The position numbers and the translations under genes are program-made. The notes beneath the pieces are model-generated. The model did no database searches. It had not been told where the DNA came from and saw nothing but the letters and a program-made list of their open reading frames with translations. A stretch of DNA of 64,000 nt, taken from the IMG/VR virus record IMGVR_UViG_3300025010_000055, positions 1-64,000 of that record; one strand, 5' to 3'. Origin of the DNA: a virus. Positions 1-64,000 of this stretch are shown here, in pieces; within the stretch, counting starts at the first letter, position 1, and each line of letters starts with the position of its first letter.

Positions 1-49
1 GGAACAATAGCGCGCGAGGGTTTAGCGCATAGGGGGTGTGGGTAGTATT

Positions 50-412
50 TTGACGGATATAACAAAAGAACAAAGGATTTCCAAAGAGATAACCAGGCTT
101 AAGCGGTTATTTAAAAACATCCCGAAAGACACCACAAACGCTGCCCTGGCGCTGATTAAAAACGCGGCCTTTATGACAGTAACTTTGGAAGACCTCCAGG
201 AAGAGATAAATGATAAGGGCGCTGTGGTTGAATACAAAAACGGTGAGAACCAGTTTGGTACCAAGAAAAGCCCTGAGGTAGATATCTACAACACGATGAT
301 TAAAAACCTGTCATCTGTGATTAAACAGTTGACGGATTTAATACCGGCTGCCGAAAAGCCAAAGAAGGGCGAAGAGGCAGCAGACGAATTTATGAAAATC
401 TTAAAGCGGTGA
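50..412 (+). CDS. terS: Phage terminase small subunit (P27-like)
   Basis: This small helical protein (about 120 residues) is probably the DNA-recognition subunit of the packaging motor. It has the look of P27-type small terminases: a basic helical N-terminus, a central region around 'TVTLEDLQEEI', and a C-terminal acidic/basic tail. It lies 4 bp before the large terminase gene, the usual order. TTG at 50 is preferred because the AGGGGG at 31-36 is too close to the alternative GTG at 38, although GTG is possible. The call rests mainly on position and size; no catalytic motif is expected. Confidence 0.7.
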   Translation: MTDITKEQRISKEITRLKRLFKNIPKDTTNAALALIKNAAFMTVTLEDLQEEINDKGAVVEYKNGENQFGTKKSPEVDIYNTMIKNLSSVIKQLTDLIPAAEKPKKGEEAADEFMKILKR

Positions 413-416
413 TGCT

Positions 417-2147
417 ATGGCTAAGATTGAGGTACCGGAATACATTGAGGCCTGGCATGACTACGTAGAACGCGAACCTAAAAAACACTGCAAGGAAATC
501 AAACAGCTTAAACGGTTAATCGAAAAATTACTTAAGAGTAAAACAGTCCATTATGACGATACAGACGTCCAAGGATTTATAGATTTTTGCAAGCTACTTA
601 AACACAAGGAAGGACGTTGGGCAGGTCAGCCATTTGAGCTAAACCAAGAACAGCGTTACATAGTCGCTTGTGTTTTTGGTTTTAAAATGTTCGATGAAGA
701 ACTAGGCATGGAGGTACGCTATTTCCGTGAGCTAGTTCTTTTTGTTGCCAGAAAATGGGGCAAGAGTACATTTATATCGGCCATAGCCTTGTTTTTATTT
801 ATGGCTGATAGAGAGCCAGCTGCTCAGGTCTGGTGCCTTGCAACGATTAAGACGCAGGCCGCGATCGTTTACGAGGCGGCGAAGTCGTTTGCTATTAGCT
901 CAGAGGTGCTGAGTAAATACTGTCGAACAAAGCGCGATAAAGATAACGCAGAGATGCTGTTGTTTCTTGCCGGAAACAGTTTCATGAAGGCCGGATCCAA
1001 GAATAACGAATCTCAGGACGGACTAAACCCACACGCGTACATTATAGACGAATGCCACGCGATTAAGAATCGTAACACCTACGACGTGTTTTCGTCGGCC
1101 TGTGGGGCAAGGACGCAGCCGCTGGGGGTTATCATTTCGACGTTTGGATTTGTCAGGGAAGGGATATTTGATAGTATCCTGGAACGTTGCCAGAAGGTTT
1201 TGTCAGGGAAGTCTAAGGAACGAATTTTCCCGATGATTTTTCGGATTGATGATGGGGATAAGGTAGAGGATCCGCAGTGCTGGGCAAAAGCTAATCCGGG
1301 CATGGTTGAGGCAAGACCGACAATGTCGTATTTGGAAGGCGAGTATCAGAAGGCACTCCAGGATCCAGCACAGATGCCCAGTTTCCAGGCGAAGCATTTA
1401 AACCGGGCCAGTTCGTTAGCCGTCGTTTATTTTGATATCGGTATAGTTGACCGATGCGCCATCGATATGACGGAAGAAATGATATCTGATAAGTACGCTG
1501 TCGGTGGTGTGGACATTGCAGAAACTACTGACTTATGTAACGCTTCGGCTTTAATTCCGCTTGGTAGGAAATTATATTTGTTCCAAAAATACTTCATTGC
1601 CCGCTCACGCATCGAGAAAAACAGTAAAGCTGACAAGATGGCTTATGAGAGCTTTTGTAATACAGGAGCAAATGACGAATTAAACCGCGAACTGATGCAC
1701 ATATGCGAAGGAAGTAGGGTTAGTAGAAAAGACGTTGTGCAGTGGTATGTTGATTTAGTCGAAAAATACCGGGTAACGTTCTGGAAAATAGGTGGAGATA
1801 GGTGGCATTTTCTTGACTTTGCTGAAGACATGGAAATGGCCGGGTTTCCGAGAGAAAATAAGGACGGTAAGGGTGTTTTGTTTGAAGTAGCCATGGGGGC
1901 TAAAAGTTTAAGTAAGCCGATTAAGGAAACGAGAGCCTTAATGGAGGATGGAATACTACAGTATAGTCGTCACAACGGTTTATTTAGGTGGTGCACAACA
2001 AACACGGCAGTTATTGCTGACGTAAACGGAAATATCCAGCCTAACAAGGCTAAGAGTAAATCCAGGATTGACGGCTACATTGGATTTTTGACGTCGTATG
2101 TGGCATACAAAAAATGCGAGGATATGTTTAAGGAGTATCAGTCGTAG
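417..2147 (+). CDS. terL: Phage terminase large subunit (packaging ATPase/nuclease)
   Basis: This 576-residue protein is the motor that cuts the concatemer and pumps DNA into proheads. A Walker A-like stretch 'ARKWGKST' lies near residues 111-118 and a Walker B 'IIDECHA' near residue 209, as in HK97-type terminases. The C-terminal half starts with 'GGVDIAETTD' (about residue 362), which fits the first acidic residue of the RNase H-like nuclease domain. The length is normal for the family. It follows terS and precedes portal, the classic packaging order. Confidence 0.93.
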   Translation: MAKIEVPEYIEAWHDYVEREPKKHCKEIKQLKRLIEKLLKSKTVHYDDTDVQGFIDFCKLLKHKEGRWAGQPFELNQEQRYIVACVFGFKMFDEELGMEVRYFRELVLFVARKWGKSTFISAIALFLFMADREPAAQVWCLATIKTQAAIVYEAAKSFAISSEVLSKYCRTKRDKDNAEMLLFLAGNSFMKAGSKNNESQDGLNPHAYIIDECHAIKNRNTYDVFSSACGARTQPLGVIISTFGFVREGIFDSILERCQKVLSGKSKERIFPMIFRIDDGDKVEDPQCWAKANPGMVEARPTMSYLEGEYQKALQDPAQMPSFQAKHLNRASSLAVVYFDIGIVDRCAIDMTEEMISDKYAVGGVDIAETTDLCNASALIPLGRKLYLFQKYFIARSRIEKNSKADKMAYESFCNTGANDELNRELMHICEGSRVSRKDVVQWYVDLVEKYRVTFWKIGGDRWHFLDFAEDMEMAGFPRENKDGKGVLFEVAMGAKSLSKPIKETRALMEDGILQYSRHNGLFRWCTTNTAVIADVNGNIQPNKAKSKSRIDGYIGFLTSYVAYKKCEDMFKEYQS

Positions 2148-2185
2148 GGGGTGGGTTAAGTTGTGAAAACGTTGGAGGTGATAAC

Positions 2186-3406
2186 TTGGGATTTTTCGGT
2201 TACGTAGCTAACTATTTTAAAAAAGACAACGAACTAACAGCCTCCAAAATAATAAACCTGTTGAATCAAGGCTACTCGTTAATGCAGATAAACAGGCGTT
2301 TGTACGACATACCAGAAGTCAGGACGGCGATAAATTTCGTAGCTGAGAAGGTCGGCAGTATACCGTTCTATCACGCGCGCGATGACACTGAGGGCAGCAT
2401 ACAAACCGTCTTTGACCGGTACCAGTACGTGTTGGGTATTAGGACTAACCCTTACCATTGCCCGCAGGTGTTTTGGACGCAGGTAATAACAACGCTACTG
2501 CTCACTAATAACAGCTTCATAATGCCGGATTGGGATGACAACGGTAACCTAAGGGCATTGTATCCGCTGCCGTTTACGCAGTTTGATTTTACTCAGGATG
2601 CTGACGGCAGACTGATAATTATTTTCCCGTCCTCTGGCAGTTACGCATTTTATTACGATGACATCATTCACCTGCAGCGGTTCCCGACCCAAAAAGGTGG
2701 GGCGGCCCGGCAGGCGGTAGGAAACTATGAGGAAATTGTAAACACGATGCAGGCACAGGCCGTGGGGGATAGTAAGAACAGTCAAAGGATAGCGGCGTTA
2801 CTGCAGGTTAAGACCCAGCTAAAAGGCTCAGACATGCTGAAAAAGCTGAATGAGTTTAAGGAACTGTTTTTAAGTGCTGAGAACACAACCGGCTTCGGCA
2901 TGATCGGTGCTGAGTATGAAGTACACAAATTGGATTTAAAGCTGAGCCCGCTGAATAAAGACCTGCTGGAAGCCATTATAGGGTATTTGTATAACTATTT
3001 TGGTGTTAGTAAGGAAATTATAACTCATACCGCTAGTGAGTTGCAGTATGAGCAGTTTATCGACAATACGATTAAACCGTATGCTTGGCAGATTGAGGAA
3101 GAACTTACTTACAAATTGTTTTCGGATACGGAGATATATCACGGCAACCGGGTTTATTCCGAACTGGTTGACTTGGAAATTAGCACGTTATCAGCAAAAA
3201 CAGCGTTTTACAAAGAAATGGTTTATGGAACAATAATGAGCCGTAACGAAATCAGAAAACGCCTGGGCCTCCCTAAGGGCCCGCCTGAGTTGGACAAGTT
3301 TCTTGAAAATAAAAACTTCCAGGTGCTAGGTGCAGGGAGTTATATTGTTGAGGGAGGTGATACGGATGGAGAAGGAAAAGAAGTCCCCGCTGGCACTGTT
3401 GAATAG
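2186..3406 (+). CDS. Phage portal protein (HK97 family)
   Basis: The 406-residue protein forms the dodecameric vertex ring through which DNA enters and leaves. It has the family's N-terminal segment ('VRTAINFVAEKVGSIPF', near residue 45), the central wing and a helical C-terminal crown. Length and position between terL and protease are typical. The start is TTG at 2186, 5 bp after GGAGGTGA. Its 3' end overlaps the protease gene by about 40 bp, consistent with translational coupling. Confidence 0.92.
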   Translation: MGFFGYVANYFKKDNELTASKIINLLNQGYSLMQINRRLYDIPEVRTAINFVAEKVGSIPFYHARDDTEGSIQTVFDRYQYVLGIRTNPYHCPQVFWTQVITTLLLTNNSFIMPDWDDNGNLRALYPLPFTQFDFTQDADGRLIIIFPSSGSYAFYYDDIIHLQRFPTQKGGAARQAVGNYEEIVNTMQAQAVGDSKNSQRIAALLQVKTQLKGSDMLKKLNEFKELFLSAENTTGFGMIGAEYEVHKLDLKLSPLNKDLLEAIIGYLYNYFGVSKEIITHTASELQYEQFIDNTIKPYAWQIEEELTYKLFSDTEIYHGNRVYSELVDLEISTLSAKTAFYKEMVYGTIMSRNEIRKRLGLPKGPPELDKFLENKNFQVLGAGSYIVEGGDTDGEGKEVPAGTVE

Positions 3407-3989
3407 AAAGCGGGTGCAGTTTGATGATGACAGGTCTAAATTCAGAGCGATAACAGAGGAAGTTGACGGACAGAATGTTAGACGGTTAAGGGGTTACCCG
3501 ATTCTGTTTAATGTTCCAGGCAAGCCGCGCAGACAAAGCCCATGGGTAGAAATAGTTAATCAAAATGCTTTAGTTGGCGTTGATTTGTCAAAGCTGGTTA
3601 TGTTATTTGATCACAACACTACTTGGGTATTAGGTAGGGTAGGCAAGAACATGCGGGCCGAGGTGGACGCTACCGGGTTGTTTGTTGAAGTAACTTTGGG
3701 CAACACATGGATCGATGACTATGTATTTGATAGGGTGAGTCGTGAGATTGTGGATGGAATGAGTTTTTGGTTTGATAGCAAGGCTGTTATTGCAACCAAC
3801 TGGGAAACCAAGACGGATATTATTATGCAGATAAATGAGATTTACGAGGTGTCTGTGCTGGTATTCCCTGCCTACGAGGATACTATTGTAGTCGCACAGG
3901 ACGAACCAGCTCCTGACCCGGTGCCTGACGATGCCGCAGAAATTGAGGCTAAGAAAATGGCTTTAATTAGCCTGATTAGCCAGTTATAA
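3366..3989 (+). CDS. Prohead maturation protease (HK97/U35 family)
   Basis: This 207-residue serine protease is predicted to trim the capsid protein delta domain during prohead maturation. The candidate catalytic His is in 'LFDHNT' (about residue 82) and the nucleophilic Ser in 'DGMSFW' (about residue 131), the pairing seen in HK97 gp4-like enzymes. The ATG at 3366 is chosen because GGAGGTGA ends 5 bp before it; an upstream in-frame TTG at 3330 lacks such a site. The gene starts inside the end of the portal gene. Confidence 0.9.
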   Translation: MEKEKKSPLALLNRKRVQFDDDRSKFRAITEEVDGQNVRRLRGYPILFNVPGKPRRQSPWVEIVNQNALVGVDLSKLVMLFDHNTTWVLGRVGKNMRAEVDATGLFVEVTLGNTWIDDYVFDRVSREIVDGMSFWFDSKAVIATNWETKTDIIMQINEIYEVSVLVFPAYEDTIVVAQDEPAPDPVPDDAAEIEAKKMALISLISQL

Positions 3990-4017
3990 AAAATTTAATC
4001 CACAGGAGGACAACGAA

Positions 4018-5241
4018 TTGCTTACAAAAATTAGCGCAAAAGAAGCCGCAGAACTTAAGCGGGAAAAAACGATGATTGAAGAAAAACGGCTGGCCCTGAA
4101 AGAGCAGGTTAAGAATCACAGGGGCATGTCTACTGAGGAACTGAACGAAACAGCCGAGAACCTCAGAAGCCTGTCCGATCGTATGGATGAAATTAACGAA
4201 AAGCTGAAGGCTGGTCATCAGGAGCAGCAGCGCAGCAGACTGCCGGGTCCTGGTAGTAGGAATAACGATATCACCCAGGAAAACTTCCGTTCCAGCGCCC
4301 AATACCGGGATGCTTTCTACCGTAGTTACGTAAGCAGCAAGATCAGTGAAGCCGATGCAGAAATTATGTCCTTCGGTAAACGCGCAGTCACAGACATGAA
4401 TGGTGGTAGCGTTACGAGTGGCGCCGAGTACCTTGTCCCCCAGACCACCCTTGACCGAGTATATGCAGTAATACAGCAGTATGGCCGTCTTTACTCTGCC
4501 ATTACCAAATTTGGATTCACCGGTGACGTGTCTCTGCCTATTGGTACAACTGGGGCGCCGACAGAAAATGCGGACGGAACAGTTACTCTTAACTTTACAA
4601 TTACGGAAGTTAAAATTAACCAGCAGGCTGTTGTTGCTACTATCATTGTTAAGAACCTGTTACTCAAAAACAGCATTCCAGCATTCGAACAGTATCTGGC
4701 AATGGAAATCGGTAAGTACATCGGGTTGCTACTTGAAAACTATGTTTTAAACGGATCGACAGTTACGTCCACTTTCCAGGGTATTATCACTGCGATCAAA
4801 GCGGCCAGCGCAGACAATGAATACACTAATATGGACTGGCGGCAACTATCCGAAATCCTTGCAGATGTTGAAAGCCCCTATGGTGATAACGGAAGTTGGG
4901 TAATGAAACGGTCAACTTTTTTCCGTGAATTTTTTGCCATGACTGATGCTGCAGGTAAACCGCTTGTAACAATAAACCCGGTGCAAGGTGGACCTGGTCA
5001 GTCTAATTTCCTAATAGTTGGTCAGCCTGTCATTTTCACGTCTCAAATGCCTGATACTGACTCAATTCTGTACGGTGATCTTAGTACCTACGTCGTAAAT
5101 GAGTCCGAGCAATTTATGATCGAGTCGAACACGTCTGAAAAGTTTAGTGAAGATAAGACGGTTTGGCGCGGCAAGGTATATTCAGGTGGTAAGCCGCTGT
5201 TTGCTACAGAAACATTCACTTACTACAAGAAAGCATCGTAA
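4018..5241 (+). CDS. Major capsid protein (HK97 fold)
   Basis: The 407-residue precursor has a charged coiled-coil N-terminus (about residues 5-75), which corresponds to the scaffold-like delta domain, followed by the capsid domain starting near 'ENFRSSAQYRDAF'. The TTG start at 4018 follows AGGAGGACAACGAA. It is placed right after the protease, as expected for a cleaved capsid precursor, and is followed by an intrinsic terminator, which is common after this highly expressed gene. Confidence 0.93.
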   Translation: MLTKISAKEAAELKREKTMIEEKRLALKEQVKNHRGMSTEELNETAENLRSLSDRMDEINEKLKAGHQEQQRSRLPGPGSRNNDITQENFRSSAQYRDAFYRSYVSSKISEADAEIMSFGKRAVTDMNGGSVTSGAEYLVPQTTLDRVYAVIQQYGRLYSAITKFGFTGDVSLPIGTTGAPTENADGTVTLNFTITEVKINQQAVVATIIVKNLLLKNSIPAFEQYLAMEIGKYIGLLLENYVLNGSTVTSTFQGIITAIKAASADNEYTNMDWRQLSEILADVESPYGDNGSWVMKRSTFFREFFAMTDAAGKPLVTINPVQGGPGQSNFLIVGQPVIFTSQMPDTDSILYGDLSTYVVNESEQFMIESNTSEKFSEDKTVWRGKVYSGGKPLFATETFTYYKKAS

Positions 5242-5270
5242 GGAGGGGGTAAAACCCCTTCTTAGTTTTT
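5240..5270 (+). terminator. Intrinsic terminator after capsid gene
   Basis: The stop codon merges with a G-rich arm (5240-5249) that pairs with CCCCTTCTT (5255-5263) across a TAAAA loop, followed by TTTTT at 5266-5270. The stem has one mismatch. The GGAGG inside the left arm is used in the hairpin rather than as a ribosome site for the next gene, which has its own GAGGAGG at 5280. Confidence 0.6.
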
Positions 5271-5291
5271 CAGTATACGAGGAGGTAAGGT

Positions 5292-6584
5292 ATGAGTAAA
5301 TATCATCCAAAATTCGATAACTATATACCGTCCGATGTACCCGGAAGAAAAGTTGAAAGGTCGTATTTAGCCCACTTCCAAGTCTCTGCCGCCGACGCCG
5401 TTGCCGCAAGCGCAGCAGGCGTATTGACCGCGACTAATCTTGGCGCGGCGGCAGAGACAAAAACAACCGGAATAACTAACCCGGCAGTCCCACGGGGACT
5501 GTCGATAGTAGGTAATGTGTCCGGCATAACCGGGAATGTGGTGGTGACGGGTACTAACTACGCCAAAGAAGCTATGACAGAGACATTAGCGCTGAACGGT
5601 ACTGCAACCACACACGGAAACAAAGCCTTTAAAACCGTAACCAGCGTTGCTTTGCCAGTGCAGGTGCATACACCGGTGGCTCAGGTAGAAACGGCCACAG
5701 CAGCCGGTACGGTAACCACAGCAGGTAATGCCTCCGTGGTAGTTACTGCCGCGGGGATGACTGGCTCGCCAAAAACAATAGCCGTCCCCGTGACTGGTAC
5801 CTGCCAGGTTGAAACAGCAACCGTTGTCGGCACTATCGGCGCAGCCGGACAAGGTAATGCTACTGTTGTAGTGACTGCTGCAGGTATGACGGGATCGCCT
5901 GTCACTCTGGCTGTTGCTGTAGCCAATAACGACACCGCCGCGCAGGTGGCCGGTAAAATTAAGACAGCCATGGGCCTTGACGCGGGCATAGCCGCATTTT
6001 TCACTGTTGGCGGATCTGACGCTGCAATTATCCTGACAAGAAAAGCCGCCACTGCTAACGATGCCACCATGAACGTTGCGATAGACAACGGCACCTGTAC
6101 CGGCCTGACTGCAGCGCCTACGTCCGAGAATACCACCGCTGGGGTAGTTGGTGACGATGCTTCGGGTATTGCTGGTAAAATTAGAACTGCTTTAGCTGCT
6201 GATACAGCAGTAGCAGCGCTGTTTGCAGTATCCGGTGCCACAGATAAAGTTATCTTGACCAAGCTAACACCTGCCGCAAACGATACCTCTCTAAATATCG
6301 CCATTGCGGATGACACATCTGTTGGCGTAACCACTGCCGCCAGCAGCGCAAATACTACGGCAGGGGTGCCGTATGACATTGTGAGCGTTGGTTGGAATGA
6401 TAAGCTGGGACTGCCGTATCAGTTGACACGCAATACCATTATCCCGGGCCTGACGTTTTTGGATAATACCAGGGAAGCCACGGAGCCAACAGTAACCGTA
6501 AGCGCGACGGCATTGGAGTCTAACGCAATAGATTTAAACAGCGCTCTTGATGGTACAGCGGTTGATGTCTACCTGGTGGTATAA
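5292..6584 (+). CDS. Ala/Thr-rich virion structural protein with tandem repeat
   Basis: This 430-residue protein is very rich in Ala, Thr and Val and looks all-beta. It contains internal duplications: 'VVVTAAGMTGSP' appears twice (about residues 145-205), and two units of about 70-75 residues (roughly 215-285 and 290-360) share the pattern 'AGKI(K/R)TA...TTAGV'. Its place between capsid and head-tail connector suggests a head decoration, fibre-like or neck protein. I do not recognise a named family. Start ATG follows GAGGAGGTAAGGT. Confidence 0.75.
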   Translation: MSKYHPKFDNYIPSDVPGRKVERSYLAHFQVSAADAVAASAAGVLTATNLGAAAETKTTGITNPAVPRGLSIVGNVSGITGNVVVTGTNYAKEAMTETLALNGTATTHGNKAFKTVTSVALPVQVHTPVAQVETATAAGTVTTAGNASVVVTAAGMTGSPKTIAVPVTGTCQVETATVVGTIGAAGQGNATVVVTAAGMTGSPVTLAVAVANNDTAAQVAGKIKTAMGLDAGIAAFFTVGGSDAAIILTRKAATANDATMNVAIDNGTCTGLTAAPTSENTTAGVVGDDASGIAGKIRTALAADTAVAALFAVSGATDKVILTKLTPAANDTSLNIAIADDTSVGVTTAASSANTTAGVPYDIVSVGWNDKLGLPYQLTRNTIIPGLTFLDNTREATEPTVTVSATALESNAIDLNSALDGTAVDVYLVV

Positions 6585-6853
6585 TGACAGACATGGAACT
6601 GCTAGAAAAGGTCAAGGCCGGGTTGGGTTTGTCTGGTGAGTATACGGATCCGGCCATACTGCCGAAGGTGTTGGCTACCAAAGGCTACATGGTCAACGCT
6701 GGGGTTACGGTAGAGCAGGTAGAATCGGATTTAGGCATAGTCTGCCTGACGGTGGGCGTGAATGACCTATGGAACCTAACAAGCGGGGAAGTAAAATTTA
6801 GCCCCGCTTTTGATATTATTTTATGGCAATTGAAGGCGGTGAGTATGCCATAG
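6584..6853 (+). CDS. Head-tail connector protein (gp6-like)
   Basis: An 89-residue helical protein whose C-terminal part ('GVNDLWNLTSGEVKFSP') matches the pattern of Firmicutes-phage head-tail connector proteins, which sit under the portal ring. The ATG overlaps the preceding stop (TAATG), so it is translationally coupled. The size is slightly short for gp6-like adaptors (usually about 95-110 residues). The assignment is by pattern and position. Confidence 0.65.
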   Translation: MTDMELLEKVKAGLGLSGEYTDPAILPKVLATKGYMVNAGVTVEQVESDLGIVCLTVGVNDLWNLTSGEVKFSPAFDIILWQLKAVSMP

Positions 6854-8298
6854 CTAAGATTGATAACATGACCCCTGGAACGGGCAGGAGATTGAAAGAA
6901 GACAGCACGACGGTTAACATTGCGGATAAGATAGAGGCCATAGCCGAGGCCTTGGATCTATCGACGCTGGCAACTAAGGATAACCAGGACGCTCAAACTT
7001 CTGCCCTAAACGATATACTGGAACAGCTTGAAATAGGTAATGCTCCTAACATATTAAGAAACACTGGTAAAAACCCTCCCGTTGGGGTTATTTTAGGCGC
7101 AGCCGGGACATATGAGTCAGACTCCATTGACAGACCAAATCAAAATATACCCGTAGGTCAAACAAGAGTATGGGTATATGCAGATCAATCCGGTACTCTG
7201 AATCTTCGGGAATCGCATAATGGAACTAATTGGACGACAACTAATTCTTTGTCTATATCTGCCGGAATAACCAATATAATGAACTGGTTTAAATTGACCC
7301 GTAGATATGCCAAGATTGAATACGTTAACGGTGGTGTAGCGCAAACAGAGTTTATTGTATTGCAATATTTCCTTGGCGTTGGAGTAACCATTATAAAAGC
7401 AGAGGATGGAGATATCGTCAGTATTGGTAGTAAAGCAGATGCTGCTGTTACAGATCCTACTTTGTCTGGTAGTGAGATTGCATTATTAAAGGGTTTGCTG
7501 ACAAAAATAAATACTATTATCGACGGTACTACCCCTGCTACTACCGTACTAACGGCAGGAAATAATTTCGTTGGAACTGTTAGTATATCCCCTGAATCTG
7601 ACGGGAATATCCTACAGGTGAATAGTGACGGTTCTATCAATGCCCAACTAATTGGTACAGACCCCAATAGTGGATCGTCTGTACAGCAGAGCATTGTCGA
7701 TATGGAAGGATTTGGTGTTGCTCCTGTCCAGATCAGAGGGAGTAATCAAGTCGGGGGAACAATGGATGCCAGTGTTGTAGATGTTGACACAGACGCTGAA
7801 AATATACATGGTGCGGTATCTGTGTCGTGGAGAAAATCAGGTGTCGGCGCTCCAGAATTTGGTACAGATGCTAACCCTGTCGCTATCAAACTAACTGGTA
7901 GTATACCTTCGGGAAATAATACGGTTGGAAATATCGGCATAAACGCTGGTTCTAATTTAATCGGAAAAACTGCAAACAATTTTCAGGAAAGAGTGTTTAA
8001 CTTGATTGTTGGGGCAGGTGCAACAGTAACAAGTGACACCTACCAACTTGAAGGAAGAAAATTAGTAGGAATTTTTATTACAACAGGAACGGGAACAACG
8101 TATACACTGAGAATACGATACCTGAAAGCAAATGAAGCAGCTCCATATGGTCAGACGGATGTTGTAACTTCAAAAACTGGAGCTAATTCATTTGATGTAT
8201 ATACTACAGGGTGGGAAGCTTCATTTTATCGTTTAGCTATTACTGATATTGGTGGTGCTGGTTTTACGGCAACAATTAACTTAAAGGAGAGAGATTAA
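6823..8298 (+). CDS. Large virion structural protein, beta-rich
   Basis: A 491-residue protein whose N-terminus 'KIDNMTPGTGRRLKED' opens a helical segment (to about residue 75), followed by beta-sandwich-like sequence. It overlaps the previous gene by 31 bp if ATG 6823 is used, but that ATG has no ribosome site. AAGGCGGTGA at 6834-6843 instead points to initiation at ATA 6850 or ATG 6868. The last 300 bp are noticeably more AT-rich than the gene start. The function is unknown; neck, whisker or accessory tail roles are possible. Confidence 0.7.
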   Translation: MAIEGGEYAIAKIDNMTPGTGRRLKEDSTTVNIADKIEAIAEALDLSTLATKDNQDAQTSALNDILEQLEIGNAPNILRNTGKNPPVGVILGAAGTYESDSIDRPNQNIPVGQTRVWVYADQSGTLNLRESHNGTNWTTTNSLSISAGITNIMNWFKLTRRYAKIEYVNGGVAQTEFIVLQYFLGVGVTIIKAEDGDIVSIGSKADAAVTDPTLSGSEIALLKGLLTKINTIIDGTTPATTVLTAGNNFVGTVSISPESDGNILQVNSDGSINAQLIGTDPNSGSSVQQSIVDMEGFGVAPVQIRGSNQVGGTMDASVVDVDTDAENIHGAVSVSWRKSGVGAPEFGTDANPVAIKLTGSIPSGNNTVGNIGINAGSNLIGKTANNFQERVFNLIVGAGATVTSDTYQLEGRKLVGIFITTGTGTTYTLRIRYLKANEAAPYGQTDVVTSKTGANSFDVYTTGWEASFYRLAITDIGGAGFTATINLKERD

Positions 8299-8299
8299 T

Positions 8300-8566
8300 T
8301 TGCAAATAATTGATAGTTTACCAAAAGATTTAATGGACGAAACACAAGTAATATTGCCGTGTGCAGGTATAGATGATGAAGATAATTGCATGGAAGGTAC
8401 AGCTAGTATTGATTTTATAGTTTTGAAATTTCAGATTGACGGAAAAGAAAAACCTCTTTCAGAAGATGACTTGCAAAATATATATAATATTTGCGACAGT
8501 ATGGGTGTATATGGAGAGCCGTGGAGTCGTAGTTGGTCAATTTGGAGAGAACAAGGACTTGCCTAA
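8300..8566 (+). CDS. Small acidic protein of unknown function
   Basis: This 88-residue acidic protein starts at TTG 8300 behind AAAGGAGAGAG and directly follows the large structural gene (1-bp gap). It has no recognisable motif; Cys residues near 20 and 29 could bind a metal or be incidental. The gene is AT-rich like the end of its upstream neighbour, so the two may have been acquired together. Because it is co-directional with structural genes it may be a tail-fibre accessory or chaperone, but this is only inferred from position. Confidence 0.6.
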   Translation: MQIIDSLPKDLMDETQVILPCAGIDDEDNCMEGTASIDFIVLKFQIDGKEKPLSEDDLQNIYNICDSMGVYGEPWSRSWSIWREQGLA

Positions 8567-8608
8567 CTAACGAAGGTGCGAATTTTAGGTATATAGTTAT
8601 TTAGTTAG

Positions 8609-8637
8609 TTGCGATAAGACTCGATATATGGTATAAT
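8609..8637 (+). promoter_or_regulatory. Sigma-A-type promoter ahead of broken integrase
   Basis: TTGCGA (8609-8614), a 17-bp spacer and a perfect TATAAT (8632-8637) lie just upstream of the integrase remnant. Having its own promoter in the middle of a structural operon marks the remnant as a former independent cassette. Confidence 0.65.
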
Positions 8638-8658
8638 TAATGACAAATAATCATAAAG

Positions 8659-9501
8659 GTGGTTTTTGTTATTAATATACTCGAATCGTGGCCTAGATAT
8701 GAGAGAGATAAGAAATTTCTCAATTATTCGCCGCATACACTAAAGGCATATAAGATACAATGCCGACTTTTATTTTCAATGCGTTAGGTAAAAACCCCCG
8801 ACTTCCAGTCGGGACAGCTTTAGCATAAATGGTTGGTGGTATAGTCCATGAAGCATCGGAAAAATCACTACATGGTGAGTCCATGTGTTGTAGTTGGTTT
8901 TGCGGTAGAAATGCCACTAGGCTACTTATAGATGCTCGCTCTGAAATTGTGAGAAACCTCCCACTACTCGTAGAAATGCCACTAGGCTACGTATAGAGCC
9001 AAGCTTTAAAAATCTACCGATAACATACAGAGTTGCGGTTTAGTATGGTCTGCAAGTTTCAGTTGCAAGCTTAAGTCTGCTTTAGCAAGAGGACTTCCAG
9101 ATGACTTTAGTCTTAATTGCGACTTCCAGTCGCTTTTCGAACCCCTGCACTTCTAGTGCAGGGTCGTTGAGTTTAATTCAAAATGTCTCTTTTGGCTTAA
9201 AAAATACGTCGAACTAAGAAACGATAATAGTCCTGCCCTATTTGTTACTGACCGCGCCCCAAGACGTATGAGTATAGCGCGTATGAGAGAAATAATTAAG
9301 GCGGTTGCTATTCGTGCGGACATTGAAGCAAGTGTCTATCCCCACAGATTAAGACATTCTTATGCCACTCATTTATTGGACAATGGTGCCCCAATGGAGG
9401 CGATACAGCAACTTATGGGGCACGCCAAGCAGGAAACAACCCAAGTGTATGCTCAGCTTTCCGGTGAGCGCAGAAAAGAATTATATAAGAGGTATTTTTA
9501 G
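8659..9501 (+). pseudogene. Tyrosine recombinase remnant, interrupted and internally deleted
   Basis: The 5' fragment (about 8668-8790) encodes a recombinase N-terminal SAM-like start including 'SPHTLKAYKIQCRLL'. A 407-bp element then intervenes, after which the frame resumes at about 9175 with 'LFVTDRAPRR' and the catalytic end: 'HRLRHSYATHLL', 'LMGHAK' and 'TTQVYAQL' (the His-x-x-Arg, His and Tyr of XerC/D-like enzymes). Roughly 130-150 residues of the middle, including the first catalytic Arg, are missing, so more than a simple insertion has happened. A short ORF from 9268 could still make the C-terminal piece, but it could not act alone. It is unrelated in sequence to the intact phage integrase at 43.7 kb. 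Confidence 0.8.
8768..9174 (+). mobile_element. 407-bp non-autonomous IS200/IS605-like element, copy A
   Basis: This segment is identical, base for base as far as I can read, to the reverse complement of 41508-41914. It has no ORF. It carries terminal-type hairpins with a shared core: CCCGACT-TCC-AGTCGGG (8797-8813), GCGACT-TCC-AGTCGC (9119-9133) and CCCTGCACT-TCT-AGTGCAGGG (9143-9163). It also holds two copies of a 21-nt unit beginning GTAGAAATGCC (about 8905 and 8971). Lack of classical inverted-repeat ends plus subterminal palindromes fits single-strand-transposing IS200/IS605 derivatives (palindrome-associated MITEs). A structured-RNA role is possible. The boundaries are defined by where the two copies diverge. 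Confidence 0.75.
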
Positions 9502-9533
9502 CCGCCTTTGGGCAGCTGCGGGAGGTGAACACA

Positions 9534-9866
9534 GTGAAAGTAAAAAGACTTCCCCACGGAATCAAGCTACAAAAACTAGCAACGCCAGCGACAAAAGGTA
9601 GGCTTGGCGGCGAAGTCAAGGTTTGGGAGGATTACGCGACTGTGCTGGCTTTCGTTCAGCCTCTCAATGGCCGTGAGTATTTTGCAGACAAACAGGTACA
9701 GGCCGAAACGTCGCACAAAGTAACTATGTGGTATCAGCCTGGTATCACCTCAGAGATGAGGGTAATTTTTGGCGGTAAGGTGCTTGAAATTGAATCTGTG
9801 ATTAATATCGATGAGCGAAATATTGAACTGCAGTTGATGTGTGTCGATAAAGGTGGGGTTGTGTAA
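9534..9866 (+). CDS. Head closure / head-tail adaptor protein (SPP1 gp16-like)
   Basis: A 110-residue beta-barrel-like protein with the family pattern 'TVLAFVQPLNGREYF...' followed by '...ITSEMRVIFGGKVLEIESV'. These proteins plug the connector after packaging. GTG at 9534 is chosen because GGAGGTGA at 9521-9528 sits 5 bp before it. The gene resumes the structural operon after the integrase/element interruption. Confidence 0.82.
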   Translation: MKVKRLPHGIKLQKLATPATKGRLGGEVKVWEDYATVLAFVQPLNGREYFADKQVQAETSHKVTMWYQPGITSEMRVIFGGKVLEIESVINIDERNIELQLMCVDKGGVV

Positions 9867-10345
9867 TGGCGCGTAGGAGAAGTAGGACAGGTGGCAGGGC
9901 CAGCACACAGGCGGTCATCACGGGTGAGTCTGAACTGATGGACAGACTAAACTCTATGTCCGACGATCTTAAAAAGAATATTACAAAAGAGGCACTCATG
10001 GCTGGTGCTAAAGTTGTTAAACGAGAAATGTCGGCAAAAGCAAGGGGTAGCATAGCGCAGTCCATCGAAATTGAATTTTCTGACACTACAGGTATACCGA
10101 CAATAAGAATAGGCCCGGACAAGGAGCACTGGTATGCTGCTTTTCAAGAGTTTGGCGCGGTGCCGCATACAGTAAAAATTAACTCCAAGCAGATTTTATC
10201 CGATGGCGGAGATTTTTTTGGGCGCGAAATACGGCACCCGGGCCTAACAAAAAAACCTTTTGTCAGGCCCGCCATCGATGACCATGAAGCAGAAGTGAAA
10301 ACGGCAATGATGGCAGTCATTCGCAGACGCCTGGGGGTGACGTAG
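9866..10345 (+). CDS. Tail component, HK97 gp10-like
   Basis: A 159-residue protein with the HK97-gp10 pattern: a central 'SIEIEF...IRIGPDKEHWYAAFQEFGAVPH' followed by 'KKPFVRPAIDDHE'. This family acts at the head-tail joining or tail-terminator stage. The ATG overlaps the stop of the head-closure gene (TAATG). The N-terminus is Arg-rich. Confidence 0.82.
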   Translation: MARRRSRTGGRASTQAVITGESELMDRLNSMSDDLKKNITKEALMAGAKVVKREMSAKARGSIAQSIEIEFSDTTGIPTIRIGPDKEHWYAAFQEFGAVPHTVKINSKQILSDGGDFFGREIRHPGLTKKPFVRPAIDDHEAEVKTAMMAVIRRRLGVT

Positions 10346-10722
10346 TGGGATTGATAGAGGATTTTTATACCAGACTGTCAACGTATCCTGGTTTGGTTGC
10401 TCTGATAGGCGACAGGATATATCCCGTAGAAGCGCCACAGGGCGAGAAAAGGCAATATTGCGTATATGAGCAGGTTTCCGGTGGTAGAAGATACTCACAC
10501 AGCGGATACAGCAACCTGCAACGGCCAAGGATGCAGGTTAGTTGCTATGCTGAGACATATGAAGCAGCGAAAGATATTGCTGCTCAGGTTACGGCAGCGC
10601 TGGAAAGTTGGTTTACCTTGAAAACTGGTGGAAACAGACAGCAAAATGAAATTGATATGATTGACCCGGCAACGGGTCTAAAAGTTGTCGTCGTCGATTT
10701 TTTTATTTGGTATAAGGGATAA
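10345..10722 (+). CDS. Tail completion/terminator protein (DUF3168-like)
   Basis: A 125-residue protein with the DUF3168 layout: 'LVALIGDRIYPVEAPQ' near residue 17 and 'RMQVSCYAETYEAAKDIA' near residue 62. Members cap the tail tube and join it to the head. The GTG start overlaps the previous stop as TAGTG. Size and position between the gp10-like gene and the tail tube gene are typical. Confidence 0.8.
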   Translation: MGLIEDFYTRLSTYPGLVALIGDRIYPVEAPQGEKRQYCVYEQVSGGRRYSHSGYSNLQRPRMQVSCYAETYEAAKDIAAQVTAALESWFTLKTGGNRQQNEIDMIDPATGLKVVVVDFFIWYKG

Positions 10723-10744
10723 AATTAAAGGAGTGATAAATCAG

Positions 10745-10933
10745 ATGGAAGGTAAAAAACCACCTAAATTAATGTTTGTAAGCGAAGATGGTTTTAGGGC
10801 TGAATTATTTATTGACGGCATTAAGGTTACAGGAGCAAAGGCAATACGAATAAACGCCTGCTATAACGATCCTGTAGAGCATGAAGTTACTTATGCATCA
10901 GCGCATTGTGGAGAAAAAGCATTTAAGGAGTGA
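10745..10933 (+). CDS. Small protein next to tail tube gene
   Basis: A 62-residue protein starting at ATG 10745 after AAAGGAGTGATAAATCAG. The central part ('AELFIDGIKVTGAKAIRINA') looks like two or three beta strands. It sits 7 bp before the tail tube gene. The function is unknown; it may be a minor tail factor. A GTG at 10733 is an alternative start. Confidence 0.6.
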   Translation: MEGKKPPKLMFVSEDGFRAELFIDGIKVTGAKAIRINACYNDPVEHEVTYASAHCGEKAFKE

Positions 10934-10940
10934 TACATAA

Positions 10941-11657
10941 ATGACAGAAGCTAACGCAGCTTTTGGAACTGAACTATCAATTGACAGTGTAGATATAGCC
11001 GAGTTGACGAATATTGGCGGTGTAAATATTGCTATGGATACCATTGACGTCACGAACCATAACAGCGCTGATGCTTACCGAGAATTTATTGGCGGTTTGG
11101 TAGATGCCGGCGAGGTATCAGTGGAGGGTAATTTTTATCCTGGCGATGCAGGGCAAGTAGCACTGTTGACAGCTTTAAATTCAAGAACAGCAAAGCCCTT
11201 TGTAGTAACTTTTCCGGAAACAGTTGGGGCAGCGTGGTCTTTTAATGCCCTAGTAACTAGCTTTATGGCTGCAGATGCTCCAATTGATAGTGCACTACCT
11301 TTTAGCGCAAGCTTAAAGATTACAGGAAAGCCGACATTAACCGTAAATGCATCAACAGGGTTGACAACGCCGTTCTTTGCAGTATCAGGTGCAGGTACAG
11401 TAATTGTTCCGGCAGCTTCTGGTAGTGTCTATGACTATGTGGTCAATATTGCTACCGGCGTAAGTTCCGTAACCATTACCCCGACCGCTGCAGCAGGAGT
11501 CATAACGGTAGACGGCAATGTAGTAGCAACGGGAGTGGCGTCTAGTGCTATTGCGTTGGGTGCAGCAGGTAGTATAACAGAGGCCGTTATTGTAGTGCAG
11601 GAAACTGGTAAAACAGCTAAGACATACACCTTGCAACTCGTCAGAGCTGCAGGTTAG
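10941..11657 (+). CDS. Major tail tube protein with C-terminal Ig-like domain
   Basis: The 238-residue protein has a tail-tube N-terminal domain (about 1-135; 'DTIDVTNHNSADAYREFIGGLVDAGEV' region) and a C-terminal cadherin-like/Ig-like beta domain (about 150-238) ending in 'KTAKTYTLQLVRA'. Appended Ig domains are common on tail tubes, where they decorate the tube surface. It is followed by the frameshifted tail chaperones and the tape measure, the canonical siphovirus order. Confidence 0.85.
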   Translation: MTEANAAFGTELSIDSVDIAELTNIGGVNIAMDTIDVTNHNSADAYREFIGGLVDAGEVSVEGNFYPGDAGQVALLTALNSRTAKPFVVTFPETVGAAWSFNALVTSFMAADAPIDSALPFSASLKITGKPTLTVNASTGLTTPFFAVSGAGTVIVPAASGSVYDYVVNIATGVSSVTITPTAAAGVITVDGNVVATGVASSAIALGAAGSITEAVIVVQETGKTAKTYTLQLVRAAG

Positions 11658-11667
11658 GAGGTAAATC

Positions 11668-12021
11668 GTGAGTAAATTTTCAAAAAGTAAAACCGTTGCC
11701 GTTATTGACATTGAATTGGATAAACACAGGAAACTTAAATATACCAACGGAGCCTTGCGTAAATTCCAAGAAGTAACCGGCAGGAAAGCGCTTAAGTTAA
11801 AGCAGGATGAATTTGCTGACTATATTAGCGAACTCATTTGGTGTGGATTGCTGCATGAGGATAAGGAGTTGACCATTGAACAGGTTGACGAAATGATAGG
11901 TCCAAGTAATTCTCATTACGCTATGGGCAAGATGGCAGACGCTTGGGATGTGGCCATGCCGGAACCGAAGGAACCAGCGGAAGGAAACACAGACCCTTTA
12001 CTGGAGAACCTCCCGACCTAG
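11668..12021 (+). CDS. Tail assembly chaperone, short form (gpG-like)
   Basis: The 117-residue protein starts at GTG 11668 after TTAGGAGGTAAATC. It sits between tail tube and tape measure, and a second ORF overlaps its end in the -1 frame, the signature of lambda gpG/gpGT chaperones that coat the tape measure protein. The sequence ('LKYTNGALRKFQEVTGRKALKL') fits Firmicutes phage versions. See the slippery site at 11994-12000. Confidence 0.82.
   Translation: MSKFSKSKTVAVIDIELDKHRKLKYTNGALRKFQEVTGRKALKLKQDEFADYISELIWCGLLHEDKELTIEQVDEMIGPSNSHYAMGKMADAWDVAMPEPKEPAEGNTDPLLENLPT
11994..12000 (+). other. Programmed -1 frameshift slippery heptamer
   Basis: The heptamer C_CCT_TTA is in the correct phase (X_XXY_YYZ) of the short chaperone ORF, 7 codons before its stop. 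Slipping one base back reads CCC TTT and joins the downstream frame at 'PFTGEPPDLDELWVF'. Confidence 0.75.
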
Positions 12022-12362
12022 ACGAACTTTGGGTATTTGGGAGGTATGACATCGGGTTGTCAGAGGAAGAATTTTGGGATTTAACGCCTGCACAGTTCGA
12101 TTTGTTGGAGAAAAGATATATCGAATCGGAGAAGGCAAAAATACAGCTTGAAGAAGCAAAAATTAAGCGGTCTGATCAACAGACCGCTTTAATTTGTTGT
12201 GTGCTGGCGAACATTAACCGGGATAAGAAGAAAAAGCCTAAACCATTTACGGTTGATGATTTTATGCCTAAGGTAGTCGGGAGAAAGAAAAAACAGACAC
12301 CGCAGCAGCAGTTTGAGATCGTAAAAATGCTTAATGCGGCGTTTGGTGGGAAGGTTATTTGA
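12000..12362 (+). CDS. Tail assembly chaperone frameshift extension (gpT-like)
   Basis: This -1 frame region has no credible start of its own and encodes about 120 residues from the slippery site, including 'DLTPAQFDLLEKRYIE' and a basic segment 'KKKKPKPFTVDDFMP'. Read through the frameshift, it produces a G-T fusion of about 231 residues. In lambda-like phages the T part contacts tail tube subunits while G binds the tape measure. Confidence 0.75.
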   Translation, partial: TGEPPDLDELWVFGRYDIGLSEEEFWDLTPAQFDLLEKRYIESEKAKIQLEEAKIKRSDQQTALICCVLANINRDKKKKPKPFTVDDFMPKVVGRKKKQTPQQQFEIVKMLNAAFGGKVI

Positions 12363-12804
12363 CGAAGTTAATGTCTTTAACCTTCCATCCATCTTTGCTG
12401 TATACAGGTTTACAGGAGAATCTTGCTAATACATTTTTCCCATCTCTATCTTGATAAGTAACATGAGAATTAACAGAATACTCATTTTCTCCTATTCTGA
12501 ATACTGTCTTATTTGTTGAGTATTCCTCAGGGAAAATTATTGTTGAATTTGGCCCAGTTGTATACTTGCTGATTTCGTATTTAGCAACTATCCATGCCGA
12601 TACTTCATTGTTAGGCAATATTTCTGGTTTATCTTTTTTACCGCAACTATTCAACGCAAATACCACCAAAGAAAATATAATAAGCAGTACTAGGCATCCG
12701 ACACAGCCATTTTTAGTTTCATTTGCGCTTATTTTATTTCTTACTTTATGTCTTTCTTCTTCATCGAGGCGTATTTTTTCTTTTTCTTCCGACGTCAACT
12801 CCAT
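12355..12804 (-). CDS. Membrane-anchored moron protein
   Basis: A 149-residue protein encoded opposite to the tail genes. The N-terminus is highly charged ('SEEEKEKIRLDEEERH' style), followed by one hydrophobic helix (about residues 32-52, 'GCLVLLIIFSLVVFAL'), then a soluble C-terminal domain of about 95 residues that would lie outside. It has its own ribosome site (AAAGGATG) and promoter. Opposite orientation, own promoter and position between chaperone and tape measure genes are classic for morons, which are often expressed in the lysogen to change host behaviour or exclude other phages. The specific function is unknown. Confidence 0.72.
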   Translation of the reverse strand: MELTSEEKEKIRLDEEERHKVRNKISANETKNGCVGCLVLLIIFSLVVFALNSCGKKDKPEILPNNEVSAWIVAKYEISKYTTGPNSTIIFPEEYSTNKTVFRIGENEYSVNSHVTYQDRDGKNVLARFSCKPVYSKDGWKVKDINFVK

Positions 12805-12826
12805 ACAATCACATCCTTTAATTTAT

Positions 12827-12855
12827 AGTATATTTTAAGACTTAGCACTTAGCAA
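12827..12855 (-). promoter_or_regulatory. Promoter of the moron gene
   Basis: On the minus strand, TTGCTA (12855-12850), a 17-bp spacer and TATACT (12832-12827) lie about 22 bp before the moron start codon. This fits a vegetative promoter working independently of late phage transcription. Confidence 0.6.
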
Positions 12856-12873
12856 TAATGTGAGGTGAAAAAA

Positions 12874-14859
12874 ATGTCAGTTGGTCAACTAAATGTTGAA
12901 TTACAACTAGATACATCCGGCATGGTCGCGGCTTTACGTGAGTCCCAGGAGCGTCTTGCATCGGTAGGGCGTGAAGCATCTCGGCAAATGACCATTGTTA
13001 GGTCAGAATTCAACACGGCAACGCTCAGGATGGATGAAAATTCCGACACTACCGAACGATTAACGGTACAGCAAAGGTATTTAGGGCAACGATTAGAGCA
13101 GCAGCAGTCAGTTGTTTCCTTGCTAAACGATACATATGAAAGAAGTATTGCAGTTCATGGTCAGGACGCAGACGCCACACAACGCCTTGCCGTTAGGCTT
13201 GCCCGCGCGCGTGAGGAAGAAGCCCGCACCGAAAGCCAGATCCGAGATACTAACAGGCAACTACAGGAACAGGCAGACGCCGCCGGTGATGCCGGAGATA
13301 GTTTTCAAGACTTTTCCCAAAGACTTAGCGGCATCGGGGAGAGAATGAAAGGCATCGGCGAAAAGTTGTCTATGGGTATATCTGCCCCAATAGCCGGATT
13401 TATGTTGATGGCTACGGAGGGCACAAAAGAATTACGCAAAGAACTTGCCCTGCTGCAAACCAATGCAGAAATGGCAGGAATAAGCGTAGAATCGGTAAAC
13501 GAAGCATACCGAACCCTTAACGGTATCCGTGATGACTTAGGAGCTAATTCTGAAACCATCTCAGAGTTGATAGCGTCTGGTTTTAAGGGTGAAGATTTAC
13601 AAAAAGCGCTTGAAGGTGTCATGGGCGGAGGTATTAAATTTAAAGACACCTTGAATTTTGAAGGTATTGCAGACGGTATCCAGGAGACTTTAGGCACTGG
13701 AGCAGCAGCAGGTTCTTTCTTAGAACTACTTGAACGCATGGGTGTAAAAATAGATGACTTTAACGCTGGATTAGTTACTGCAACATCAAATGGAACTGAA
13801 TTGCAATATGTGCTTGATACTATGGCAAACCTTGGCCTGTCTGACGTCTACAATAAGTACGTAGAAATAAACGGAGCCATGGTTGACAGTGCAAAGGCTA
13901 CGTATGACATGCAGGTTGCTATGGCTGAACTTGGGAAAACAGTACAACCAATCATAACCGATATAACTACAAAAATAGCTAATATGATGGGTGAATTTAA
14001 TAAACTGCCTAAAATATCACAGGATTTTGCATTAGCTATGGGAGGTATTCTTTTTGTTGTAGGCCCAATATTGTTTAGTTTGTCGCAAATTTTAATAATT
14101 GCTCCGAAAGTTATTACGGCTTTTAAGTGGCTTGCTGGATTACAAATAACAGGCACATTATGGACCGGGATAAGACTAATAGCACTTACATTAACATCGC
14201 TTGCATCAGTAGTATTACCTGCCATTGGCGCCGCATTTGTCGCAACCTTTGAGATAGTAACAGCACCCATAACGCTTATAGCCCTTGCAATTGCCGGGAT
14301 TGTTGCTTTAGGCTATCAAGTATACAAAAACTGGGAAGAACTAAAAAAACTTGGCCTTGACGTCTGGAAAGGAATTTCCGACGCCTCTGGTATGGCAGTT
14401 GACTACATGAAAACAAAGTGGCAGGATTTCAGCCACTTTGTTATAAGCCTCTGGCAGTCAATCTGGGGCCCGGTTAAAGCAGTCCTAAACAGTATGATTG
14501 ACGGCATTAACCACGTTATTTCCGGGCTAAATAAAATCAGCATATCAGCGCCAGATTGGGATATGCTGCCTGACAGTATCCAGGGTAAAAAATGGGGAGT
14601 AAATATCGGTAAAATACCGAAGCTGCATGACGGTGGAGTTTTTAAGGCTGAGCCTGGACAGAGCGAAGGACTTGCTTTGCTTGCTGACGGCGAAAGAGTA
14701 ACACCAGAAGGGCAGTCAACGAATTCCGGCATAGACTACAACCGCATGGCAGCGGCGATAGTACAGGGATTAACTGGTGCTAAATTTGTGTCTGATATAA
14801 ATACAGGTACGGTAGAAATGATTGTAGGCGGTATCCTTAGGCGGGAGGTGCGAATCTAG
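12874..14859 (+). CDS. Tail tape measure protein
   Basis: The 661-residue protein has a long coiled-coil N-terminus (about 1-150), a helical core, hydrophobic membrane-compatible segments (about 385-490) and a C-terminal Gly-rich tail ('LHDGGVFKAEPGQSEGLALLADGERV'), as in many tape measures. It determines tail length and helps DNA injection. It is short for a tape measure, suggesting a short tail. ATG 12874 is preferred over GTG 12865, which overlaps the GAGGTG ribosome site. Confidence 0.88.
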   Translation: MSVGQLNVELQLDTSGMVAALRESQERLASVGREASRQMTIVRSEFNTATLRMDENSDTTERLTVQQRYLGQRLEQQQSVVSLLNDTYERSIAVHGQDADATQRLAVRLARAREEEARTESQIRDTNRQLQEQADAAGDAGDSFQDFSQRLSGIGERMKGIGEKLSMGISAPIAGFMLMATEGTKELRKELALLQTNAEMAGISVESVNEAYRTLNGIRDDLGANSETISELIASGFKGEDLQKALEGVMGGGIKFKDTLNFEGIADGIQETLGTGAAAGSFLELLERMGVKIDDFNAGLVTATSNGTELQYVLDTMANLGLSDVYNKYVEINGAMVDSAKATYDMQVAMAELGKTVQPIITDITTKIANMMGEFNKLPKISQDFALAMGGILFVVGPILFSLSQILIIAPKVITAFKWLAGLQITGTLWTGIRLIALTLTSLASVVLPAIGAAFVATFEIVTAPITLIALAIAGIVALGYQVYKNWEELKKLGLDVWKGISDASGMAVDYMKTKWQDFSHFVISLWQSIWGPVKAVLNSMIDGINHVISGLNKISISAPDWDMLPDSIQGKKWGVNIGKIPKLHDGGVFKAEPGQSEGLALLADGERVTPEGQSTNSGIDYNRMAAAIVQGLTGAKFVSDINTGTVEMIVGGILRREVRI

Positions 14860-15206
14860 TGGCAGCACTGTACACCACTGACGATGTGCTTATTACAGAT
14901 CGCGTCACTTCTGTTATCCCTGACTGTGAAATCCAAGAGGTTGAAAATACACTACTTGACGGATCGCTGCACATCCAGACTATAGGCAGTCCAGCGAGGG
15001 TTTGCGACATTGCCTTAGTCGTTACTTCCGTAGCAGCCAAAAATAATATAGACACCTACAAGTCCCTAAAAACGCCTGTAAAAGTCACTGCCGATGGGAT
15101 TTATTACACCGGCATAATTCGCGGCAGTCCGAAGTGGGAGAGGTTAGCGCCGGGAATCTATAAGACAAGCTTAACGTTGATTGTCTCAGAGGAGGGCACA
15201 GCATGA
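14859..15206 (+). CDS. Putative distal tail component
   Basis: A 115-residue beta-rich protein starting at GTG 14859, which overlaps the tape measure stop (CTAGTG). Position directly after the tape measure suggests a distal tail or baseplate part. No clear family signature was recognised. Its end overlaps the next gene by 4 bp, so the tail-tip genes are tightly coupled. Confidence 0.6.
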   Translation: MAALYTTDDVLITDRVTSVIPDCEIQEVENTLLDGSLHIQTIGSPARVCDIALVVTSVAAKNNIDTYKSLKTPVKVTADGIYYTGIIRGSPKWERLAPGIYKTSLTLIVSEEGTA

Positions 15207-15667
15207 GGACTTTACCTTCCGATATCCAGGCCCGCATAAACATAGTGGCTCAGACACTATACAACAACGCTGATCCTCGTATGGAGGCCGTAATAGTCAA
15301 AGCCAATAGAACGCTTGACATACAAACAATACAGTCCGGCACTCTGGGCAGCATCGACTTGGCTCAGAAAATAGTTGATGCTGCTGTCACAGAGATATGG
15401 ATCATCTCGGTAGTAGATGCTCAGGCCGTCGTAAACGTCTACGCCTATGCCGAAACAATAGATTTTGCTACTCCCGGCAGGACTTTCACGCTGACAGCCG
15501 AGGAAGCAAGCGCGAAGGTCAGGGACGTGTCAATAGCCTTTGACGGCGAAGATCCCTGGCTATTTTGGGTAGAGCGAGGCGTTTCATATGACAAAATTTG
15601 GACTGTGCAGTGGGACGGAACCGGAACACAGCCGGCAGGTACAGAATTAGTTTCAGTGGCGAGGTGA
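15203..15667 (+). CDS. Putative tail-tip protein
   Basis: A 154-residue protein with alternating beta-type sequence; the last 40 residues ('WLFWVERGVSYDKIWTVQWDG') resemble a beta-propeller or sialidase-type repeat blade. ATG 15203 overlaps the previous gene's stop. It lies just before the giant tail protein and is probably part of the tail tip. The family was not recognised. Confidence 0.6.
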   Translation: MRTLPSDIQARINIVAQTLYNNADPRMEAVIVKANRTLDIQTIQSGTLGSIDLAQKIVDAAVTEIWIISVVDAQAVVNVYAYAETIDFATPGRTFTLTAEEASAKVRDVSIAFDGEDPWLFWVERGVSYDKIWTVQWDGTGTQPAGTELVSVAR

Positions 15668-15671
15668 TAAT

Positions 15672-18600
15672 GTGGCAGTAACAATCCTAACACCGGCTGA
15701 CCTGGACGACGTAAGAAATAACCTTGACGGTGATTATGTCCTTGGTGCCGATATTGATCTGATTGGATACGCAAACTGGGTACCCATCGGAGATGAAGCA
15801 GATCCTTTCACTGGTAAGATAGACGGATCGATATACGAAATATCAAACCTGACGATAGATAGGTCAACTACGGACAACGTGGGACTTTTTGGCGCTTGTC
15901 AGTCTAACGTTTTGGCAAATGCTCCTAACTTAAAAAACATAACTATCACAGGTGCATATGTCACCGGGCAGGATAATGTTGGAGTGCTTGCAGGTAAAAT
16001 CACGACTGACAAATATACTACAGATGGTTTTAATCTCATAGAAAACTGCTCATCAACTGGAGTCATAGTGGGCAGAACTAACGTGGGCGGCCTTGTTGGT
16101 TGTGCCGAAGGCGTTGAGGCTGGGGTAGACTACGGCGACGAGGATTATTACCACATCGGCAGAATAGCGTCAAGTTACTCCTTAGTTGCCGTAACCGGAT
16201 CTGGCGAGAATATCGGTGGTCTAGTCGGGTATTTGAAATATTTGAAAGCCTACCAGTTCCACGCAACTGGCACAGTCACGGGTGGCGACGTTGTCGGTGG
16301 TTTGGTCGGTTACTATTATGACTGCTCCTGTGAGTTTTGCTACGCGACAGGCAATGTCACCGGGGAAAAATGTGTCGGTGGTTTGGTCGGTTACGCTGGC
16401 GATAGATCGCTAATCAGAAAATCCTATGCCGAGGGCGATGTAACTGGGACAGAGGCTATTTCTGAACCCGAAATTTGGAATACAAGTCATATCGGTGTCG
16501 GTGGCTTGGTCGGATTTATGGATTTTGAGCTAATAGATAGATGTTATGCGCTCGGTGATGTGGTCGGTAGTTACCGTGCTGGTGGTCTGGTTGGCGCTGG
16601 GAATGGTGGTGGGTACAGATCGCCCAACATAGCTAATTCCTTCGCCCAGGGCAATGTCAGTGCGATAGGGCATGTTGGCGGCGTAATAGGTTATGTATTC
16701 CCGTATTATCTGGACTTCCGGAATGTGTATTGCACAGGTTCTGTGACTGGCAATAGGAGAGGGGCGATTATAGGCTATCGTGGCGCTCCATATTTTCCTG
16801 ATGATCCGATAGGCACCATAACGTACGAGACCCCGGCATATTACAACAGTGACACAAATACCGCTACCAATACCCATGGCGGCGAAGGCAAGACTACAAA
16901 CGAACTTGGTATTGAAACAACGTACCAAGAAGACTGGTTTAGTTTCGACTACTATTTTGTGATCGACCAAGACGAAAGCGTTTATCCTATCCTGAAAATA
17001 TTTTACGATCCGCTGGGAATAGTCATTTCAGCAGTAAAAGGTAGTGTAGCGCAGGGACTTGTTTGTGCTTATACGGTTGACGGGGTGACGTATTACCGAA
17101 AATTTGACGGTGCATCTTGGGCTGCTGCGTTTGAAGTGACTGAAGTGCCTCCCGGTACAGATACACTGAATACGTTTAAAACAAACGATGACAGGATCGG
17201 ATTTGCTGCCGATGTTGATGGAGTTATGACACTGTCTTTGACAGAGCAAGACAGTATGACTATTGAATACATCAAAACCCTGCCGTCTGGGACATGCGGT
17301 AATTTGATTCAGACTATCGAGGACGTACCTAAGCTGTACTATGTCAACGCGGTTCAATCCATGAGTAAGAGTGAGGCTGTTTTTTCAGATGACTGGGGAT
17401 CGCTTGCTTTTAGCAGCGCGATGAACATGGCTTCTGATAGCTATATCTCGCGACTGAAAGCAAAGTATTTTGACAGCAAAACCTGGCTTGCTTGGCGTTC
17501 GAGAGGGCAGCACAGGATATTCCCACAAATCGAAGCTGCAGAAGAGGAAGAAGCGTTGAAGTTGGCGAGTGGTAGTATAACGCTTAGGCAAGATACTCCT
17601 GTAGTTTCGGTCAGCCTTGAAGTTGATAGTTTCGACAGGACAGAAGAGGTTATACCTGAAACTCCGGAAGAAGTTACTGTTATCGGTTATCAGGGGGTTA
17701 CGCCTTTAACCGAAGTACCGGAAGGATATACAGGTATTTATTCTGTTACTGACATGCTTGCCGTAACTGGTAATATGGCAGGAAATTACATTCAACTGGT
17801 TAATTTGGACATGTCGGCTTACCCTAATTGGGTACCATTAGTAGGAGATCCGAATGGATTATTAGAAGGAATATTTGACGGAAACGGTTATAAAATAACT
17901 GGATTTACGGGGGCTGGTCTTTTCGTAGGCACTCACCCAACTGGAATAATAAAAAATGTACGGCTTATTGACGTGAATATCAATAAGCCGTATGACGATG
18001 TTTCCGTCATTATAACCCAATATCACTCAGGTAAAATACAAAATTGTTATGTTAGTGGCAATATCATTGGGGATGATTGTAATGGTATTTCTGCTGGTAC
18101 TTATTATGGAGATTCTGAAATAAGTAATTGCACAGTAGAGGCTACAATTGTAGCTTATGGACGTGCTTCTGGTATAGCTTCTAATTACGAGTCTAAAATA
18201 ATTAATTGTACTGTAAGTGGTAATATATCAGCAATTGATTCAGTAGGTGGTATATGCCAATACAACAATGGCAAGGTAGAAAATTGCATAGTATTGGCAA
18301 ATGTTTCAGCTATTGGGAATGTAGGAGGCTTGATTCAAGGTAGCTTTTCCGATATTCCAATTAAAAATTGTTCTGTTTTTGGTAACGTATCATCCGTAGA
18401 AGGTGATGCTGGTGGGTTAATTCAATATGCTGGCTATGACGAAAATCAATCTTTAGCAGGCTTAGAGGATTGTCACACCAGGGGCAATGTTAATTCATCT
18501 GGTGAAAATAATGTTAATGTGGGCGGTTTAGTATCGTTTTTAGAAATATCTACTCTAAGATGTTACGCTACTGGAGATGTTACAGCCGTTAACGAAGATT

Positions 18601-20036
18601 ATAACAGTGTAGGAGGATTCGCCGGTTTTATTGGAGGAGGCGACGTTGATGAGTGCTACTCCCTTGGTAATGTCACAGGACAAGGTGCTGTAGGTGGGTT
18701 TGTTGGTGAACTGTGGAAATCCCCAGAAGGCAAGATAACTGATTGTTACGCTAAGGGAAATGTTTCAAATGACTCAATCGCTGGTCAAACAGGTGGGTTT
18801 ATTGGTATTGGTGATTATGAAATTGAAAATTGTTATTCTGTAGGTAAAGTCAACGGGCAGAATACAGATACGGGTGGCTTTGTAGGATGGAGTGTATTTT
18901 TATTACCTTACCCTGACGGTGGTGGAGGGATAGTTACTTCATGCTATTATGATTCCGAAACTTCAGGTCAAAGTGATACTCATGGAGGCATATCTAAAAC
19001 AACAGCAGAAATGAAAACTCAGTCAACATTTGTTAATTGGGATTTTACTATATGGAAACTATCTAGTATTACAGAAGGTTATCCGGCGCTGAAATGGCAA
19101 ATGGGCAACGATGAAAACGTCCCAAACTATCCTCCTGCATCGAAAATAAAATTAAACTTCAAGGCAGGAGATTCCGATCCCTTACTCATGGGATCTTTTT
19201 ACGTTGACAGGACAAGCTTCACAGTCGGTAGGGCGAATGTTGGCGTAGATGCGCGTAATAGCATAGGGAAGTATCTCAAAGACCAAACGTTCGACGAACG
19301 AAATATCTACGTCAAACAGCAGATACAGTTATTATTAGCTCAAATCCTTGCCAGTGCAGGCATAACTAACTATTACGTAGGCCCGGAAACAGCCGAGCTG
19401 GGCATGGAGTTTTCGCCCAACCAGGACATCCTAAGCGGCATTAACGACGTCCTTACGACTATTCGAGACTGGCAGGTAAGGGAAGAACCAGACGGCAAGG
19501 TAGTCATTGCAGAGCGTACAGATACAGCATTTACACAGCCTGGGACGTATACATTTTACCGTAATAGGGACGTGTTTAGCCGGTCGGTAACTAAGGATGA
19601 TAGCAACACGTATGGCCGGGTGTGTGTGCATACGTCGGATTTTTCGGTCAAAGCGTATAGGCCAGTGTCGTCAAATCTGGGTTGGTTGCCTCCTGCGCAG
19701 AAAACGCTATACCAGCAATGCCCGGATGGTACTACATCAATCCAGGCTGCGGCATTGGCGACTGAGATAGCGGAGAGGCTGAGTAATTCTGGAGAGGTTG
19801 AGGAATTTGTAGGACCAATCAGGCCACAGTTGATGCCGGGGGATGGGGCGCAGATTATTGACGAGGACGGACCTAACTTGCTTGGTACCATTACGACGGT
19901 TACGCATCGTTTCGGCAAAGATGGGTTTTATACGCAGTTTACGGTGGATAGTGGCGGTAAGATTAATAAGCCGCTATTGTCGGATTATCTAAAGCAGATT
20001 TCGGCAGGGACGGTAAAATCCAAGATAACCAGCTAA
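15672..20036 (+). CDS. Giant GLUG-repeat tail protein (host-contact fibre/tip)
   Basis: This 1,454-residue protein is the largest in the window. It carries two arrays of GLUG-type beta repeats (units like 'GGLVGY', 'CYATGNVTG'): about residues 1-440 and 670-1160. They flank a middle domain (about 450-660) and are followed by a C-terminal domain of about 290 residues ('ILASAGITNYYVGPETAEL...') that looks like a tail hub/tip domain. GLUG repeats are found in bacterial and phage adhesins. The second array (about 17.7-19.1 kb) is clearly more AT-rich than the rest, so it was probably swapped in. GTG 15672 follows GAGGTGATAAT. Confidence 0.82.
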   Translation: MAVTILTPADLDDVRNNLDGDYVLGADIDLIGYANWVPIGDEADPFTGKIDGSIYEISNLTIDRSTTDNVGLFGACQSNVLANAPNLKNITITGAYVTGQDNVGVLAGKITTDKYTTDGFNLIENCSSTGVIVGRTNVGGLVGCAEGVEAGVDYGDEDYYHIGRIASSYSLVAVTGSGENIGGLVGYLKYLKAYQFHATGTVTGGDVVGGLVGYYYDCSCEFCYATGNVTGEKCVGGLVGYAGDRSLIRKSYAEGDVTGTEAISEPEIWNTSHIGVGGLVGFMDFELIDRCYALGDVVGSYRAGGLVGAGNGGGYRSPNIANSFAQGNVSAIGHVGGVIGYVFPYYLDFRNVYCTGSVTGNRRGAIIGYRGAPYFPDDPIGTITYETPAYYNSDTNTATNTHGGEGKTTNELGIETTYQEDWFSFDYYFVIDQDESVYPILKIFYDPLGIVISAVKGSVAQGLVCAYTVDGVTYYRKFDGASWAAAFEVTEVPPGTDTLNTFKTNDDRIGFAADVDGVMTLSLTEQDSMTIEYIKTLPSGTCGNLIQTIEDVPKLYYVNAVQSMSKSEAVFSDDWGSLAFSSAMNMASDSYISRLKAKYFDSKTWLAWRSRGQHRIFPQIEAAEEEEALKLASGSITLRQDTPVVSVSLEVDSFDRTEEVIPETPEEVTVIGYQGVTPLTEVPEGYTGIYSVTDMLAVTGNMAGNYIQLVNLDMSAYPNWVPLVGDPNGLLEGIFDGNGYKITGFTGAGLFVGTHPTGIIKNVRLIDVNINKPYDDVSVIITQYHSGKIQNCYVSGNIIGDDCNGISAGTYYGDSEISNCTVEATIVAYGRASGIASNYESKIINCTVSGNISAIDSVGGICQYNNGKVENCIVLANVSAIGNVGGLIQGSFSDIPIKNCSVFGNVSSVEGDAGGLIQYAGYDENQSLAGLEDCHTRGNVNSSGENNVNVGGLVSFLEISTLRCYATGDVTAVNEDYNSVGGFAGFIGGGDVDECYSLGNVTGQGAVGGFVGELWKSPEGKITDCYAKGNVSNDSIAGQTGGFIGIGDYEIENCYSVGKVNGQNTDTGGFVGWSVFLLPYPDGGGGIVTSCYYDSETSGQSDTHGGISKTTAEMKTQSTFVNWDFTIWKLSSITEGYPALKWQMGNDENVPNYPPASKIKLNFKAGDSDPLLMGSFYVDRTSFTVGRANVGVDARNSIGKYLKDQTFDERNIYVKQQIQLLLAQILASAGITNYYVGPETAELGMEFSPNQDILSGINDVLTTIRDWQVREEPDGKVVIAERTDTAFTQPGTYTFYRNRDVFSRSVTKDDSNTYGRVCVHTSDFSVKAYRPVSSNLGWLPPAQKTLYQQCPDGTTSIQAAALATEIAERLSNSGEVEEFVGPIRPQLMPGDGAQIIDEDGPNLLGTITTVTHRFGKDGFYTQFTVDSGGKINKPLLSDYLKQISAGTVKSKITS

Positions 20037-20209
20037 TTATTCCACGTGAAATAAAGGTATACTTTTCGCTATTGGCGCACACTTAAAAAACCCAGTAAAA
20101 TCAGCAGGTATACTTTTTGTATACAAGTATGCATGTGTATACCTCAGTAAAATCAAGGGTTAAAAGTATGCCTCTTCGGATGTTATTTTATTGTGAGGGG
20201 TGAGAAAGC
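20037..20209 (+). promoter_or_regulatory. Intergenic repeat region before lysis genes
   Basis: This 173-bp gap holds AGGTATACTTTT at 20055-20066 and 20106-20117, and an inverted near-copy at about 20163-20176. CAGTAAAATCA occurs at 20093-20103 and 20145-20155, giving a repeat period of about 51 bp. A dyad of GTATAC boxes lies in 20107-20143. It probably binds a regulator of the lysis genes, but no standard promoter was certain. Confidence 0.5.
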
Positions 20210-20500
20210 ATGAGCCAGAGACAGGGGCAGAGAATACGGGATGCTATTACGCATTGCGAGGAAGTAATTGCATCTACTACCTGCAAAGGATGCAGGGACG
20301 ATCATCAGAATTTAAAGGAATGTCTCGAATTTACATTAGACACCATTACTCTTCTGGATGATGGGGGTAAAGTAGTAAAAATTGAATGTGGTAACGCAGA
20401 TTGTCCCCATAACAAGAAATTTATTTGCTCAGAAAATGGAATCCGTATAGCATATCCTAGTTGTAAATGCATGGAGTATGGGGGCAGTAGAAAGTCTTAA
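20210..20500 (+). CDS. Small Cys-rich protein, unknown
   Basis: A 96-residue protein with eight Cys residues, including 'CKGC' and 'CKCM' pairs, suggesting zinc binding. Its ribosome site GAGGGGTGAG precedes ATG 20210. It is the first gene after the tail protein and the repeat-rich gap, ahead of the lysis genes. No family was recognised. Confidence 0.65.
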   Translation: MSQRQGQRIRDAITHCEEVIASTTCKGCRDDHQNLKECLEFTLDTITLLDDGGKVVKIECGNADCPHNKKFICSENGIRIAYPSCKCMEYGGSRKS

Positions 20501-20545
20501 AACGCTTGGCAGGGTGTTTTTATTTTGGGTACCGGAGGTGTGGTG

Positions 20546-20815
20546 ATGGGGAATGAGGACATCAGTTTAATCCGGCAGGATCTGAGTGACGTTAAAAAAC
20601 AGCTTGGAGATCTTTCTGTAGCGCTAAGCGATCTTCGCGTTCTGATTGCTGGAAAGTATGTCACGAAGGAAGATTTTCAGAAGTGCCAGGAATGTGCCGA
20701 GGATAGGATTGTTGCGCTCCACAAAAAGGTTGATGGGCAATTTACAAAGCTACTGGCATACGCTACTTTTATATGCGTTGTCATCGGCGTTATTTTTAAT
20801 TCCATGAATAGGTAG
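20546..20815 (+). CDS. XhlA-like coiled-coil membrane protein
   Basis: The 89-residue protein has an amphipathic coiled coil (about 5-60, including 'CQEC') followed by one C-terminal transmembrane helix ('LLAYATFICVVIGVIF'). This is the layout of hemolysin XhlA-type proteins found beside phage holins, which help the lysis complex at the membrane. The ATG at 20546 follows CGGAGGTGTGGTG. It is encoded directly before the holin candidate. Confidence 0.7.
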   Translation: MGNEDISLIRQDLSDVKKQLGDLSVALSDLRVLIAGKYVTKEDFQKCQECAEDRIVALHKKVDGQFTKLLAYATFICVVIGVIFNSMNR

Positions 20816-20825
20816 GTGTGGCGGA

Positions 20826-21032
20826 ATGAAAAAAGAGTTTACTAAGATGGATTGGTTCTTTGCGGCTTGTGTTGCTATGTGTCTTTTGGCATACCTTTAT
20901 AGTTGCTTAAACGGTAAACCGATAGAGCAGATCAAGGATATGATGCAGTATTTCGGCCTTGGCCTTGGGCTGGGAGCCGGTAAGGTCATATATAATAATT
21001 TGGGCAGTGTGGAGGAAAAGAAAAATGCTTAA
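20826..21032 (+). CDS. Holin candidate
   Basis: A 68-residue protein with one clear transmembrane helix (about 11-28, 'FFAACVAMCLLAYLYS') and a second weaker Gly-rich hydrophobic stretch (about 43-57), ending in a charged tail. Size, topology and position immediately before the endolysin gene, which it overlaps by 8 bp, fit a holin that opens the membrane to release the amidase. Confidence 0.68.
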   Translation: MKKEFTKMDWFFAACVAMCLLAYLYSCLNGKPIEQIKDMMQYFGLGLGLGAGKVIYNNLGSVEEKKNA

Positions 21033-21774
21033 AATAACCATAGACCCAGGCCACGGCGGCAGAGATCCTGGCGCAATAGGACCGACGGGAGTGCAGGAAA
21101 AAGTGATTACGCTGGCAGTAGCTAAAAAAGTGGCGGCTATTCTGCAGCCGGTTATGGAAGTTATATTGACCCGTTATGACGACATACAGCTAAGCACAAA
21201 CTTGTCGGTAGACCTCACTAAGAGAGCAGAGTTAGCTAATTTCTCTCTATCTGACGTGCTTGTATCCATACACTGCAATGCAGCTACAGATCCGTCCGCA
21301 CATGGTACCGAAACGCATTGCTACCCAAAGTCGGTACGCGGAAAAACCCTGGCTGGGATGATTCAAGGCCGGCTGATCCCGGCACTAGCCCTAACTAATC
21401 GGGGAGTCAAGGAGTCAAATTTTGCCGTACTAAGACAAAGTCAGATGCCAGCTGCTTTAGTAGAGCTAGCTTTTATATCTAATCCTGCCGAAGAGGCGTT
21501 ATTGGGCAGCGAGGAATTTCAGGACAGGGCAGCCCTGGCTATAGCTCATGGGATATGTGACTTTTTGGGGGTTACAACGCCGGTTCAGGAAATATTGCCT
21601 CCGGACGGGAAAAGACAGTCTGACGATATCAGGATATTTATTTTTGGCAAGGAAGTGCCTGGTGTTCTGATTGGGGATCGAGCTTATGCTCCCGTTAGGG
21701 ATCTGGTTGATGCCATCGGCGCTAAGGAATCGGTGACATGGGATGCAGCAACAAGGACTATTACAGTAGAATAG
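21025..21774 (+). CDS. Endolysin: N-acetylmuramoyl-L-alanine amidase
   Basis: The 249-residue protein has an Amidase_3 catalytic domain (about 1-180) with zinc-ligand motifs 'DPGHGG' (His near residue 9), 'QEKVITL' (Glu near 27) and 'SIHCNA' (His near 86). A C-terminal copper-amine-oxidase-N-like domain (about 195-249, 'GDRAYAPVRDLVDAIGA') follows, a wall-associated module common in Clostridia and Negativicutes enzymes. No signal peptide is present, so export is expected through the holin. ATG 21025 has GGAGG 9-10 bp upstream. Confidence 0.92.
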   Translation: MLKITIDPGHGGRDPGAIGPTGVQEKVITLAVAKKVAAILQPVMEVILTRYDDIQLSTNLSVDLTKRAELANFSLSDVLVSIHCNAATDPSAHGTETHCYPKSVRGKTLAGMIQGRLIPALALTNRGVKESNFAVLRQSQMPAALVELAFISNPAEEALLGSEEFQDRAALAIAHGICDFLGVTTPVQEILPPDGKRQSDDIRIFIFGKEVPGVLIGDRAYAPVRDLVDAIGAKESVTWDAATRTITVE

Positions 21775-21816
21775 TTCACTCCAAACCTGGTAAAAATAAC
21801 ATACGCGAATTAACTT

Positions 21817-21863
21817 AGCCTCGGAACTATCCGGAAATACCGGACGGTTGCCGGGGCTTTTTT
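21817..21863 (+). terminator. Strong intrinsic terminator ending the lysis/late operon
   Basis: AGCCTCGG (21817-21824) pairs with CCGGGGCT (21851-21858), with an inner TCCGG-AAATA-CCGGA stem, followed by a run of T. It separates late genes from the CRISPR-type operon. Confidence 0.85.
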
Positions 21864-21886
21864 ATTTTCCGCAGATAATGTATAAT
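21858..21886 (+). promoter_or_regulatory. Probable promoter of the type IV-B operon
   Basis: A perfect TATAAT lies at 21881-21886, 17 bp after a weak T-rich -35 that overlaps the terminator's T-run. Transcription would start about 30 bp before the small RHH gene, placing RHH, csf genes, cas6, cysH and transporter in one unit. The poor -35 suggests weak or activated expression. Confidence 0.5.
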
Positions 21887-21923
21887 AGATGTAGCGCAAA
21901 TTTGACAACGTGGGGGAACAAAA

Positions 21924-22100
21924 ATGGCAAAGAAAGACGCCGAAATAAGGGGGCGAATCTCGAAAAGACTCAAAGAAAGGTTCGTGGCAGCACTCGAAAA
22001 CGACGGCCTGACTGAATCAGACTGGATTATTGCCAACGTGGTCAGGTACGTAGAAGGGAGGGAGGGAAAGAAATTCTGGAAAATAAAACGCAAATTCTAA
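21924..22100 (+). CDS. Small ribbon-helix-helix DNA-binding protein
   Basis: A 58-residue basic protein with an RHH-like pattern: a short N-terminal strand ('IRGRISKRL'), a helix 'KERFVAALENDG' and a second helix 'TESDWIIANVVRYVE'. GTGGGGGAAC precedes ATG 21924. It is the first gene of the IV-B operon and could autoregulate it. Its 3' end overlaps the proposed csf1 start by about 25 bp. Confidence 0.7.
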   Translation: MAKKDAEIRGRISKRLKERFVAALENDGLTESDWIIANVVRYVEGREGKKFWKIKRKF

Positions 22101-22786
22101 CGCCAACACAGCTAATTAGACAAGCTGCACTCAAAACCCCAGCTGTGCCCGTGGCTATGGGTAAAACCATAGAGTATGCCGATGTGCCACTAGAAACCGT
22201 ATCAGATCAAAGGTGCTGGCTATGTGGAGGTAAAACGGGGGGACAAGGACAGTCCATCAAGAAAGCTATCAAGCCTACCTTTACTGACAGAGACAAGGCC
22301 CGCGTACCGCACAGCAATTCTATTTGCCCTGGTTGTGCTTTCTGCTTGTCATATTCACCGCTTAGGAATTACAGCATTTTGGCGACGTTGGACGGCCTGA
22401 GACACCCTACAAGGCCGGAAGTCAAAGAATTGCTACTAGACCCACCAGAACCGCCTTTTGTGCTATGTATTGCAGTGTCAGGGCAGAAGTGGCTACATTT
22501 CCGCTCGAAGGTTGCGTATTCAAGGGATGGGTTCCCGGCGCAGTTGGAGGAAACGCCGATATGTGTAGAGAGGACACTGCTCCGAGAATGGCTAGAAGCT
22601 ATTGAACACCTTTATACCGTCTTTACCAAGGAGGAAATAAAGACAGGACACTACAGCCAGAACCGGATCAAGACTTTTGGCCTGTCAGAATTCCAGTTAG
22701 TTGACGGGAAAATATCGGGGGTGAGAGGGACAAGGCTTTTTGATTTAGCCGTCTTTGTTGCTCAGAAAAGAGAGGAGGAAAAATAG
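22076..22786 (+). CDS. csf1: Type IV CRISPR-Cas large subunit Csf1-like
   Basis: This protein resembles Csf1, the zinc-containing large-subunit analogue of type IV effector complexes. It has 'RCWLCGG' (Cys 47 and 50) and 'ICPGCAFC' (Cys 84, 87, 90), a four-Cys-type zinc finger, then a mixed alpha/beta body. The frame is open upstream of the first ATG/GTG and encodes 'ILTPTQLIRQAALKTP', which looks like a genuine Csf1 N-terminus. GGGAGGGAGGG (22056-22066) lies just before ATT 22073/CTG 22076, so a non-standard start is likely. GTG 22145 is the conventional alternative and lacks a ribosome site. Confidence 0.78.
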   Translation: MENKTQILTPTQLIRQAALKTPAVPVAMGKTIEYADVPLETVSDQRCWLCGGKTGGQGQSIKKAIKPTFTDRDKARVPHSNSICPGCAFCLSYSPLRNYSILATLDGLRHPTRPEVKELLLDPPEPPFVLCIAVSGQKWLHFRSKVAYSRDGFPAQLEETPICVERTLLREWLEAIEHLYTVFTKEEIKTGHYSQNRIKTFGLSEFQLVDGKISGVRGTRLFDLAVFVAQKREEEK

Positions 22787-23253
22787 TGCATTACAATTTT
22801 GACACGACGGATGAGAACGCCGCCACTGCTGCCTTGATGGTGTACGCCGTTTATCGTAGCAGGGACGTTAAACGGTTTAAAATCAACCCGGAAATGTGGA
22901 CAAGAATTGAAAACGCCGTGAAATCAGCTGCAAAGCGCGCCGGGGATCTTGGAGATTTCATTGAAAAATTGAAACCAAAGCTGCAGTGCGGAACTATTCA
23001 CCCGCGATGGGCAAAAACAATTCCCGATGGCATGGTAAGTATGCGTGTAATGCCGGACGGATCGGTTATCGAAGTGGCAGACAGCGGAAAGAGGCAGTTC
23101 CTTACGGACGTTTTGAATGAAGTAGACCACAAAGCGGTTCTAGATCATCTATATCGAAAAACTGCAATTACCGTACTATTAGTCAGAGATAGGCAAGAAA
23201 GAGAAAAACCTATTGAAGTAAAATTAGGGGAGGATTTTATAAATGTCGAATAG
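22786..23253 (+). CDS. Type IV-B small subunit, Cas11-like candidate
   Basis: A 155-residue, mostly helical protein placed between csf1 and csf2, exactly where type IV-B loci encode the small subunit Cas11 that lines the effector backbone. The helical N-terminal half (about 8-70) includes 'RDVKRFKINPEMWTRIENAV'; the rest is mixed. It starts at GTG overlapping the csf1 stop (TAGTG) and overlaps csf2 by 11 bp. The identity is inferred from context and size because Cas11 sequences are poorly conserved. Confidence 0.6.
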   Translation: MHYNFDTTDENAATAALMVYAVYRSRDVKRFKINPEMWTRIENAVKSAAKRAGDLGDFIEKLKPKLQCGTIHPRWAKTIPDGMVSMRVMPDGSVIEVADSGKRQFLTDVLNEVDHKAVLDHLYRKTAITVLLVRDRQEREKPIEVKLGEDFINVE

Positions 23254-24226
23254 TATTAGATTAGACGGAAAAATCACATTATTGTCTCCTTTATCCCATA
23301 TAGGTGAGTCGAGCGGAATTGACAGTTTTTTGTCAACAGATACCGTTATTGGCATGGATGGCAGACCTCTGGAAGTATTTACCTATAGCGGCAACGCTTT
23401 TCGTGGTCAACTCAGGGATCTTGGTGCCTCATATCTCACGGAAAAACTAGGGAATATTAAGTACAGCCCGGAGCTGTTTTACCTGCTGTTTTCTGGTGGT
23501 TCGCTTGGTGGTGCTCAGTCGGTGGACATTGACCAGGCCCGTATGTATCGCAGAAACATTCCGCTGTTATCCGTGTTTGGCGGTGGCGTAGGAAATCAGA
23601 TCCTAACTGGGAAAATAAAAGTTGGGGCTATGTACCCGCTCACGGAAGAATGTCAAAGGATCATCCCGGAACACCTCAGAGACGAAAATGCGCCAAGCTG
23701 GAAGCAATGGACGTTCGACAAGAGCTTTACCCGTATGGACGATGCGAAGAACGAGAATATGAGAAAATACCTAACAGGTAGCGAAACAGACGGACTTGCT
23801 ATAGCCGGACAAGTTGAAGCCGACAGCAAGAAAAAGAAGAAGGAAGATCCCCCGCAGCAAATGCGTTACACGGTGGAAATGCTGGCTGCCGGTGCGGTGA
23901 TGTATCAGCGGATTGATTTATGCGATTTGTCCGATTTGGAGCTTGGAGCTTTTGTGTCAGCATTAACAAAATTGTCAGAACATGCCTATATTGGGGGAAA
24001 ATCAGGTACGGGTCATGGACTTGTAGATATAGAATATACATGGAGAAAAGCCGGTCAAAAAGATTCGGAAGGTACTTTTTTGAAGATTTCCTCTGACTGT
24101 TTGTGGCTGTCGGAACCAGCGGAAGAAGCCAAGAAAACCTATGATCAGTTTTTGGTTGCGTTATACGATCGTTATTTGGAGGACAACGCTCCTGAACTGA
24201 CCAAGTTGTTGACTGGGGGAAAATAA
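23243..24226 (+). CDS. csf2: Type IV CRISPR-Cas backbone subunit Csf2 (Cas7 family)
   Basis: This 327-residue RAMP protein would polymerise along the guide RNA as the Cas7-type backbone. It begins with a RAMP-like first strand followed by 'LSPLSHIGESSG', has 'YSGNAFRGQLRDLGA' (about 52-66) and 'SGGSLGGAQSVDID' (about 84-97), and ends with a Gly-rich 'IGGKSGTGHGLVDIEY' typical of Csf2/Cas7 folds. A Lys-rich insert lies near 192-200. GGGGAGG precedes ATG 23243. The length is close to the usual for Csf2. Confidence 0.86.
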   Translation: MSNSIRLDGKITLLSPLSHIGESSGIDSFLSTDTVIGMDGRPLEVFTYSGNAFRGQLRDLGASYLTEKLGNIKYSPELFYLLFSGGSLGGAQSVDIDQARMYRRNIPLLSVFGGGVGNQILTGKIKVGAMYPLTEECQRIIPEHLRDENAPSWKQWTFDKSFTRMDDAKNENMRKYLTGSETDGLAIAGQVEADSKKKKKEDPPQQMRYTVEMLAAGAVMYQRIDLCDLSDLELGAFVSALTKLSEHAYIGGKSGTGHGLVDIEYTWRKAGQKDSEGTFLKISSDCLWLSEPAEEAKKTYDQFLVALYDRYLEDNAPELTKLLTGGK

Positions 24227-24916
24227 ATGCAGCCTTTGAAAATTACTGCAGTTTTGCAAGACGGCAGAATAGCGGGAGTAGATCCATATTTTCCTTTAGA
24301 TTCCATCATGGCAGCCGAATGGATGCGGAGAAACCATCCTGAAGCATATTACAATGCCAGTAGTCACCTGTTGACCAATGACATGATCATACCGGATCTG
24401 CCGCTGGAGCGTATTGGAGGCGGTGAGGATTGGTACTTTGCTTGTAGCTTCAATACGATCCCGCCAATCTCTGAATATGTCATGCACTGGCACAAGAGGT
24501 TTGACGATCAGCTTGAGCAGCATATCGACTTTGCGGGTAAGCGGGGCAAGGTGGACATTAAATCAGGCAAAAACAAGGCATACAGGATGCCTTTGGTGGT
24601 GCAGTTATTCGATAGGCTAGAATGGTTTGCTGTGGGTGATTTAGAGGCAGTACAGGATTTAGTCTTAGGCATTACCCACTTAGGAAAGAAAAGTAGCCAG
24701 GGGCTTGGAGCGGTAAATTATTGGACTGTTGAGGAATGGCCGGAGGATTGGAGCTTTGTCAGGGACGGTAAGCTGACCAGGGCCATACCGATCGGTCATG
24801 GATTTCCCGTTGGAGTGCAGGTAGCAAAGATGGCTTTGTACGGCATCAGGTCGCCTTACTGGCACACAGAAAATCAGATGGTTTGCATGATGCCGGAGGT
24901 GTTGCAACGTGATTAA
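24227..24916 (+). CDS. csf3: Type IV CRISPR-Cas subunit Csf3 (Cas5 family)
   Basis: This 229-residue RAMP protein is predicted to cap the 5' end of the guide RNA. The start 'LQDGRIAGVDPYFPLDSIMAAEWMRR' region is characteristic of Csf3, and a Cas5-type Gly-rich loop 'HLGKKSSQGLGAV' occurs near residues 148-160. It begins one base after the csf2 stop and overlaps the cas6-like gene by 8 bp. It has the expected size. Confidence 0.82.
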   Translation: MQPLKITAVLQDGRIAGVDPYFPLDSIMAAEWMRRNHPEAYYNASSHLLTNDMIIPDLPLERIGGGEDWYFACSFNTIPPISEYVMHWHKRFDDQLEQHIDFAGKRGKVDIKSGKNKAYRMPLVVQLFDRLEWFAVGDLEAVQDLVLGITHLGKKSSQGLGAVNYWTVEEWPEDWSFVRDGKLTRAIPIGHGFPVGVQVAKMALYGIRSPYWHTENQMVCMMPEVLQRD

Positions 24917-25562
24917 AATAGCTTTGCCCGTCGAATTTAACGACGGCAAACAACTGCATGACGCTACCTTAAAGCTTATAAGCATGGTATCACCGGCAAT
25001 AGCAAAAATTATTCACTCAGATCATAATTATAAGCCATTTAGCGTACAATTGCCGAACATTGTTAATATCCTTGATCCCGCTTTGGAATCTGTCGCTAAT
25101 AGTTTTACAAACGTCAAGATACTAAAGCAGTTAAGTTTTGCGGAGTGCTTCGGCGGGGAGCCGGACAAGTTTCTCAATCTTATATTTAGCCGAACGCTTT
25201 TCAGGCATCCAGGTGCAAGCTATCCACTGCCGGATCCGTGGAATGTTATTACCTCTTGGAAAAATCGCTGGAATAGCATTTCACCCATAAAAGTAACCAT
25301 TTCCTTACCGATAGCACAAGATCGTAAAAGTGCTCGGGTAGAAATACAGTATATGAAGATTGACACGGCTAAGATTCAAATTGCAGATTATCGGCCGGTT
25401 ATTACTTTTAGTGGTCCTGTAAAAATAAAATGGCTCGGTGACGAAAAGGAGCTTCGAGAGCTTTGCGCTCTGGCCAAATTTGCAGAGTTTGCGGGAACTG
25501 GTTCAAAGACTACAATGGGGTGCGGGGTGACTAGCATTGCAGGATTGGCGGGAACTATATAG
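24909..25562 (+). CDS. cas6: Cas6-like CRISPR RNA endoribonuclease
   Basis: This 217-residue protein has the Cas6 ferredoxin-fold plan. The N-terminus ('LHDATLKLISMVSPAIAKIIH') carries possible catalytic His at 36 or 39, 'SYPLPDPWNVITSWKNRWN' sits at about 104-122 as in the middle of Cas6, and the C-terminal Gly-rich loop 'GTGSKTTMGCGVTSI' is at 196-210. Cas6 enzymes cut CRISPR repeats to make guide RNAs. Type IV-B loci usually lack cas6, so its presence here is unusual; an alternative is a divergent RAMP subunit such as Csf5. GTG 24909 overlaps the csf3 end. Confidence 0.68.
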   Translation: MIKIALPVEFNDGKQLHDATLKLISMVSPAIAKIIHSDHNYKPFSVQLPNIVNILDPALESVANSFTNVKILKQLSFAECFGGEPDKFLNLIFSRTLFRHPGASYPLPDPWNVITSWKNRWNSISPIKVTISLPIAQDRKSARVEIQYMKIDTAKIQIADYRPVITFSGPVKIKWLGDEKELRELCALAKFAEFAGTGSKTTMGCGVTSIAGLAGTI

Positions 25563-26304
25563 ACTGCACGCAAAACTGCCAGCGTTCAGGAAACGGCTAG
25601 AAAAAACAAAAGCTATCATTTCCGAAGCGTTGCAGTCTATTTCAAAGCCCTACGTTGCAGTCTCCTTTGGGAAAGACTCTATTGTTCTGACACATCTACT
25701 TATTCAGCAGAAAAAAGATATTCCGATAGTCTGGTCAGACCGTGGCCCGGAAGCTGAACTGCCGGAAACTTACCCGTACATAGAAAAAATAAAAGCTATG
25801 CACGGGATAAACCTGCAGGTTATTTATCCGTCAATGTCGATGTTTGAAATATACAGAAGGTACGGACTGCCTGAGATAGACGATGGAGTTACAAGGTCTA
25901 TCGTGAAAGAGGTAAATCTTGTCCTTGCTTTCGCTGAATATGTTCGGATAAACGACATTGACGGGTATTTTCAAGGACTCAGAGCCGAGGAGAGCAACGG
26001 CCGGAGATGGTACGCCAAGAAATACGGACATATCCACTACAGAAAAAGGGACAATCTGATTGTCTGCAACCCACTCCTGCACTGGTCAGCAAGGGACATT
26101 TGGGGGTATATTGTTAGTCATGACATACCCCACCATCCCGAATATGACAACGAAAGATTTAAAAACCGTGAAATGATACGGCTGAGCAATTGGAGCGGTC
26201 TATATTGGGCGCAAAACGGCAGGATGGCAGAGCTAAGATACTACCATCCTGAGCTTTATCGGCAGTTAGTTAATGAATTTCCGGAGGTAAAAACATTTGT
26301 ATAA
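25537..26304 (+). CDS. cysH: CysH-like PP-loop enzyme (PAPS reductase family)
   Basis: The 255-residue protein has the PP-loop 'SFGKDSIV' (43-50) that binds the nucleotide pyrophosphate, 'GLRAEES' (147-153) and 'NPLLHWSARDIWGYI' (about 173-187), all signature motifs of PAPS reductase/CysH-DndC-like enzymes. A cysH-like gene is a known companion of type IV-B loci. It starts at TTG 25537 inside the cas6-like gene (26-bp overlap). The real substrate is unknown; a role in nucleic-acid or complex modification, rather than sulfur assimilation, is an inference. Confidence 0.85.
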   Translation: MQDWRELYRLHAKLPAFRKRLEKTKAIISEALQSISKPYVAVSFGKDSIVLTHLLIQQKKDIPIVWSDRGPEAELPETYPYIEKIKAMHGINLQVIYPSMSMFEIYRRYGLPEIDDGVTRSIVKEVNLVLAFAEYVRINDIDGYFQGLRAEESNGRRWYAKKYGHIHYRKRDNLIVCNPLLHWSARDIWGYIVSHDIPHHPEYDNERFKNREMIRLSNWSGLYWAQNGRMAELRYYHPELYRQLVNEFPEVKTFV

Positions 26305-27226
26305 TTTTTTGTACGGCAATCTAAGGCTAGGGAACTTCCAAAAAGGGATCACGTTGGCCGCGTCCTGGGCATGGGGAGTTTCTATTATAGTAGGGATGCA
26401 AATATTCCAGACAAAGGGTATTGAGTCGTTTGCGATTTGGGCAGCGGCAAACTCCCTTACTTTAGCACTGTTGGGATGGATATTTACAAAGGTACCTGCA
26501 GAAGTGTCAATGCTGTCGGAGCTTATGCCTGCATGGGGCATACCAATATATTCAGCACTCACTTATGCTATTCAGTTTTTTTCTGTGCTGGTGAACATAA
26601 CGGCAATAAAAACAGCGTTTAAGATGCTTGGTTTTGTGGATTATTGGCCCGTGTTCGTTGCCCTGGTATTTGCTGGTGTCTTTCTGTGGGGTTTTAGTCA
26701 TGCGGTTAAGGGGAATATAGTCAAATACTCTTTATGGATGGCTTTGCTTTTATATGTTTTGTGGGTGCCAGCGCAGGTTAGGCTTATCCAATCAACTACT
26801 GCTGACATAAATTTTGCACTGTACGGGGCTTTGATCCTGTTTTGTGCTCCAGTCCTTGATCAGCAGATGTGGCAACGTAGGAAGGCTTTTGGCGCTGGGA
26901 TAAAGCCTTTCCTGTGGGCTAGTGGACTGTTTGCGCTTTACATGGTTATGGTAGGTCTGGCAGCTGCTGTTGGTGTCGGTGGTTATACTGTATCTTTGGT
27001 GATACTTCTGGTGGCCGGATCTACTCTGGCAAGTGCCTTGTCTGCTATATCTTGCTATCACAAAACAAAAAATAGTGCCAGGGTGGGTATGGTGTTAGTA
27101 TTTTTTTTGGCTGCAACTTGCACTATTTTTAACCTGTCAGTCATTCAAATTTGGGTACTATACGGATCCCTGAGAATACCGTTTGCTTTGTTTGCTTTCT
27201 ATAGAATACTTTCCAGGAAGTCTTAG
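26297..27226 (+). CDS. Polytopic membrane transporter, APC/SSS-like
   Basis: A 309-residue protein with about nine to ten hydrophobic helices and few charges, starting with 'GNLRLGNFQKGITLAASWAWG'. The unwound first-helix style Gly-rich start and overall layout recall sodium/solute symporters of the APC superfamily, but it is shorter than most. TTG 26297 is preceded by GGAGGT and overlaps the cysH stop by 8 bp, so it is the last gene of the IV-B operon. The substrate is unknown; supply of a sulfur-containing or nucleotide precursor to the CysH-like enzyme is one possibility. Confidence 0.7.
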   Translation: MYNFLYGNLRLGNFQKGITLAASWAWGVSIIVGMQIFQTKGIESFAIWAAANSLTLALLGWIFTKVPAEVSMLSELMPAWGIPIYSALTYAIQFFSVLVNITAIKTAFKMLGFVDYWPVFVALVFAGVFLWGFSHAVKGNIVKYSLWMALLLYVLWVPAQVRLIQSTTADINFALYGALILFCAPVLDQQMWQRRKAFGAGIKPFLWASGLFALYMVMVGLAAAVGVGGYTVSLVILLVAGSTLASALSAISCYHKTKNSARVGMVLVFFLAATCTIFNLSVIQIWVLYGSLRIPFALFAFYRILSRKS

Positions 27227-27250
27227 CCTCCATCTACGGAGGCTTTTTTA
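27226..27250 (+). terminator. Intrinsic terminator closing the IV-B operon
   Basis: GCCTCC (27226-27231), loop ATCTAC, GGAGGC (27238-27243) and six T. It overlaps the transporter stop codon. Confidence 0.88.
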
Positions 27251-27351
27251 TTTTTCAGATTGTCAAATATATTTTCAAAAGAATTTTCACGGAAAGCCTG
27301 AAAGCCTTGATTTTGCTAGGTTTTTTATTTTTAAAAACTATTGAAAAAGAG

Positions 27352-27380
27352 TTGACACGATTTCGAGACTGTGGTAATAT
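27352..27380 (+). promoter_or_regulatory. Consensus promoter of accessory gene block
   Basis: A perfect TTGACA (27352-27357), an exact 17-bp spacer and TAATAT (27375-27380). This is one of the strongest-looking promoters in the window and drives genes of the 27.4-31 kb block, so these genes are probably expressed early or in the lysogen. Confidence 0.85.
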
Positions 27381-27445
27381 GTATTCAACGGAACGATAGC
27401 AGGACAGAAAATAAACGGCCACAGAGCCGAGAGGAGATAAATATT

Positions 27446-27952
27446 ATGACAAAGAAAATCAATTGGGTAGAAATTTTAGAGCAGAACGAAGAGGCCATTT
27501 TGGAGGCAGGACGCCAGGCTTACAGAAACTCTTGCCTAAGCAGTTACGACAACAGCTTCAGCAGCACGGAAGACGTTGTTATCGACAAGGACGGGGGCAT
27601 CCGCACAGAGACACAACAGCAGAACTGGCAGAGCATGGACACCTACCACGGCAACGCGATTTGTGTTATCAGCTTCAAGAGGTTTTATGTTTGGGAGAAC
27701 GTGGAAGAAGAAACCGAGATTAAAACTATGTTGGAACCTTCTGAGCTAGAAGAATTCCAAGCCTACCTAGACGAGAACGAGATAACAAGTTGGGGTATAA
27801 GTACAGTACGCGATTGGAATTCAGCTATTGCCGATAGACTTGACAGCGAAATGGGGCAATACGATTATGATGCGTATGTCGAGGAGCAGGTTGCTAGTCA
27901 GTACGAGCAATGCCTTGAGCGCACCAAAGCCGAAGCTGAATTTTCCGAATAG
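27446..27952 (+). CDS. Acidic hypothetical protein
   Basis: A 168-residue acidic protein, first gene of the accessory block. ATG 27446 follows GAGAGGAGATAAATATT. It contains several Trp/Tyr-rich stretches and a C-terminal acidic helix. No family was recognised. Its strong promoter and acidic character would suit a protein-binding inhibitor, but that is speculative. Confidence 0.65.
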   Translation: MTKKINWVEILEQNEEAILEAGRQAYRNSCLSSYDNSFSSTEDVVIDKDGGIRTETQQQNWQSMDTYHGNAICVISFKRFYVWENVEEETEIKTMLEPSELEEFQAYLDENEITSWGISTVRDWNSAIADRLDSEMGQYDYDAYVEEQVASQYEQCLERTKAEAEFSE

Positions 27953-27965
27953 TCCGCTAGGTACA

Positions 27966-28000
27966 GTCCCGTGCAGGCCGGGACCGGGGAGAAATCCCCG
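27966..28000 (+). other. Tandem intergenic RNA hairpins
   Basis: GTCCCG-TGCAGGC-CGGGAC (27966-27984) is followed directly by CGGGG-AGAAAT-CCCCG (27985-28000). There is no T-run, so a terminator is unlikely. Similar hairpins occur in other gaps of this block (28619-28633, 29654-29678, 30794-30808, 31625-31648, 34856-34882). Confidence 0.6.
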
Positions 28001-28036
28001 CTAAGCTTAAGGAGTAAATTAAAGGAGGAATTTTAG

Positions 28037-28201
28037 ATGGAAAAACAACTAGAAGCGGACAGGATAGTTAGTTTTCTGTCCTGGGAAGACTACCTCCGAT
28101 TTAGCGCCGCTATCAGCGGTCCCGTGTCTTTAGAGGCGTTCGCTTGGTGGTCGCCGAAACTGTTTGAGCAGTACCGTGAATGGTACGCCAAAAACGCTTA
28201 G
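28037..28201 (+). CDS. Small hypothetical protein (54 aa)
   Basis: A short ORF with an excellent ribosome site (AAAGGAGGAATTTTAG) encoding 54 residues rich in Trp, Phe and Tyr ('SFLSWEDYLRF', 'AFAWWSPKLFEQY'). It is co-directional with neighbours. The aromatic helical content suggests a small partner-binding protein. The function is unknown. Confidence 0.6.
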   Translation: MEKQLEADRIVSFLSWEDYLRFSAAISGPVSLEAFAWWSPKLFEQYREWYAKNA

Positions 28202-28264
28202 TTTATCAGGCTTGGGGCCAGCCGAAAAAACCCCGCCAGGAAAATAAATTGAGGAGGGGTTAGG

Positions 28265-28606
28265 ATGGCAATATACTACCATCATGACAATTCTGGAGGC
28301 TTTAATCCCCAAGTAGTCAAGGAGTTGTTTTATGGGGATAAGAAAAACATATCTCTTACGCTCTCTATTACACCTGAAATGCTGGTTATACGGTCATACG
28401 ACCACGTTCTAGGGATTGGCATGGCAAAATCAGTTCTGCAGCAGAACTGGGAACGCAAACACTGCTGGGAAAACATTTCAGCAGACAAGTTTCTCCCCGG
28501 AGAGATGTTCTTCTCCTTCGGTGCTGGTCACGCTGAACGCACCGAAGAGTTCTGGGGGAAAGGAGGGTTCCTGAGACTAGAATCAACAGGGCCTCATTCA
28601 GCTTAG
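28265..28606 (+). CDS. Hypothetical protein (113 aa)
   Basis: A 113-residue protein starting at ATG 28265 after GAGGAGGGGTTAGG. It begins with a His-rich strand ('IYYHHDNSGGF') and ends with a Gly/Phe-rich part. No domain was recognised. It is separated from neighbours by hairpin-bearing gaps. Confidence 0.6.
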   Translation: MAIYYHHDNSGGFNPQVVKELFYGDKKNISLTLSITPEMLVIRSYDHVLGIGMAKSVLQQNWERKHCWENISADKFLPGEMFFSFGAGHAERTEEFWGKGGFLRLESTGPHSA

Positions 28607-28618
28607 TCCTTCGCGGTG

Positions 28619-28633
28619 CCCGGCTAGTCCGGG
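28619..28633 (+). other. Intergenic RNA hairpin
   Basis: CCCGG-CTAGT-CCGGG with no following T-run, located between two accessory genes; part of the hairpin series described for 27966-28000. Confidence 0.5.
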
Positions 28634-28665
28634 TAGTGTGAAAGATTATGAAGGGAGGAAACACA

Positions 28666-28959
28666 ATGGAACTAAGAGGTTATCCGAGCGAACACGTTAT
28701 AGGTATTTACACCCAACCGCCAAGCGACAAGTCACTGCTTGCAAAAGCAAGACTGTACCTGCAAAAGCAGGAGGACAGGGAAAAGTCGCTGGAAGAAAAG
28801 CTGGATGAAGTTGTTAATCGCTTCGGAAGTGCAGACTTCGAGGCGCAGCGCATTAGAAAACAGTTGTCGGATATCGACAACGAAGCACACTACTTCGATG
28901 CGCACGGTCAGAAAGTTTGTGCCTTCCGAATTGACTTCGGAAAAGTTAGCAGGGTTTAA
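28666..28959 (+). CDS. Coiled-coil hypothetical protein
   Basis: A 97-residue protein with a central charged coiled coil (about 28-75, 'REKSLEEKLDEVVNRFG') and a C-terminal strand. ATG 28666 follows GGGAGGAAACACA. The function is unknown; likely a small dimer-forming protein. Confidence 0.6.
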   Translation: MELRGYPSEHVIGIYTQPPSDKSLLAKARLYLQKQEDREKSLEEKLDEVVNRFGSADFEAQRIRKQLSDIDNEAHYFDAHGQKVCAFRIDFGKVSRV

Positions 28960-29020
28960 GCCCCTGCCGAGCGTCCAAGAGGGCGTTGGGTAGAGGATTG
29001 AAAACTAAGGAGGAGTTTTG

Positions 29021-29230
29021 ATGCAATATAATGTAACCTGCGGTTTTATGCCGCACGAGGAACAATGTAACCGTAACGGGCAGTGCGAAGGTTGCGAGTA
29101 TGCCGAACCTGTGAAACCTGCCGAAAAGTACGCCTGCCCGTTATGCGGCGAAGTCCTGCATGACGAGGTGGGAGCGCCTAACTTCTACTGTGGGAAATGT
29201 CAGAATTTTGTGGAGGGGGTAAGGTCGTGA
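29021..29230 (+). CDS. Zinc-ribbon protein
   Basis: A 69-residue protein with 'CNRNGQCEGCEY' in the first half and a C-terminal zinc ribbon 'CPLCGE ... CGKC'. ATG 29021 follows AAGGAGGAGTTTTG. Such small zinc proteins in phages often bind RNA polymerase or nucleic acid. It overlaps the next gene by 4 bp. Confidence 0.65.
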   Translation: MQYNVTCGFMPHEEQCNRNGQCEGCEYAEPVKPAEKYACPLCGEVLHDEVGAPNFYCGKCQNFVEGVRS

Positions 29231-29427
29231 AACCACTAGAATGTCGCACGCTAGTTAGTATGGGCGCACCTACTCAAATTGTACCGTCTTGTGTTTGCGC
29301 TATGTCAACCGACTGCCCAGGCCTTTGCGCTCAACCGGAATTTCGCGGCTGGTTGGGCGGTTACTGTCCGGAACTCTGCCCTTGGAAGAAAGGGCACTTA
29401 GACAAGGAGGCGAAAAACAATGATTAA
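29227..29427 (+). CDS. Cys-rich small protein
   Basis: A 66-residue protein with eight Cys in CxC and spaced patterns ('CVCAMSTDCPGLC', 'CPELCPW'). GTG 29227 overlaps the previous stop (GTGA) and has GGAGGGGG upstream. It is probably metal-binding. It ends 8 bp into the next gene. Confidence 0.6.
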   Translation: MKPLECRTLVSMGAPTQIVPSCVCAMSTDCPGLCAQPEFRGWLGGYCPELCPWKKGHLDKEAKNND

Positions 29428-29644
29428 GGTTGCTATCCTGACCGGACCGTTCGGCCACAAAACCCTTTTCCTTGGCAAAGATGCCGAGGACATGATCGCC
29501 TCCCACAAGGGCGACGACGAAAACGGCACCCTTGAAATTAGCGAGGTTCACGACACTGCCGGAAGTTTAGTAGTCAGACTCAACCAGTCCGAGGTTATTG
29601 CCTCAAATACTCGCATTTGCAATATACCGAACTGCGGAGTTTAG
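29420..29644 (+). CDS. Hypothetical protein (74 aa)
   Basis: A 74-residue beta-rich protein starting at ATG 29420 after GGAGGCGAAAAACA. It opens with 'IKVAILTGPFGHKTLFLGKDAEDMI' type alternating strands. It is followed by a strong 9-bp hairpin at 29654-29678. The function is unknown. Confidence 0.6.
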   Translation: MIKVAILTGPFGHKTLFLGKDAEDMIASHKGDDENGTLEISEVHDTAGSLVVRLNQSEVIASNTRICNIPNCGV

Positions 29645-29653
29645 TTTCTTGTA

Positions 29654-29678
29654 ACTGCTCACGTCGCATGTGGGCAGT
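29654..29678 (+). other. Strong intergenic RNA hairpin
   Basis: ACTGCTCAC (29654-29662) pairs with GTGGGCAGT (29670-29678) across GTCGCAT. There is no T-run, so it looks like an mRNA-stabilising or processing element rather than a terminator. Confidence 0.55.
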
Positions 29679-29712
29679 GGTGGAAGGATTAAATTAAAAG
29701 GGGGATTTAAAA

Positions 29713-30786
29713 ATGACACAAAGAGTACAAAACATTTACTTAGTACCGACCAAGGAATTAGCGCAAAACTTGCCGTTCGTTCCGGAAAGTTCCAGAGAAT
29801 CAGCAGGAACGGCACATATTATGCCGCACTGCTGCATCGAAACAGAATACGGAGATTGGGCATTAGAGGGAACCATTTATACCGCAAACCACCACTTACC
29901 GAAGTACGCCGGGATGCCTGCGCCTTGCAATGTTGAACTGCCGTATAGGTATCACCTGACATTGCCGATGGGGGTAAATATTATCGTATCTCATATAGAC
30001 CTGGATACCGTTTTGGGAGTCATGGGACTCATGGGCGAATGGTATTTTGTGCCCAAGAAGTTCCGCGAGGTTGCCGAGTTTATCGACTTGAACGGACCGC
30101 ACCATATTCACAAGTTTGACCAGGAAACACAGGATTTATTTAACGCTTATTGGGCATGGAACGCATTACCGGAAAACCGCGCACCGAGGGCAACGGAGAT
30201 TACCGACGTTACCGGGGTTATCTTTAAGTATATCCAGTTCTTCGAGTTACTGTTTGACCTGTACGCTCACAACTCACCGCCGCTAATTGAAGCAGGGCGC
30301 GAATGGGCAGCGAATATCCAGCGCGAAACAGAATCAAAGTTACTCATGGAAACAGAAAACTACCGTGTTTTCAGCACTGATGGCGTTTTCTGTGGAGCAA
30401 GTTATTATTCTCCAACCCACCGCACGATTGCCAAAGTTTGCATTAGTTTCAACGAAAAATTCAAGGCGATCACGGTTTCCTGCTCAGATGGATCGCTAGA
30501 CTGCCGCGCACTGGTACAGTCACTTTGGGGACCGGAGGCAGGGGGACATAAGGGGATCGCCGGAAGTCCTCGCGGCATGAGTATGGGCGAAACAGAACTG
30601 AAGCGCGCTGTCCATACCGTTAAGCGTGCAATACTCAAACCTAAAGTATACGCCTGCATGGAATATACGGGCGAATGTTACTATGACTGGCAATGCTACC
30701 CCTTATGCCCAGCACTCAAAAAGTGCGTTGAAGGTGTGCTAGAGTGGGGTAATATTGTTACTGTCGATCAGGTTGATTGGGAGTAA
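29713..30786 (+). CDS. DHH/DHHA1-like phosphoesterase-type protein
   Basis: This 357-residue protein has 'SHIDLDTV' (93-100), like the first metal-binding motif of DHH phosphoesterases, 'LNGPHHIH' (126-133) in the place of the DHH motif, and 'GGHKGIAGSPRG' (277-288), close to the GGHxxAAG of the DHHA1 substrate domain. DHH-DHHA1 enzymes cut short RNAs or cyclic dinucleotides. The motif variants mean activity is uncertain. ATG 29713 follows AAAGGGGG. It is the largest protein of the accessory block and might counter nucleotide-based host immunity, an inference only. Confidence 0.6.
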   Translation: MTQRVQNIYLVPTKELAQNLPFVPESSRESAGTAHIMPHCCIETEYGDWALEGTIYTANHHLPKYAGMPAPCNVELPYRYHLTLPMGVNIIVSHIDLDTVLGVMGLMGEWYFVPKKFREVAEFIDLNGPHHIHKFDQETQDLFNAYWAWNALPENRAPRATEITDVTGVIFKYIQFFELLFDLYAHNSPPLIEAGREWAANIQRETESKLLMETENYRVFSTDGVFCGASYYSPTHRTIAKVCISFNEKFKAITVSCSDGSLDCRALVQSLWGPEAGGHKGIAGSPRGMSMGETELKRAVHTVKRAILKPKVYACMEYTGECYYDWQCYPLCPALKKCVEGVLEWGNIVTVDQVDWE

Positions 30787-30793
30787 TCAAAAC

Positions 30794-30808
30794 GGTTCGG
30801 GGTGAACC
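30794..30808 (+). other. Intergenic RNA hairpin
   Basis: GGTTC-GGGGT-GAACC between the DHH-like gene and the next small gene, without a T-run; another member of the series. Confidence 0.5.
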
Positions 30809-30832
30809 TTAAACCCCTAGGGAGGAATAAAG

Positions 30833-31027
30833 ATGAACGCTATTGACAGAGAAAAAGCAAGAAAACAGCAAGCAAACTACTGTCACCCAACCCAGGGAAC
30901 CTGCCAAAAATACAGCGGTGAGGAAATATCCCGCTGTATCGAAAAGGCAAAAGGTAGGCAAATAGGTACCGGAAACACCTGGAACTGTAAGTGTCCGTAT
31001 TCGGACGCACAGGATTCTTTCATGTAG
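30833..31027 (+). CDS. Small Cys-containing protein
   Basis: A 64-residue protein with five Cys ('NYCHPTQGTCQKY', 'ISRCIEKAKG', 'WNCKCPY'), suggesting a small zinc-binding fold. ATG 30833 follows AGGGAGGAATAAAG. No function is recognised. Confidence 0.6.
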   Translation: MNAIDREKARKQQANYCHPTQGTCQKYSGEEISRCIEKAKGRQIGTGNTWNCKCPYSDAQDSFM

Positions 31028-31055
31028 TTAAGACGTACAATTAGGAGGCGTAGAG

Positions 31056-31622
31056 TTGAGAAAACCAATCATGATCAACACCTCAACCCTGCATTTTCGC
31101 CTGTTAGACCTGCAGCAACTGGGTGCCAAAAGCGCCCACCTTGTCGGGTCTGTGACAAAAGGCACTTCTACCGAAAAGTCTGACTTAGATATCTTTGTTG
31201 TCACCGGGGGCAGTCGCATTGATGACAAATATCTGATGTCGCGTCCGGTTACGGAGTACGAGGGCAAAAAACTACCCATTGCACGTTCTGACGAAAGAAA
31301 TTATTTTAACCTGCCATTCCAGCGCGGTTTGGTCAAGAAAGGATGGATAAGTATGTCAGATACAACTTGCCCGGAGTGTGGAGCCAAACTTCACACTCCT
31401 AACCCACTCGAAGAAGTTTTAATCCTGTCAGAAGCTGCGGCAATGTACGGCTTTGCTGATTCTGGAAGTTTGCGCAAAATAATAATGCGTGGACTCCAGA
31501 ACCCGGAGAAAAGCAAGTTCAGGCCGGAGGAAATCAGGAAGTCAGAGCCGGGTGGAAACTGGAAAATACTCAAATCCGCCATGGACAGAGTTTATCCTGA
31601 TCGTCTAATCAAAAATACTTAA
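31056..31622 (+). CDS. Nucleotidyltransferase-like protein with zinc/HTH C-terminus
   Basis: The 188-residue protein begins with a minimal nucleotidyltransferase motif, 'LVGSVTKGTSTEKSDLDIFVV' split as G31-S32 and S42-D-L-D45, typical of MNT-type enzymes. It continues with 'CPECGAKL' (zinc-knuckle-like) and a helix-turn-helix-like end ('LSEAAAMYGFADSGSLRKIIMRG'). The nucleotidyltransferase part is too short for a full domain, so this may be a truncated fusion. TTG 31056 follows AGGAGGCGTAGAG. An internal ATG at 31353 could make the C-terminal part alone. Confidence 0.55.
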   Translation: MRKPIMINTSTLHFRLLDLQQLGAKSAHLVGSVTKGTSTEKSDLDIFVVTGGSRIDDKYLMSRPVTEYEGKKLPIARSDERNYFNLPFQRGLVKKGWISMSDTTCPECGAKLHTPNPLEEVLILSEAAAMYGFADSGSLRKIIMRGLQNPEKSKFRPEEIRKSEPGGNWKILKSAMDRVYPDRLIKNT

Positions 31623-31624
31623 AA

Positions 31625-31648
31625 AGCTGTGCTAAAACTAGCATGGCT
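31625..31648 (+). other. Intergenic RNA hairpin
   Basis: AGCTGTGCTA-AAAC-TAGCATGGCT (with G-U pairs) lies right after the nucleotidyltransferase-like gene, with no T-run. Confidence 0.5.
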
Positions 31649-31671
31649 AATTGCTTTAGGGGGAATCGGTA

Positions 31672-33069
31672 TTGGTAACAATGCACATCGTAACGCATTT
31701 AGAGCGTTACTGCAAAAGATGCAAGAAAAATATCTCCGTGAGGGTGCAAGATTACGGAGAATGTAGTTGGGAGGAGATGGACGAAAAGCTAGACAAAAGC
31801 TTGTATCAGGTTACTAAATCTAAGTGTTCTGGATGTGGGGTCGAGGAGTGGCCTGAGCATATAGTTATGTACGACATATCCGGCAAGAAAATGCAAGAGA
31901 TAGTCAAAAAGAAAATAGGATCGGAAGATATGCCAGTTGTTGGTGTTGGCGATGCCCCGTATGCTGTTTCGCGTTCTCCAGAAGAGGAGTCCGAGTATAA
32001 TCGCGGTCTGGCGAAGGCTAAGGAAAATTATCTAGAGAAAGCAGAAGAATTCTGGCATGGGTACAATGCTTTTGCGCTGGAAAAGTGGGCAAGTTTGCTT
32101 AAGGATCTGACTGACAAGGAATTTGCTTTTGCTTATGCACAGCTTGGTTTGCCGTTGCCGTCTAGTTCAGCAGTTATTAGCGTTGCCGCATGGCGAAAGG
32201 ATGCGGAGAAGTTGCTTAGGACGGAAGAACAACAGTTAGCCTTTTGGCGGGAGGCTAACCGATATATTGCCGAGGAAGAGTTTATTTGGTCACCTATCGA
32301 CCAATGGCCCATGGAAGAGTGGATCAAAATGTATGGCCGGGAGCGGGTAACTTACTTAACTCTAAATGTGCCACTGCCGGAGGAATTGGAAACCTACAGA
32401 ACTAAAGCACTGGCCAAGGTCATCAAAAAGAGATCCGGTGAGACCGGTGTGCTGTTCATGCGGATCGGGCAGTTGGGTAAGGAGCTGGACAAACAGCGTA
32501 ATCGGTCGATGGAGCTATCACGACAACTGCAGCAGGAGAGGCAGGATAGTTCGGCTTTAACTATTCAGGTCGTGAAATTGAAGCAGGAGATCGCGTCTTT
32601 GCGTAATAAACCTGCAGAAGTTATCCGGGATCCTGGCGATGCAAGGAAAATTAAATCCCTTAAGGGGTTAGTTGTAGAGCTGCGTGCTGAGGTAGAGAGG
32701 CTTGCAGGGTTATTGCCGGTTAAAGTTATAATCCAAGAACCAGATTATATAATAGAAGAAACTAAAATTGAAGTCCAGGAACCTGTCATTAATCTGATCG
32801 GCAAGACAGTCCTTATCGTTGGTTGGCCAAGGGAAGCCGTAGATGCTGAATGTCGGATACTATGGCATGACGGTGACAGTGTTGATGTGCAGCTGAAGAC
32901 CCTGACCACGGAGGCAGATATATTTGTTGTGCTAACTCGTTTCATTAGTCATCAGGCCATGTGGTGGTTGAAGGCGGAAGCGGTAGAGCAGGACAAGAAG
33001 ATCCTTTTCGTCAGGGAAACCAACGCCGATCGTATTTTGGACATTGCGAGATCATATCTAGCCAGGTGA
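31672..33069 (+). CDS. Coiled-coil protein with DUF2325-like C-terminal domain
   Basis: A 465-residue protein with an N-terminal zinc-ribbon-like pair ('CKRCKKN', 'CSGCGVEEW'), a long helical/coiled-coil middle (about 260-350) and a C-terminal Rossmann-like domain (about 375-465: 'KTVLIVGWPREAVDAECRI...ADIFVVLTRFISHQAMWW') that resembles DUF2325. DUF2325 proteins occur next to regulatory and defence genes, but their activity is not established. TTG 31672 fits the AGGGGG at 31659. Confidence 0.65.
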   Translation: MVTMHIVTHLERYCKRCKKNISVRVQDYGECSWEEMDEKLDKSLYQVTKSKCSGCGVEEWPEHIVMYDISGKKMQEIVKKKIGSEDMPVVGVGDAPYAVSRSPEEESEYNRGLAKAKENYLEKAEEFWHGYNAFALEKWASLLKDLTDKEFAFAYAQLGLPLPSSSAVISVAAWRKDAEKLLRTEEQQLAFWREANRYIAEEEFIWSPIDQWPMEEWIKMYGRERVTYLTLNVPLPEELETYRTKALAKVIKKRSGETGVLFMRIGQLGKELDKQRNRSMELSRQLQQERQDSSALTIQVVKLKQEIASLRNKPAEVIRDPGDARKIKSLKGLVVELRAEVERLAGLLPVKVIIQEPDYIIEETKIEVQEPVINLIGKTVLIVGWPREAVDAECRILWHDGDSVDVQLKTLTTEADIFVVLTRFISHQAMWWLKAEAVEQDKKILFVRETNADRILDIARSYLAR

Positions 33070-33082
33070 AAGCCTGGTTTTT
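33061..33082 (+). terminator. Intrinsic terminator
   Basis: CCAGG-TGAAAG-CCTGG followed by TTTTTGTTT, overlapping the stop codon of the DUF2325-like gene. Confidence 0.75.
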
Positions 33083-33110
33083 GTTTCTAAAAATATATCT
33101 TTGTATGATG

Positions 33111-33139
33111 TTGGCAACAATATTAAAATAGTGTATGAT
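33111..33139 (+). promoter_or_regulatory. Promoter of 33.2-34.2 kb genes
   Basis: TTGGCA (33111-33116), a 17-bp spacer and TATGAT (33134-33139), about 36 bp before the next gene. Confidence 0.7.
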
Positions 33140-33175
33140 AAATACATCAAATAGATAACGAGAGGGGATAATAAA

Positions 33176-33418
33176 ATGCTAGAAATTAGAAATGGCAAGG
33201 TTTGTGAAGTAAGCGAGGTAACCGGGAGAATGCTATACAGCAAGGGGCGCATCCTGAGCCAGGGAGCGCAGCACATCCTAACGAATAACGCATACAAGAT
33301 AAGCAAGCACTCTGCAAACTACAGGCTTTTCGAGGTGCAGGACGGATGCATCGTGAAGCTTGATCTGAGACTTAAGGATAACCGCAAAATCAAATCTCAG
33401 CTGCTAGGAGGTAGATAA
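33176..33418 (+). CDS. Small hypothetical protein, beta-rich
   Basis: An 80-residue protein after GAGAGGGGATAATAAA. It looks beta-rich with a basic C-terminus ('LRLKDNRKIKSQLLGGR'). It is 1 bp before the next gene. It has no recognised family; the basic character suggests nucleic-acid binding. Confidence 0.6.
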   Translation: MLEIRNGKVCEVSEVTGRMLYSKGRILSQGAQHILTNNAYKISKHSANYRLFEVQDGCIVKLDLRLKDNRKIKSQLLGGR

Positions 33419-33419
33419 T

Positions 33420-33851
33420 ATGAAATTCAGCAAGCCCGTACAGCAGGTCACTGAAGCAGGAATAGTTTATCTTATCCGCACCACTGAGCAGGTTGAGTCA
33501 GACCTGCTCGGACTAAAGGAGGCTTACGGAAATATAGCAGACGCTGATTTTTTAGTATATTGGAGAAAGATGCTGTCAGCAAAGATTCCAGTTTGCCCTT
33601 TGTGCGGTCAGTCTGGCGGGCCAATTCGCCGGACTCGTGACGGTTCGGTAATGGGATGCGACAGGTGCCTTGAAATCCAGGGACAAAATATAGACCTGGT
33701 GGGGGTGAAAGAAGCAGCCGCCATCCTCGGCTGGGACGTTCGCCGGGTAACAACATACCGTAGTCGCGGAAGTTTCCCTGTGCCGGTCGCAGAGTTGGCC
33801 ATGGGTCCTTTGTGGACAAAAAGCCAGATCGAGGCGTACAAAAATGGATAG
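33420..33851 (+). CDS. Zinc-finger/HTH DNA-binding protein
   Basis: The 143-residue protein has a zinc-ribbon-like 'CPLCGQSG ... GCDRC' (about 60-83) and a C-terminal MerR/excisionase-type HTH ('VGVKEAAAILGWDVRRVTTYRSRG') ending in 'WTKSQIEAYK', the usual end of AlpA/Xis-like domains. It probably binds DNA and could be an excisionase-like or regulatory factor. It overlaps the next gene by 8 bp. Confidence 0.68.
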   Translation: MKFSKPVQQVTEAGIVYLIRTTEQVESDLLGLKEAYGNIADADFLVYWRKMLSAKIPVCPLCGQSGGPIRRTRDGSVMGCDRCLEIQGQNIDLVGVKEAAAILGWDVRRVTTYRSRGSFPVPVAELAMGPLWTKSQIEAYKNG

Positions 33852-34233
33852 AATATGCCCGTTCTGTAACACTCTCCCAGTATCAAAGCACAGGGGCGTC
33901 ATAGGCGTCACCTGTGCAAGCCCCGAATGTCTAGCTGAGTACATACGACAAAAACACGCGTGTATGTACGAGGTAGTAACTGCAGAAGGTCTGTGCAGGT
34001 TGTGCAAAAAAGTCCCTGTTACCGAAGGGGGTATTTGTATTCCCTGTAAAAACAAAAACAAAGAAAGGTACGAAAAACACAAGGAACGCCTTAAAAAAGG
34101 CGGAAAAATGCAAATATCCATAGATATGCCAGTAGCTTTAATGTACGGCTTTGACAATAAAGCCTACAGTAATGATAAAACTAGGCAGGAAGCCATGGAG
34201 GAAGCATTTTTGGATTATATTTTAAAAAAATAA
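33844..34233 (+). CDS. Zinc-binding protein with RHH-like tail
   Basis: A 129-residue protein with four CxxC-type pairs ('CPFC', 'CASPEC', 'CRLCKK', 'CIPCKN') followed by a basic linker and 'MQISIDMPVALMYGFDNKAY', which resembles the start of an RHH domain. It probably binds nucleic acid. It starts at ATG inside the previous gene's end. Confidence 0.6.
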   Translation: MDRICPFCNTLPVSKHRGVIGVTCASPECLAEYIRQKHACMYEVVTAEGLCRLCKKVPVTEGGICIPCKNKNKERYEKHKERLKKGGKMQISIDMPVALMYGFDNKAYSNDKTRQEAMEEAFLDYILKK

Positions 34234-34257
34234 TTTAAACTTTCTTTGATTTATGTA

Positions 34258-34286
34258 TTGCATTATTCAGTAGATTCCTGTATAAT
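34258..34286 (+). promoter_or_regulatory. Promoter of 34.3-36.5 kb genes
   Basis: TTGCAT (34258-34263), a 17-bp spacer and a perfect TATAAT (34281-34286), 46 bp before the next start. Confidence 0.78.
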
Positions 34287-34332
34287 AAGATTCAAGGAAA
34301 GCAAATAAAAAACCAGCCGGGAGGGCGAACAA

Positions 34333-34845
34333 ATGAAAAACATCAATCGCAAAGCCATTATGCAGAGAGCACACGAAATAGCCAAGAAGTGCACAGGCGA
34401 TTATTATGCAAGGTTGAGTTTGGGCCTCTCCCAGGCTTGGATGGAGGCTAAAAAAGTGGTAAAGGTGATTGTAAACACATACAGAGAGTTAATTGGCAAA
34501 TATACTATTGCCCTGCACGCAAACGGCCAGTTGATAGTGCCGAACAATAGCAAGTTATCAGACAAGGAAAGAAACATGCTTGTAGCCGCAAAACCCCGCT
34601 TAATTGCGGAGCTGAAACTCATCAATAGGGAAAAGGAAGAGGAAGCAAGAAGAAGAATTAACCCTAACTACGACGCAAACAGAAAAGCTAAGTTTGACGA
34701 AGCTAAGGCAACAGGCGAACCCGTGTTGCTACGTCGCTGGAGTACAGGATGCTGCGACAGCAGGGAAGAATGCAGTATGGATATCCACTATGAGTGGGCA
34801 ATGCCGGACGGAACCACCAAGCACGACTGGAACCACACCTGGTAG
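34333..34845 (+). CDS. Hypothetical protein (170 aa)
   Basis: A 170-residue basic helical protein with a C-terminal Cys/His-rich end ('STGCCDSREECSMDIHYEW'). ATG 34333 follows CGGGAGGGCGAACAA. No family was recognised; the metal-binding-looking end could be structural. It is followed by a strong hairpin. Confidence 0.6.
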   Translation: MKNINRKAIMQRAHEIAKKCTGDYYARLSLGLSQAWMEAKKVVKVIVNTYRELIGKYTIALHANGQLIVPNNSKLSDKERNMLVAAKPRLIAELKLINREKEEEARRRINPNYDANRKAKFDEAKATGEPVLLRRWSTGCCDSREECSMDIHYEWAMPDGTTKHDWNHTW

Positions 34846-34855
34846 AAAGCAAAAG

Positions 34856-34882
34856 TTAGGTCGGGCGGGTTGCCTGACCTAA
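34856..34882 (+). other. Strong intergenic RNA hairpin
   Basis: TTAGGTCGGGC (34856-34866) pairs with GCCTGACCTAA (34872-34882) over a GGGTT loop. The following AATAAAATAAAA lacks a T-run, so it is probably not a terminator on the plus strand. Confidence 0.55.
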
Positions 34883-34905
34883 TAAAATAAAAGGCGGTAA
34901 AAACC

Positions 34906-35190
34906 ATGACAGCAATAGAAAAACTCGAAGAAATCGCAACTGAAATAGCTGAGCAACACGCGAACGGAATATGCAACCACCACGGATCGTGCGAACTGGT
35001 TTATTCGTTCATTCAGTACCTGCAGGCCAAACCGGAAGATATCCAGGACGTTGAGGACTGGATTGACGGAGATTATGAAGAGCTGTATGACAGAATTTTC
35101 TCAGGCAATTTCAATATTGCAGATGCACCAGAAGAACACGTTTCTGACGTGGAACTCTGGAAGAAAATTGTTGCCGAGACAAATGCCTAG
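34906..35190 (+). CDS. Acidic hypothetical protein (94 aa)
   Basis: A 94-residue strongly acidic helical protein ('KLEEIATEIAEQHANGICNHHGSC', 'DVEDWIDGDYEELYDRIF'). ATG 34906 follows AAAAGGCGGTAAAAACC. It overlaps the next gene by 8 bp. The function is unknown; the acidic surface could mimic DNA, but this is not shown. Confidence 0.6.
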   Translation: MTAIEKLEEIATEIAEQHANGICNHHGSCELVYSFIQYLQAKPEDIQDVEDWIDGDYEELYDRIFSGNFNIADAPEEHVSDVELWKKIVAETNA

Positions 35191-36007
35191 AAAGCCACCA
35201 CCCGTCAACCGAAAGTACAATACGCAGGAGGACGTTGTCCGGGCTCTCAAGAAGTCTGTTGAGTCACTAGATCATGTACCGTCCCTGAACGAGTACAACA
35301 GACTCAACCTGAAACCTCGCATCACAACCATTAGGCGTTTTGGCCTCTCTTGGAGGGAAGCCATACGTCAAGCAGGATACGAAGTGCTGGAAGTCAATTT
35401 CCTCTCAAAAGATGAGATTTTGGAAGAGTTGACTAGGTATTCAAAACTTCGCGAAGGAGTTTTAAACTACTCCGTGTACGAAGCAGAGTACAGGGAAAAG
35501 GGACTTCCGAGCCCAACCGCAATACTGAACTGTTTCGGCTCATGGCTAGTTGCGGCAAAGGAAGTTGGCGCCGAAACAGTTAATCAAAGGTGGTATTGCA
35601 CAGAGAGTGAGCTCCTTGAGCACCTACAGCAGTATCACAAGGAGTTCGATGAAACGCCAAATATGAGAGCATGGAAGGAATACGCCAAGCAGCGCGGACT
35701 TCCTGACAAAGGAGTATATCAAAGAGTTTTCGGTAGCTGGAATGCTGCAGTTGAAAAGGCAGGGCTGAAACCGAATACCCTCGCACAAAAGAAGTGGACG
35801 CGCGCGGGCGTGATGCGGTCGCTTCAAGAAAACTTCTTGGAAATACCAGACCGGGATGAGTACCTGAAGCTGAAGAAAGGGAAGAAACATCTGCCTTCGA
35901 CAACAATTATTGCACATCTTTTCGGGTCTTTCTATGAGGGATTCAAATCTGCAGGCTTTGTCGGTGAGAAGAAAAAAACCGGGAGACCGAAGAAGGGGGG
36001 AAAATAG
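35183..36007 (+). CDS. Homing-endonuclease-associated repeat protein
   Basis: The 274-residue basic protein contains about four copies of a roughly 55-residue unit with the pattern '...PSLNEYNR...TTIRRFGLSWREAIRQAG' and '...GSWNAAVEKAGL', matching the HNH-associated repeat that binds DNA. No HNH or GIY-YIG catalytic block is visible, so it may be a DNA-binding regulator or a domain-stripped homing enzyme. ATG 35183 lies in the end of the previous gene. A basic 'KKKTGRPKKGGK' tail ends it. Confidence 0.7.
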   Translation: MPRKPPPVNRKYNTQEDVVRALKKSVESLDHVPSLNEYNRLNLKPRITTIRRFGLSWREAIRQAGYEVLEVNFLSKDEILEELTRYSKLREGVLNYSVYEAEYREKGLPSPTAILNCFGSWLVAAKEVGAETVNQRWYCTESELLEHLQQYHKEFDETPNMRAWKEYAKQRGLPDKGVYQRVFGSWNAAVEKAGLKPNTLAQKKWTRAGVMRSLQENFLEIPDRDEYLKLKKGKKHLPSTTIIAHLFGSFYEGFKSAGFVGEKKKTGRPKKGGK

Positions 36008-36229
36008 ATGCCCAGAGGTGGCAAGCGCGAAGGAGCCGGGCGACCGGAAGCAGCAGACAAATTGATCACCAAGACCTACAGACTTCTCCAGTCGGACATA
36101 GACATATTGGAGAAGTTGGCAGGAAATCAGGGAATAACCGCGTCAGAGGTGATGCGGAATTTAATAAGAAAAGAGGAAGTGCCTAATGAAACAGAGACTA
36201 GAACCGCAAGACCTGGAGGGACTGACTGA
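36008..36229 (+). CDS. RHH protein with AT-hook-like N-terminus
   Basis: A 73-residue protein that starts with 'PRGGKREGAGRP', a motif seen in small phage/plasmid DNA-binding proteins, then an RHH-like pair of helices ('LLQSDIDILEKLAGNQGITASEVMRNLIRKE'). It begins immediately after the repeat protein's stop, so the two are co-translated. Confidence 0.68.
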   Translation: MPRGGKREGAGRPEAADKLITKTYRLLQSDIDILEKLAGNQGITASEVMRNLIRKEEVPNETETRTARPGGTD

Positions 36230-36320
36230 AGAGCAGAGAAGTAGAGGTAGGGAGTTGTGGGGGGGTGCGTACAGGCGACTTTTATGTAAAGCATTTTACA
36301 TTTACCGACACTTACGGTGA
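36186..36320 (+). CDS. Small overlapping protein (44 aa)
   Basis: A 44-residue ORF with ribosome site AGAGGAAG and ATG 36186. Its start 'EPQDLEGLTEEQRSRGREL' has the look of small phage proteins with an 'LxELSEEQKxxLREWW' pattern. It overlaps the RHH gene end and the start of the next ORF, so one of the overlapping pair may not be translated. Confidence 0.45.
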   Translation: MKQRLEPQDLEGLTEEQRSRGRELWGGAYRRLLCKAFYIYRHLR

Positions 36321-36546
36321 AACTCTTGTTGTCACCGAGCAAAATATTAACTATCTCAATCTAAATTCTGCCGTTCCCCTCTTAAGTATCGGGCAGATGA
36401 TTGAGATATTACAGAAATCCGGCAAGGTTGAGCATGACCCGCACGAGTCAAACTACTTTAGCGTGCTGGGGGAAGATTATTTTCTCAGCATACTTGATGG
36501 AAAACTTTGTGACGCTCTTTGGTTGGCAGTCAAAAAAATATTATAG
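36265..36546 (+). CDS. Hypothetical protein (93 aa)
   Basis: A 93-residue protein with 'PLLSIGQMIEILQK' in the middle, a pattern I have seen in small Firmicutes phage proteins. GTG 36265 lies in a G-run that may double as ribosome site. It ends at an intrinsic terminator. The function is unknown. Confidence 0.6.
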   Translation: MRTGDFYVKHFTFTDTYGETLVVTEQNINYLNLNSAVPLLSIGQMIEILQKSGKVEHDPHESNYFSVLGEDYFLSILDGKLCDALWLAVKKIL

Positions 36547-36570
36547 CACTCCTTCGGGGGTGTTTATTTT
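36546..36570 (+). terminator. Intrinsic terminator ending the accessory block
   Basis: CACTCC (36547-36552), loop TTCG, GGGGTG (36557-36562), then TTTATTTTTT. Confidence 0.85.
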
Positions 36571-36654
36571 TTCGCTATACGATACTTCCTAAACTTACCA
36601 AGCAGTTATTTTACTAAAAACACGCATATTCATAAACGTTACTGAATAGCTTTT

Positions 36655-36710
36655 GAGTAACGCATTAACGAAGTTAAGAGTAACGCATTAACGAAGTTAA
36701 GAGTAACGCA
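36655..36710 (+). repeat. Tandem 23-bp repeats (iteron-like)
   Basis: A 23-bp unit beginning GAGTAACGCATTAACG occurs at 36655-36677 and 36678-36700, with a 10-bp third partial copy to 36710. An inverted partner CGTTACT lies at about 36636, forming CGTTACT-N12-AGTAACG. Such iterons bind replication or partition proteins or repressors. It sits in a 264-bp gap without a gene. Confidence 0.6.
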
Positions 36711-36726
36711 AAAAGCAGTAGGGCAA

Positions 36727-36755
36727 TTGTGGCCTTACTGCAAATAAGGTATAAT
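36727..36755 (+). promoter_or_regulatory. Promoter next to iterons, with structured leader
   Basis: TTGTGG (36727-36732), a 17-bp spacer and TATAAT (36750-36755). The transcript leader contains TCCTCCC (about 36769) and GGGGAGGA (about 36798) that can pair; this could hide or mimic a ribosome site. Confidence 0.6.
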
Positions 36756-36834
36756 ATACCTAACAGATCCTCCCGCGCCTCTTAGCAATGCGTACCAGGG
36801 GAGGACATTTTATATACATAGGAAGGTGATTGGT

Positions 36835-37008
36835 TTGGCAGATTCAAAACTATTTCACGTCCAATTGACGGTATTCTGCTCCACCTGTAGTAAATGGGAA
36901 TACTTAGAAAATAAGAAAACTTTAGAAGCTATTAAAGAGTGTAAATCTAAAGGATGGAAACTAAAAAATCGTCAGGATTGGATATGTCCTGACTGTAAAC
37001 ATAAATAA
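36835..37008 (+). CDS. Small zinc-finger protein (57 aa)
   Basis: A 57-residue protein with 'CSTCSKW' and 'CPDCKHK' pairs forming a four-Cys zinc ribbon. Start TTG 36835 follows GGAAGGTGA; GTG 36826 is inside that site. The gene's end contains the left arm of a terminator shared with a convergent gene. Confidence 0.65.
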   Translation: MADSKLFHVQLTVFCSTCSKWEYLENKKTLEAIKECKSKGWKLKNRQDWICPDCKHK

Positions 37009-37040
37009 ACGGGCTGGATATGATCCTAGCCCGTTTATTT
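37003..37040. terminator. Bidirectional terminator between convergent genes
   Basis: AAATAAACGGGCT (37003-37015) and AGCCCGTTTATTT (37028-37040) form a 13-bp perfect stem with A/T tracts on both sides, serving the plus gene ending at 37008 and the minus gene ending at 37035. Confidence 0.85.
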
Positions 37041-37157
37041 CTTTTCTTGAGCGGCTTTCTTGGTTTTATCGGCTATATCCTTGGCGGCGCGGTTAATGTC
37101 GTAGCTGTCCCTATCATAATTTCTATCCTTATTAGTTTTATCCAACAACTTAAGCAT
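37035..37157 (-). CDS. Small charged protein (40 aa), minus strand
   Basis: A 40-residue, very hydrophilic Lys/Asp/Arg-rich protein ('KTNKDRNYDRDSYDIN') starting at 37157 with an ideal ribosome site (GGAGGTG, 5 bp upstream) and ending in the shared terminator. The plus-strand frame across the same DNA looks like a hydrophobic peptide but lacks a ribosome site, so the minus gene is preferred. Confidence 0.65.
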   Translation of the reverse strand: MLKLLDKTNKDRNYDRDSYDINRAAKDIADKTKKAAQEKK

Positions 37158-37190
37158 AAAAACACCTCCAGGCAGTATTATTACCGCTTG

Positions 37191-37203
37191 GCTGATACAT
37201 ATA
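37191..37203 (+). promoter_or_regulatory. Candidate operator GCTGATACATATA, copy 1
   Basis: This 13-mer lies between the minus-strand 40-aa gene and the XRE-type regulator, and is repeated exactly at 37661-37673 before the FtsK-like gene. It is probably a binding site for the regulator at 37224-37613. Confidence 0.5.
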
Positions 37204-37223
37204 CTTACCAAGGGGTGGTATTT

Positions 37224-37613
37224 ATGTTTGAGTACGTCAAGCTGCCGGTTGATATGGCCGAGACTTTGACAGCTATTTTTACGAAAGCTAAAAAAGTAAA
37301 TCCGGAAATAACAGAAGAAGAATTCATAGAACGTGCCTTGAAAGAATGGTTGAAGCCATACAAACGGGCCGAATGCAAGCCGGTACCAAGAAATAGCGTT
37401 GCATTGCGTAACCGGCTTAAAAACGCAATACAGTTTTGTGGTAAATCACAAACGCAATTAGCCAAAGAAGTAGGGGTAAGTAGAACATATTTAGGCCACG
37501 TTATAAGCGGCAAGTGTGAGCCATCAGTGGCACTGGCTTTACTAATCACCGAGGCTATTGGGTACCCGCTTGAAAAACTACATGAAGTGTTTTACTTAGA
37601 GCCTGTGGAATAA
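37224..37613 (+). CDS. XRE-family regulator
   Basis: The 129-residue protein has an N-terminal helical part resembling an RelB/RHH-type segment ('ETLTAIFTKAKKVNPEITEEEFIERAL') and a C-terminal XRE HTH ('KSQTQLAKEVGVSRTYLGHVISGKCEPS'). The start at ATG 37224 is chosen because AAGGGGTGG is 4-12 bp upstream, although the frame is open to 37020. It is flanked by the 13-mer operator candidates and precedes the FtsK module. Confidence 0.8.
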   Translation: MFEYVKLPVDMAETLTAIFTKAKKVNPEITEEEFIERALKEWLKPYKRAECKPVPRNSVALRNRLKNAIQFCGKSQTQLAKEVGVSRTYLGHVISGKCEPSVALALLITEAIGYPLEKLHEVFYLEPVE

Positions 37614-37660
37614 TTTACATTCTGCAGGCTCTATTTTTTTGTCATAATGGACAACCAGTA

Positions 37661-37673
37661 GCTGATACATATA
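37661..37673 (+). promoter_or_regulatory. Candidate operator GCTGATACATATA, copy 2
   Basis: An exact second copy of the 13-mer, 35 bp before the FtsK-like gene, suggesting control of the plasmid-like module by the upstream XRE regulator. Confidence 0.5.
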
Positions 37674-37707
37674 TAGCACAGGTTTAGATACATTTATTTA
37701 GCGGGAG

Positions 37708-38913
37708 GTGAGCGAGATAGGCAAAAAGCAAGAAAACGTCCTGGAGGAGGCCTTTCAGGATATCGGAAATAGTTTAAAAACCATGTTCCGTCACAGAGAC
37801 GGATTAAAGATTAACGGTAAGCGGTATGACAGTATAAAAATCCCTTTTCTCAACAAAACAATTTACCTGGATAATCATATTCCTGGAGCCATCCTTGACA
37901 CCATCGACAATCTTAATTTGACAGCAAAGGACGGCAGGAAGCCCGCATTAACCAGTAAAAAACGTACTGAAAACGGTTGGCACCTAACCTTTAGTTTGCC
38001 GCCTGGAATCAGCTTTAACCGGGTTAAGCGGTACCGCGAATATTTTGCTGATGCGGTTAATGGGTGGATTGATATTACTTGGAATGGAGCGTTGCAAATG
38101 AGTATTCACACAGGCCGATTACCTCAAAAGCTAGCTTATTGCTGGGATCCCGGTGATTATACAAGGCTTTCACTGCCTATACCGGTTGGAGTGAGTCATG
38201 GCGGGCCGGTGGTATTTGACCTAACCGAAAGCCCACATTTGCTTGTTGCTGGTGTGCCCGGCTTTGGGAAGTCGAATTTTTTGCACGTGTTAATCCATAG
38301 CCTACTGCCGGTTGCACAGGTGGCCATCGTTGACCTAAAGAGGTTGGAGTTTGCATATCTGCAGGGCCATGCTGCACTTGCCAAAACAGAAGCCGATGCC
38401 CTAGCGCTGATGCAGGCGCTTAACAGAGAGATGGAAAAGCGGATCGGCATCCTAGAGGCGGCAGGAGTAGTAAAAATTCAGGACTATAAAGGCAATGACA
38501 TGCCTTACATCGTCACTGTAATTGATGAATTGGCAGAAATACGAGATGAAAATATAATGGCACTGATAGACCGTATAACCAGGTTAGCGCGGGCCGTAGG
38601 CATATCAGTGGTGGCTGCAACACAGAGGCCCAGCACTAAGGTTTTGCCTGGTGATACGCGGGCCATGTTTCAGGCAAGGATCTGTTTTCAGGTAGCGGAT
38701 GAGCTAAACAGCAGGATGGTCCTGGGTGAAAGTTGCCCATTAGCTGCACAACTGCCCGGCATAAAAGGGCGTGCCATCTGGAAATTTGGCATAGAGGAAA
38801 AGGAAGTGCAGACTATGTTTCTGCCGCTCAAGCAGGCCAAGAAAATGCTGAATAAAAACCCAGTCAGGACGTGGGGCTATGAATATGAGACAAAAAGGCT
38901 GCCTCCGAGATAA
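37708..38913 (+). CDS. FtsK/SpoIIIE-type DNA translocase
   Basis: This 401-residue protein has Walker A 'VPGFGKSN' (about 183-190), a 'VDLKRLEF' strand, Walker B 'VTVIDELAEIR' (about 272-282) and 'VAATQRPSTKVLPG', all typical of FtsK/HerA-type DNA pumps. It lacks N-terminal membrane helices. Together with the next gene it resembles DNA-transfer or replication modules of Gram-positive plasmids and integrative elements. GTG 37708 overlaps the GGGAGGTGAG site; a start at ATA 37717 is possible. Confidence 0.88.
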   Translation: MSEIGKKQENVLEEAFQDIGNSLKTMFRHRDGLKINGKRYDSIKIPFLNKTIYLDNHIPGAILDTIDNLNLTAKDGRKPALTSKKRTENGWHLTFSLPPGISFNRVKRYREYFADAVNGWIDITWNGALQMSIHTGRLPQKLAYCWDPGDYTRLSLPIPVGVSHGGPVVFDLTESPHLLVAGVPGFGKSNFLHVLIHSLLPVAQVAIVDLKRLEFAYLQGHAALAKTEADALALMQALNREMEKRIGILEAAGVVKIQDYKGNDMPYIVTVIDELAEIRDENIMALIDRITRLARAVGISVVAATQRPSTKVLPGDTRAMFQARICFQVADELNSRMVLGESCPLAAQLPGIKGRAIWKFGIEEKEVQTMFLPLKQAKKMLNKNPVRTWGYEYETKRLPPR

Positions 38914-39523
38914 AGCCGTCCTGGAGGCTATAGAAACAAGGAAAGCGCTTAACACTGACCAGATAGCCGCACTTCTATTCAAAGATGTTACGCACAGCAG
39001 GAGAAAAGCACAGGAGCGACTTCTTAAACTATTCAAAGGCGGGAGGGTGAAGAGATGCAGAACGGCACTGACAGAGCCCTATTGTTATTTCACGGGAAAA
39101 AAGAACGGCAGATTAGAACATCTTTTAGCTTTAAATTGGGTTTACGTATGGTTTACGGTTGGCTTAAAAGCATGGGAGCTGGTGCACTGCTTTAGTTATG
39201 AGGCTAACTATAAAATACTGCAGGCAGATGCGTTTGCCGGGATCCGCAATACAGTCACCGGCAAGTTTAAGTTTTATTTTGTGGAGCTTGACCGGAGTAG
39301 TAACGACTTTGACAAGGTACTGAAATACAATCAGCTGTACCATGACGGCGGGCATGGCGGCCAGTGGTGGGTTAAGTTGTCTGAGCGCTTTCCTGTTGTA
39401 CTGGTGGTTACTACTACAGCCAAACGGGCCGCACATATACAGCAGCGGGTAAAAAACGAGAATGCTGCGGGTTTAGAATTTAAGGTTATATTGCTGGATA
39501 AAATCAAGGAGGGGTTACTTTGA
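38879..39523 (+). CDS. Replication-relaxation family protein
   Basis: A 214-residue protein with an N-terminal winged-helix-like part ('VLEAIETRKALNTDQIAALLF') and a C-terminal mixed domain ('FYFVELDRSSNDFDKVLKYNQLY') typical of the Gram-positive replication-relaxation family. In plasmids and integrative elements these sit next to FtsK-type genes. The start overlaps the FtsK-like gene by 35 bp. Confidence 0.75.
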   Translation: MNMRQKGCLRDKAVLEAIETRKALNTDQIAALLFKDVTHSRRKAQERLLKLFKGGRVKRCRTALTEPYCYFTGKKNGRLEHLLALNWVYVWFTVGLKAWELVHCFSYEANYKILQADAFAGIRNTVTGKFKFYFVELDRSSNDFDKVLKYNQLYHDGGHGGQWWVKLSERFPVVLVVTTTAKRAAHIQQRVKNENAAGLEFKVILLDKIKEGLL

Positions 39524-39876
39524 TAGTTACAGGTTTTTACGTTAGACCGCAAACTATGGGCATCAAGAAGGCCCGCAAACTGCAGTTATTTTGCGCTGGT
39601 GCTTATATGGCTATGACTGCAGCACCGGCATATGCAGACAGCGGAGCCATAGCCAAAGCGGCGGCCGCTACATTCGGAGCCAGCGGACCGGGGCTGGTTA
39701 TTGTGCAGCTACTATTAATAGCTTGTGTCGGGTGGCTGTCTGGTTATATCGCTCAGGCGGTAGGTCAGAGCCAGATCGCCAGTATGATTAAAATAACTAC
39801 TGTATTTTCCTGTATCTCGCTGGTTGCAGGTACAGCGTTCAAGGCCATAAACACCGTGGCAAAATTCTTAGGCTAG
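39520..39876 (+). CDS. Pilin/coat-like small membrane protein
   Basis: A 118-residue protein with a signal-peptide-like N-terminus ending at 'APAYADS' (cleavage likely after Ala near residue 39), then two hydrophobic segments (about 58-80 and 88-110) and short loops. This is the topology of VirB2/TrbC pilins and of some filamentous phage coat proteins. TTG 39520 overlaps the previous stop. The role is inferred from topology and neighbours. Confidence 0.58.
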   Translation: MIVTGFYVRPQTMGIKKARKLQLFCAGAYMAMTAAPAYADSGAIAKAAAATFGASGPGLVIVQLLLIACVGWLSGYIAQAVGQSQIASMIKITTVFSCISLVAGTAFKAINTVAKFLG

Positions 39877-39889
39877 GGAGGGATAGATT

Positions 39890-40096
39890 GTGAAAAGAAA
39901 GGAATACAAAGAAAGTTTACGGCTTATCGGTGAACAGTTAAATAGTTTAGATGACTATGAAATGGATGTTGAGGATAAATACGATAGAGTGGTTGACGCG
40001 TGTTTTGCTCTACTTGCCATGTGTGAAGTTTTTATCGGGCTTATGCCGGATAAGGGAGGGGTAGATTGTGTTAGTACAGTTACCAGCAGCGACTAA
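39890..40096 (+). CDS. Small acidic protein, unknown
   Basis: A 68-residue helical protein ('YKESLRLIGEQLNSLDDYEMDVEDKYD') beginning at GTG 39890 after GGAGGGATAGATT. It overlaps the next gene by 29 bp. No family is recognised. Confidence 0.55.
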   Translation: MKRKEYKESLRLIGEQLNSLDDYEMDVEDKYDRVVDACFALLAMCEVFIGLMPDKGGVDCVSTVTSSD

Positions 40097-40718
40097 AATT
40101 GTTGGATTGCTACTTTGTGGTATTTTGATGATGGGGAACGCGGTTAGTGGGGTTATTGGCATGGTCACCGGTGGACCAGTTATAAAAGACATTGGCGACT
40201 ATTACGAGATTACAGAACGTGTCGGCAATGAATTGGTGTCCGTTATTATTCCCCAGCACCCTACCATATGGGATGACGGGGTGGATGAAGTAATCATCAG
40301 AGATGAGGCAGGTAAAAAGATAAAAGAGTGGAGATATGACCAGGCTAAATATAAAGCGTTTTATGAAGGACTGTCAGAGAAAGAAAAGGCTATTATAGAT
40401 AAATACAATAACCTGACAGATAGTAAGGAGTCATACCGAAAACTCTTAGAAGACTGCAGGTATCATGCCTCAGAGGTGGAAATTGAAAAGTATGAAAACG
40501 GTTACGTTAAAGGGTATTTTAACGAATATAAATTCTCAGGTAGGGTTTTTGATGCACCGAGCAAAATGGGTATTGATAATAGCAGGATATCAAAATTAAC
40601 CATAACCAGGGACGGAGTGACTGAAGTTAACTATGATAGGGGTTGGGATGTGCGGCCGCAGCGCAATAACCTAACTGTATACAACGAGATAAAAGAAAAG
40701 TTGGAGCACTTGAAATAA
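40068..40718 (+). CDS. Membrane-anchored or secreted hypothetical protein
   Basis: A 216-residue protein with an N-terminal hydrophobic segment (about 8-35, 'KIVGLLLCGILMMGNAV'), either a signal peptide or an anchor, followed by a soluble charged domain. GTG 40068 follows GGGAGGGGTAGATT. It is the last gene of the plasmid-like module and ends in a terminator. It may be an envelope component of the module. Confidence 0.6.
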   Translation: MLVQLPAATKIVGLLLCGILMMGNAVSGVIGMVTGGPVIKDIGDYYEITERVGNELVSVIIPQHPTIWDDGVDEVIIRDEAGKKIKEWRYDQAKYKAFYEGLSEKEKAIIDKYNNLTDSKESYRKLLEDCRYHASEVEIEKYENGYVKGYFNEYKFSGRVFDAPSKMGIDNSRISKLTITRDGVTEVNYDRGWDVRPQRNNLTVYNEIKEKLEHLK

Positions 40719-40741
40719 CCCGAAAGGGTTTATTTTTTTTG
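40714..40741 (+). terminator. Intrinsic terminator of plasmid-like module
   Basis: AAATAACCC (40714-40722), loop GAAA, GGGTTTATTT (40727-40736) and a T-run. Confidence 0.85.
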
Positions 40742-40743
40742 TG

Positions 40744-40772
40744 TTGACGTTATCAAAGTAAACGTATATACT
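40744..40772 (+). promoter_or_regulatory. Promoter with palindromic -35, copy 1
   Basis: TTGACG (40744-40749), a 17-bp spacer and TATACT (40767-40772). The 13-mer TTGACGTTATCAA (TTGA-N5-TCAA dyad) covers the -35 and recurs exactly at 41015, making it a likely shared operator. Confidence 0.7.
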
Positions 40773-40794
40773 GAATCAAAAGGAGGTTGATAAT

Positions 40795-40965
40795 ATGTGG
40801 GGAGGTAAAAGGAATAACGCGGGTCGTAAACAACCAGATGAAAGCGGAATAAGAAAAAACCACAGCATAAAATTTTCAGATCAAGAGTGGGAAAAGATTG
40901 CTAAAAAAGCTGAAGAGAATGGAATAACTACAAGCGAATATATCAGAAGAAAAACCCTTGAATGA
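40795..40965 (+). CDS. Small RHH regulator (56 aa)
   Basis: A 56-residue protein starting 'WGGKRNNAGRKQPDESG' and followed by an RHH pattern ('NHSIKFSDQEWEKIAKKAEENGITTSEYIRRKTLE'-type strand-helix-helix). AAAGGAGGTTGATAAT precedes ATG 40795. It probably binds the TTGACGTTATCAA operators on its own and the next promoter. Confidence 0.75.
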   Translation: MWGGKRNNAGRKQPDESGIRKNHSIKFSDQEWEKIAKKAEENGITTSEYIRRKTLE

Positions 40966-40986
40966 TAGACTATTCGGGGTTTTTCT
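40951..40986 (+). terminator. Probable terminator after RHH gene
   Basis: AAACCC pairs with GGGGTTT around a loop containing the stop codon, followed by TTTTTCTTATTTT. The loop is long (18 nt), so efficiency is uncertain. Confidence 0.5.
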
Positions 40987-41014
40987 TATTTTAAAAATAA
41001 TAGTTAAAAAGGTA

Positions 41015-41043
41015 TTGACGTTATCAAGATACTATGGTAATAT
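41015..41043 (+). promoter_or_regulatory. Promoter with palindromic -35, copy 2
   Basis: TTGACG (41015-41020), a 17-bp spacer and TAATAT (41038-41043), sharing TTGACGTTATCAA with the promoter at 40744. Confidence 0.7.
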
Positions 41044-41091
41044 TAGAACAAGAAAACATACATACGAAATCAAAATAAGGAGGACAAGAAT

Positions 41092-41466
41092 ATGAACACA
41101 CAGTTAACAGAAATTAAAAATAGGTTACCCAAAATGGTTATTATGATGGCAGGGCAGGCAGTAGAAAGCGGTATTAGGGCATACCGCAAAGCTGAGGAAG
41201 AGGCCAGTAAACAAGTAAACCTCCGCGACAGTGGAAAGCCCTACAACTTTACATTAAGACACGCTTATTATGACTCAGTAGGAGTTGCCGCAAGTGTGCT
41301 CTGGAGAATTTTCTGGTCATGTGAAGCTGACTGTCAGAGTGCTATTGAGAAGGTTGCTGAAAGCACCGGAAGTTACTACGGATACCCGGAAAAACGCTTT
41401 GATGAATTCGTAGTGGCACTGGGCGAGAGATTGGGCGGTAATATAAGAGTAAGAGAAACGTATTAA
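41092..41466 (+). CDS. Hypothetical protein (124 aa)
   Basis: A 124-residue helical protein after AAGGAGGACAAGAAT, under the second TTGACGTTATCAA promoter. It has three or four helices and two Cys; no family was recognised. Its 3' end is 41 bp from the second copy of the 407-bp element, which may have separated it from former downstream genes. Confidence 0.6.
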   Translation: MNTQLTEIKNRLPKMVIMMAGQAVESGIRAYRKAEEEASKQVNLRDSGKPYNFTLRHAYYDSVGVAASVLWRIFWSCEADCQSAIEKVAESTGSYYGYPEKRFDEFVVALGERLGGNIRVRETY

Positions 41467-41507
41467 TTAAAATCAGACTTGGCCGTGCGCGTTGCTCGGT
41501 CAAGTGA

Positions 41508-41914
41508 AAACTCAACGACCCTGCACTAGAAGTGCAGGGGTTCGAAAAGCGACTGGAAGTCGCAATTAAGACTAAAGTCATCTGGAAGTCCTCTTGCTAA
41601 AGCAGACTTAAGCTTGCAACTGAAACTTGCAGACCATACTAAACCGCAACTCTGTATGTTATCGGTAGATTTTTAAAGCTTGGCTCTATACGTAGCCTAG
41701 TGGCATTTCTACGAGTAGTGGGAGGTTTCTCACAATTTCAGAGCGAGCATCTATAAGTAGCCTAGTGGCATTTCTACCGCAAAACCAACTACAACACATG
41801 GACTCACCATGTAGTGATTTTTCCGATGCTTCATGGACTATACCACCAACCATTTATGCTAAAGCTGTCCCGACTGGAAGTCGGGGGTTTTTACCTAACG
41901 CATTGAAAATAAAA
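41508..41914 (-). mobile_element. 407-bp non-autonomous IS200/IS605-like element, copy B (inverted)
   Basis: The exact reverse complement of 8768-9174 as far as can be read, with the same hairpins and the same two 21-nt internal units. It lies between genes ending at 41466 and starting at 41934 and contains no ORF. Flanking bases differ from copy A, which shows both are separate insertions. Perfect identity points to recent copying or ongoing gene conversion. Confidence 0.75.
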
Positions 41915-41933
41915 ATTATGGAGGCCAAAACAC

Positions 41934-42170
41934 ATGAAAACTAGATTAGACGAAGTAATCGCCCAGGTGCAGGAAAAAATTAAAGCTGAAAACTTACGCA
42001 TTGCCTACTGCCAGCGTAAAGTTGAAGAAACTATGAAAAGCGGGTTAGACGGCGTTACGGTAGCGGATACAATTAGAGTTTATAATCAGCTAATGCGGGA
42101 AATAGAAAATGGAATAGATGCTCTTGATACGCAACTATCAGACCTAAAATACATAAGGGGTGATGTTTAA
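41934..42170 (+). CDS. Small coiled-coil protein
   Basis: A 78-residue protein that is almost entirely amphipathic helix ('LDEVIAQVQEKIKAENLRI ... LMREIENGIDALDTQLSDL'). ATG 41934 follows TATGGAGGCCAAAACAC. It has the size of small phage dimerising factors. The function is unknown. Confidence 0.6.
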   Translation: MKTRLDEVIAQVQEKIKAENLRIAYCQRKVEETMKSGLDGVTVADTIRVYNQLMREIENGIDALDTQLSDLKYIRGDV

Positions 42171-42330
42171 GTGGCAATCTGAACGGCTAAAGATGTTCAC
42201 GGACATACTGGAAGAGCACGGCATAGAAATCACAGACACAGACAGTTGGTTCCTGGAGTGGATAGCTAGACAGGATATGGACACGGCAGAGGCCTTGGTT
42301 AGTTTACTGAAAAAATGCATCAAGACATGA
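42163..42330 (+). CDS. Small hypothetical protein (55 aa)
   Basis: A 55-residue ORF starting at ATG 42163 inside the previous gene's stop region (ATAAGGGGTG upstream). It has Trp-rich helices ('SWFLEWIARQDMDTAEALVSLL'). Co-directional and coupled, so probably real. Confidence 0.55.
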   Translation: MFKWQSERLKMFTDILEEHGIEITDTDSWFLEWIARQDMDTAEALVSLLKKCIKT

Positions 42331-42523
42331 TTATTTATTATGCTACGGGTACCGGAATCCATACGCCAACCAGTACGTTAATCCATACGCCGGACCATAC
42401 GCGCGAACGCTTGTATTAAGCCTGTCAGGTTAGAAAATACGGGTGGTCGCGCCGGGGTTAAAAGGGTTTGGGAAATGTGCCAGCGCCGGTGGGACTAGCT
42501 GTGACTGAAAGATAAGATTACTT
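42331..42523 (+). other. Gene-free stretch, candidate structured RNA
   Basis: No convincing ORF. The 12-mer AATCCATACGCC occurs twice about 27 bp apart, followed by a G/C-rich part (42440-42510) with several possible stems, and then a strong terminator. This would suit a short non-coding RNA ending at about 42556, but no clear promoter is seen. Confidence 0.35.
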
Positions 42524-42558
42524 AAAACCCCATATTTTTGAGATGGGGTTTTGTTTTT
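42524..42558. terminator. Bidirectional intrinsic terminator
   Basis: AAAACCCCAT (42524-42533) pairs with ATGGGGTTTT (42543-42552), flanked by T-rich sequence (GTTTTT). It serves plus transcripts and the minus-strand XRE gene ending at 42567. Confidence 0.85.
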
Positions 42559-42566
42559 CCTCGTTT

Positions 42567-42752
42567 CTAATCCGGCCAAAGATAGTCTACGCTTTTATCT
42601 AATGCCTTTGCTATTCTTTTTGCGGTAGAGAGGTATATATTCTTTTGATCGTTCATGATTTTACTAATATCACATTGAGGTATTCCTGTCCTTTTTGAAA
42701 GTTCAGCCTGTGAAATTCTCTTAAGTAACATAACCTCTCTCATTCTATTCAT
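42567..42752 (-). CDS. XRE-type HTH regulator, minus strand
   Basis: A 61-residue protein consisting of one HTH domain ('MREVMLLKRISQAELSKRTGIPQCDISKIM'). It is divergent from another XRE gene at 42980, with palindromic operators between them, the layout of a two-repressor switch. ATG at 42752 is preferred over GTG at 42761. Confidence 0.8.
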   Translation of the reverse strand: MNRMREVMLLKRISQAELSKRTGIPQCDISKIMNDQKNIYLSTAKRIAKALDKSVDYLWPD

Positions 42753-42821
42753 TAATATCACCGAAATAAAATTTCTATTATTTGTGGCACATTTCCTTTT
42801 AAATAATGTGGGCGCGAAAAT

Positions 42822-42873
42822 TATATGCGAACACGTATAATTATTTGTCGAAAGGTATATGTGTTCACATATA
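42822..42873. promoter_or_regulatory. Paired palindromic operators
   Basis: TATATGCGAACACGTATA (42822-42839) and TATATGTGTTCACATATA (42856-42873) are dyads with the same half-site TATATGYG and centres 34 bp apart (about three helical turns). They lie between divergent XRE genes and probably bind one of these proteins cooperatively. Confidence 0.7.
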
Positions 42874-42979
42874 AAAAACTATAAAATAGTCAATATGTCG
42901 CAAGAGATGTAGTTTTTAAGGAGTTATTATTACAATTTTCGACAAGCCTTTAGGTGTATACTGAAAGGGAGCGCAATTA

Positions 42980-43183
42980 TTGGGAATAGGAGGAAATATA
43001 AAAAAATTTCGTAGGGGTAAGAGATGGACACAGGCTAATTTAGCCGAAGCTACAGGACTAAGCCGTGGATATATAGCCGCTATTGAGCAAGAAAATCGTC
43101 ACCCAAGAACAAAAACATTGGCGATTATTGCCGCAAAACTAGGGGTATGGATAGATGATCTCAGAAAAGGGGAGGAAGATTAA
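42980..43183 (+). CDS. XRE-type HTH regulator
   Basis: A 67-residue single-domain HTH protein ('KRWTQANLAEATGLSRGYIAAIEQENRHPRTKTLAIIAAKLG'). TTG 42980 follows GGGAGCGCAATTA. It is divergent from the XRE gene at 42567-42752 and overlaps the next gene by 1 bp. Confidence 0.82.
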   Translation: MGIGGNIKKFRRGKRWTQANLAEATGLSRGYIAAIEQENRHPRTKTLAIIAAKLGVWIDDLRKGEED

Positions 43184-43461
43184 TGACAGAAGTAGAAGAA
43201 CGTATATTTGTAACTGCATATGATGATGTTAGAAGAATTTCGGAATACACAAACCACACGGGTAGAATAATTGAGCTTGGACTGGAAATAATGAGACACT
43301 TAGGTCCTCGCTACTCATTACTTTTAAAATATGATATACTTGTTGGCTTATGTCAAGGTCTATATATGGAGAACGTCTATAGACTTGGGTTTGAAGATGG
43401 GGTAAAATGTACTGGGCAGGGGGTTAGCCCGCCCAACAAAATGCATAACAGAAAATTTTGA
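43183..43461 (+). CDS. Hypothetical protein coupled to XRE gene
   Basis: A 92-residue helical protein that starts at ATG 43183 overlapping the XRE stop. 'HTGRIIELGLEIMRHLGPRYSLLLKYDIL' is mostly helix. It could be a partner or anti-repressor of the XRE protein. No family is recognised. Confidence 0.6.
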   Translation: MTEVEERIFVTAYDDVRRISEYTNHTGRIIELGLEIMRHLGPRYSLLLKYDILVGLCQGLYMENVYRLGFEDGVKCTGQGVSPPNKMHNRKF

Positions 43462-43729
43462 TTCATAATAACATTGCAAATATACATCTAAACAATACGC
43501 CAAAAGCAACAGCACCACTGGGTTTATTGTTGGTGCTGAAATAGCACCGTTACTGAGTTTGCAAAATGCTGCTTAAAACGTAATAAATCACTATCGAGGG
43601 GTAGTTACCTAGATTTATTATATTCCTCTGTATCCCTTTAGTATCAAGGATTACATGGTTTTATGTTGGGCTTGAAAACTTACAAATGCCCAACAAATGC
43701 CCAACAGAATACTTAAAAAAATAGGCCGC
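43462..43729. other. Candidate attP region with integrase arm sites
   Basis: A gene-free 268-bp stretch next to the integrase 3' end. It has TGTTGGGC (43664-43671) and GCCCAACA at 43688-43695 and 43699-43706, one inverted and two direct copies that could be integrase arm or core sites. The attachment core itself cannot be fixed without the host site. Confidence 0.5.
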
Positions 43730-44809
43730 CTAATTGGTGGTCTTTTTGTTTTTCTTTTTAGGGGGACCGTCAAACATATTTCTAATGTTGTCATCAATCT
43801 CAATCTGTCTATCTAGTCCCAGGTGCTGGTACACAGTTTTGAGGATGTTTATATCATGGCCGAGTCTTTGGGCGGCGTATTGGTCCGGCACTCCTCTGCT
43901 GTATAGCCAGCTGGCATGATAGTGCCGGAGATCATGGAAACGTATGTCGGGCAGTTTTTTACGATCAATTAGTTCCCCGAAATATCCCGAATAATAGTCA
44001 GGCCTTAAATTAAAAATTCGCTGAGTTATAGCGGTTTGATTTTTCCTGAGCGTATCCAAAATACCAAGCAAGTAGGCGGGAATAACAACATCACGTATAC
44101 CGTTATCCGACTTAGGCGCCTTGTCCTCGTATTCCTTTTTATCGTTTATGCTGTAACTCTCATCTACCCTGAGCTTGCCCCTATCCCAGTCAATGTCATT
44201 CCACTTAAGCGCAAATATTTCACCCCGGCGAAGTCCGCACCAAGCAGCCAGCAGTACAATAGGTTCGTCTCTGGTATCCTTTACGGCATCGTGAATTATT
44301 TGCATCTCTGTATCTGTTGGTACTTTAGGGACGTGTTTATTTGCCTTAGGTAGTTTTATATCCTTGGCAGGGCTTTTGCCTTTTAAAGCATCCTCTAGGA
44401 TACATTTTAGGTTAGACATTATCCGCCTAACGGTGGAATTAGCCTTATCCTTTTGTAGCTCGTTCATAAACTGCCTAATGTGGATTTCGGTTATTTGATT
44501 AAGTTTAAGTTGGCCGAAATACGGGATATAGTGCGCTGTATAGTAAAACTTATACAGCACGAAGGTACCGGGAGAAAACCTATTTTTATTAAGCTCTAGC
44601 CATTTTTCGCACCAGGCTACCACCCGAATGTTTTCTACGTGCACAAAGGTTCCTTCCTCGATCTCCTGTTCAATCACTCTGGCAGCCGCCTTGCATTCTT
44701 TTAGGGTGGGCTTGGTCACGTACTTAAAAAGCTGCTTACCGTTCGCATCCCTGCCTATAAATATTGTAGCCTGGTATGTTCCGTTTGGACGTTTTTTAAT
44801 ACTAGCCAT
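43730..44809 (-). CDS. int: Phage integrase, tyrosine recombinase
   Basis: The 359-residue enzyme integrates and excises the phage DNA. It has an AP2/Arm-type N-terminus ('MASIKKRPNGTYQATIFIGRDANGKQ'-like, about 1-50), a core-binding domain (about 60-165) and a catalytic domain with Arg194 ('CGLRRGE'), Lys233, His292/Arg295 ('HDLRH'), His318 and Tyr327 ('TVYQHL'). All catalytic residues are present. It is encoded back-to-back with the CI-like repressor, with a 1-bp overlap, so repressor and integrase are co-transcribed. Confidence 0.95.
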   Translation of the reverse strand: MASIKKRPNGTYQATIFIGRDANGKQLFKYVTKPTLKECKAAARVIEQEIEEGTFVHVENIRVVAWCEKWLELNKNRFSPGTFVLYKFYYTAHYIPYFGQLKLNQITEIHIRQFMNELQKDKANSTVRRIMSNLKCILEDALKGKSPAKDIKLPKANKHVPKVPTDTEMQIIHDAVKDTRDEPIVLLAAWCGLRRGEIFALKWNDIDWDRGKLRVDESYSINDKKEYEDKAPKSDNGIRDVVIPAYLLGILDTLRKNQTAITQRIFNLRPDYYSGYFGELIDRKKLPDIRFHDLRHYHASWLYSRGVPDQYAAQRLGHDINILKTVYQHLGLDRQIEIDDNIRNMFDGPPKKKNKKTTN

Positions 44810-45447
44810 TACCTCACCTCCGACTTAAAGCAAATGGCTTTACCGATAATATGAACCGTTTTAGCGTCTTTTTTAGTAATTATAATGTCTTGGTAGGATG
44901 GGTTTTCAGCTCGTAGGATTATGGATCCGTTAAGCTTGTACACCCGTTTTAAGGTTGCATCCTGCTTGTCTATTAGTACAGCGGCAATCTCACCATTTTC
45001 AATGTCGGGCTGCTTACGAATATAAACAAGGTCACCGTCTAGGATCCTGGCGTTAATCATGCTGTCACCTTTAACCCTTAAGCAGAAATCAACATTTTTA
45101 TACTCAGAAACATACTCGTAATCTTCTATGTATTCCTGAGCTAATATAGGTTGTCCAGCGGCAATTGTGCCTACGACTGGAATGCGCTTATACTCTACCT
45201 TACTTCCTTCCAGATATCTTTCTATACCCTCTGCGCCCATCAGCCATGCAGGGTTAACATTAAAATACTTAGCCAATACTTCTACCGTACTTCTTTTAGG
45301 CTCCATCTTAGCGTTAACGTACCTGGAAATAGTTGCGGGGGCTAAAAATACGGCTTCGGCAAGTGTGTAAGTATTTAAATTAAATTCCTCCATTAAATAA
45401 CCAAGTCTTTCGCCAAATTTCTCTATACTAAAAAATTTCTCTGACAT
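44809..45447 (-). CDS. CI-like repressor with S24 peptidase domain
   Basis: The 212-residue protein has an N-terminal HTH (about 25-60, 'NTYTLAEAVFLAPATISRYVNAKMEP') and a C-terminal LexA/CI-type peptidase: cleavage site Ala97-Gly98 ('GTIAAGQP'), nucleophile Ser in 'GDSM' (127-130) and general-base Lys167 ('DATLKRV'). This architecture means RecA-linked self-cleavage during DNA damage and induction of the lytic cycle. It is divergent from the Cro-like gene. Confidence 0.94.
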   Translation of the reverse strand: MSEKFFSIEKFGERLGYLMEEFNLNTYTLAEAVFLAPATISRYVNAKMEPKRSTVEVLAKYFNVNPAWLMGAEGIERYLEGSKVEYKRIPVVGTIAAGQPILAQEYIEDYEYVSEYKNVDFCLRVKGDSMINARILDGDLVYIRKQPDIENGEIAAVLIDKQDATLKRVYKLNGSIILRAENPSYQDIIITKKDAKTVHIIGKAICFKSEVR

Positions 45448-45526
45448 AAAAATACCTCCCTTAGATTGTTATTATATATCTAAACGTTTACCTGTGCAAC
45501 ATTTTTTATTAGTTTTTTATTAATAT

Positions 45527-45538
45527 TGTTTCGCTATG
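45527..45538 (+). promoter_or_regulatory. Candidate CI/Cro operator
   Basis: TGTTTCGCTATG here is matched 11 of 12 by the reverse complement at 45837-45848 (CGTAGCGAAACA), which lies at the end of the Cro-like gene. The pair flank the switch and could be operator half-systems. Confidence 0.4.
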
Positions 45539-45540
45539 TA

Positions 45541-45569
45541 TTGACATTTTATTTAATTAGCTTTAAAAT
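45541..45569 (+). promoter_or_regulatory. Early rightward promoter (PR-like)
   Basis: A perfect TTGACA (45541-45546), a 17-bp spacer and TAAAAT (45564-45569), immediately next to the operator candidate and 45 bp before the Cro-like start. It drives the early operon. Confidence 0.82.
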
Positions 45570-45614
45570 GAACATTAGTTATTACCTCACGCAACATTGA
45601 AAGGTGGTGAGAAC

Positions 45615-45857
45615 TTGAACAAAAAAACAGTTCCCCTAATGGCTCTTAAGGGTAAGATTAGAGAAGAAGGAACCTCTATTCGTAAGCTCGCGCCAGTTGT
45701 AGGTATCGCTCCAGCCACTCTCTGCCTTAAAATCAACAGTCATTATGATTTTACCTGTGGCGAAATATCTAAGATTTGCGAAAGACTTGACATTAAAGCC
45801 AATGACATTCCTAAATATTTTTTTCCGTCGATGTTGCGTAGCGAAACATCGAGTTAA
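45615..45857 (+). CDS. Cro-like HTH protein
   Basis: An 80-residue HTH protein ('KGKIREEGTSIRKLAPVVGIAPATLCLKINS') divergent from the CI-like repressor, the Cro position. TTG 45615 follows AAAGGTGGTGAGAAC; TTG 45597 upstream is less likely. It would compete with CI for operators in 45448-45596. Confidence 0.75.
   Translation: MNKKTVPLMALKGKIREEGTSIRKLAPVVGIAPATLCLKINSHYDFTCGEISKICERLDIKANDIPKYFFPSMLRSETSS
45837..45848 (-). promoter_or_regulatory. Inverted operator-like copy in the Cro-like gene end
   Basis: The reverse complement of TGTTTCGCTACG, near-identical to the site at 45527-45538; see there. Confidence 0.35.
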
Positions 45858-45916
45858 TTAATTGTTCGACCAGTCATAAATTTACCACAACTCAGATTTT
45901 AATTCTGTAACCGTCG

Positions 45917-45960
45917 TCACAAAAACGGTGTGAATTTGACCACATTTTCGAAGGGAGGTG
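45917..45960 (+). repeat. Repeated leader element, copy 1
   Basis: This 44-bp segment (core CACAAAAACGGTGTGAATTT) ends in GGGAGGT and recurs with three differences at 49324-49366, again directly before a small gene. The core holds an imperfect dyad (GGTGTGAA/TTCACC). It looks like a shared operator, promoter-proximal leader or translational control element. Confidence 0.65.
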
Positions 45961-45969
45961 AGAAACGAG

Positions 45970-46155
45970 ATGGCTAACATGAGAGCAACAGCCAAGAACG
46001 AAAAAACAGCAAGAGACATTATTAACGTCCTTGCTGAGAATGGATGTACTGTAGGTGAATCTAATGTGATTTTAAATTTTGTTAAGGCTACAATTGAAAA
46101 CCGTACCACTGTAACAAAATTAGAATCAAAGCTTTTTGAAACCGAAAAGGATTAA
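45970..46155 (+). CDS. Small hypothetical protein (61 aa)
   Basis: A 61-residue helical protein ('KTARDIINVLAENGCTVGESNVILNFVKATIE') preceded by GGGAGGTGAGAAACGAG within a repeated leader. Convergent with the next minus-strand gene (4-bp overlap). The function is unknown; the size suits a small early regulator. Confidence 0.6.
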   Translation: MANMRATAKNEKTARDIINVLAENGCTVGESNVILNFVKATIENRTTVTKLESKLFETEKD

Positions 46156-46349
46156 TTTTTATTGAGGTACTCAAGCACTTTAATTAAAACGTCGTGGGTC
46201 AATCCGCTAATGTCGGTAAGTTTTATAGCAATAAGGCAATTATAAAGAACGTTGTCGTCAGTGACTACTATAAATGTTCTAAAAACGCAGTCATCACGAC
46301 ATTTATCCTTTAGGAATGGACAGAATTGTTTTTCGATAATCGGTATCAA
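46152..46349 (-). CDS. Small Cys-containing protein, minus strand
   Basis: A 65-residue protein starting at TTG (46349) with GGGAGGTG 6 bp upstream. It includes 'CPFLKDKCRDDCVF', a compact Cys cluster, then a helical end. It is the only minus-strand gene in the early region and is divergent from the antirepressor gene, so it may belong to the switch. Confidence 0.6.
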   Translation of the reverse strand: MIPIIEKQFCPFLKDKCRDDCVFRTFIVVTDDNVLYNCLIAIKLTDISGLTHDVLIKVLEYLNKN

Positions 46350-46428
46350 ATGTTTCACCTCCCTTCCTGTAGATTGGTAATCTGAACATTTACCGTATTC
46401 GACACAAAGGGAGGAAATTCCTTGAAAG

Positions 46429-47394
46429 GTGGTGTTAAAAATTAACGACTTGGTTCTAGTCAAGCAAGAAAACTTTGGAGCAGTGCAGTGTGATTTCTGG
46501 CGTGACCAACAGAATGACATTCTTATGACCAGGGATCAGATTGGCAGTGCTTTGGAATATGCAGATCCTCAGAAGGCCATAGCAACCATACACGAAAGAA
46601 ATAAAGACAGACTGGATAAATTCTCAGTGTTCCTCAAACTGAGGGGTACTGACGGCAAACTTTACGACACATACGTTTATACTGCCAGGGGTGTTTATGA
46701 AATCTGTCGTTTCTCCAGACAGCCAAAAGCTGACGCATTTATGGACTGGGCATGGGATGTTATAGAGTCCATACGCAAAACCGGCAGTTACACCAAGCCA
46801 ACCAAATTCCCCTGGGCCGACGATATGAACAAAGCCCTGAGACAAAACGCCAAACTGACCAAGAATCTTTCTAAGACAGCAAGTATCCGCTTAAATGCCA
46901 GCACGCTTCGGCAGGTGCAGGAAAATACCGGCCACAACTACAGCGAGTTAATTTCCATACTCGAAGCCGATGCCGAAGCCCAGGAACAAAAACTCGCACA
47001 AGCAACCATCAGAGCAGAACAAAAACGCATCCAGGCCGAAGCCAAGGCCGAGAGCAAAGAGGCCAAGGCACTAGCCAGCACTCCGATGGGACAAGCTCAA
47101 CAGGCCTTGGAGTGGATACGCCAGGAATACGCCAAGCAGGGGGACAAGCTAGCACACATACACGAGGACTGGTTGTTAGTCCGTTCAGACTTATGGAAAA
47201 TGTGGGCAGGAAAACGCAAACTAAACCTGACCATGATATGCAGAGAACTGCACAGTCAGGGAATCGTTGAAAAACATTCCGAGAGTGGTCGCGAACGTTA
47301 CGGAATTGGTAAGCGGATTGACGGCAAGGCTTACACTTTTATCTGGCTTAAGAGGGACAAGCTAGACTGGCCGAAACGTCTGGAGGTGGTCTAG
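46429..47394 (+). CDS. BRO-N domain antirepressor-like protein
   Basis: The 321-residue protein has an N-terminal BRO-N domain (about 10-115: 'ILMTRDQIGSALEYADPQKAIATIHERNKDRL...YTARGVYEICRFSRQPKADAFMDWAWDVI') as in phage antirepressors, followed by a coiled-coil linker (about 175-215) and a C-terminal domain. It probably blocks the CI-like repressor or acts as an early regulator. The exact start is unclear (GTG 46429/46432 or ATT 46441). Confidence 0.85.
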   Translation: MVLKINDLVLVKQENFGAVQCDFWRDQQNDILMTRDQIGSALEYADPQKAIATIHERNKDRLDKFSVFLKLRGTDGKLYDTYVYTARGVYEICRFSRQPKADAFMDWAWDVIESIRKTGSYTKPTKFPWADDMNKALRQNAKLTKNLSKTASIRLNASTLRQVQENTGHNYSELISILEADAEAQEQKLAQATIRAEQKRIQAEAKAESKEAKALASTPMGQAQQALEWIRQEYAKQGDKLAHIHEDWLLVRSDLWKMWAGKRKLNLTMICRELHSQGIVEKHSESGRERYGIGKRIDGKAYTFIWLKRDKLDWPKRLEVV

Positions 47395-47570
47395 TGGCTA
47401 AATCAGGCATCGTAATCACAGAGCGCACCTACAGCACAGACCCGGCAGACCATGACCGCGCCATTAAGGCGTTGGCTGCCTATATCAAAAAACGTATTGC
47501 AAGGACGCAGAAGGAGGCTGGAAACACTGCAGATAGTAAGATTTCAAGCGGAAAACTTCAAGCGAATTAA
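47394..47570 (+). CDS. Small basic protein (58 aa)
   Basis: A 58-residue ORF that starts at GTG overlapping the antirepressor stop (TAGTG) with TGGAGGTGG upstream. It contains 'DHDRAIKALAAYIKKRIARTQKE', a basic helix. It overlaps the ATPase start by 44 bp. The function is unknown. Confidence 0.6.
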   Translation: MAKSGIVITERTYSTDPADHDRAIKALAAYIKKRIARTQKEAGNTADSKISSGKLQAN

Positions 47571-48930
47571 AGCCATTGAGATCATCCCGGATGGCAACAC
47601 GGTTATCATTAGCGGAGCAAATGAACAGGGTAAAACATCTGTGCTGGACGCCATTTGGGTGGCTTTAGGCGGGGCAGATGCCATAAAAGGTACTAATACA
47701 ATTATGCCGATACGTCAGGGTGAGAAACGGGCCAGTGTAACGCTTGACCTGGGCGACATAATAGTTACCCGGGCATGGACAAGCAATGACGGTAAACCCA
47801 CACTGAAAGTTGAAAACGATCAGGGGGCCAAGTTTTCAAGTCCACAAAAAATGCTTGATAAATTAGTCGGTAGGTTGTCATTTGACCCTCTGGCATTTGC
47901 TCAGCAGGAGGACAAGGATCAGCTTGGTACGCTTATAGGACTAATAGAACTGCCTGTTGACCCTAAAGAACTTGAAAGGCAGAAGAAGCAAATATTTGAT
48001 CTTAGGACATTGGTTAACCGCGAGACAAAGCAGCTTGAAGGACAGTTGGCAGGCATGACTGAGCCTGATACAGACACACCGGAAAAGGAAGTTTCTGCAG
48101 TCGATATTATGACCCAGATGCAGGAAGCTAGCGAGACTCTAACGGCTAACAATTTGAAGCGGCAGGAATTACAAAGCCTTGGGTTTAGAATAAATCAGCT
48201 TGAGGGTGATATTAAATCTATTGATGGTCAGATAGATGAATTACTCAAGAGAATTGATTCATTAAAAGAAGGCCGATCTAAAGCACAAGAATTACTGGAT
48301 GATGTAATCTCGAAGGGTATAACGCTACAGTCCGAAGTCAAGGAATTAAAAGACCCCGACACCTTAGATTTACAGCAGCAAATGACGGACGTTGAAAAAA
48401 TCAATAAGTCAGTTAGGGATGCCAAGTCATACCGCGAGGTAGAGCAGAAGCTTAAAACCTCGAAGGGTGAAAGCGAAAAACTGACCAAGCAGATTGAGGA
48501 CATTGATAATCAGAAAGAAAACATGCTCAAAGAGGCTAAGTTACCAATTGATGGGTTGGGATTTAATGAGCAGGGAGTAACCTTCAACGGAATTCCATTT
48601 AAGCAGTGTTCGTCAGCCGAGAGGCTAAAAGTTTCAATGGCTATGGCAATGGCTTTAAATCCTGACCTAAGGGTAATCAGGGCAACTGATGGTAGTCTTT
48701 TAGATAGTGCCAGTATGGCGATAGTTAAGCAGATGGCGAAGGACAATGATTTTCAGGTATGGCTTGAGGTTGTCGATGAAAGCGGAAGTATGGGCGTTTA
48801 CATCGAGGACGGGGGAATAGCTGAGAAATTGACTGTACCAGCAGTGCAGGTAGGGATGATACCAGAACCACCAAAAGTAAAGTCAATAGACGACATACTT
48901 TCAGGATTAGGGGAAGAACCTTTATTTTAG
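47527..48930 (+). CDS. SMC/RecF-like AAA ATPase
   Basis: A 467-residue ATPase with 'FQAENFKRIKAIEI' and Walker A 'GANEQGKTS' (30-38), a central coiled coil (about 200-345) and a C-terminal ABC-type end ('SSAERLKVSMAMAMALNPDLRVIRATDGSLLD'). These phage proteins often work with a recombinase or nuclease in DNA repair. AAGGAGG (47512-47518) points to CTG 47527 as start because the first ATG/GTG in frame are far upstream (47452) and lack a ribosome site. Confidence 0.85.
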   Translation: MQIVRFQAENFKRIKAIEIIPDGNTVIISGANEQGKTSVLDAIWVALGGADAIKGTNTIMPIRQGEKRASVTLDLGDIIVTRAWTSNDGKPTLKVENDQGAKFSSPQKMLDKLVGRLSFDPLAFAQQEDKDQLGTLIGLIELPVDPKELERQKKQIFDLRTLVNRETKQLEGQLAGMTEPDTDTPEKEVSAVDIMTQMQEASETLTANNLKRQELQSLGFRINQLEGDIKSIDGQIDELLKRIDSLKEGRSKAQELLDDVISKGITLQSEVKELKDPDTLDLQQQMTDVEKINKSVRDAKSYREVEQKLKTSKGESEKLTKQIEDIDNQKENMLKEAKLPIDGLGFNEQGVTFNGIPFKQCSSAERLKVSMAMAMALNPDLRVIRATDGSLLDSASMAIVKQMAKDNDFQVWLEVVDESGSMGVYIEDGGIAEKLTVPAVQVGMIPEPPKVKSIDDILSGLGEEPLF

Positions 48931-48933
48931 GGG

Positions 48934-49206
48934 GTGGACAGAATAAATAATCTAGCCAATGAGTTAGCCATTATGAACGAAACGCTGGGAATCATTAAAA
49001 AAACCACAGGCTGTTTCGGGGCCATGCAGGGGATTAAATTCAATCCAGACGGTAACCGCGAGGGCCAGATCCTACAGTTCCAGCTTGGCGAGGATGCTTT
49101 TCAGAACCTGGTTTCTGAGTTAGACCTGATAGATAGCGTTTTTTATCAAGATATTTACGGCGTTGTAGACTATGCCGGGTGTCAGTTCTTTTATCTGACC
49201 AAGTAG
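48934..49206 (+). CDS. Hypothetical protein (90 aa)
   Basis: A 90-residue protein beginning after TAGGGGGTGG; start GTG 48934 or ATA 48943. It has a helical first half and 'GQILQFQLGEDAFQNLVSELDL' strands. It follows the ATPase by 3 bp. The function is unknown. Confidence 0.58.
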   Translation: MDRINNLANELAIMNETLGIIKKTTGCFGAMQGIKFNPDGNREGQILQFQLGEDAFQNLVSELDLIDSVFYQDIYGVVDYAGCQFFYLTK

Positions 49207-49323
49207 CCCGGCACTGCATTTTAAGGTTTTGTCCGACGAGTTTCCTGCCAGAAACCCGCCGAACCGGAGTTAACTGGATAACTGTAATATATCACACATT
49301 TTTAAGAAAGTCTGTGCGCGTGA

Positions 49324-49366
49324 TCACAAAAACGGTGTGAATTTCACCACATTTTTGAGGGAGGTA
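49324..49366 (+). repeat. Repeated leader element, copy 2
   Basis: The second copy of the element at 45917-45960, again ending in a ribosome site (GGGAGGT) right before a small gene. The 117 bp upstream (49207-49323) have no gene and no clear promoter. Confidence 0.6.
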
Positions 49367-49372
49367 GCCATA

Positions 49373-49558
49373 ATGGAAGGACAGGAAGAGGAAGTCTTAG
49401 TTGCGCGTTGCTGCCTGCACTGCATCAAGTATGGTTGGTGCGATATGCCGTGTCACCGCATAGGCAGTATAGATAAGATATTCGTCAGGTATTGCCGTCA
49501 TGGTGAGTGTTTGGACGATCCTTGCAGTAAATTCAAACCAGAATCACAAACCAGCTAG
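49373..49558 (+). CDS. Cys-rich small protein, paralogue 1
   Basis: A 61-residue protein with eight Cys ('CCLHCIKYGWCDMPC', 'YCRHGEC', 'PCSKF') ending in 'KPESQTS'. The following gene encodes a related protein with the same Cys layout and ending, so they arose by tandem duplication. It probably binds zinc. Confidence 0.65.
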   Translation: MEGQEEEVLVARCCLHCIKYGWCDMPCHRIGSIDKIFVRYCRHGECLDDPCSKFKPESQTS

Positions 49559-49569
49559 GAGGGAATCAG

Positions 49570-49758
49570 TTGAAATATACAACTATACATCTAGGAAGCG
49601 GTTACTGCTGTCTTAGATGCGTCAACCATGGAGCAAGTGAGGATAATTGTGGGGTTGCTGCTTGTGGATCAGATAACTGTGAGCACTATAAGGGTAACTG
49701 CAGGGATTGTAGCAGCGAACCATGCCCTGACTTCGCGCCAGAATCACAAACTGACTAA
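49570..49758 (+). CDS. Cys-rich small protein, paralogue 2
   Basis: A 62-residue protein with nine Cys ('CCLRCVNHG', 'CRDCSSEPCPDF') ending 'APESQTD', clearly related to its upstream neighbour. TTG 49570 follows AGGAGGGAATCAG. It is probably zinc-binding. Confidence 0.65.
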   Translation: MKYTTIHLGSGYCCLRCVNHGASEDNCGVAACGSDNCEHYKGNCRDCSSEPCPDFAPESQTD

Positions 49759-49919
49759 TGAGACACACAACATTCCCCAACCACAAACCCAGGAAATGCC
49801 CTGACTGTGGGCTGATTTTTAAGCCGTTGTCGGGCAACCAGGTTAGGTGTGGGCATTGTGCGGCGGAGATTAGACGGATTAGATACCAGGAGAGGAAGGC
49901 GAGAGAGTGCCAGAAATAG
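49758..49919 (+). CDS. Small zinc-ribbon protein (53 aa)
   Basis: A 53-residue ORF overlapping the previous stop (TAATG). It has 'CPDCG ... CGHC', a complete zinc ribbon, followed by a basic helix. Such proteins often bind nucleic acid or RNA polymerase. Confidence 0.6.
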   Translation: MRHTTFPNHKPRKCPDCGLIFKPLSGNQVRCGHCAAEIRRIRYQERKARECQK

Positions 49920-49950
49920 ACATTAAGGCTCACGCGCTGGGTGACTGTTA

Positions 49951-50199
49951 ATGACACCAGCAGAGCGCGAGACGTTACTAAAAGGCATGTATGAGTTGCA
50001 TATCCTTGTGGCCTCAGATGACAAACAGGCAGCCATATTCGCCATAGCCGAAAGCCACAGAAACATCAAGGACATGCAGCAATGTGACCAGTGCAAGGAT
50101 TTTTTCCAGCACTCTGATATGGATGGGCGGTTTTGTCAGAGGTGTGTAGCAGTACAGGAGAGTATCTCAGGTTTTGGGCAGGATGATATTAGGTTTTAG
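49951..50199 (+). CDS. Zinc-finger-containing small protein
   Basis: An 82-residue protein with a helical N-terminus and 'CDQCKDFF ... CQRC' zinc-binding pairs. The ribosome site is weak (GGGTG). It continues the run of small zinc proteins in this area. Confidence 0.58.
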   Translation: MTPAERETLLKGMYELHILVASDDKQAAIFAIAESHRNIKDMQQCDQCKDFFQHSDMDGRFCQRCVAVQESISGFGQDDIRF

Positions 50200-50209
50200 G
50201 AGGGATTTT

Positions 50210-50374
50210 ATGACACAGGTAAACATCGAGACAGTACAGCTAGGCGACATCGTTAACGGCAAGGAAGTAGTTACCATACACGATACAGGCGAGCAGGTTA
50301 CTTTACATCTGGATGGCGGTTACAGTATCCGCGCTTTACATGGCAGTACGGTAACCGTACTTAAGGAGGTTTGA
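50210..50374 (+). CDS. Small hypothetical protein (54 aa)
   Basis: A 54-residue all-beta protein ('VNIETVQLGDIVNGKEVVTIHDTG') after TAGGAGGGATTTT. It resembles a small SH3-like barrel. The function is unknown. Confidence 0.58.
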   Translation: MTQVNIETVQLGDIVNGKEVVTIHDTGEQVTLHLDGGYSIRALHGSTVTVLKEV

Positions 50375-50376
50375 AC

Positions 50377-50499
50377 GTGGCCTTAGTAATACTGAGATTT
50401 TCGGGTAAGGTTAAGGAATTCAGGGAGTGGTTAAGGACAGTGGTCGAGGTAGAGGGCCACTTTAAAAATACCCTGGAACACTGGAAAAATACACACTAG
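50377..50499 (+). CDS. Small hypothetical protein (40 aa)
   Basis: A 40-residue basic, Trp-containing peptide from GTG 50377 with AAGGAGGTTTGAAC upstream. It follows the previous stop by 2 bp. Short but with a good start context. Confidence 0.5.
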   Translation: MALVILRFSGKVKEFREWLRTVVEVEGHFKNTLEHWKNTH

Positions 50500-50510
50500 G
50501 AGGTAGATTT

Positions 50511-50732
50511 ATGAATCAATTGGTTTTTGATTATAGTCGTTGGGGTGGTAAAACTACACTTTTAAAAGGCCACAAAGCACCGAAAGGTCTTAAATTCAGC
50601 GACAATGGCGACGATTTAGGAACCGGTGAAACACCGCCACAGAACGTATATTTACCGTGCAAATACGCAGACCCGCGTAAGAAACGTAAGCGCAAACTGA
50701 CACAGGAATCCAAGCGAAAGAACAGGAGGTAA
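50511..50732 (+). CDS. Small basic protein (73 aa)
   Basis: A 73-residue protein with a Lys/Arg-rich tail ('YADPRKKRKRKLTQESKRKNRR' split in two), likely nucleic-acid binding. ATG 50511 follows TAGGAGGTAGATTT. It is placed just before the recombination genes. Confidence 0.58.
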   Translation: MNQLVFDYSRWGGKTTLLKGHKAPKGLKFSDNGDDLGTGETPPQNVYLPCKYADPRKKRKRKLTQESKRKNRR

Positions 50733-50739
50733 CGAATAC

Positions 50740-51240
50740 ATGGGATTTAATTTATACCAATTAACCGCAGGTTTTAATGAAATTTTTGACCTTTTGGAAT
50801 ATGAGGAAGCCATTGACTTGGCAGTGCTGGAAGATACCCTACAGTCAATCGAGGCCGCGATTGAAGTTAAGTTCGGCAATGTGGCTAAGATTATCAAAAC
50901 TTTGGAGGCAGAAGCTAAGGCATATGAAGCCGAGGCAAAACGCTTATCTTCCAAGAAATCTGCGGCAGAGACCCGCATAACGTGGCTGAAAAACTACTTA
51001 CTGCAGTCACTGGAACAGACCAAGAAAGACAAAATAGCTACCGACATTGGCACCGTCAGGAGGCAGAAAAATCCTGGTAGCGTGAACGTTTTGGACGCTG
51101 ATAAAATCCCGGCAGAGTTTTATTTTACGCCGGTACCGGTTAAGCAACTGCTTAAACAGGAGTTATTGGACAAGCTCAAAGCAGGCGAAAAAATCGCTGG
51201 TGCTGAGTTAAAGCAGGGGTATCACATCAGGATCCAGTAG
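50740..51240 (+). CDS. Siphovirus Gp157-family protein
   Basis: The 166-residue protein has the Gp157 layout: a helical N-terminus 'LYQLTAGFNEIFDLLE', a coiled coil (about 30-90) and an end '...PAEFYFTPVPVKQLLKQELLDKLKAGEKIAGAELKQ'. Gp157 proteins are found next to ERF/SSB genes and were linked to phage resistance in streptococci. It is directly upstream of the ERF gene. Confidence 0.9.
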   Translation: MGFNLYQLTAGFNEIFDLLEYEEAIDLAVLEDTLQSIEAAIEVKFGNVAKIIKTLEAEAKAYEAEAKRLSSKKSAAETRITWLKNYLLQSLEQTKKDKIATDIGTVRRQKNPGSVNVLDADKIPAEFYFTPVPVKQLLKQELLDKLKAGEKIAGAELKQGYHIRIQ

Positions 51241-51251
51241 GAGTTGATAGG

Positions 51252-51926
51252 ATGTCACAACTAAAATCCATAGCCGCCAAACTCGTTTTAATAGCTAAGG
51301 ATTGCCCGTATGCACAAAAGGACGCGCAAAACGAAAAACAAAAATACAAATACGTTTCAGCGGCCCACATCCTTGGCAAGGTCAACGAATCGCTGGCAGT
51401 GCACAACGTCTGCAGTGTGCCGGAATTTGCGATAGTTGACACTAAGGAAACAAAAACATCCAGTGGTGCTATTTGGCAGCTAGTCACCGTGAAATGTAGC
51501 CTGCAGATTATCGACGCAGATACAGGAGAATCGGTTGTAGTGACCAGTCTAGGCAGCGGTACAGACCCAGGCGACAAAGCGGTGGCAAAGGCTCAGACTA
51601 TGGCTATAAAGTACGCCTGGCTGACGGCTCTGAACATCGAAACGGGCAATGACCCGGAGGCGGACCCGAGGACGGATAACACAGAGTTTACCGGACAGGC
51701 GCAGCAGGGACAACCCGGACAGCGCACAGCCCAGCAGATACTTGTAGACCAGAAACTTACCCAATTGGCTCAGCTTTGGAAACAGGCCGGTTGGGATACC
51801 AGCGGAATAGCTAACTATTTCACGCAGCGTTTTAATAAGCCGTTTGAGCAAGTAACAGCACCTGAGATAGACGCGTTTATTGCAGAGGCCCAGGACTACA
51901 TCCAGAAACAAACAGTAACCTACTAG
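51252..51926 (+). CDS. ERF-family single-strand annealing protein
   Basis: The 224-residue protein matches ERF recombinases: 'KDAQNEKQKYKYVSAAHILGKV...' near residue 20 and 'SGTDPGDKAVAKAQTMAIKYAWLTALNIETGNDPEAD' near 100-135. It anneals single strands during phage recombination and is followed by SSB, its usual partner. ATG 51252 follows TAGGAGTTGATAGG. Confidence 0.92.
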   Translation: MSQLKSIAAKLVLIAKDCPYAQKDAQNEKQKYKYVSAAHILGKVNESLAVHNVCSVPEFAIVDTKETKTSSGAIWQLVTVKCSLQIIDADTGESVVVTSLGSGTDPGDKAVAKAQTMAIKYAWLTALNIETGNDPEADPRTDNTEFTGQAQQGQPGQRTAQQILVDQKLTQLAQLWKQAGWDTSGIANYFTQRFNKPFEQVTAPEIDAFIAEAQDYIQKQTVTY

Positions 51927-51937
51927 GGGGTTTTAGA

Positions 51938-52624
51938 GTGCTAAACAAAGTTATTTTAATTGGTCGATTAACTAGAGACCCAGAAATGAGATATACACAG
52001 TCAGGTACTGCAGTTGGTAAGTTTTGTATCGCGGTAGACAGGGATTTTAAAACCCAGTCAGGAGAAAAAGAAACCGACTTCGTGGACATCGTTACATGGC
52101 AGAAACTAGCCGAGACTTGCAATACAAACTTACAAAAAGGCAGACTGGTAGCAGTAGATGGCAGGCTGCAGATTAGGTCATACGAGGACAATCAAGGGCA
52201 AAAACGGAAGGCCACTGAGGTAATTGCTAACAGTGTAAATTTCCTGGATTGGCCGAAGGATGGACAGGGCAGCGGTGGTGGTAACGGTGGTGGTAACGGT
52301 GGTGGTAACGCTGGTGGTAACAGACCGCCAAATAATCCACCACCTAACAACCCGCCACCCAGCAACGGGTACAGTGCTCCTAACGGAGGCTATGGAGGGC
52401 CGCCTGGTGGATATAATCAACCGCCTAATAACGGGTATAATCAACCGCCTGCTAACGGATATGGTGGTCCACCTAATAACGGCTATAATCAGTATCCTGG
52501 CGGACAACCTAACAACGGTTACAATGCCCCGCCTGCCGGTGGCGGGCAGAATCAGGGTGGTTATAATGCCCCGACTACTGGAAACGGTAATTCAAACTGG
52601 GATGATGGAGATATCCCGTTCTAG
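51938..52624 (+). CDS. ssb: Single-stranded DNA-binding protein
   Basis: The 228-residue protein has an N-terminal OB fold (about 1-105: 'NKVILIGRLTRDPEMRYTQSGTAVGKF') and ends with the acidic tip 'DDGDIPF' that recruits replication partners. The linker is an unusually long Gly/Asn/Pro-rich repeat ('NNGYNQPP' units, about 110-215), longer than in typical phage SSB. GTG 51938 follows TAGGGGGTTTTAGA. Confidence 0.93.
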   Translation: MLNKVILIGRLTRDPEMRYTQSGTAVGKFCIAVDRDFKTQSGEKETDFVDIVTWQKLAETCNTNLQKGRLVAVDGRLQIRSYEDNQGQKRKATEVIANSVNFLDWPKDGQGSGGGNGGGNGGGNAGGNRPPNNPPPNNPPPSNGYSAPNGGYGGPPGGYNQPPNNGYNQPPANGYGGPPNNGYNQYPGGQPNNGYNAPPAGGGQNQGGYNAPTTGNGNSNWDDGDIPF

Positions 52625-52704
52625 GATAATCAAGCCTAATTAATAGAGGAGCTCCAATACACCTGATAATGTCGGGCTCCTCCAGAAAGAAAGGGGTTGA
52701 TTAA

Positions 52705-53388
52705 ATGCCAGCCTTTATTGATATTACAGGGCAGAAATACGGAAGATTGACAGCTATTAAAATAGTATCCACTGGAAGTAGAAAGAAAAAAGGCAAATGG
52801 CTTTTTAGATGTGACTGTGGAAATGAAATTGTCTGTGCCGCTTGCGGGGTTAAAAGTGGAAATACAAAAAGTTGTGGATGCTTGAAGCGTGAAAAGTCCC
52901 ACAAAACCGGAGTAAGAACTATTAAATTAATACATCAAAATCAAATAACTCATAACATGACAGGTAAACGTATATACCGAATCTATAAAAATATGAAAAC
53001 TAGATGCTACAACCCCAAAACAAAGTGTTATCCACATTACGGGGGCAAAGGAATTAAAATTTGTAATGAATGGCTTAATGATCCATGCACTTTTATTAAT
53101 TGGGCACTTAGTCATGGATATAATGATTCTTTAACAATTGACCGTATTGACTCTGACGGTGATTATTGTCCAGAGAATTGCCGCTTTATAACACAGGCAA
53201 TGCAAACACAAAATACCTCTCGCAATCGCTTCATTGAGCTAAACGGGGTAAAGAAAACAGTATCTCAGTGGGCAAGGGAATATGGCATTTCCCCCGATCC
53301 GATTTATGAATTAATTGGTAAGGGTATTAGTCCAGTTGATGCAATGTTAAAAAAAATACCCCAGGAGAAAAACATTGTTACAACTTAG
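52705..53388 (+). CDS. HNH homing endonuclease-like protein
   Basis: A 227-residue protein with an N-terminal zinc-ribbon-like part ('CDCGNEIVC ... CGCLKRE') and an HNH-type core ('RCYNP ... YGGKGIKICNEW ... LTIDRIDSDGDYCPENCRFIT') typical of phage homing enzymes. It is more AT-rich than SSB, and the next gene's first half shares that AT-richness, suggesting that enzyme and flank arrived together. It overlaps the helicase start by 14 bp. Confidence 0.85.
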   Translation: MPAFIDITGQKYGRLTAIKIVSTGSRKKKGKWLFRCDCGNEIVCAACGVKSGNTKSCGCLKREKSHKTGVRTIKLIHQNQITHNMTGKRIYRIYKNMKTRCYNPKTKCYPHYGGKGIKICNEWLNDPCTFINWALSHGYNDSLTIDRIDSDGDYCPENCRFITQAMQTQNTSRNRFIELNGVKKTVSQWAREYGISPDPIYELIGKGISPVDAMLKKIPQEKNIVTT

Positions 53389-54739
53389 AGCGTATCAAGA
53401 AACATTGATTGAAGGTTCCCGCATTGAATTTAAAAACAATAGAAAGCGTGTCTGCTTAGTGAGTCCATGCGGGAGTGGAAAAACAATAGTTATGGTTTAT
53501 ATGGCAATGCAGGCAATGTTACGAGGCAACAGCGTGCTCTTTGTGGTGCATCGGCAGGAATTAATTGAACAATCTTCAGAAGCATTCAATGACTTTTCTG
53601 TGTCACATGGTATTATCGCTGCTGGTTATTCAATGAATGTTTCCGAAAAAATACAGATTGCAAGCATACAAACAGTTATTCGTAGATTAAATAAGATAAA
53701 TGTGCCTAACATTATTATCCTTGATGAGTGCCAGCACAGCCCGGCTGGAACCTGGAGAAAATTATTGGATTACTTTCCAAACGCTTTTGTTATTGGGTTG
53801 ACAGCAACCCCCTGGAGGATGGGTGGTCATGGACTTGGCGATATTTTTGAATCACTTATTATTGGTCCCAGCGTTAAAGAATTGATTGCGATGGGCAATT
53901 TAGCACCTTATCGCTACTACGCTCCTCCTATTGCTGCTGACCTTAATGGTATAAAAGTTAAGTATGGAGAATTCGATAAAGCCGAAACTTCTTTAAGAAT
54001 GGATAAGCCTGAAATTATAGGTGATTTGATAGGTAACTATAAAAAACTGGCTCCAAATGCCAGGGCTGTATGCTATTGTGCTAGTCGCGCTCATAGCAAA
54101 CACACAGCTGAAATGTTTAGGCAATATAATATTAGTGCTATTCATATTGATGGAGAAACACCAGCAATTATTCGCAAAGCCGCTATTGATGACTTTAGAA
54201 ACGGCAATATCAAAATATTATGTAATGTTGATTTGGTTAGTGAGGGGCTAAATATTCCCGCTATGGACGCAGTTATTTTAGCTAGGCCGACTCAAAGTTT
54301 AACATTATACATTCAACAAGCAATGCGGTGCTTACGAGCAGACAGCGAGAACCCCACGAAAACCGCTGTGATAATTGACCATGTGGGCAACTGCTACCGA
54401 CATGGACTGCCCGACGAGGATCGGGAATGGACGCTGGAAAGTAAGCCGAAAAAGCAGCAGGACAGGTTGGTTAGTCTGAGGACCTGCCCGAAGTGTTACG
54501 GGGCACATAGACCCTGCCCGAAATGTCCTTTGTGCGGCTATGTGTATGTAGCAGAGCGCGAAGGGCCAACGCAGAGGAAGGGCAGTCTGGTGGAGATTGA
54601 CGAACTGGAACGGATACGCAGGAAACAGGAAGTGGGCAGGGCTAGGAGCAGAAAAGACTTGGAGAAGATAGCGATTGACCGGGGGTATAAATTAAACTGG
54701 ATTAATCGCATGGTTGACGTAAAACGAATTAGGGACTAG
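53375..54739 (+). CDS. SF2 DEAD/DEAH-type helicase with zinc ribbon
   Basis: The 454-residue protein has Walker A 'GSGKT' (33-37), 'DECQH' (117-121), 'TATPW' (143-147) and motif VI 'QQAMRCLR', as in phage UvsW/DEAD-type helicases. A C-terminal zinc ribbon ('CPKCYGAHRPCPKCPLCGY') follows. Base composition shifts sharply near 54.33 kb: AT-rich before, GC-richer after, so it is a mosaic gene. TTG 53375 follows CAGGAG. Confidence 0.9.
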   Translation: MLQLRAYQETLIEGSRIEFKNNRKRVCLVSPCGSGKTIVMVYMAMQAMLRGNSVLFVVHRQELIEQSSEAFNDFSVSHGIIAAGYSMNVSEKIQIASIQTVIRRLNKINVPNIIILDECQHSPAGTWRKLLDYFPNAFVIGLTATPWRMGGHGLGDIFESLIIGPSVKELIAMGNLAPYRYYAPPIAADLNGIKVKYGEFDKAETSLRMDKPEIIGDLIGNYKKLAPNARAVCYCASRAHSKHTAEMFRQYNISAIHIDGETPAIIRKAAIDDFRNGNIKILCNVDLVSEGLNIPAMDAVILARPTQSLTLYIQQAMRCLRADSENPTKTAVIIDHVGNCYRHGLPDEDREWTLESKPKKQQDRLVSLRTCPKCYGAHRPCPKCPLCGYVYVAEREGPTQRKGSLVEIDELERIRRKQEVGRARSRKDLEKIAIDRGYKLNWINRMVDVKRIRD

Positions 54740-54762
54740 GACTGTAAGGAGGAGGGGGCGGG

Positions 54763-55041
54763 GTGAACGGATATCGCCGATACAAAGTGGAACTAACAAG
54801 TCACGCTTACAATCGTTACCGTGTGCGGGGCGGGTATAGAAACCACAAGAAACTGCATAACAAGGCGGTAAGTCTGGTTAACGACACAATCAGATCCGCT
54901 GAGGGGATAAAATTCAGCAGGAATGGTACTGCCCTGTTAAACTTGGGCGGAGGATTCCTTGCAGCTTTGCGGATAGAACGCGGAATGCTGTCGATTCGAA
55001 CGATTATTATGCGGGGCGGAAAATTTAGAGGGGAGGGCTAA
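54763..55041 (+). CDS. Hypothetical basic protein (92 aa)
   Basis: A 92-residue basic protein beginning 'NGYRRYKVELTSHAYNRYRVRGG', which resembles the start of DUF4258-like small phage proteins (a His and Arg-rich strand-helix core). GTG 54763 follows GGAGGGGGCGGG. Its role is unknown; RNase-like or nucleic-acid-binding functions are possible. Confidence 0.6.
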   Translation: MNGYRRYKVELTSHAYNRYRVRGGYRNHKKLHNKAVSLVNDTIRSAEGIKFSRNGTALLNLGGGFLAALRIERGMLSIRTIIMRGGKFRGEG

Positions 55042-55043
55042 CA

Positions 55044-55385
55044 GTGAAAAACAGAAAATCACGAGTCCAGCGCATGGAAGTAGAACTCAGGCAAGCCAGG
55101 CGCGAAATTAAACGCCTGAACGAGATTGCCGAATTTCATGCTGATACTCTGGTAATACTTGGAGACACCTTGACGAGTCAGGGTAATCTATTATCTATAC
55201 TCAGCCACACAGTCAAAACCGACATTGCTCGTGTTTCTAACAGCGTACGAGTGACAAACATTTGGCAGAAAGCTTTACAGTGCAGGATATATAAACTGGA
55301 GCAGGGTGGATTTTGGAAGTGGCTGTTTGGACGGAAGTATAGGAGGAAGATTAAGACTGCCGGTGAGGTGGTTAAGGATGCCTAG
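55044..55385 (+). CDS. Coiled-coil protein (113 aa)
   Basis: A 113-residue basic, mostly helical protein ('VQRMEVELRQARREIKRLNEIAEFHADTLVILGD'). GTG 55044 follows GGGAGGGCTAACA. It overlaps the next gene by 8 bp. The function is unknown. Confidence 0.58.
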   Translation: MKNRKSRVQRMEVELRQARREIKRLNEIAEFHADTLVILGDTLTSQGNLLSILSHTVKTDIARVSNSVRVTNIWQKALQCRIYKLEQGGFWKWLFGRKYRRKIKTAGEVVKDA

Positions 55386-55614
55386 ACCTAAGGTAAATGC
55401 CACGGACTTGGTAATACAGGCCATCCATGAGGCTGGGACCACAGACCCCAGCGTAATCAGCCTCCAGATTGAGGATATCGTAAGTCGTAAAATAGCCAAC
55501 AGATTAGCAAAAGGCAGGGTAACGTTTTGTTTGTATCAGGAGATTGGTCGTTACGGTATCAAAAAATACTCAGACGTGGTCAGGTTGGTGGAGAAGGTTA
55601 GGAGGGCTATATAA
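55378..55614 (+). CDS. Hypothetical protein (78 aa)
   Basis: A 78-residue helical protein starting at ATG 55378 inside the previous gene's end. It begins 'PRPKVNATDLVIQAIHEAG', helix-rich with a charged C-terminus. It is followed by TAATG coupling to the next gene. No family is recognised. Confidence 0.58.
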   Translation: MPRPKVNATDLVIQAIHEAGTTDPSVISLQIEDIVSRKIANRLAKGRVTFCLYQEIGRYGIKKYSDVVRLVEKVRRAI

Positions 55615-55772
55615 TGCCATATATCGGAAAAATCCTAGCCGACATTGAACGCGAGAAACTTAAGCTGTCTGAAATGCCTCTTGGTAGTGCCGGGATACTG
55701 CAACAGAGCGAGGTTGTGGACAAGCTGATTAACGAATATTACCGGGCTTTGGCTCAGGGAGGTGCGGCATGA
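55614..55772 (+). CDS. Small hypothetical protein (52 aa)
   Basis: A 52-residue ORF overlapping the previous stop (TAATG) and the next start (GCATGA). It is helical ('GKILADIEREKLKLSEMPLG'). Tight overlaps on both sides support that it is translated. Confidence 0.55.
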   Translation: MPYIGKILADIEREKLKLSEMPLGSAGILQQSEVVDKLINEYYRALAQGGAA

Positions 55773-55921
55773 AACAGGGCAAAAACCCCACCCGGAGGCA
55801 ACAACTCATACTGCTTAGGTGCAGGTTAAAACCGGATGACTGGTTAGTGACAAAATTCTTGATTGATGAAATGCACGTAGTTAATCGGGAGTCTGATAAA
55901 GCCAAGGTGATTAGATATTAG
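55769..55921 (+). CDS. DUF6906-like small protein (50 aa)
   Basis: A 50-residue protein with the pattern 'MKQGKNPTRRQQLILLRCRLKPDDWLV' followed by 'LHVVNRES' style end, which matches a widespread small phage family (DUF6906-like). Its function is unknown. It overlaps the upstream gene by 4 bp. Confidence 0.65.
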   Translation: MKQGKNPTRRQQLILLRCRLKPDDWLVTKFLIDEMHVVNRESDKAKVIRY

Positions 55922-56168
55922 CCAGGAAGAACATGACGAACTGCTAGCAGAATACCGCAGACGTAGCACAGAGAAAACAGCAAAATGTTATCGCTGTGGT
56001 CAGTCATGCGCGGCTTGGTTTTGTAAGCAGCAGTACAGGTATGCACCAATACCAAACCATCCAACCAGGATAGAAAACGCAAGGACACTATACTTTTGCC
56101 CGCAGTGCTGGGGTAAGGACAGTTATCCGATACTACCGGCACTGCCCGAGTCAAGGAGGCTAACTGAG
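55917..56168 (+). CDS. Zinc-binding ORF fused in frame to PcfK-like gene
   Basis: This frame is open from 55911 and encodes 'KCYRCGQSCAAWFC' and 'FCPQCWGKDSY', a zinc-binding unit of about 80 residues. There is no stop before the PcfK-like ATG at 56169, so a product started at ATT 55917 (with AAGGTG 8 bp upstream) would be a 214-residue zinc-PcfK fusion. The first ATG lies much later, which hides this region in simple gene calls. Confidence 0.55.
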
Positions 56169-56561
56169 ATGGAAAGACAGGCAGTAATTAAACTACAGAA
56201 CGAAATGGATCAGCACAGCGCAAACCCATACGTGCAGGCAGTTGGAACTATGCTGCAACAGTGCAATATGGAAGTCAGCGCTGAGGCATTGGAAGATATT
56301 TTGTCAGGAAAGAAAACGCTGTTAGGTAGTCTGGAGGCAATGCGCAAGGTAGCGGAGGGTAAGAAGGTCGGCAATTGTGCCGTCCTGACAGATGCTGAGG
56401 GGTTTGACATTGTACGCAGGTATTTCGGGATTGTCGGAGAGGATTTACCGACCATTACGGTACCGGTACCAGTCCAGACTATGCCAGTGCATCCGGTACC
56501 AGCTCAGAAACCCAGCACTGATTTTAACGTTAGCCTGGATGACCTGCTCGAAGACCTATGA
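56169..56561 (+). CDS. PcfK-like protein
   Basis: The 130-residue protein begins 'KLQNEMDQHSANPYVQAVGTMLQQ' and contains 'VGNCAVLTDAEGFDIVRRYFG', the conserved ends of PcfK-like proteins that accompany PcfJ-like proteins in plasmids and phages. AAGGAGG ends 8 bp before ATG 56169. It is followed by a PcfJ-like gene (4-bp overlap), as in other elements. Confidence 0.75.
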   Translation: MERQAVIKLQNEMDQHSANPYVQAVGTMLQQCNMEVSAEALEDILSGKKTLLGSLEAMRKVAEGKKVGNCAVLTDAEGFDIVRRYFGIVGEDLPTITVPVPVQTMPVHPVPAQKPSTDFNVSLDDLLEDL

Positions 56562-58078
56562 ACATAGAGGAGTGCTTCAGGCACATACCAAACCGGTTAA
56601 CTCCGGACATGAAAATTTTCGCTCACGATGTAGTTTTTAAACATTATATTTTTTACAGCAGGGAGGGTAAGCAGCAGCATTGTTATTGTACCCACTGTAG
56701 GAGTTATTTTACGGAAACCAGACTCAGGCACAAACAGCCGATTACCTGTCCACACTGTGGAGTTATCTGCACTGCCAGATCGAATGGCATGGGTAGAAAA
56801 CACCTGATAGACGAAGCCTACTTTGTGTACTATCTTAAATCATCCGTAGACCCACAGTGCATCACGGCGGTAGGCACCTATGCTGTCAGGGATTACTCCA
56901 GAGATGTTCGCACGGTAGAAACTAAGTTTATTGACCAGGATATGTTTGTTTTTGCGCCTGGGATTGGTGGCGTAGCGTTCCATCGTTACGCGTATTATTC
57001 CAAGGCGCGGACCATGGAGGGCAGCAAGTTAATCATGGCTGGTGCTGTGAAGTGCCAGTGGTTCCGAGACCATAACGCTAATATACACTGCACGCATAGC
57101 AGGGACAGTATAGCCCAAGCGGTTAAGGACACGCCATACCAGTACAGTACGTGGGAAAAATACAGCCACTTTGATATGGTGGAGTTCTTTGATTTAGCAA
57201 GCAAATACGCGTGTATCGAATATTTGACAAAGCTTGGGTTTAAGCATCTAGTACAGGATAAGCTGGAAGGTGAACGCACGTATAGCGCGGTTAACTGGAG
57301 AGGAAAAACACCCTTGGCAGTGCTGGGGCTCACGAAGCAGGAGCTTAATGATATCAGAAAAAATGATATCGACATGATGTTTATTGACCTAAAAATACTA
57401 AAGTTAGGACGGAAAGACGGTTCAAACCTTACCCCTGCCGAAGCTGTGGATATAGCTGGACACTGGGGTTATATGTTGGACGTTTGGCAGAAGCTAAAAC
57501 GTCATGGCAACCTTAGGAAAATGCACAGCTATTTTGCCAAGCAGCTAACTAAGGGCAAGATAAAGAAGTACTTGGATTGCTTGCATCTTTGGAGAGATTA
57601 CTTGAACGATTGTGTAGAGCTTGGAATGGATTTATCCAGGGAAACTATAGTTTTTCCCCGCAACCTGCACAGAGCGCACCAGAACACAATAAAACTGGTT
57701 AAGCATAAAACAGACGAAATTCTAGACCGTAAGATTGGAGTCAGGTCTGAAAATTTAAGCGGTATGTATTTTGAGCATAACGGTTTATTAATCAGACCTG
57801 CCGCATCAACAGGGGAGATAATCGCAGAGGGTGTGTATTTAAAACATTGCATAGGTGGTTATTGTGGTGGTTACGCGCGCGGTGATTATGATTTATTTTT
57901 TATCCGTAAAGTAGAGGAACCGGAAGATCCGTTTTACAGCATAGAGGTAAGGCGCGGCGAGTTAATGCAGTGCTATGGATATAATCACGCAACGGCAACA
58001 CCTGAGGTAGCAGAGTTTTTAGAAGTTTTTATGGATGTTAAGTATGGAAAACAGAGCAGGAAGGAGGCGGCAATTTGA
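56558..58078 (+). CDS. PcfJ-like protein
   Basis: The 506-residue protein has N-terminal zinc-binding pairs ('YCTHCRSYF', 'CPHCG') and a C-terminal segment '...GEIIAEGVYLKHCIGGYCGGYARGDYDLFFIRK' typical of PcfJ-like proteins, first known from conjugative plasmids and widespread in phages. Its molecular role is not settled. It overlaps the PcfK-like and DUF3102 genes by 4 bp each. Confidence 0.85.
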   Translation: MNIEECFRHIPNRLTPDMKIFAHDVVFKHYIFYSREGKQQHCYCTHCRSYFTETRLRHKQPITCPHCGVICTARSNGMGRKHLIDEAYFVYYLKSSVDPQCITAVGTYAVRDYSRDVRTVETKFIDQDMFVFAPGIGGVAFHRYAYYSKARTMEGSKLIMAGAVKCQWFRDHNANIHCTHSRDSIAQAVKDTPYQYSTWEKYSHFDMVEFFDLASKYACIEYLTKLGFKHLVQDKLEGERTYSAVNWRGKTPLAVLGLTKQELNDIRKNDIDMMFIDLKILKLGRKDGSNLTPAEAVDIAGHWGYMLDVWQKLKRHGNLRKMHSYFAKQLTKGKIKKYLDCLHLWRDYLNDCVELGMDLSRETIVFPRNLHRAHQNTIKLVKHKTDEILDRKIGVRSENLSGMYFEHNGLLIRPAASTGEIIAEGVYLKHCIGGYCGGYARGDYDLFFIRKVEEPEDPFYSIEVRRGELMQCYGYNHATATPEVAEFLEVFMDVKYGKQSRKEAAI

Positions 58079-59223
58079 GCAAGAAAAAACCAGTGGACAC
58101 GGCAGAATCAACGGAAAATATCCCAGGGAATATGCCAGAACTGCCGACAGACACACAGACCGAGGGCATCAATACGCTGTCTATAGCCCGCACCCCAGAA
58201 CATGTAGCGGCAGAAATTTGCGCCATCAAATCACAGACACAGGCAATAGTTTTACATGCCAGCGTAGAGATAGGGCGCAGGTTAGTAGAGGCTAAAAATA
58301 TGCTAGACCATGGATTGTGGGGTAATTGGCTCAGTGTTTATGTTGATTATTCCCAGCGTACAGCAACAAACCTTATGAAGCTGTATGAGGAATATAAAGA
58401 TAAATTAAATCAGCAATCGCTTGCCAATTTGACGTATACAAGAGCTGTCTTATTGCTGGGTATTGCTCCGGAGGAGCGCGAGCAGTTTGCCGAGCAGAAC
58501 GATGTTGAAAATATGTCAACTAGGGAGTTGCAGCAGGCCATCAAGGAACGCGACGAACTGGAACGTAAATTAGCCATAGCTCAGGATAATTTAACCGAGA
58601 AGGCCGAAGAATCCAGAAAAAATCTGGAAGCCAAGCAGCAACTAGAATCTGATGCAAGAATCACGGATCGAGCATTTAAGGAATCTCAATCTACCGTGAA
58701 GATGTTACAGAATGAACTAACCGAGAAGCGCAAAACGGCTAAGGCAGATGTCGAGGCAGTGCAGGAGGTTTTAGCTGAGACGAAACGTCAGCTTGCCGAG
58801 GCGCAGAGTTCCGGAAACGAAACACTGGTGGAAACCCTGCAAATGACCCTAGGTATAGCTGAAAAAAATTTAAAGCAGTCCCTGGATAAAATCACAGAGT
58901 TAGAAAAACAACTTTTGGAAAAACCCATCGAGACCACGGCAGCGGAGATTATCGAAAAGGTACCCGCCGAGGTAGAGCAAGAACTGTCAGACCTAAAACG
59001 GCAGGTGCAGGAACTGCAGCAGCAACCAGTCCAGCAGATTACCGAGAGCGAGGCAGTGCTGAAATTCAGGATGTATTTTGAGCAGCTAAACAAAGGTTTT
59101 GCGGATATCCTAACAGTGCTTGGAGAGATAGAGCAGACAGATACAGAGCGTCACGGAAAGCTCAAAAACGCCTTAGGTAAGTTTTTGGGCAGGATGACGG
59201 ACGGGCTGAATGGGGAGGGATAG
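58075..59223 (+). CDS. DUF3102-like coiled-coil protein
   Basis: A 382-residue protein with a DUF3102-like N-terminal domain (about 35-150: 'IKSQTQAIVLHASVEIGRRLVEAKNML...YSQRTATNLMKLYEEY'), which resembles phage/plasmid DNA-binding factors, and a long coiled coil (about 155-320). TTG 58075 overlaps the upstream stop and follows GGAAGGAGGCGG. It may link replication or partition to DNA. Confidence 0.82.
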   Translation: MSKKKPVDTAESTENIPGNMPELPTDTQTEGINTLSIARTPEHVAAEICAIKSQTQAIVLHASVEIGRRLVEAKNMLDHGLWGNWLSVYVDYSQRTATNLMKLYEEYKDKLNQQSLANLTYTRAVLLLGIAPEEREQFAEQNDVENMSTRELQQAIKERDELERKLAIAQDNLTEKAEESRKNLEAKQQLESDARITDRAFKESQSTVKMLQNELTEKRKTAKADVEAVQEVLAETKRQLAEAQSSGNETLVETLQMTLGIAEKNLKQSLDKITELEKQLLEKPIETTAAEIIEKVPAEVEQELSDLKRQVQELQQQPVQQITESEAVLKFRMYFEQLNKGFADILTVLGEIEQTDTERHGKLKNALGKFLGRMTDGLNGEG

Positions 59224-59227
59224 AGCC

Positions 59228-59335
59228 ATGAAAGATTGTCGCTTTGACTGTCAGGAATGCAAAGCCGACTGCCCGTGTCGTGGATGCGGGGAGTTATGTG
59301 AGGAAAAATGTGACCAGGGAGGCGAGCAAAATTAG
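59228..59335 (+). CDS. Cys-rich mini-protein (35 aa)
   Basis: A 35-residue ORF with ten Cys ('CRFDCQECKADCPCRGCGELC'). It is compact and metal- or disulfide-cluster-like. It starts at ATG 59228 just after the DUF3102 stop and overlaps the nuclease start by 5 bp. It is too short for most gene finders; translation is likely given the coupling, but the ribosome site is poor. Confidence 0.45.
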   Translation: MKDCRFDCQECKADCPCRGCGELCEEKCDQGGEQN

Positions 59336-59708
59336 AGAGCAAGAAATCCAGAACGCTATCAGAGAGCACGTCAGCAAAACCGGTCTAGGAGTATTATTCC
59401 GCGCCAACGTCGGCGAGGCTTGGACGGGTGACGTTAAAGACATCTGTTACAACACGGCGGCGAATGTTCTTACCATTAAAAACCCGCGCAGACTCAGGAC
59501 AGGGCTTCCGAAGGGTTTCAGTGACCTGTTTGGAGTAGGTCAGGACGGCAAATCAGTCTTTGTCGAAGTTAAATCAGTCAAAGGCAAACCCACCCCAGAA
59601 CAGATTAATTTCCTGCAGCGGATGCAGAGTCAAGGAGCGCACGCAGGGACGGCCCGAAGTATTGCTGATGCTGAACTTATTTTTAACGGGTTCGGGAGGA
59701 TAACTTGA
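59331..59708 (+). CDS. VRR-NUC domain nuclease
   Basis: A roughly 125-residue single-domain nuclease: 'GLPKGFSDLFG' (catalytic Asp) and 'FVEVKSVKGKPTPEQINFLQRM' (Glu-x-Lys) are the core of VRR-NUC enzymes that cut branched DNA. The best start is ATT 59331, behind GGGAGGCGAGC; GTG 59310 is an alternative, and the frame is open further upstream. It probably resolves recombination intermediates. Confidence 0.88.
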   Translation: MREQEIQNAIREHVSKTGLGVLFRANVGEAWTGDVKDICYNTAANVLTIKNPRRLRTGLPKGFSDLFGVGQDGKSVFVEVKSVKGKPTPEQINFLQRMQSQGAHAGTARSIADAELIFNGFGRIT

Positions 59709-59917
59709 TGAGTAAACCAATACCCGTAGATTGGGTAGAAGAACTTAATCGCAAAGCAAGGATTTTGAGTAAACATATAGCTATTGCAGATGCAGCCCGT
59801 GATTTACTATCAGCCATTTACGGCATGGGGCCACCTGGGGAGATACAGACGTATAGTTGTTACGATGAAATTGAAGACCTGGAACTAGCACTAACAGCAC
59901 TACACGACGGAGATTAA
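59708..59917 (+). CDS. Small hypothetical protein (69 aa)
   Basis: A 69-residue helical, acidic-ended protein coupled to the nuclease gene (TTGATG overlap). Start ATG 59708 or TTG 59705 behind GGGAGGATAAC. No family is recognised. Confidence 0.6.
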   Translation: MSKPIPVDWVEELNRKARILSKHIAIADAARDLLSAIYGMGPPGEIQTYSCYDEIEDLELALTALHDGD

Positions 59918-59937
59918 AACCGGGAGGGGAAGGATAA

Positions 59938-60968
59938 TTGCACATATTTTACCTTGGAAATACTCTTGACGTACTAAAGCAACTCCCCGAAAAATCAGTA
60001 CAATGTTGCCCGACTTCTCCGCCATACTTTGGACTTCGGGATTACGGGTTACCCTCTACAGATTGGCCGGAGATTGAATATACTCCGATGGCAGGATTAT
60101 CGTCCGTGGTAGTGCCTGCCTGGAGTGGATGCTTAGGACTTGAACCAACACCTGAGTTATATATTGCTCATATAGTTCTGATTTACCGCGAGGTGTGGCG
60201 AGTTTTACGGGATGATGGGACATGCTTTTTGAATGTCGGGGATAGTTATTGTTCGCCTAATGGCAGAAGTCATGGCAATACTTATACAAATAAAGGGCCA
60301 AATTCACAGTTAAAGCACATGGCAAATGCTCAGGATATAGGGATTATTAGAAAATGGCCGGCATTAAAACCCAAAGACTTACTAGGCATACCTTGGCGTT
60401 TAGCGTTCGCACTACAGGCAGACGGTTGGTATTTGCGTTCAGACATAATTTGGGAAAAGCCTAACGCAATGCCCGAATCGGTAACCGATAGACCAACAAA
60501 ATCACATGAGTACCTTTTTTTTTGTTGGCTAAGTCGAAAAAGTATTACTACGATGCGGACGCAATACGACAACCCTACGCAGAAAAGACAAAGACTGCTT
60601 GGGGGTGTCAATTTAAGGGGCATGGTGATGGAACTGGTCTTATAGCAGCTGAAAATTTATCAAATAACATAAAAGAACACAGGCCGCACCCAAAAGGAGC
60701 TAATAAGCGCACAGTCTGGCACATACCAACAAAACCATTTAAGGGCGCACATTACGCAGTATTTCCTCCCGGCTTAATAGAACCTTGTATTTTGGCGGGG
60801 AGTCGCGCAGGAGATACCGTCCTTGACCCGTTTGGCGGTAGCGGAACAGTAGCAATGGTCGCCAACCAATTAAATATGGATAGCATCTACATTGATATGT
60901 CACCAAACTATCTAGGGGATGCACTTAGACGAGGTAATTATAATCCTGCTGAATACGACATTTTATAA
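59938..60968 (+). CDS. DNA methyltransferase, split by -1 frame change at T9 tract
   Basis: The N-terminal part (59938-60520, frame 1) has 'TSPPYFGLRDYG' (motif IV, 26-37) and the C-terminal part (60515-60968, -1 frame) has 'DPFGGSGT' (motif I), the order of beta-class N6-A/N4-C methyltransferases. The two frames join at a run of nine T where the expected product is 'EYLFFLLAKSKKYYYDADAIR'-like. Reading one base back restores a roughly 343-residue enzyme. Possible explanations are -1 ribosomal slippage on T_TTT_TTT, transcript slippage, phase variation, an inactive gene or a sequencing error. Unshifted translation stops at 60645. Confidence 0.85.
60515..60523 (+). other. T9 homopolymer frameshift site in methyltransferase
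   Basis: Nine T in a row at the junction of the two methyltransferase frames. In frame it reads CTT TTT TTT TGT, which contains the slippery heptamer T_TTT_TTT. Confidence 0.75.
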
Positions 60969-60989
60969 ACCAAGAAAGGGGAGGGCAAC

Positions 60990-63944
60990 TTGATACTTAG
61001 TTTTCTAACCTCCCTGTATCAATATTTAGACGAAAAATTTAACTTGTATCTTTGGACATTGCCAGGCCGCAAAACCAGCCCATTCCAGGCTAACGACCTG
61101 GTAACGATGTCCAAGTTAGCTAGTCAATTAGACGGCGACATATATTTTGGGCTTGGGGCTACTACCAGGCAACTAACCGACTACGAACGTCCCAAAAATG
61201 AGGAAATACAGGCCATACCTGGCTTGTGGGTTGACATAGACATACAAAACCCACAAGCGCATAAATCCAGCGATTTACCCGCTGATATAGCAGAGGCTAT
61301 GGCTATTTTGCCGGACAATTTACAACCGTCTCTGGTGGTCTGGAGCGGTTACGGGATACATGCCTACTGGCTGTTTCGTGAGCCGTGGGAATTCGACAGT
61401 CAGGAAGAACGCAACGAGGCAACCGAGCTACTCAGATCACTGCAAGCGACGGTTAAACACAACGCGTCCCTGAGGGGATGGAAAGTAGATACCACTGCAG
61501 ACTTGGCCAGGGTGCTAAGACTTCCAGGAACACAGAACCACAAACTACAAACACCAGTTCTTTGTAAAATTATAGAGCAAACTGACATTCGCTACAATCC
61601 AGGGGACATCGAATCGCTACTGCCTGCAGTGCCGGAAACTATCCGAACGAATACCGACAGAAAAACCAGTTTCGAGCGCAGGCCTACTGATGGACAAGCT
61701 GATCTGATGCTTAGAAACTGCCGGTTTATGCAGCACTGTCAGCTGAATACATCAAAGCTGAGTTATTCAGAGAAACTGGCTGCAGCTACAAACATAGTCA
61801 GAGCCAGTGACGGAGTAGAGGCGGCACACGCTCTGTTTTCGCTGGATAAAGACCGGTATAACTATAAATTCACAGACGCAAAAATCAACGAAGCCCTTGA
61901 AAAAATGAACCCGCAGACTTGCGAGTATATACGCGGTGTGATTGGATTTCAAGGCTGCCCTCAGAACGGCTGTGCAGTGCAGGCGCCTTGTGGATGGTCA
62001 CTGTCCAGAGTAGCACAGGCCAGGGCCACTGTAAGGGCTATTCCTGCACCTACCCAAGATACGGTAATGGTTCCCGAGGTGCTTGGAGCATTGGCAGTTT
62101 TGAAGAAGGAAGACGCTCAGGAATATGCACGTTTTAGGGGTATGTGCAAGGGCAAGGTTAATTTAAACGATTTAGAAAGGGCAGTTAATCAGCACAAAAA
62201 ACAGGCCAAAACAGACCACCTGCACATAGTTCAGGACGGGGAAAAACCCGGCAAGCGGATGCTCAAAGACACTGTTTCAGACTGCCCGATTGACCTGTTT
62301 TTACCTCCAAATTTTAAATTCGAACGCAGCGGAATTTTATTTACCAAGGAAAACAGTAACGGTGACACGATGGTTTGTAAAGCAGCAGGTTGCCCGGTAG
62401 TAATAACCGAACGGGTATTTAACGTAGACACCGAAAAAGAAAAACTTGAAATATGCTTCAAATATCTTAAAGGTTGGCGTCGTATTATACTTCCAAGGTC
62501 AACAATTTTCGATGGGCGCAGGGTGATGCAACTAGCTGATTTTGGAGTACCCATATCGTCTGAAACATCAAAATGGATGGTCAAATGGTTTGACGCTTTA
62601 TCTGACTACAACCAGGATCGCATACCTGTGACATATGCAGTTTCAAAGTTAGGTTGGCGTGGGGAACGAGAGTTTGTCCTACCCAACTTAGATAATAAAT
62701 ATAGGGTTGATATGGATGATGATGGCAGTCAAAACACCGTTTCCGGGTTTACCACTACAGGCAATTTTCAGGAATGGATTACTAAAATGCAATACCTGAG
62801 ACAATCACCAAAGGCCCGCTTTATCTTGTCAGCTAGTTTTGCAGCTCCACTGCTCCGGATATTAGGGCAACGTAATTTCATAATTCACAACTGGGGAACC
62901 AGTCAGGACGGTAAAACATCTACTTTATGGGCAGCGATGTCGGCTTGGGGGAACCCAGACAAAATAATTAGCACATTTGATGTTACATCAACCAATATAG
63001 AGCGCAAAGCAGCCCTGTTTTCAGACCTACCGCTTGCCATTAATGAGCGAGAGGTGCTCAGTCAGAACAAGCGCAACGACATATCACCGCTCCTATACAT
63101 GATGGGTGAAGGGCGCGGCAGAGGTCGGGGAGATAAAAAAGGCTTACAAGTAACCCAGACCTGGAGAACAATTACCCTGACTACTGGAGAGGGAACACTG
63201 TCAACATCGGGATCCTTCGATGGGGTAATGACCAGAGTGCTGGAAATCTCAGACGGGCCATTAGCACATGACCGAGAGTTTGCCAGACAACTATATTATT
63301 TTCTTCCAAGATGTCACGGACACGCAGGACCTGGATTCCTTACACAGCTACTACAAGCAGACTATGGCATTATATTTAGTACATATAAGGATTTCCAGGT
63401 CCTATTTAAGTCACTTTTCCCAGACAGGATTGACAGTCATATAGACGCCGTGGCATGTGTCGCCACTGCTGATTACTTATCCTCAGCATGGATATTTGGA
63501 GAGTCATGGGAAATGGCAAGGGTAGGGGCCACAGCAACAGGCCAGCACGTTTTAGGGTGTCTGGTGGCACGTTCTGAGGCCAGCGAGTCGGGCAGGGCAT
63601 GGAATGCCTTTATTGACTGGATAGCAGAAAACAGAAGCCGCCTATCGGAGCACAGTTCACCTTGCATTGGATATATAGACAAGCCTTCTCCTCAGGACAC
63701 AGGAGGAACTTACATTATCCGCAGCGTCATAGACCAGTTTTTGTCAGAGAGATTTTCAAGCAGCAGGAAAATAATAAGGGAGTGGGCATTGGACGGAAAA
63801 ATAGTTTCCTACCAGGAAGGTAAAAATACCCGCTGTGATTTTCGCGGAAGGACGCTCAGCGGAGGGATAAGGCCGAGAGTAATTAAAATAAAAGATTCTG
63901 GGACAGGACTGGGACAGACTGGGCAGGGACTGGGACAGGCTTAA
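60990..63944 (+). CDS. PrimPol-DUF927 replicative primase-helicase
   Basis: This 984-residue protein joins an AEP-type primase-polymerase domain ('WVDIDIQ' with Asp82/Asp84 and 'SGYGIHAYW' with His124) to a DUF927 helicase-like domain with Walker A 'GTSQDGKTST' near residue 640 and 'LPLAINERE' after it. It is the likely initiator replicase of the phage. The extreme C-terminus is a Gly/Gln-rich repeat ('GTGLGQTGQGLGQ') encoded by GGGACAG-type repeats. TTG 60990 follows GGGGAGGGCAAC. Confidence 0.9.
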   Translation: MILSFLTSLYQYLDEKFNLYLWTLPGRKTSPFQANDLVTMSKLASQLDGDIYFGLGATTRQLTDYERPKNEEIQAIPGLWVDIDIQNPQAHKSSDLPADIAEAMAILPDNLQPSLVVWSGYGIHAYWLFREPWEFDSQEERNEATELLRSLQATVKHNASLRGWKVDTTADLARVLRLPGTQNHKLQTPVLCKIIEQTDIRYNPGDIESLLPAVPETIRTNTDRKTSFERRPTDGQADLMLRNCRFMQHCQLNTSKLSYSEKLAAATNIVRASDGVEAAHALFSLDKDRYNYKFTDAKINEALEKMNPQTCEYIRGVIGFQGCPQNGCAVQAPCGWSLSRVAQARATVRAIPAPTQDTVMVPEVLGALAVLKKEDAQEYARFRGMCKGKVNLNDLERAVNQHKKQAKTDHLHIVQDGEKPGKRMLKDTVSDCPIDLFLPPNFKFERSGILFTKENSNGDTMVCKAAGCPVVITERVFNVDTEKEKLEICFKYLKGWRRIILPRSTIFDGRRVMQLADFGVPISSETSKWMVKWFDALSDYNQDRIPVTYAVSKLGWRGEREFVLPNLDNKYRVDMDDDGSQNTVSGFTTTGNFQEWITKMQYLRQSPKARFILSASFAAPLLRILGQRNFIIHNWGTSQDGKTSTLWAAMSAWGNPDKIISTFDVTSTNIERKAALFSDLPLAINEREVLSQNKRNDISPLLYMMGEGRGRGRGDKKGLQVTQTWRTITLTTGEGTLSTSGSFDGVMTRVLEISDGPLAHDREFARQLYYFLPRCHGHAGPGFLTQLLQADYGIIFSTYKDFQVLFKSLFPDRIDSHIDAVACVATADYLSSAWIFGESWEMARVGATATGQHVLGCLVARSEASESGRAWNAFIDWIAENRSRLSEHSSPCIGYIDKPSPQDTGGTYIIRSVIDQFLSERFSSSRKIIREWALDGKIVSYQEGKNTRCDFRGRTLSGGIRPRVIKIKDSGTGLGQTGQGLGQA

Positions 63945-63990
63945 AGCCACAGGGTGTAAGGGTTTATATATATATTGTCCCAGTGCCCAG
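63919..63990 (+). repeat. Direct and inverted GGGACAG repeats at primase end
   Basis: ACTGGGACA (63929-63937) and CTGGGCA (63919-63925) are mirrored by TGTCCCAGT (63976-63984) and TGCCCAG (63984-63990), around an AT-rich stretch with TATATATATAT. The layout could form a long hairpin or act as an origin or terminator element just after the replicase. The last 56 bases carry no gene. Confidence 0.45.
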
Positions 63991-64000
63991 TAATTATATA

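Follow-up and report, generated by a model that had tools for sequence, protein, structure and literature searches.

Palindrome-associated transposable elements (PATEs) were first described in Haloquadratum walsbyi (PMC3119063), and a PATE-like copy is found in Halanaerobium (PMC7290912). They have palindromic ends and no transposase gene (PMC3119063), and these are also the features of an element that is present in two copies in the genome of a temperate siphophage. The virus record comprises 66,969 nt, of which the window, the whole stretch of DNA that was analysed, covers 64,000. It is highly probable (about 0.88) that both copies represent one non-autonomous element of the IS200/IS605 family, which belongs to the PATE class and would be mobilized by TnpA acting in trans.

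The element pair and its hairpins

The repeat search found only one long inverted pair in the window. Exact comparison of its two arms, which are separated by 32,333 nt, showed identity at 407 of 407 positions (100% complementary), and chance is ruled out as the source of such a pair. A third copy is absent from the 66,969-nt record. The element holds no ORF of at least 80 aa, the longest stop-to-stop stretch in the six frames being 73 codons, and no tnpA remnants are found inside it. Because the copies are 100% identical, their transposition is likely to have been recent. The features of the two copies are as follows.

8768-9174, + strand: element copy 1, the 407-nt identical unit, with the element proper at about 8774/8777-9172/9174, after the target-like TTTTATTTT
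8768-8776, + strand: TTTTATTTT, left flank common to both copies and probably target-side sequence; TTTATTTT is native in the xerC gene of another phage's contig (L042)
8797-8813, + strand: left-end (LE) hairpin CCCGACTTCCAGTCGGG (copy 2: 41869-41885)
8905-9011, + strand: two internal tandem copies of GTAGAAATGCCACTAGGCTAC..., with a spacing of 65 nt
9143-9163, + strand: right-end (RE) hairpin CCCTGCACTTCTAGTGCAGGG (copy 2: 41519-41539)
9161-9172, + strand: conserved terminal RE motif GGGTCGTTNAGT, common to 8 of the 8 elements compared
41508-41914, - strand: element copy 2, identical and in opposite orientation

The element proper is estimated at ~398-400 nt rather than 407 nt, because the ~9 nt on its left side, TTTTATTTT, probably belong to the target and are common to both sites. 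Subterminal hairpins lie at both ends on the same strand, with ACTTCYAGT cores at 8801, 9122, and 9149 and a ACTTTAGT core near 9104. The first-pass annotation had described two identical 407-bp copies in opposite orientation, devoid of an ORF and with hairpins built on ACT-TCY-AGT cores, and all of this was borne out. Terminal inverted repeats are not present; the best match between the terminal 15-mers reaches 7 of 15 positions, which is equalled in 94% of shuffles. At the right end, cleavage is expected at the end of GGGTCGTTNAGT. In all eight elements compared, an AAC 5′ of the RE hairpin faces, as read by eye, a GTT 3′ of it (NAAC versus GTTN), and the fourth base pairs in four of the eight. 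Such facing triplets are expected from the pairing between guide and cleavage site that has been described for IS608 (PMC5934647).

The folding of the element also raises the question of whether it could be a gene for a structured non-coding RNA, such as a guide RNA of TnpB/IscB or a riboswitch, in two copies. The predicted fold of the element (+) strand is better than that of 100 out of 100 dinucleotide shuffles (z -3.4, compared to -2.5 on the - strand), and the internal tandem repeats are themselves structured. However, palindromic DNA folds well for the reason of transposition alone, and the ends match those of IS200-type elements with TnpA only. Moreover, covariance-model searches of the whole window and of the element up to E 10 returned no Rfam family of relevance, noise aside, either among guide RNAs of TnpB/IscB or among riboswitches. 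Collectively, an RNA gene appears very unlikely. The internal tandem sequence was not found elsewhere, an exact 21-mer probe from the tandem core giving 0 matches in the viral and genome collections. A group I intron or IStron, which was considered for an ATAGTCC motif at ~8840, was rejected on account of the motif's position at the wrong end and the absence of an Rfam match.

The xerC locus at copy 1

Copy 1 separates the N-terminal from the C-terminal fragment of a gene for a xerC-like tyrosine recombinase.

8668-8767, + strand: N-terminal fragment of xerC, approximately residues 1-34 of 279
9175-9501, + strand: C-terminal fragment of xerC with one half of its catalytic domain (PF00589 positions 76-169); the part between the two fragments is missing

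The L042 contig carries an intact xerC of 279 aa, which is 93% identical on the left flank of the element and 90% on the right. It holds an uninterrupted and unduplicated TTTATTTT^AATTC where the element ends in the window, with 2 nt of ambiguity in the alignment and the adjacent 405-nt deletion blurring the exact cut. This suggests that the target was occupied without duplication, and the TTTTATTTT left of both copies is thus best read as target-side sequence. The idea that TTTTATTTTC is native to both sites was discarded on comparison with L042, which showed it to stand in place of different xerC sequence on the left and to agree with native target sequence on the right.

Approximately 405 nt of xerC directly upstream of the insertion and its target are missing, so the gene is dead, and the missing part is found nowhere else in the record. 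Between the anchors, 407 nt of the element occupy the place of 413 nt in L042. The first-pass annotation was right that a real element lies here and overlooked this replacement of ~405 nt of xerC. An insertion together with an adjacent deletion is the simplest reading of the locus. However, a simple insertion does not explain a deletion of nearly equal length, which counts against the main reading; the near-equal lengths may be due to chance or to an artefact of gap filling at the left junction. It is most improbable that single-strand transposition, or repair at a hairpin, exchanged 405 nt of xerC for the element of ~400 nt in one event, and to our knowledge an insertion of this replacement type has not been described for IS200/IS605 elements. 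Copy 1 illustrates that such elements can inactivate a phage recombinase gene.

Together with ~100 nt upstream, starting near CTAACGAAGGTGCGAAT, xerC is ~90% identical between window positions 8566-9502 and L042 positions 3386-4328, and positions 4001-4336 of a further contig (L043) belong to the same comparison. The window and L042 are otherwise unlike around xerC, and 6853-9524 of the window is absent from a related phage (L004). It looks as if a recombinase cassette moves between phages.

Copy 2 precedes a small gene at 41934-42170, the start of which is ~20 nt away. Searches found no viral relatives of this gene, and consequently no empty site is available for copy 2; another related phage (L032) is without the region around it.

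The segment between the copies

A contig from a second assembly, IMGVR_UViG_3300001242_000064 (32,535 nt), spans the intervening segment and extends 101 nt into the element on either side. It is identical to the window in the compared parts, and its length fits exactly. Its element junctions independently confirm the right-hand junctions of both copies; for the left-hand ones, the record of the window is the sole source. Because the second assembly broke inside the repeat, this contig cannot show the orientation of the segment and reads alike for either, and the orientation in the window is the only one known. This is a caution for genome assembly in that the order of the 32 kb in the record is not checkable from the other assembly, since both ends of the contig lie in the repeat.

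These data bear on whether one or both copies, or the replacement of xerC by the element, might have been produced by assembly or gap filling. The left-hand junction of copy 1 occurs only in this record, the 407 nt that replace 413 nt of xerC are suspiciously similar in length, and the break points of the second assembly coincide exactly with the repeats. In contrast, the presence of both right-hand junctions in the second assembly argues that the two insertion sites are real, and the target TTTATTTT is native in the xerC of L042. An artefact is therefore considered unlikely, and two genuine insertions of one mobile element are preferred.

Homologous recombination between the copies, of the RecA or ERF type, could possibly invert the 32-kb segment by accident, because the copies are identical over 407 bp and an annealing protein of the ERF family is among the phage's gene products. 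The first-pass annotation had suggested such a flip; nothing observed speaks for it, and an inverted isomer was not found. The same two facts could be taken in favor of a functional invertible switch that flips the segment with its tail, lysis, CRISPR, and accessory genes and thereby alters phage expression or host range. However, the copies are mobile elements with the ends of a family rather than recombinase sites, and the sole recombinase gene adjoining a copy is broken by that very copy. Furthermore, in L004 (80% nucleotide identity at the terminase), the region corresponding to 6853-9524 is lacking, and the sequence continues with a gene that is homologous to the one at 9525-9866 and points the same way. 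This gene order and direction across the junction of copy 1 indicate that the orientation seen in the window is ancestral there, and L032 gives weak support for the window orientation at the junction of copy 2. The ends of the second assembly's contig inside both copies are neutral in this respect. No feature points to a programmed switch, for which we see very little probability; the inverted pair is without a demonstrated role and is ordinary parasitic DNA.

Some other features of the phage genome are worth recording. The segment contains a type IV-B-like CRISPR effector operon at 22145-27226, encoding Csf1/Cas8, Cas11, Csf2/Cas7, Csf3/Cas5, a Cas6-like protein, and a PAPS-reductase (CysH-like). 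Directly after it, at 27949-28019 on the + strand, lies a twister-sister self-cleaving ribozyme (40.5 bits compared to the Rfam gathering cut-off of 34). Imperfect 53-nt direct repeats at 16261-16394 and 18658-18710 are located inside a large ORF (15672-20036), which is likely to encode a repeat-bearing tail or adhesin protein. In addition, two 54-nt direct repeats at 45901-45954 and 49308-49361, which are 83% identical and have a conserved, palindrome-like TCACAAAAACGGTGTGAATTT core, flank genes near the repressor/integrase module and are possible operator sites.

Relatives and comparison with known elements

A DNA search of phages and plasmids with the element at E 1e-5 gave no match, and no close relative of the 407-nt core was found in phage, plasmid, viral, or genome collections, so the homology concerns the ends only. 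At a relaxed limit, the last 33 nt of the element match three Deinococcus plasmid loci at 88-91%. This right end (…ACCCCTGCACTTCTAGTGCAGGGTCGTTGAGT) is also that of IS200-type elements bearing a Y1 transposase, namely in Deinococcus pDrdB and in a Syntrophaceae MAG. In pDrdB, 22 nt separate the match from the stop of the preceding tnpA, which is annotated as IS200/IS605. At the two loci of Deinococcus sp. QL22, it is preceded by ~500 nt that are closely alike between the loci and, read by eye, seem to resemble a decayed tnpA.

The right-end pattern ACCCCTNNACTNNNAGTNNAGGGTCGTT has 21 fixed bases and a chance expectation of ~0.1 in the genome collection of 257 Gb, where it occurs four times (L028, L029, L030, and L031); in viral contigs it occurs only in a twin of this phage. 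L030, the Syntrophaceae MAG, has an intact Y1 transposase gene (PF01797, E 3e-41), and its product shares 47% identity with TnpA from Deinococcus. The elements of L028, L029, and L031 are ~190-230 nt long, lack a transposase, and have a hairpin at the right end. The left ends are also alike (GGTAAAAACCCC-hairpin versus GGTGGAAACCCC-hairpin); the left-end score is reached by 0 of 2000 shuffles for L031 and by 18 of 2000 for L028, and the likeness to the left ends of the Deinococcus elements is not above chance in the shuffle test. A left-hairpin pattern, CTTNNAGTNNNNACAGCTTTAGC, was dropped because its 11 viral matches are all chance coding sequence. A search for the right-end pattern in 395 genomes from the phylum of the Syntrophaceae MAG and 396 from that of the Acidobacteriaceae MAG yielded no copies beyond those already known, suggesting that the family is sparse.

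The assignment to the PATE class is based on the recurrence of the right ends both with Y1 TnpA and in transposase-less elements, one of which clearly shares the left end. The proposal of the first-pass annotation that the copies are non-autonomous elements of the IS200/IS605 type is supported by the right end beside Y1 TnpA genes and by the subterminal palindromes, together with the lack of terminal inverted repeats and, apparently, of a target duplication. A classical MITE, as a derivative of a DDE transposon, requires terminal inverted repeats and target site duplications, neither of which was found, and was rejected.

A gene for TnpA was not found in the 66,969-nt record. We infer that the subterminal hairpins would be recognised, on one strand, by a Y1 HUH TnpA supplied from elsewhere in the host cell, which would excise the element as a single-stranded circle. 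The element would be inserted on the 3′ side of all or part of TTTATTTT, a short T-rich target, with no target duplication. By this route copy 1 would have entered the phage xerC, the loss of the adjacent 405 nt belonging to that event or to a later one. The transposase-less IS200/IS605 elements thereby gain a member that resides in a phage, and their right ends can be recognised in Deinococcota, Acidobacteria, Gammaproteobacteria, and Syntrophaceae as well as in this phage.

Like the PATEs (PMC3119063), the element has no ORF and no terminal inverted repeats, shares subterminal palindromes with IS200/IS605 transposons, and has a short target at the left that appears not to be duplicated. It differs from them in its longer internal part (~400 nt) with tandem structured repeats and in its location in a siphophage genome, in which no parent element was found. 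With the Deinococcus IS200-type element of pDrdB, downstream of the tnpA gene DVJ83_RS15010, it has in common the hairpin and the terminal motif of the right end (30 of 33 nt), whereas the Deinococcus elements carry tnpA and differ in the left end and internal sequence. The elements in MAGs of Acidobacteria and Gammaproteobacteria (L028, L029, and L031) are shorter (~190-230 nt without tnpA), with another core and a left flank of TTARTG. Both these and the TnpA-bearing L030 have the same left-end GGTNNAAACCCC and hairpin as the phage element, a likeness that is significant for L031 and weaker for the others, and all four share with it the right-end hairpin ACCCCT..ACT...AGT..AGGGTCGTTNAGT.
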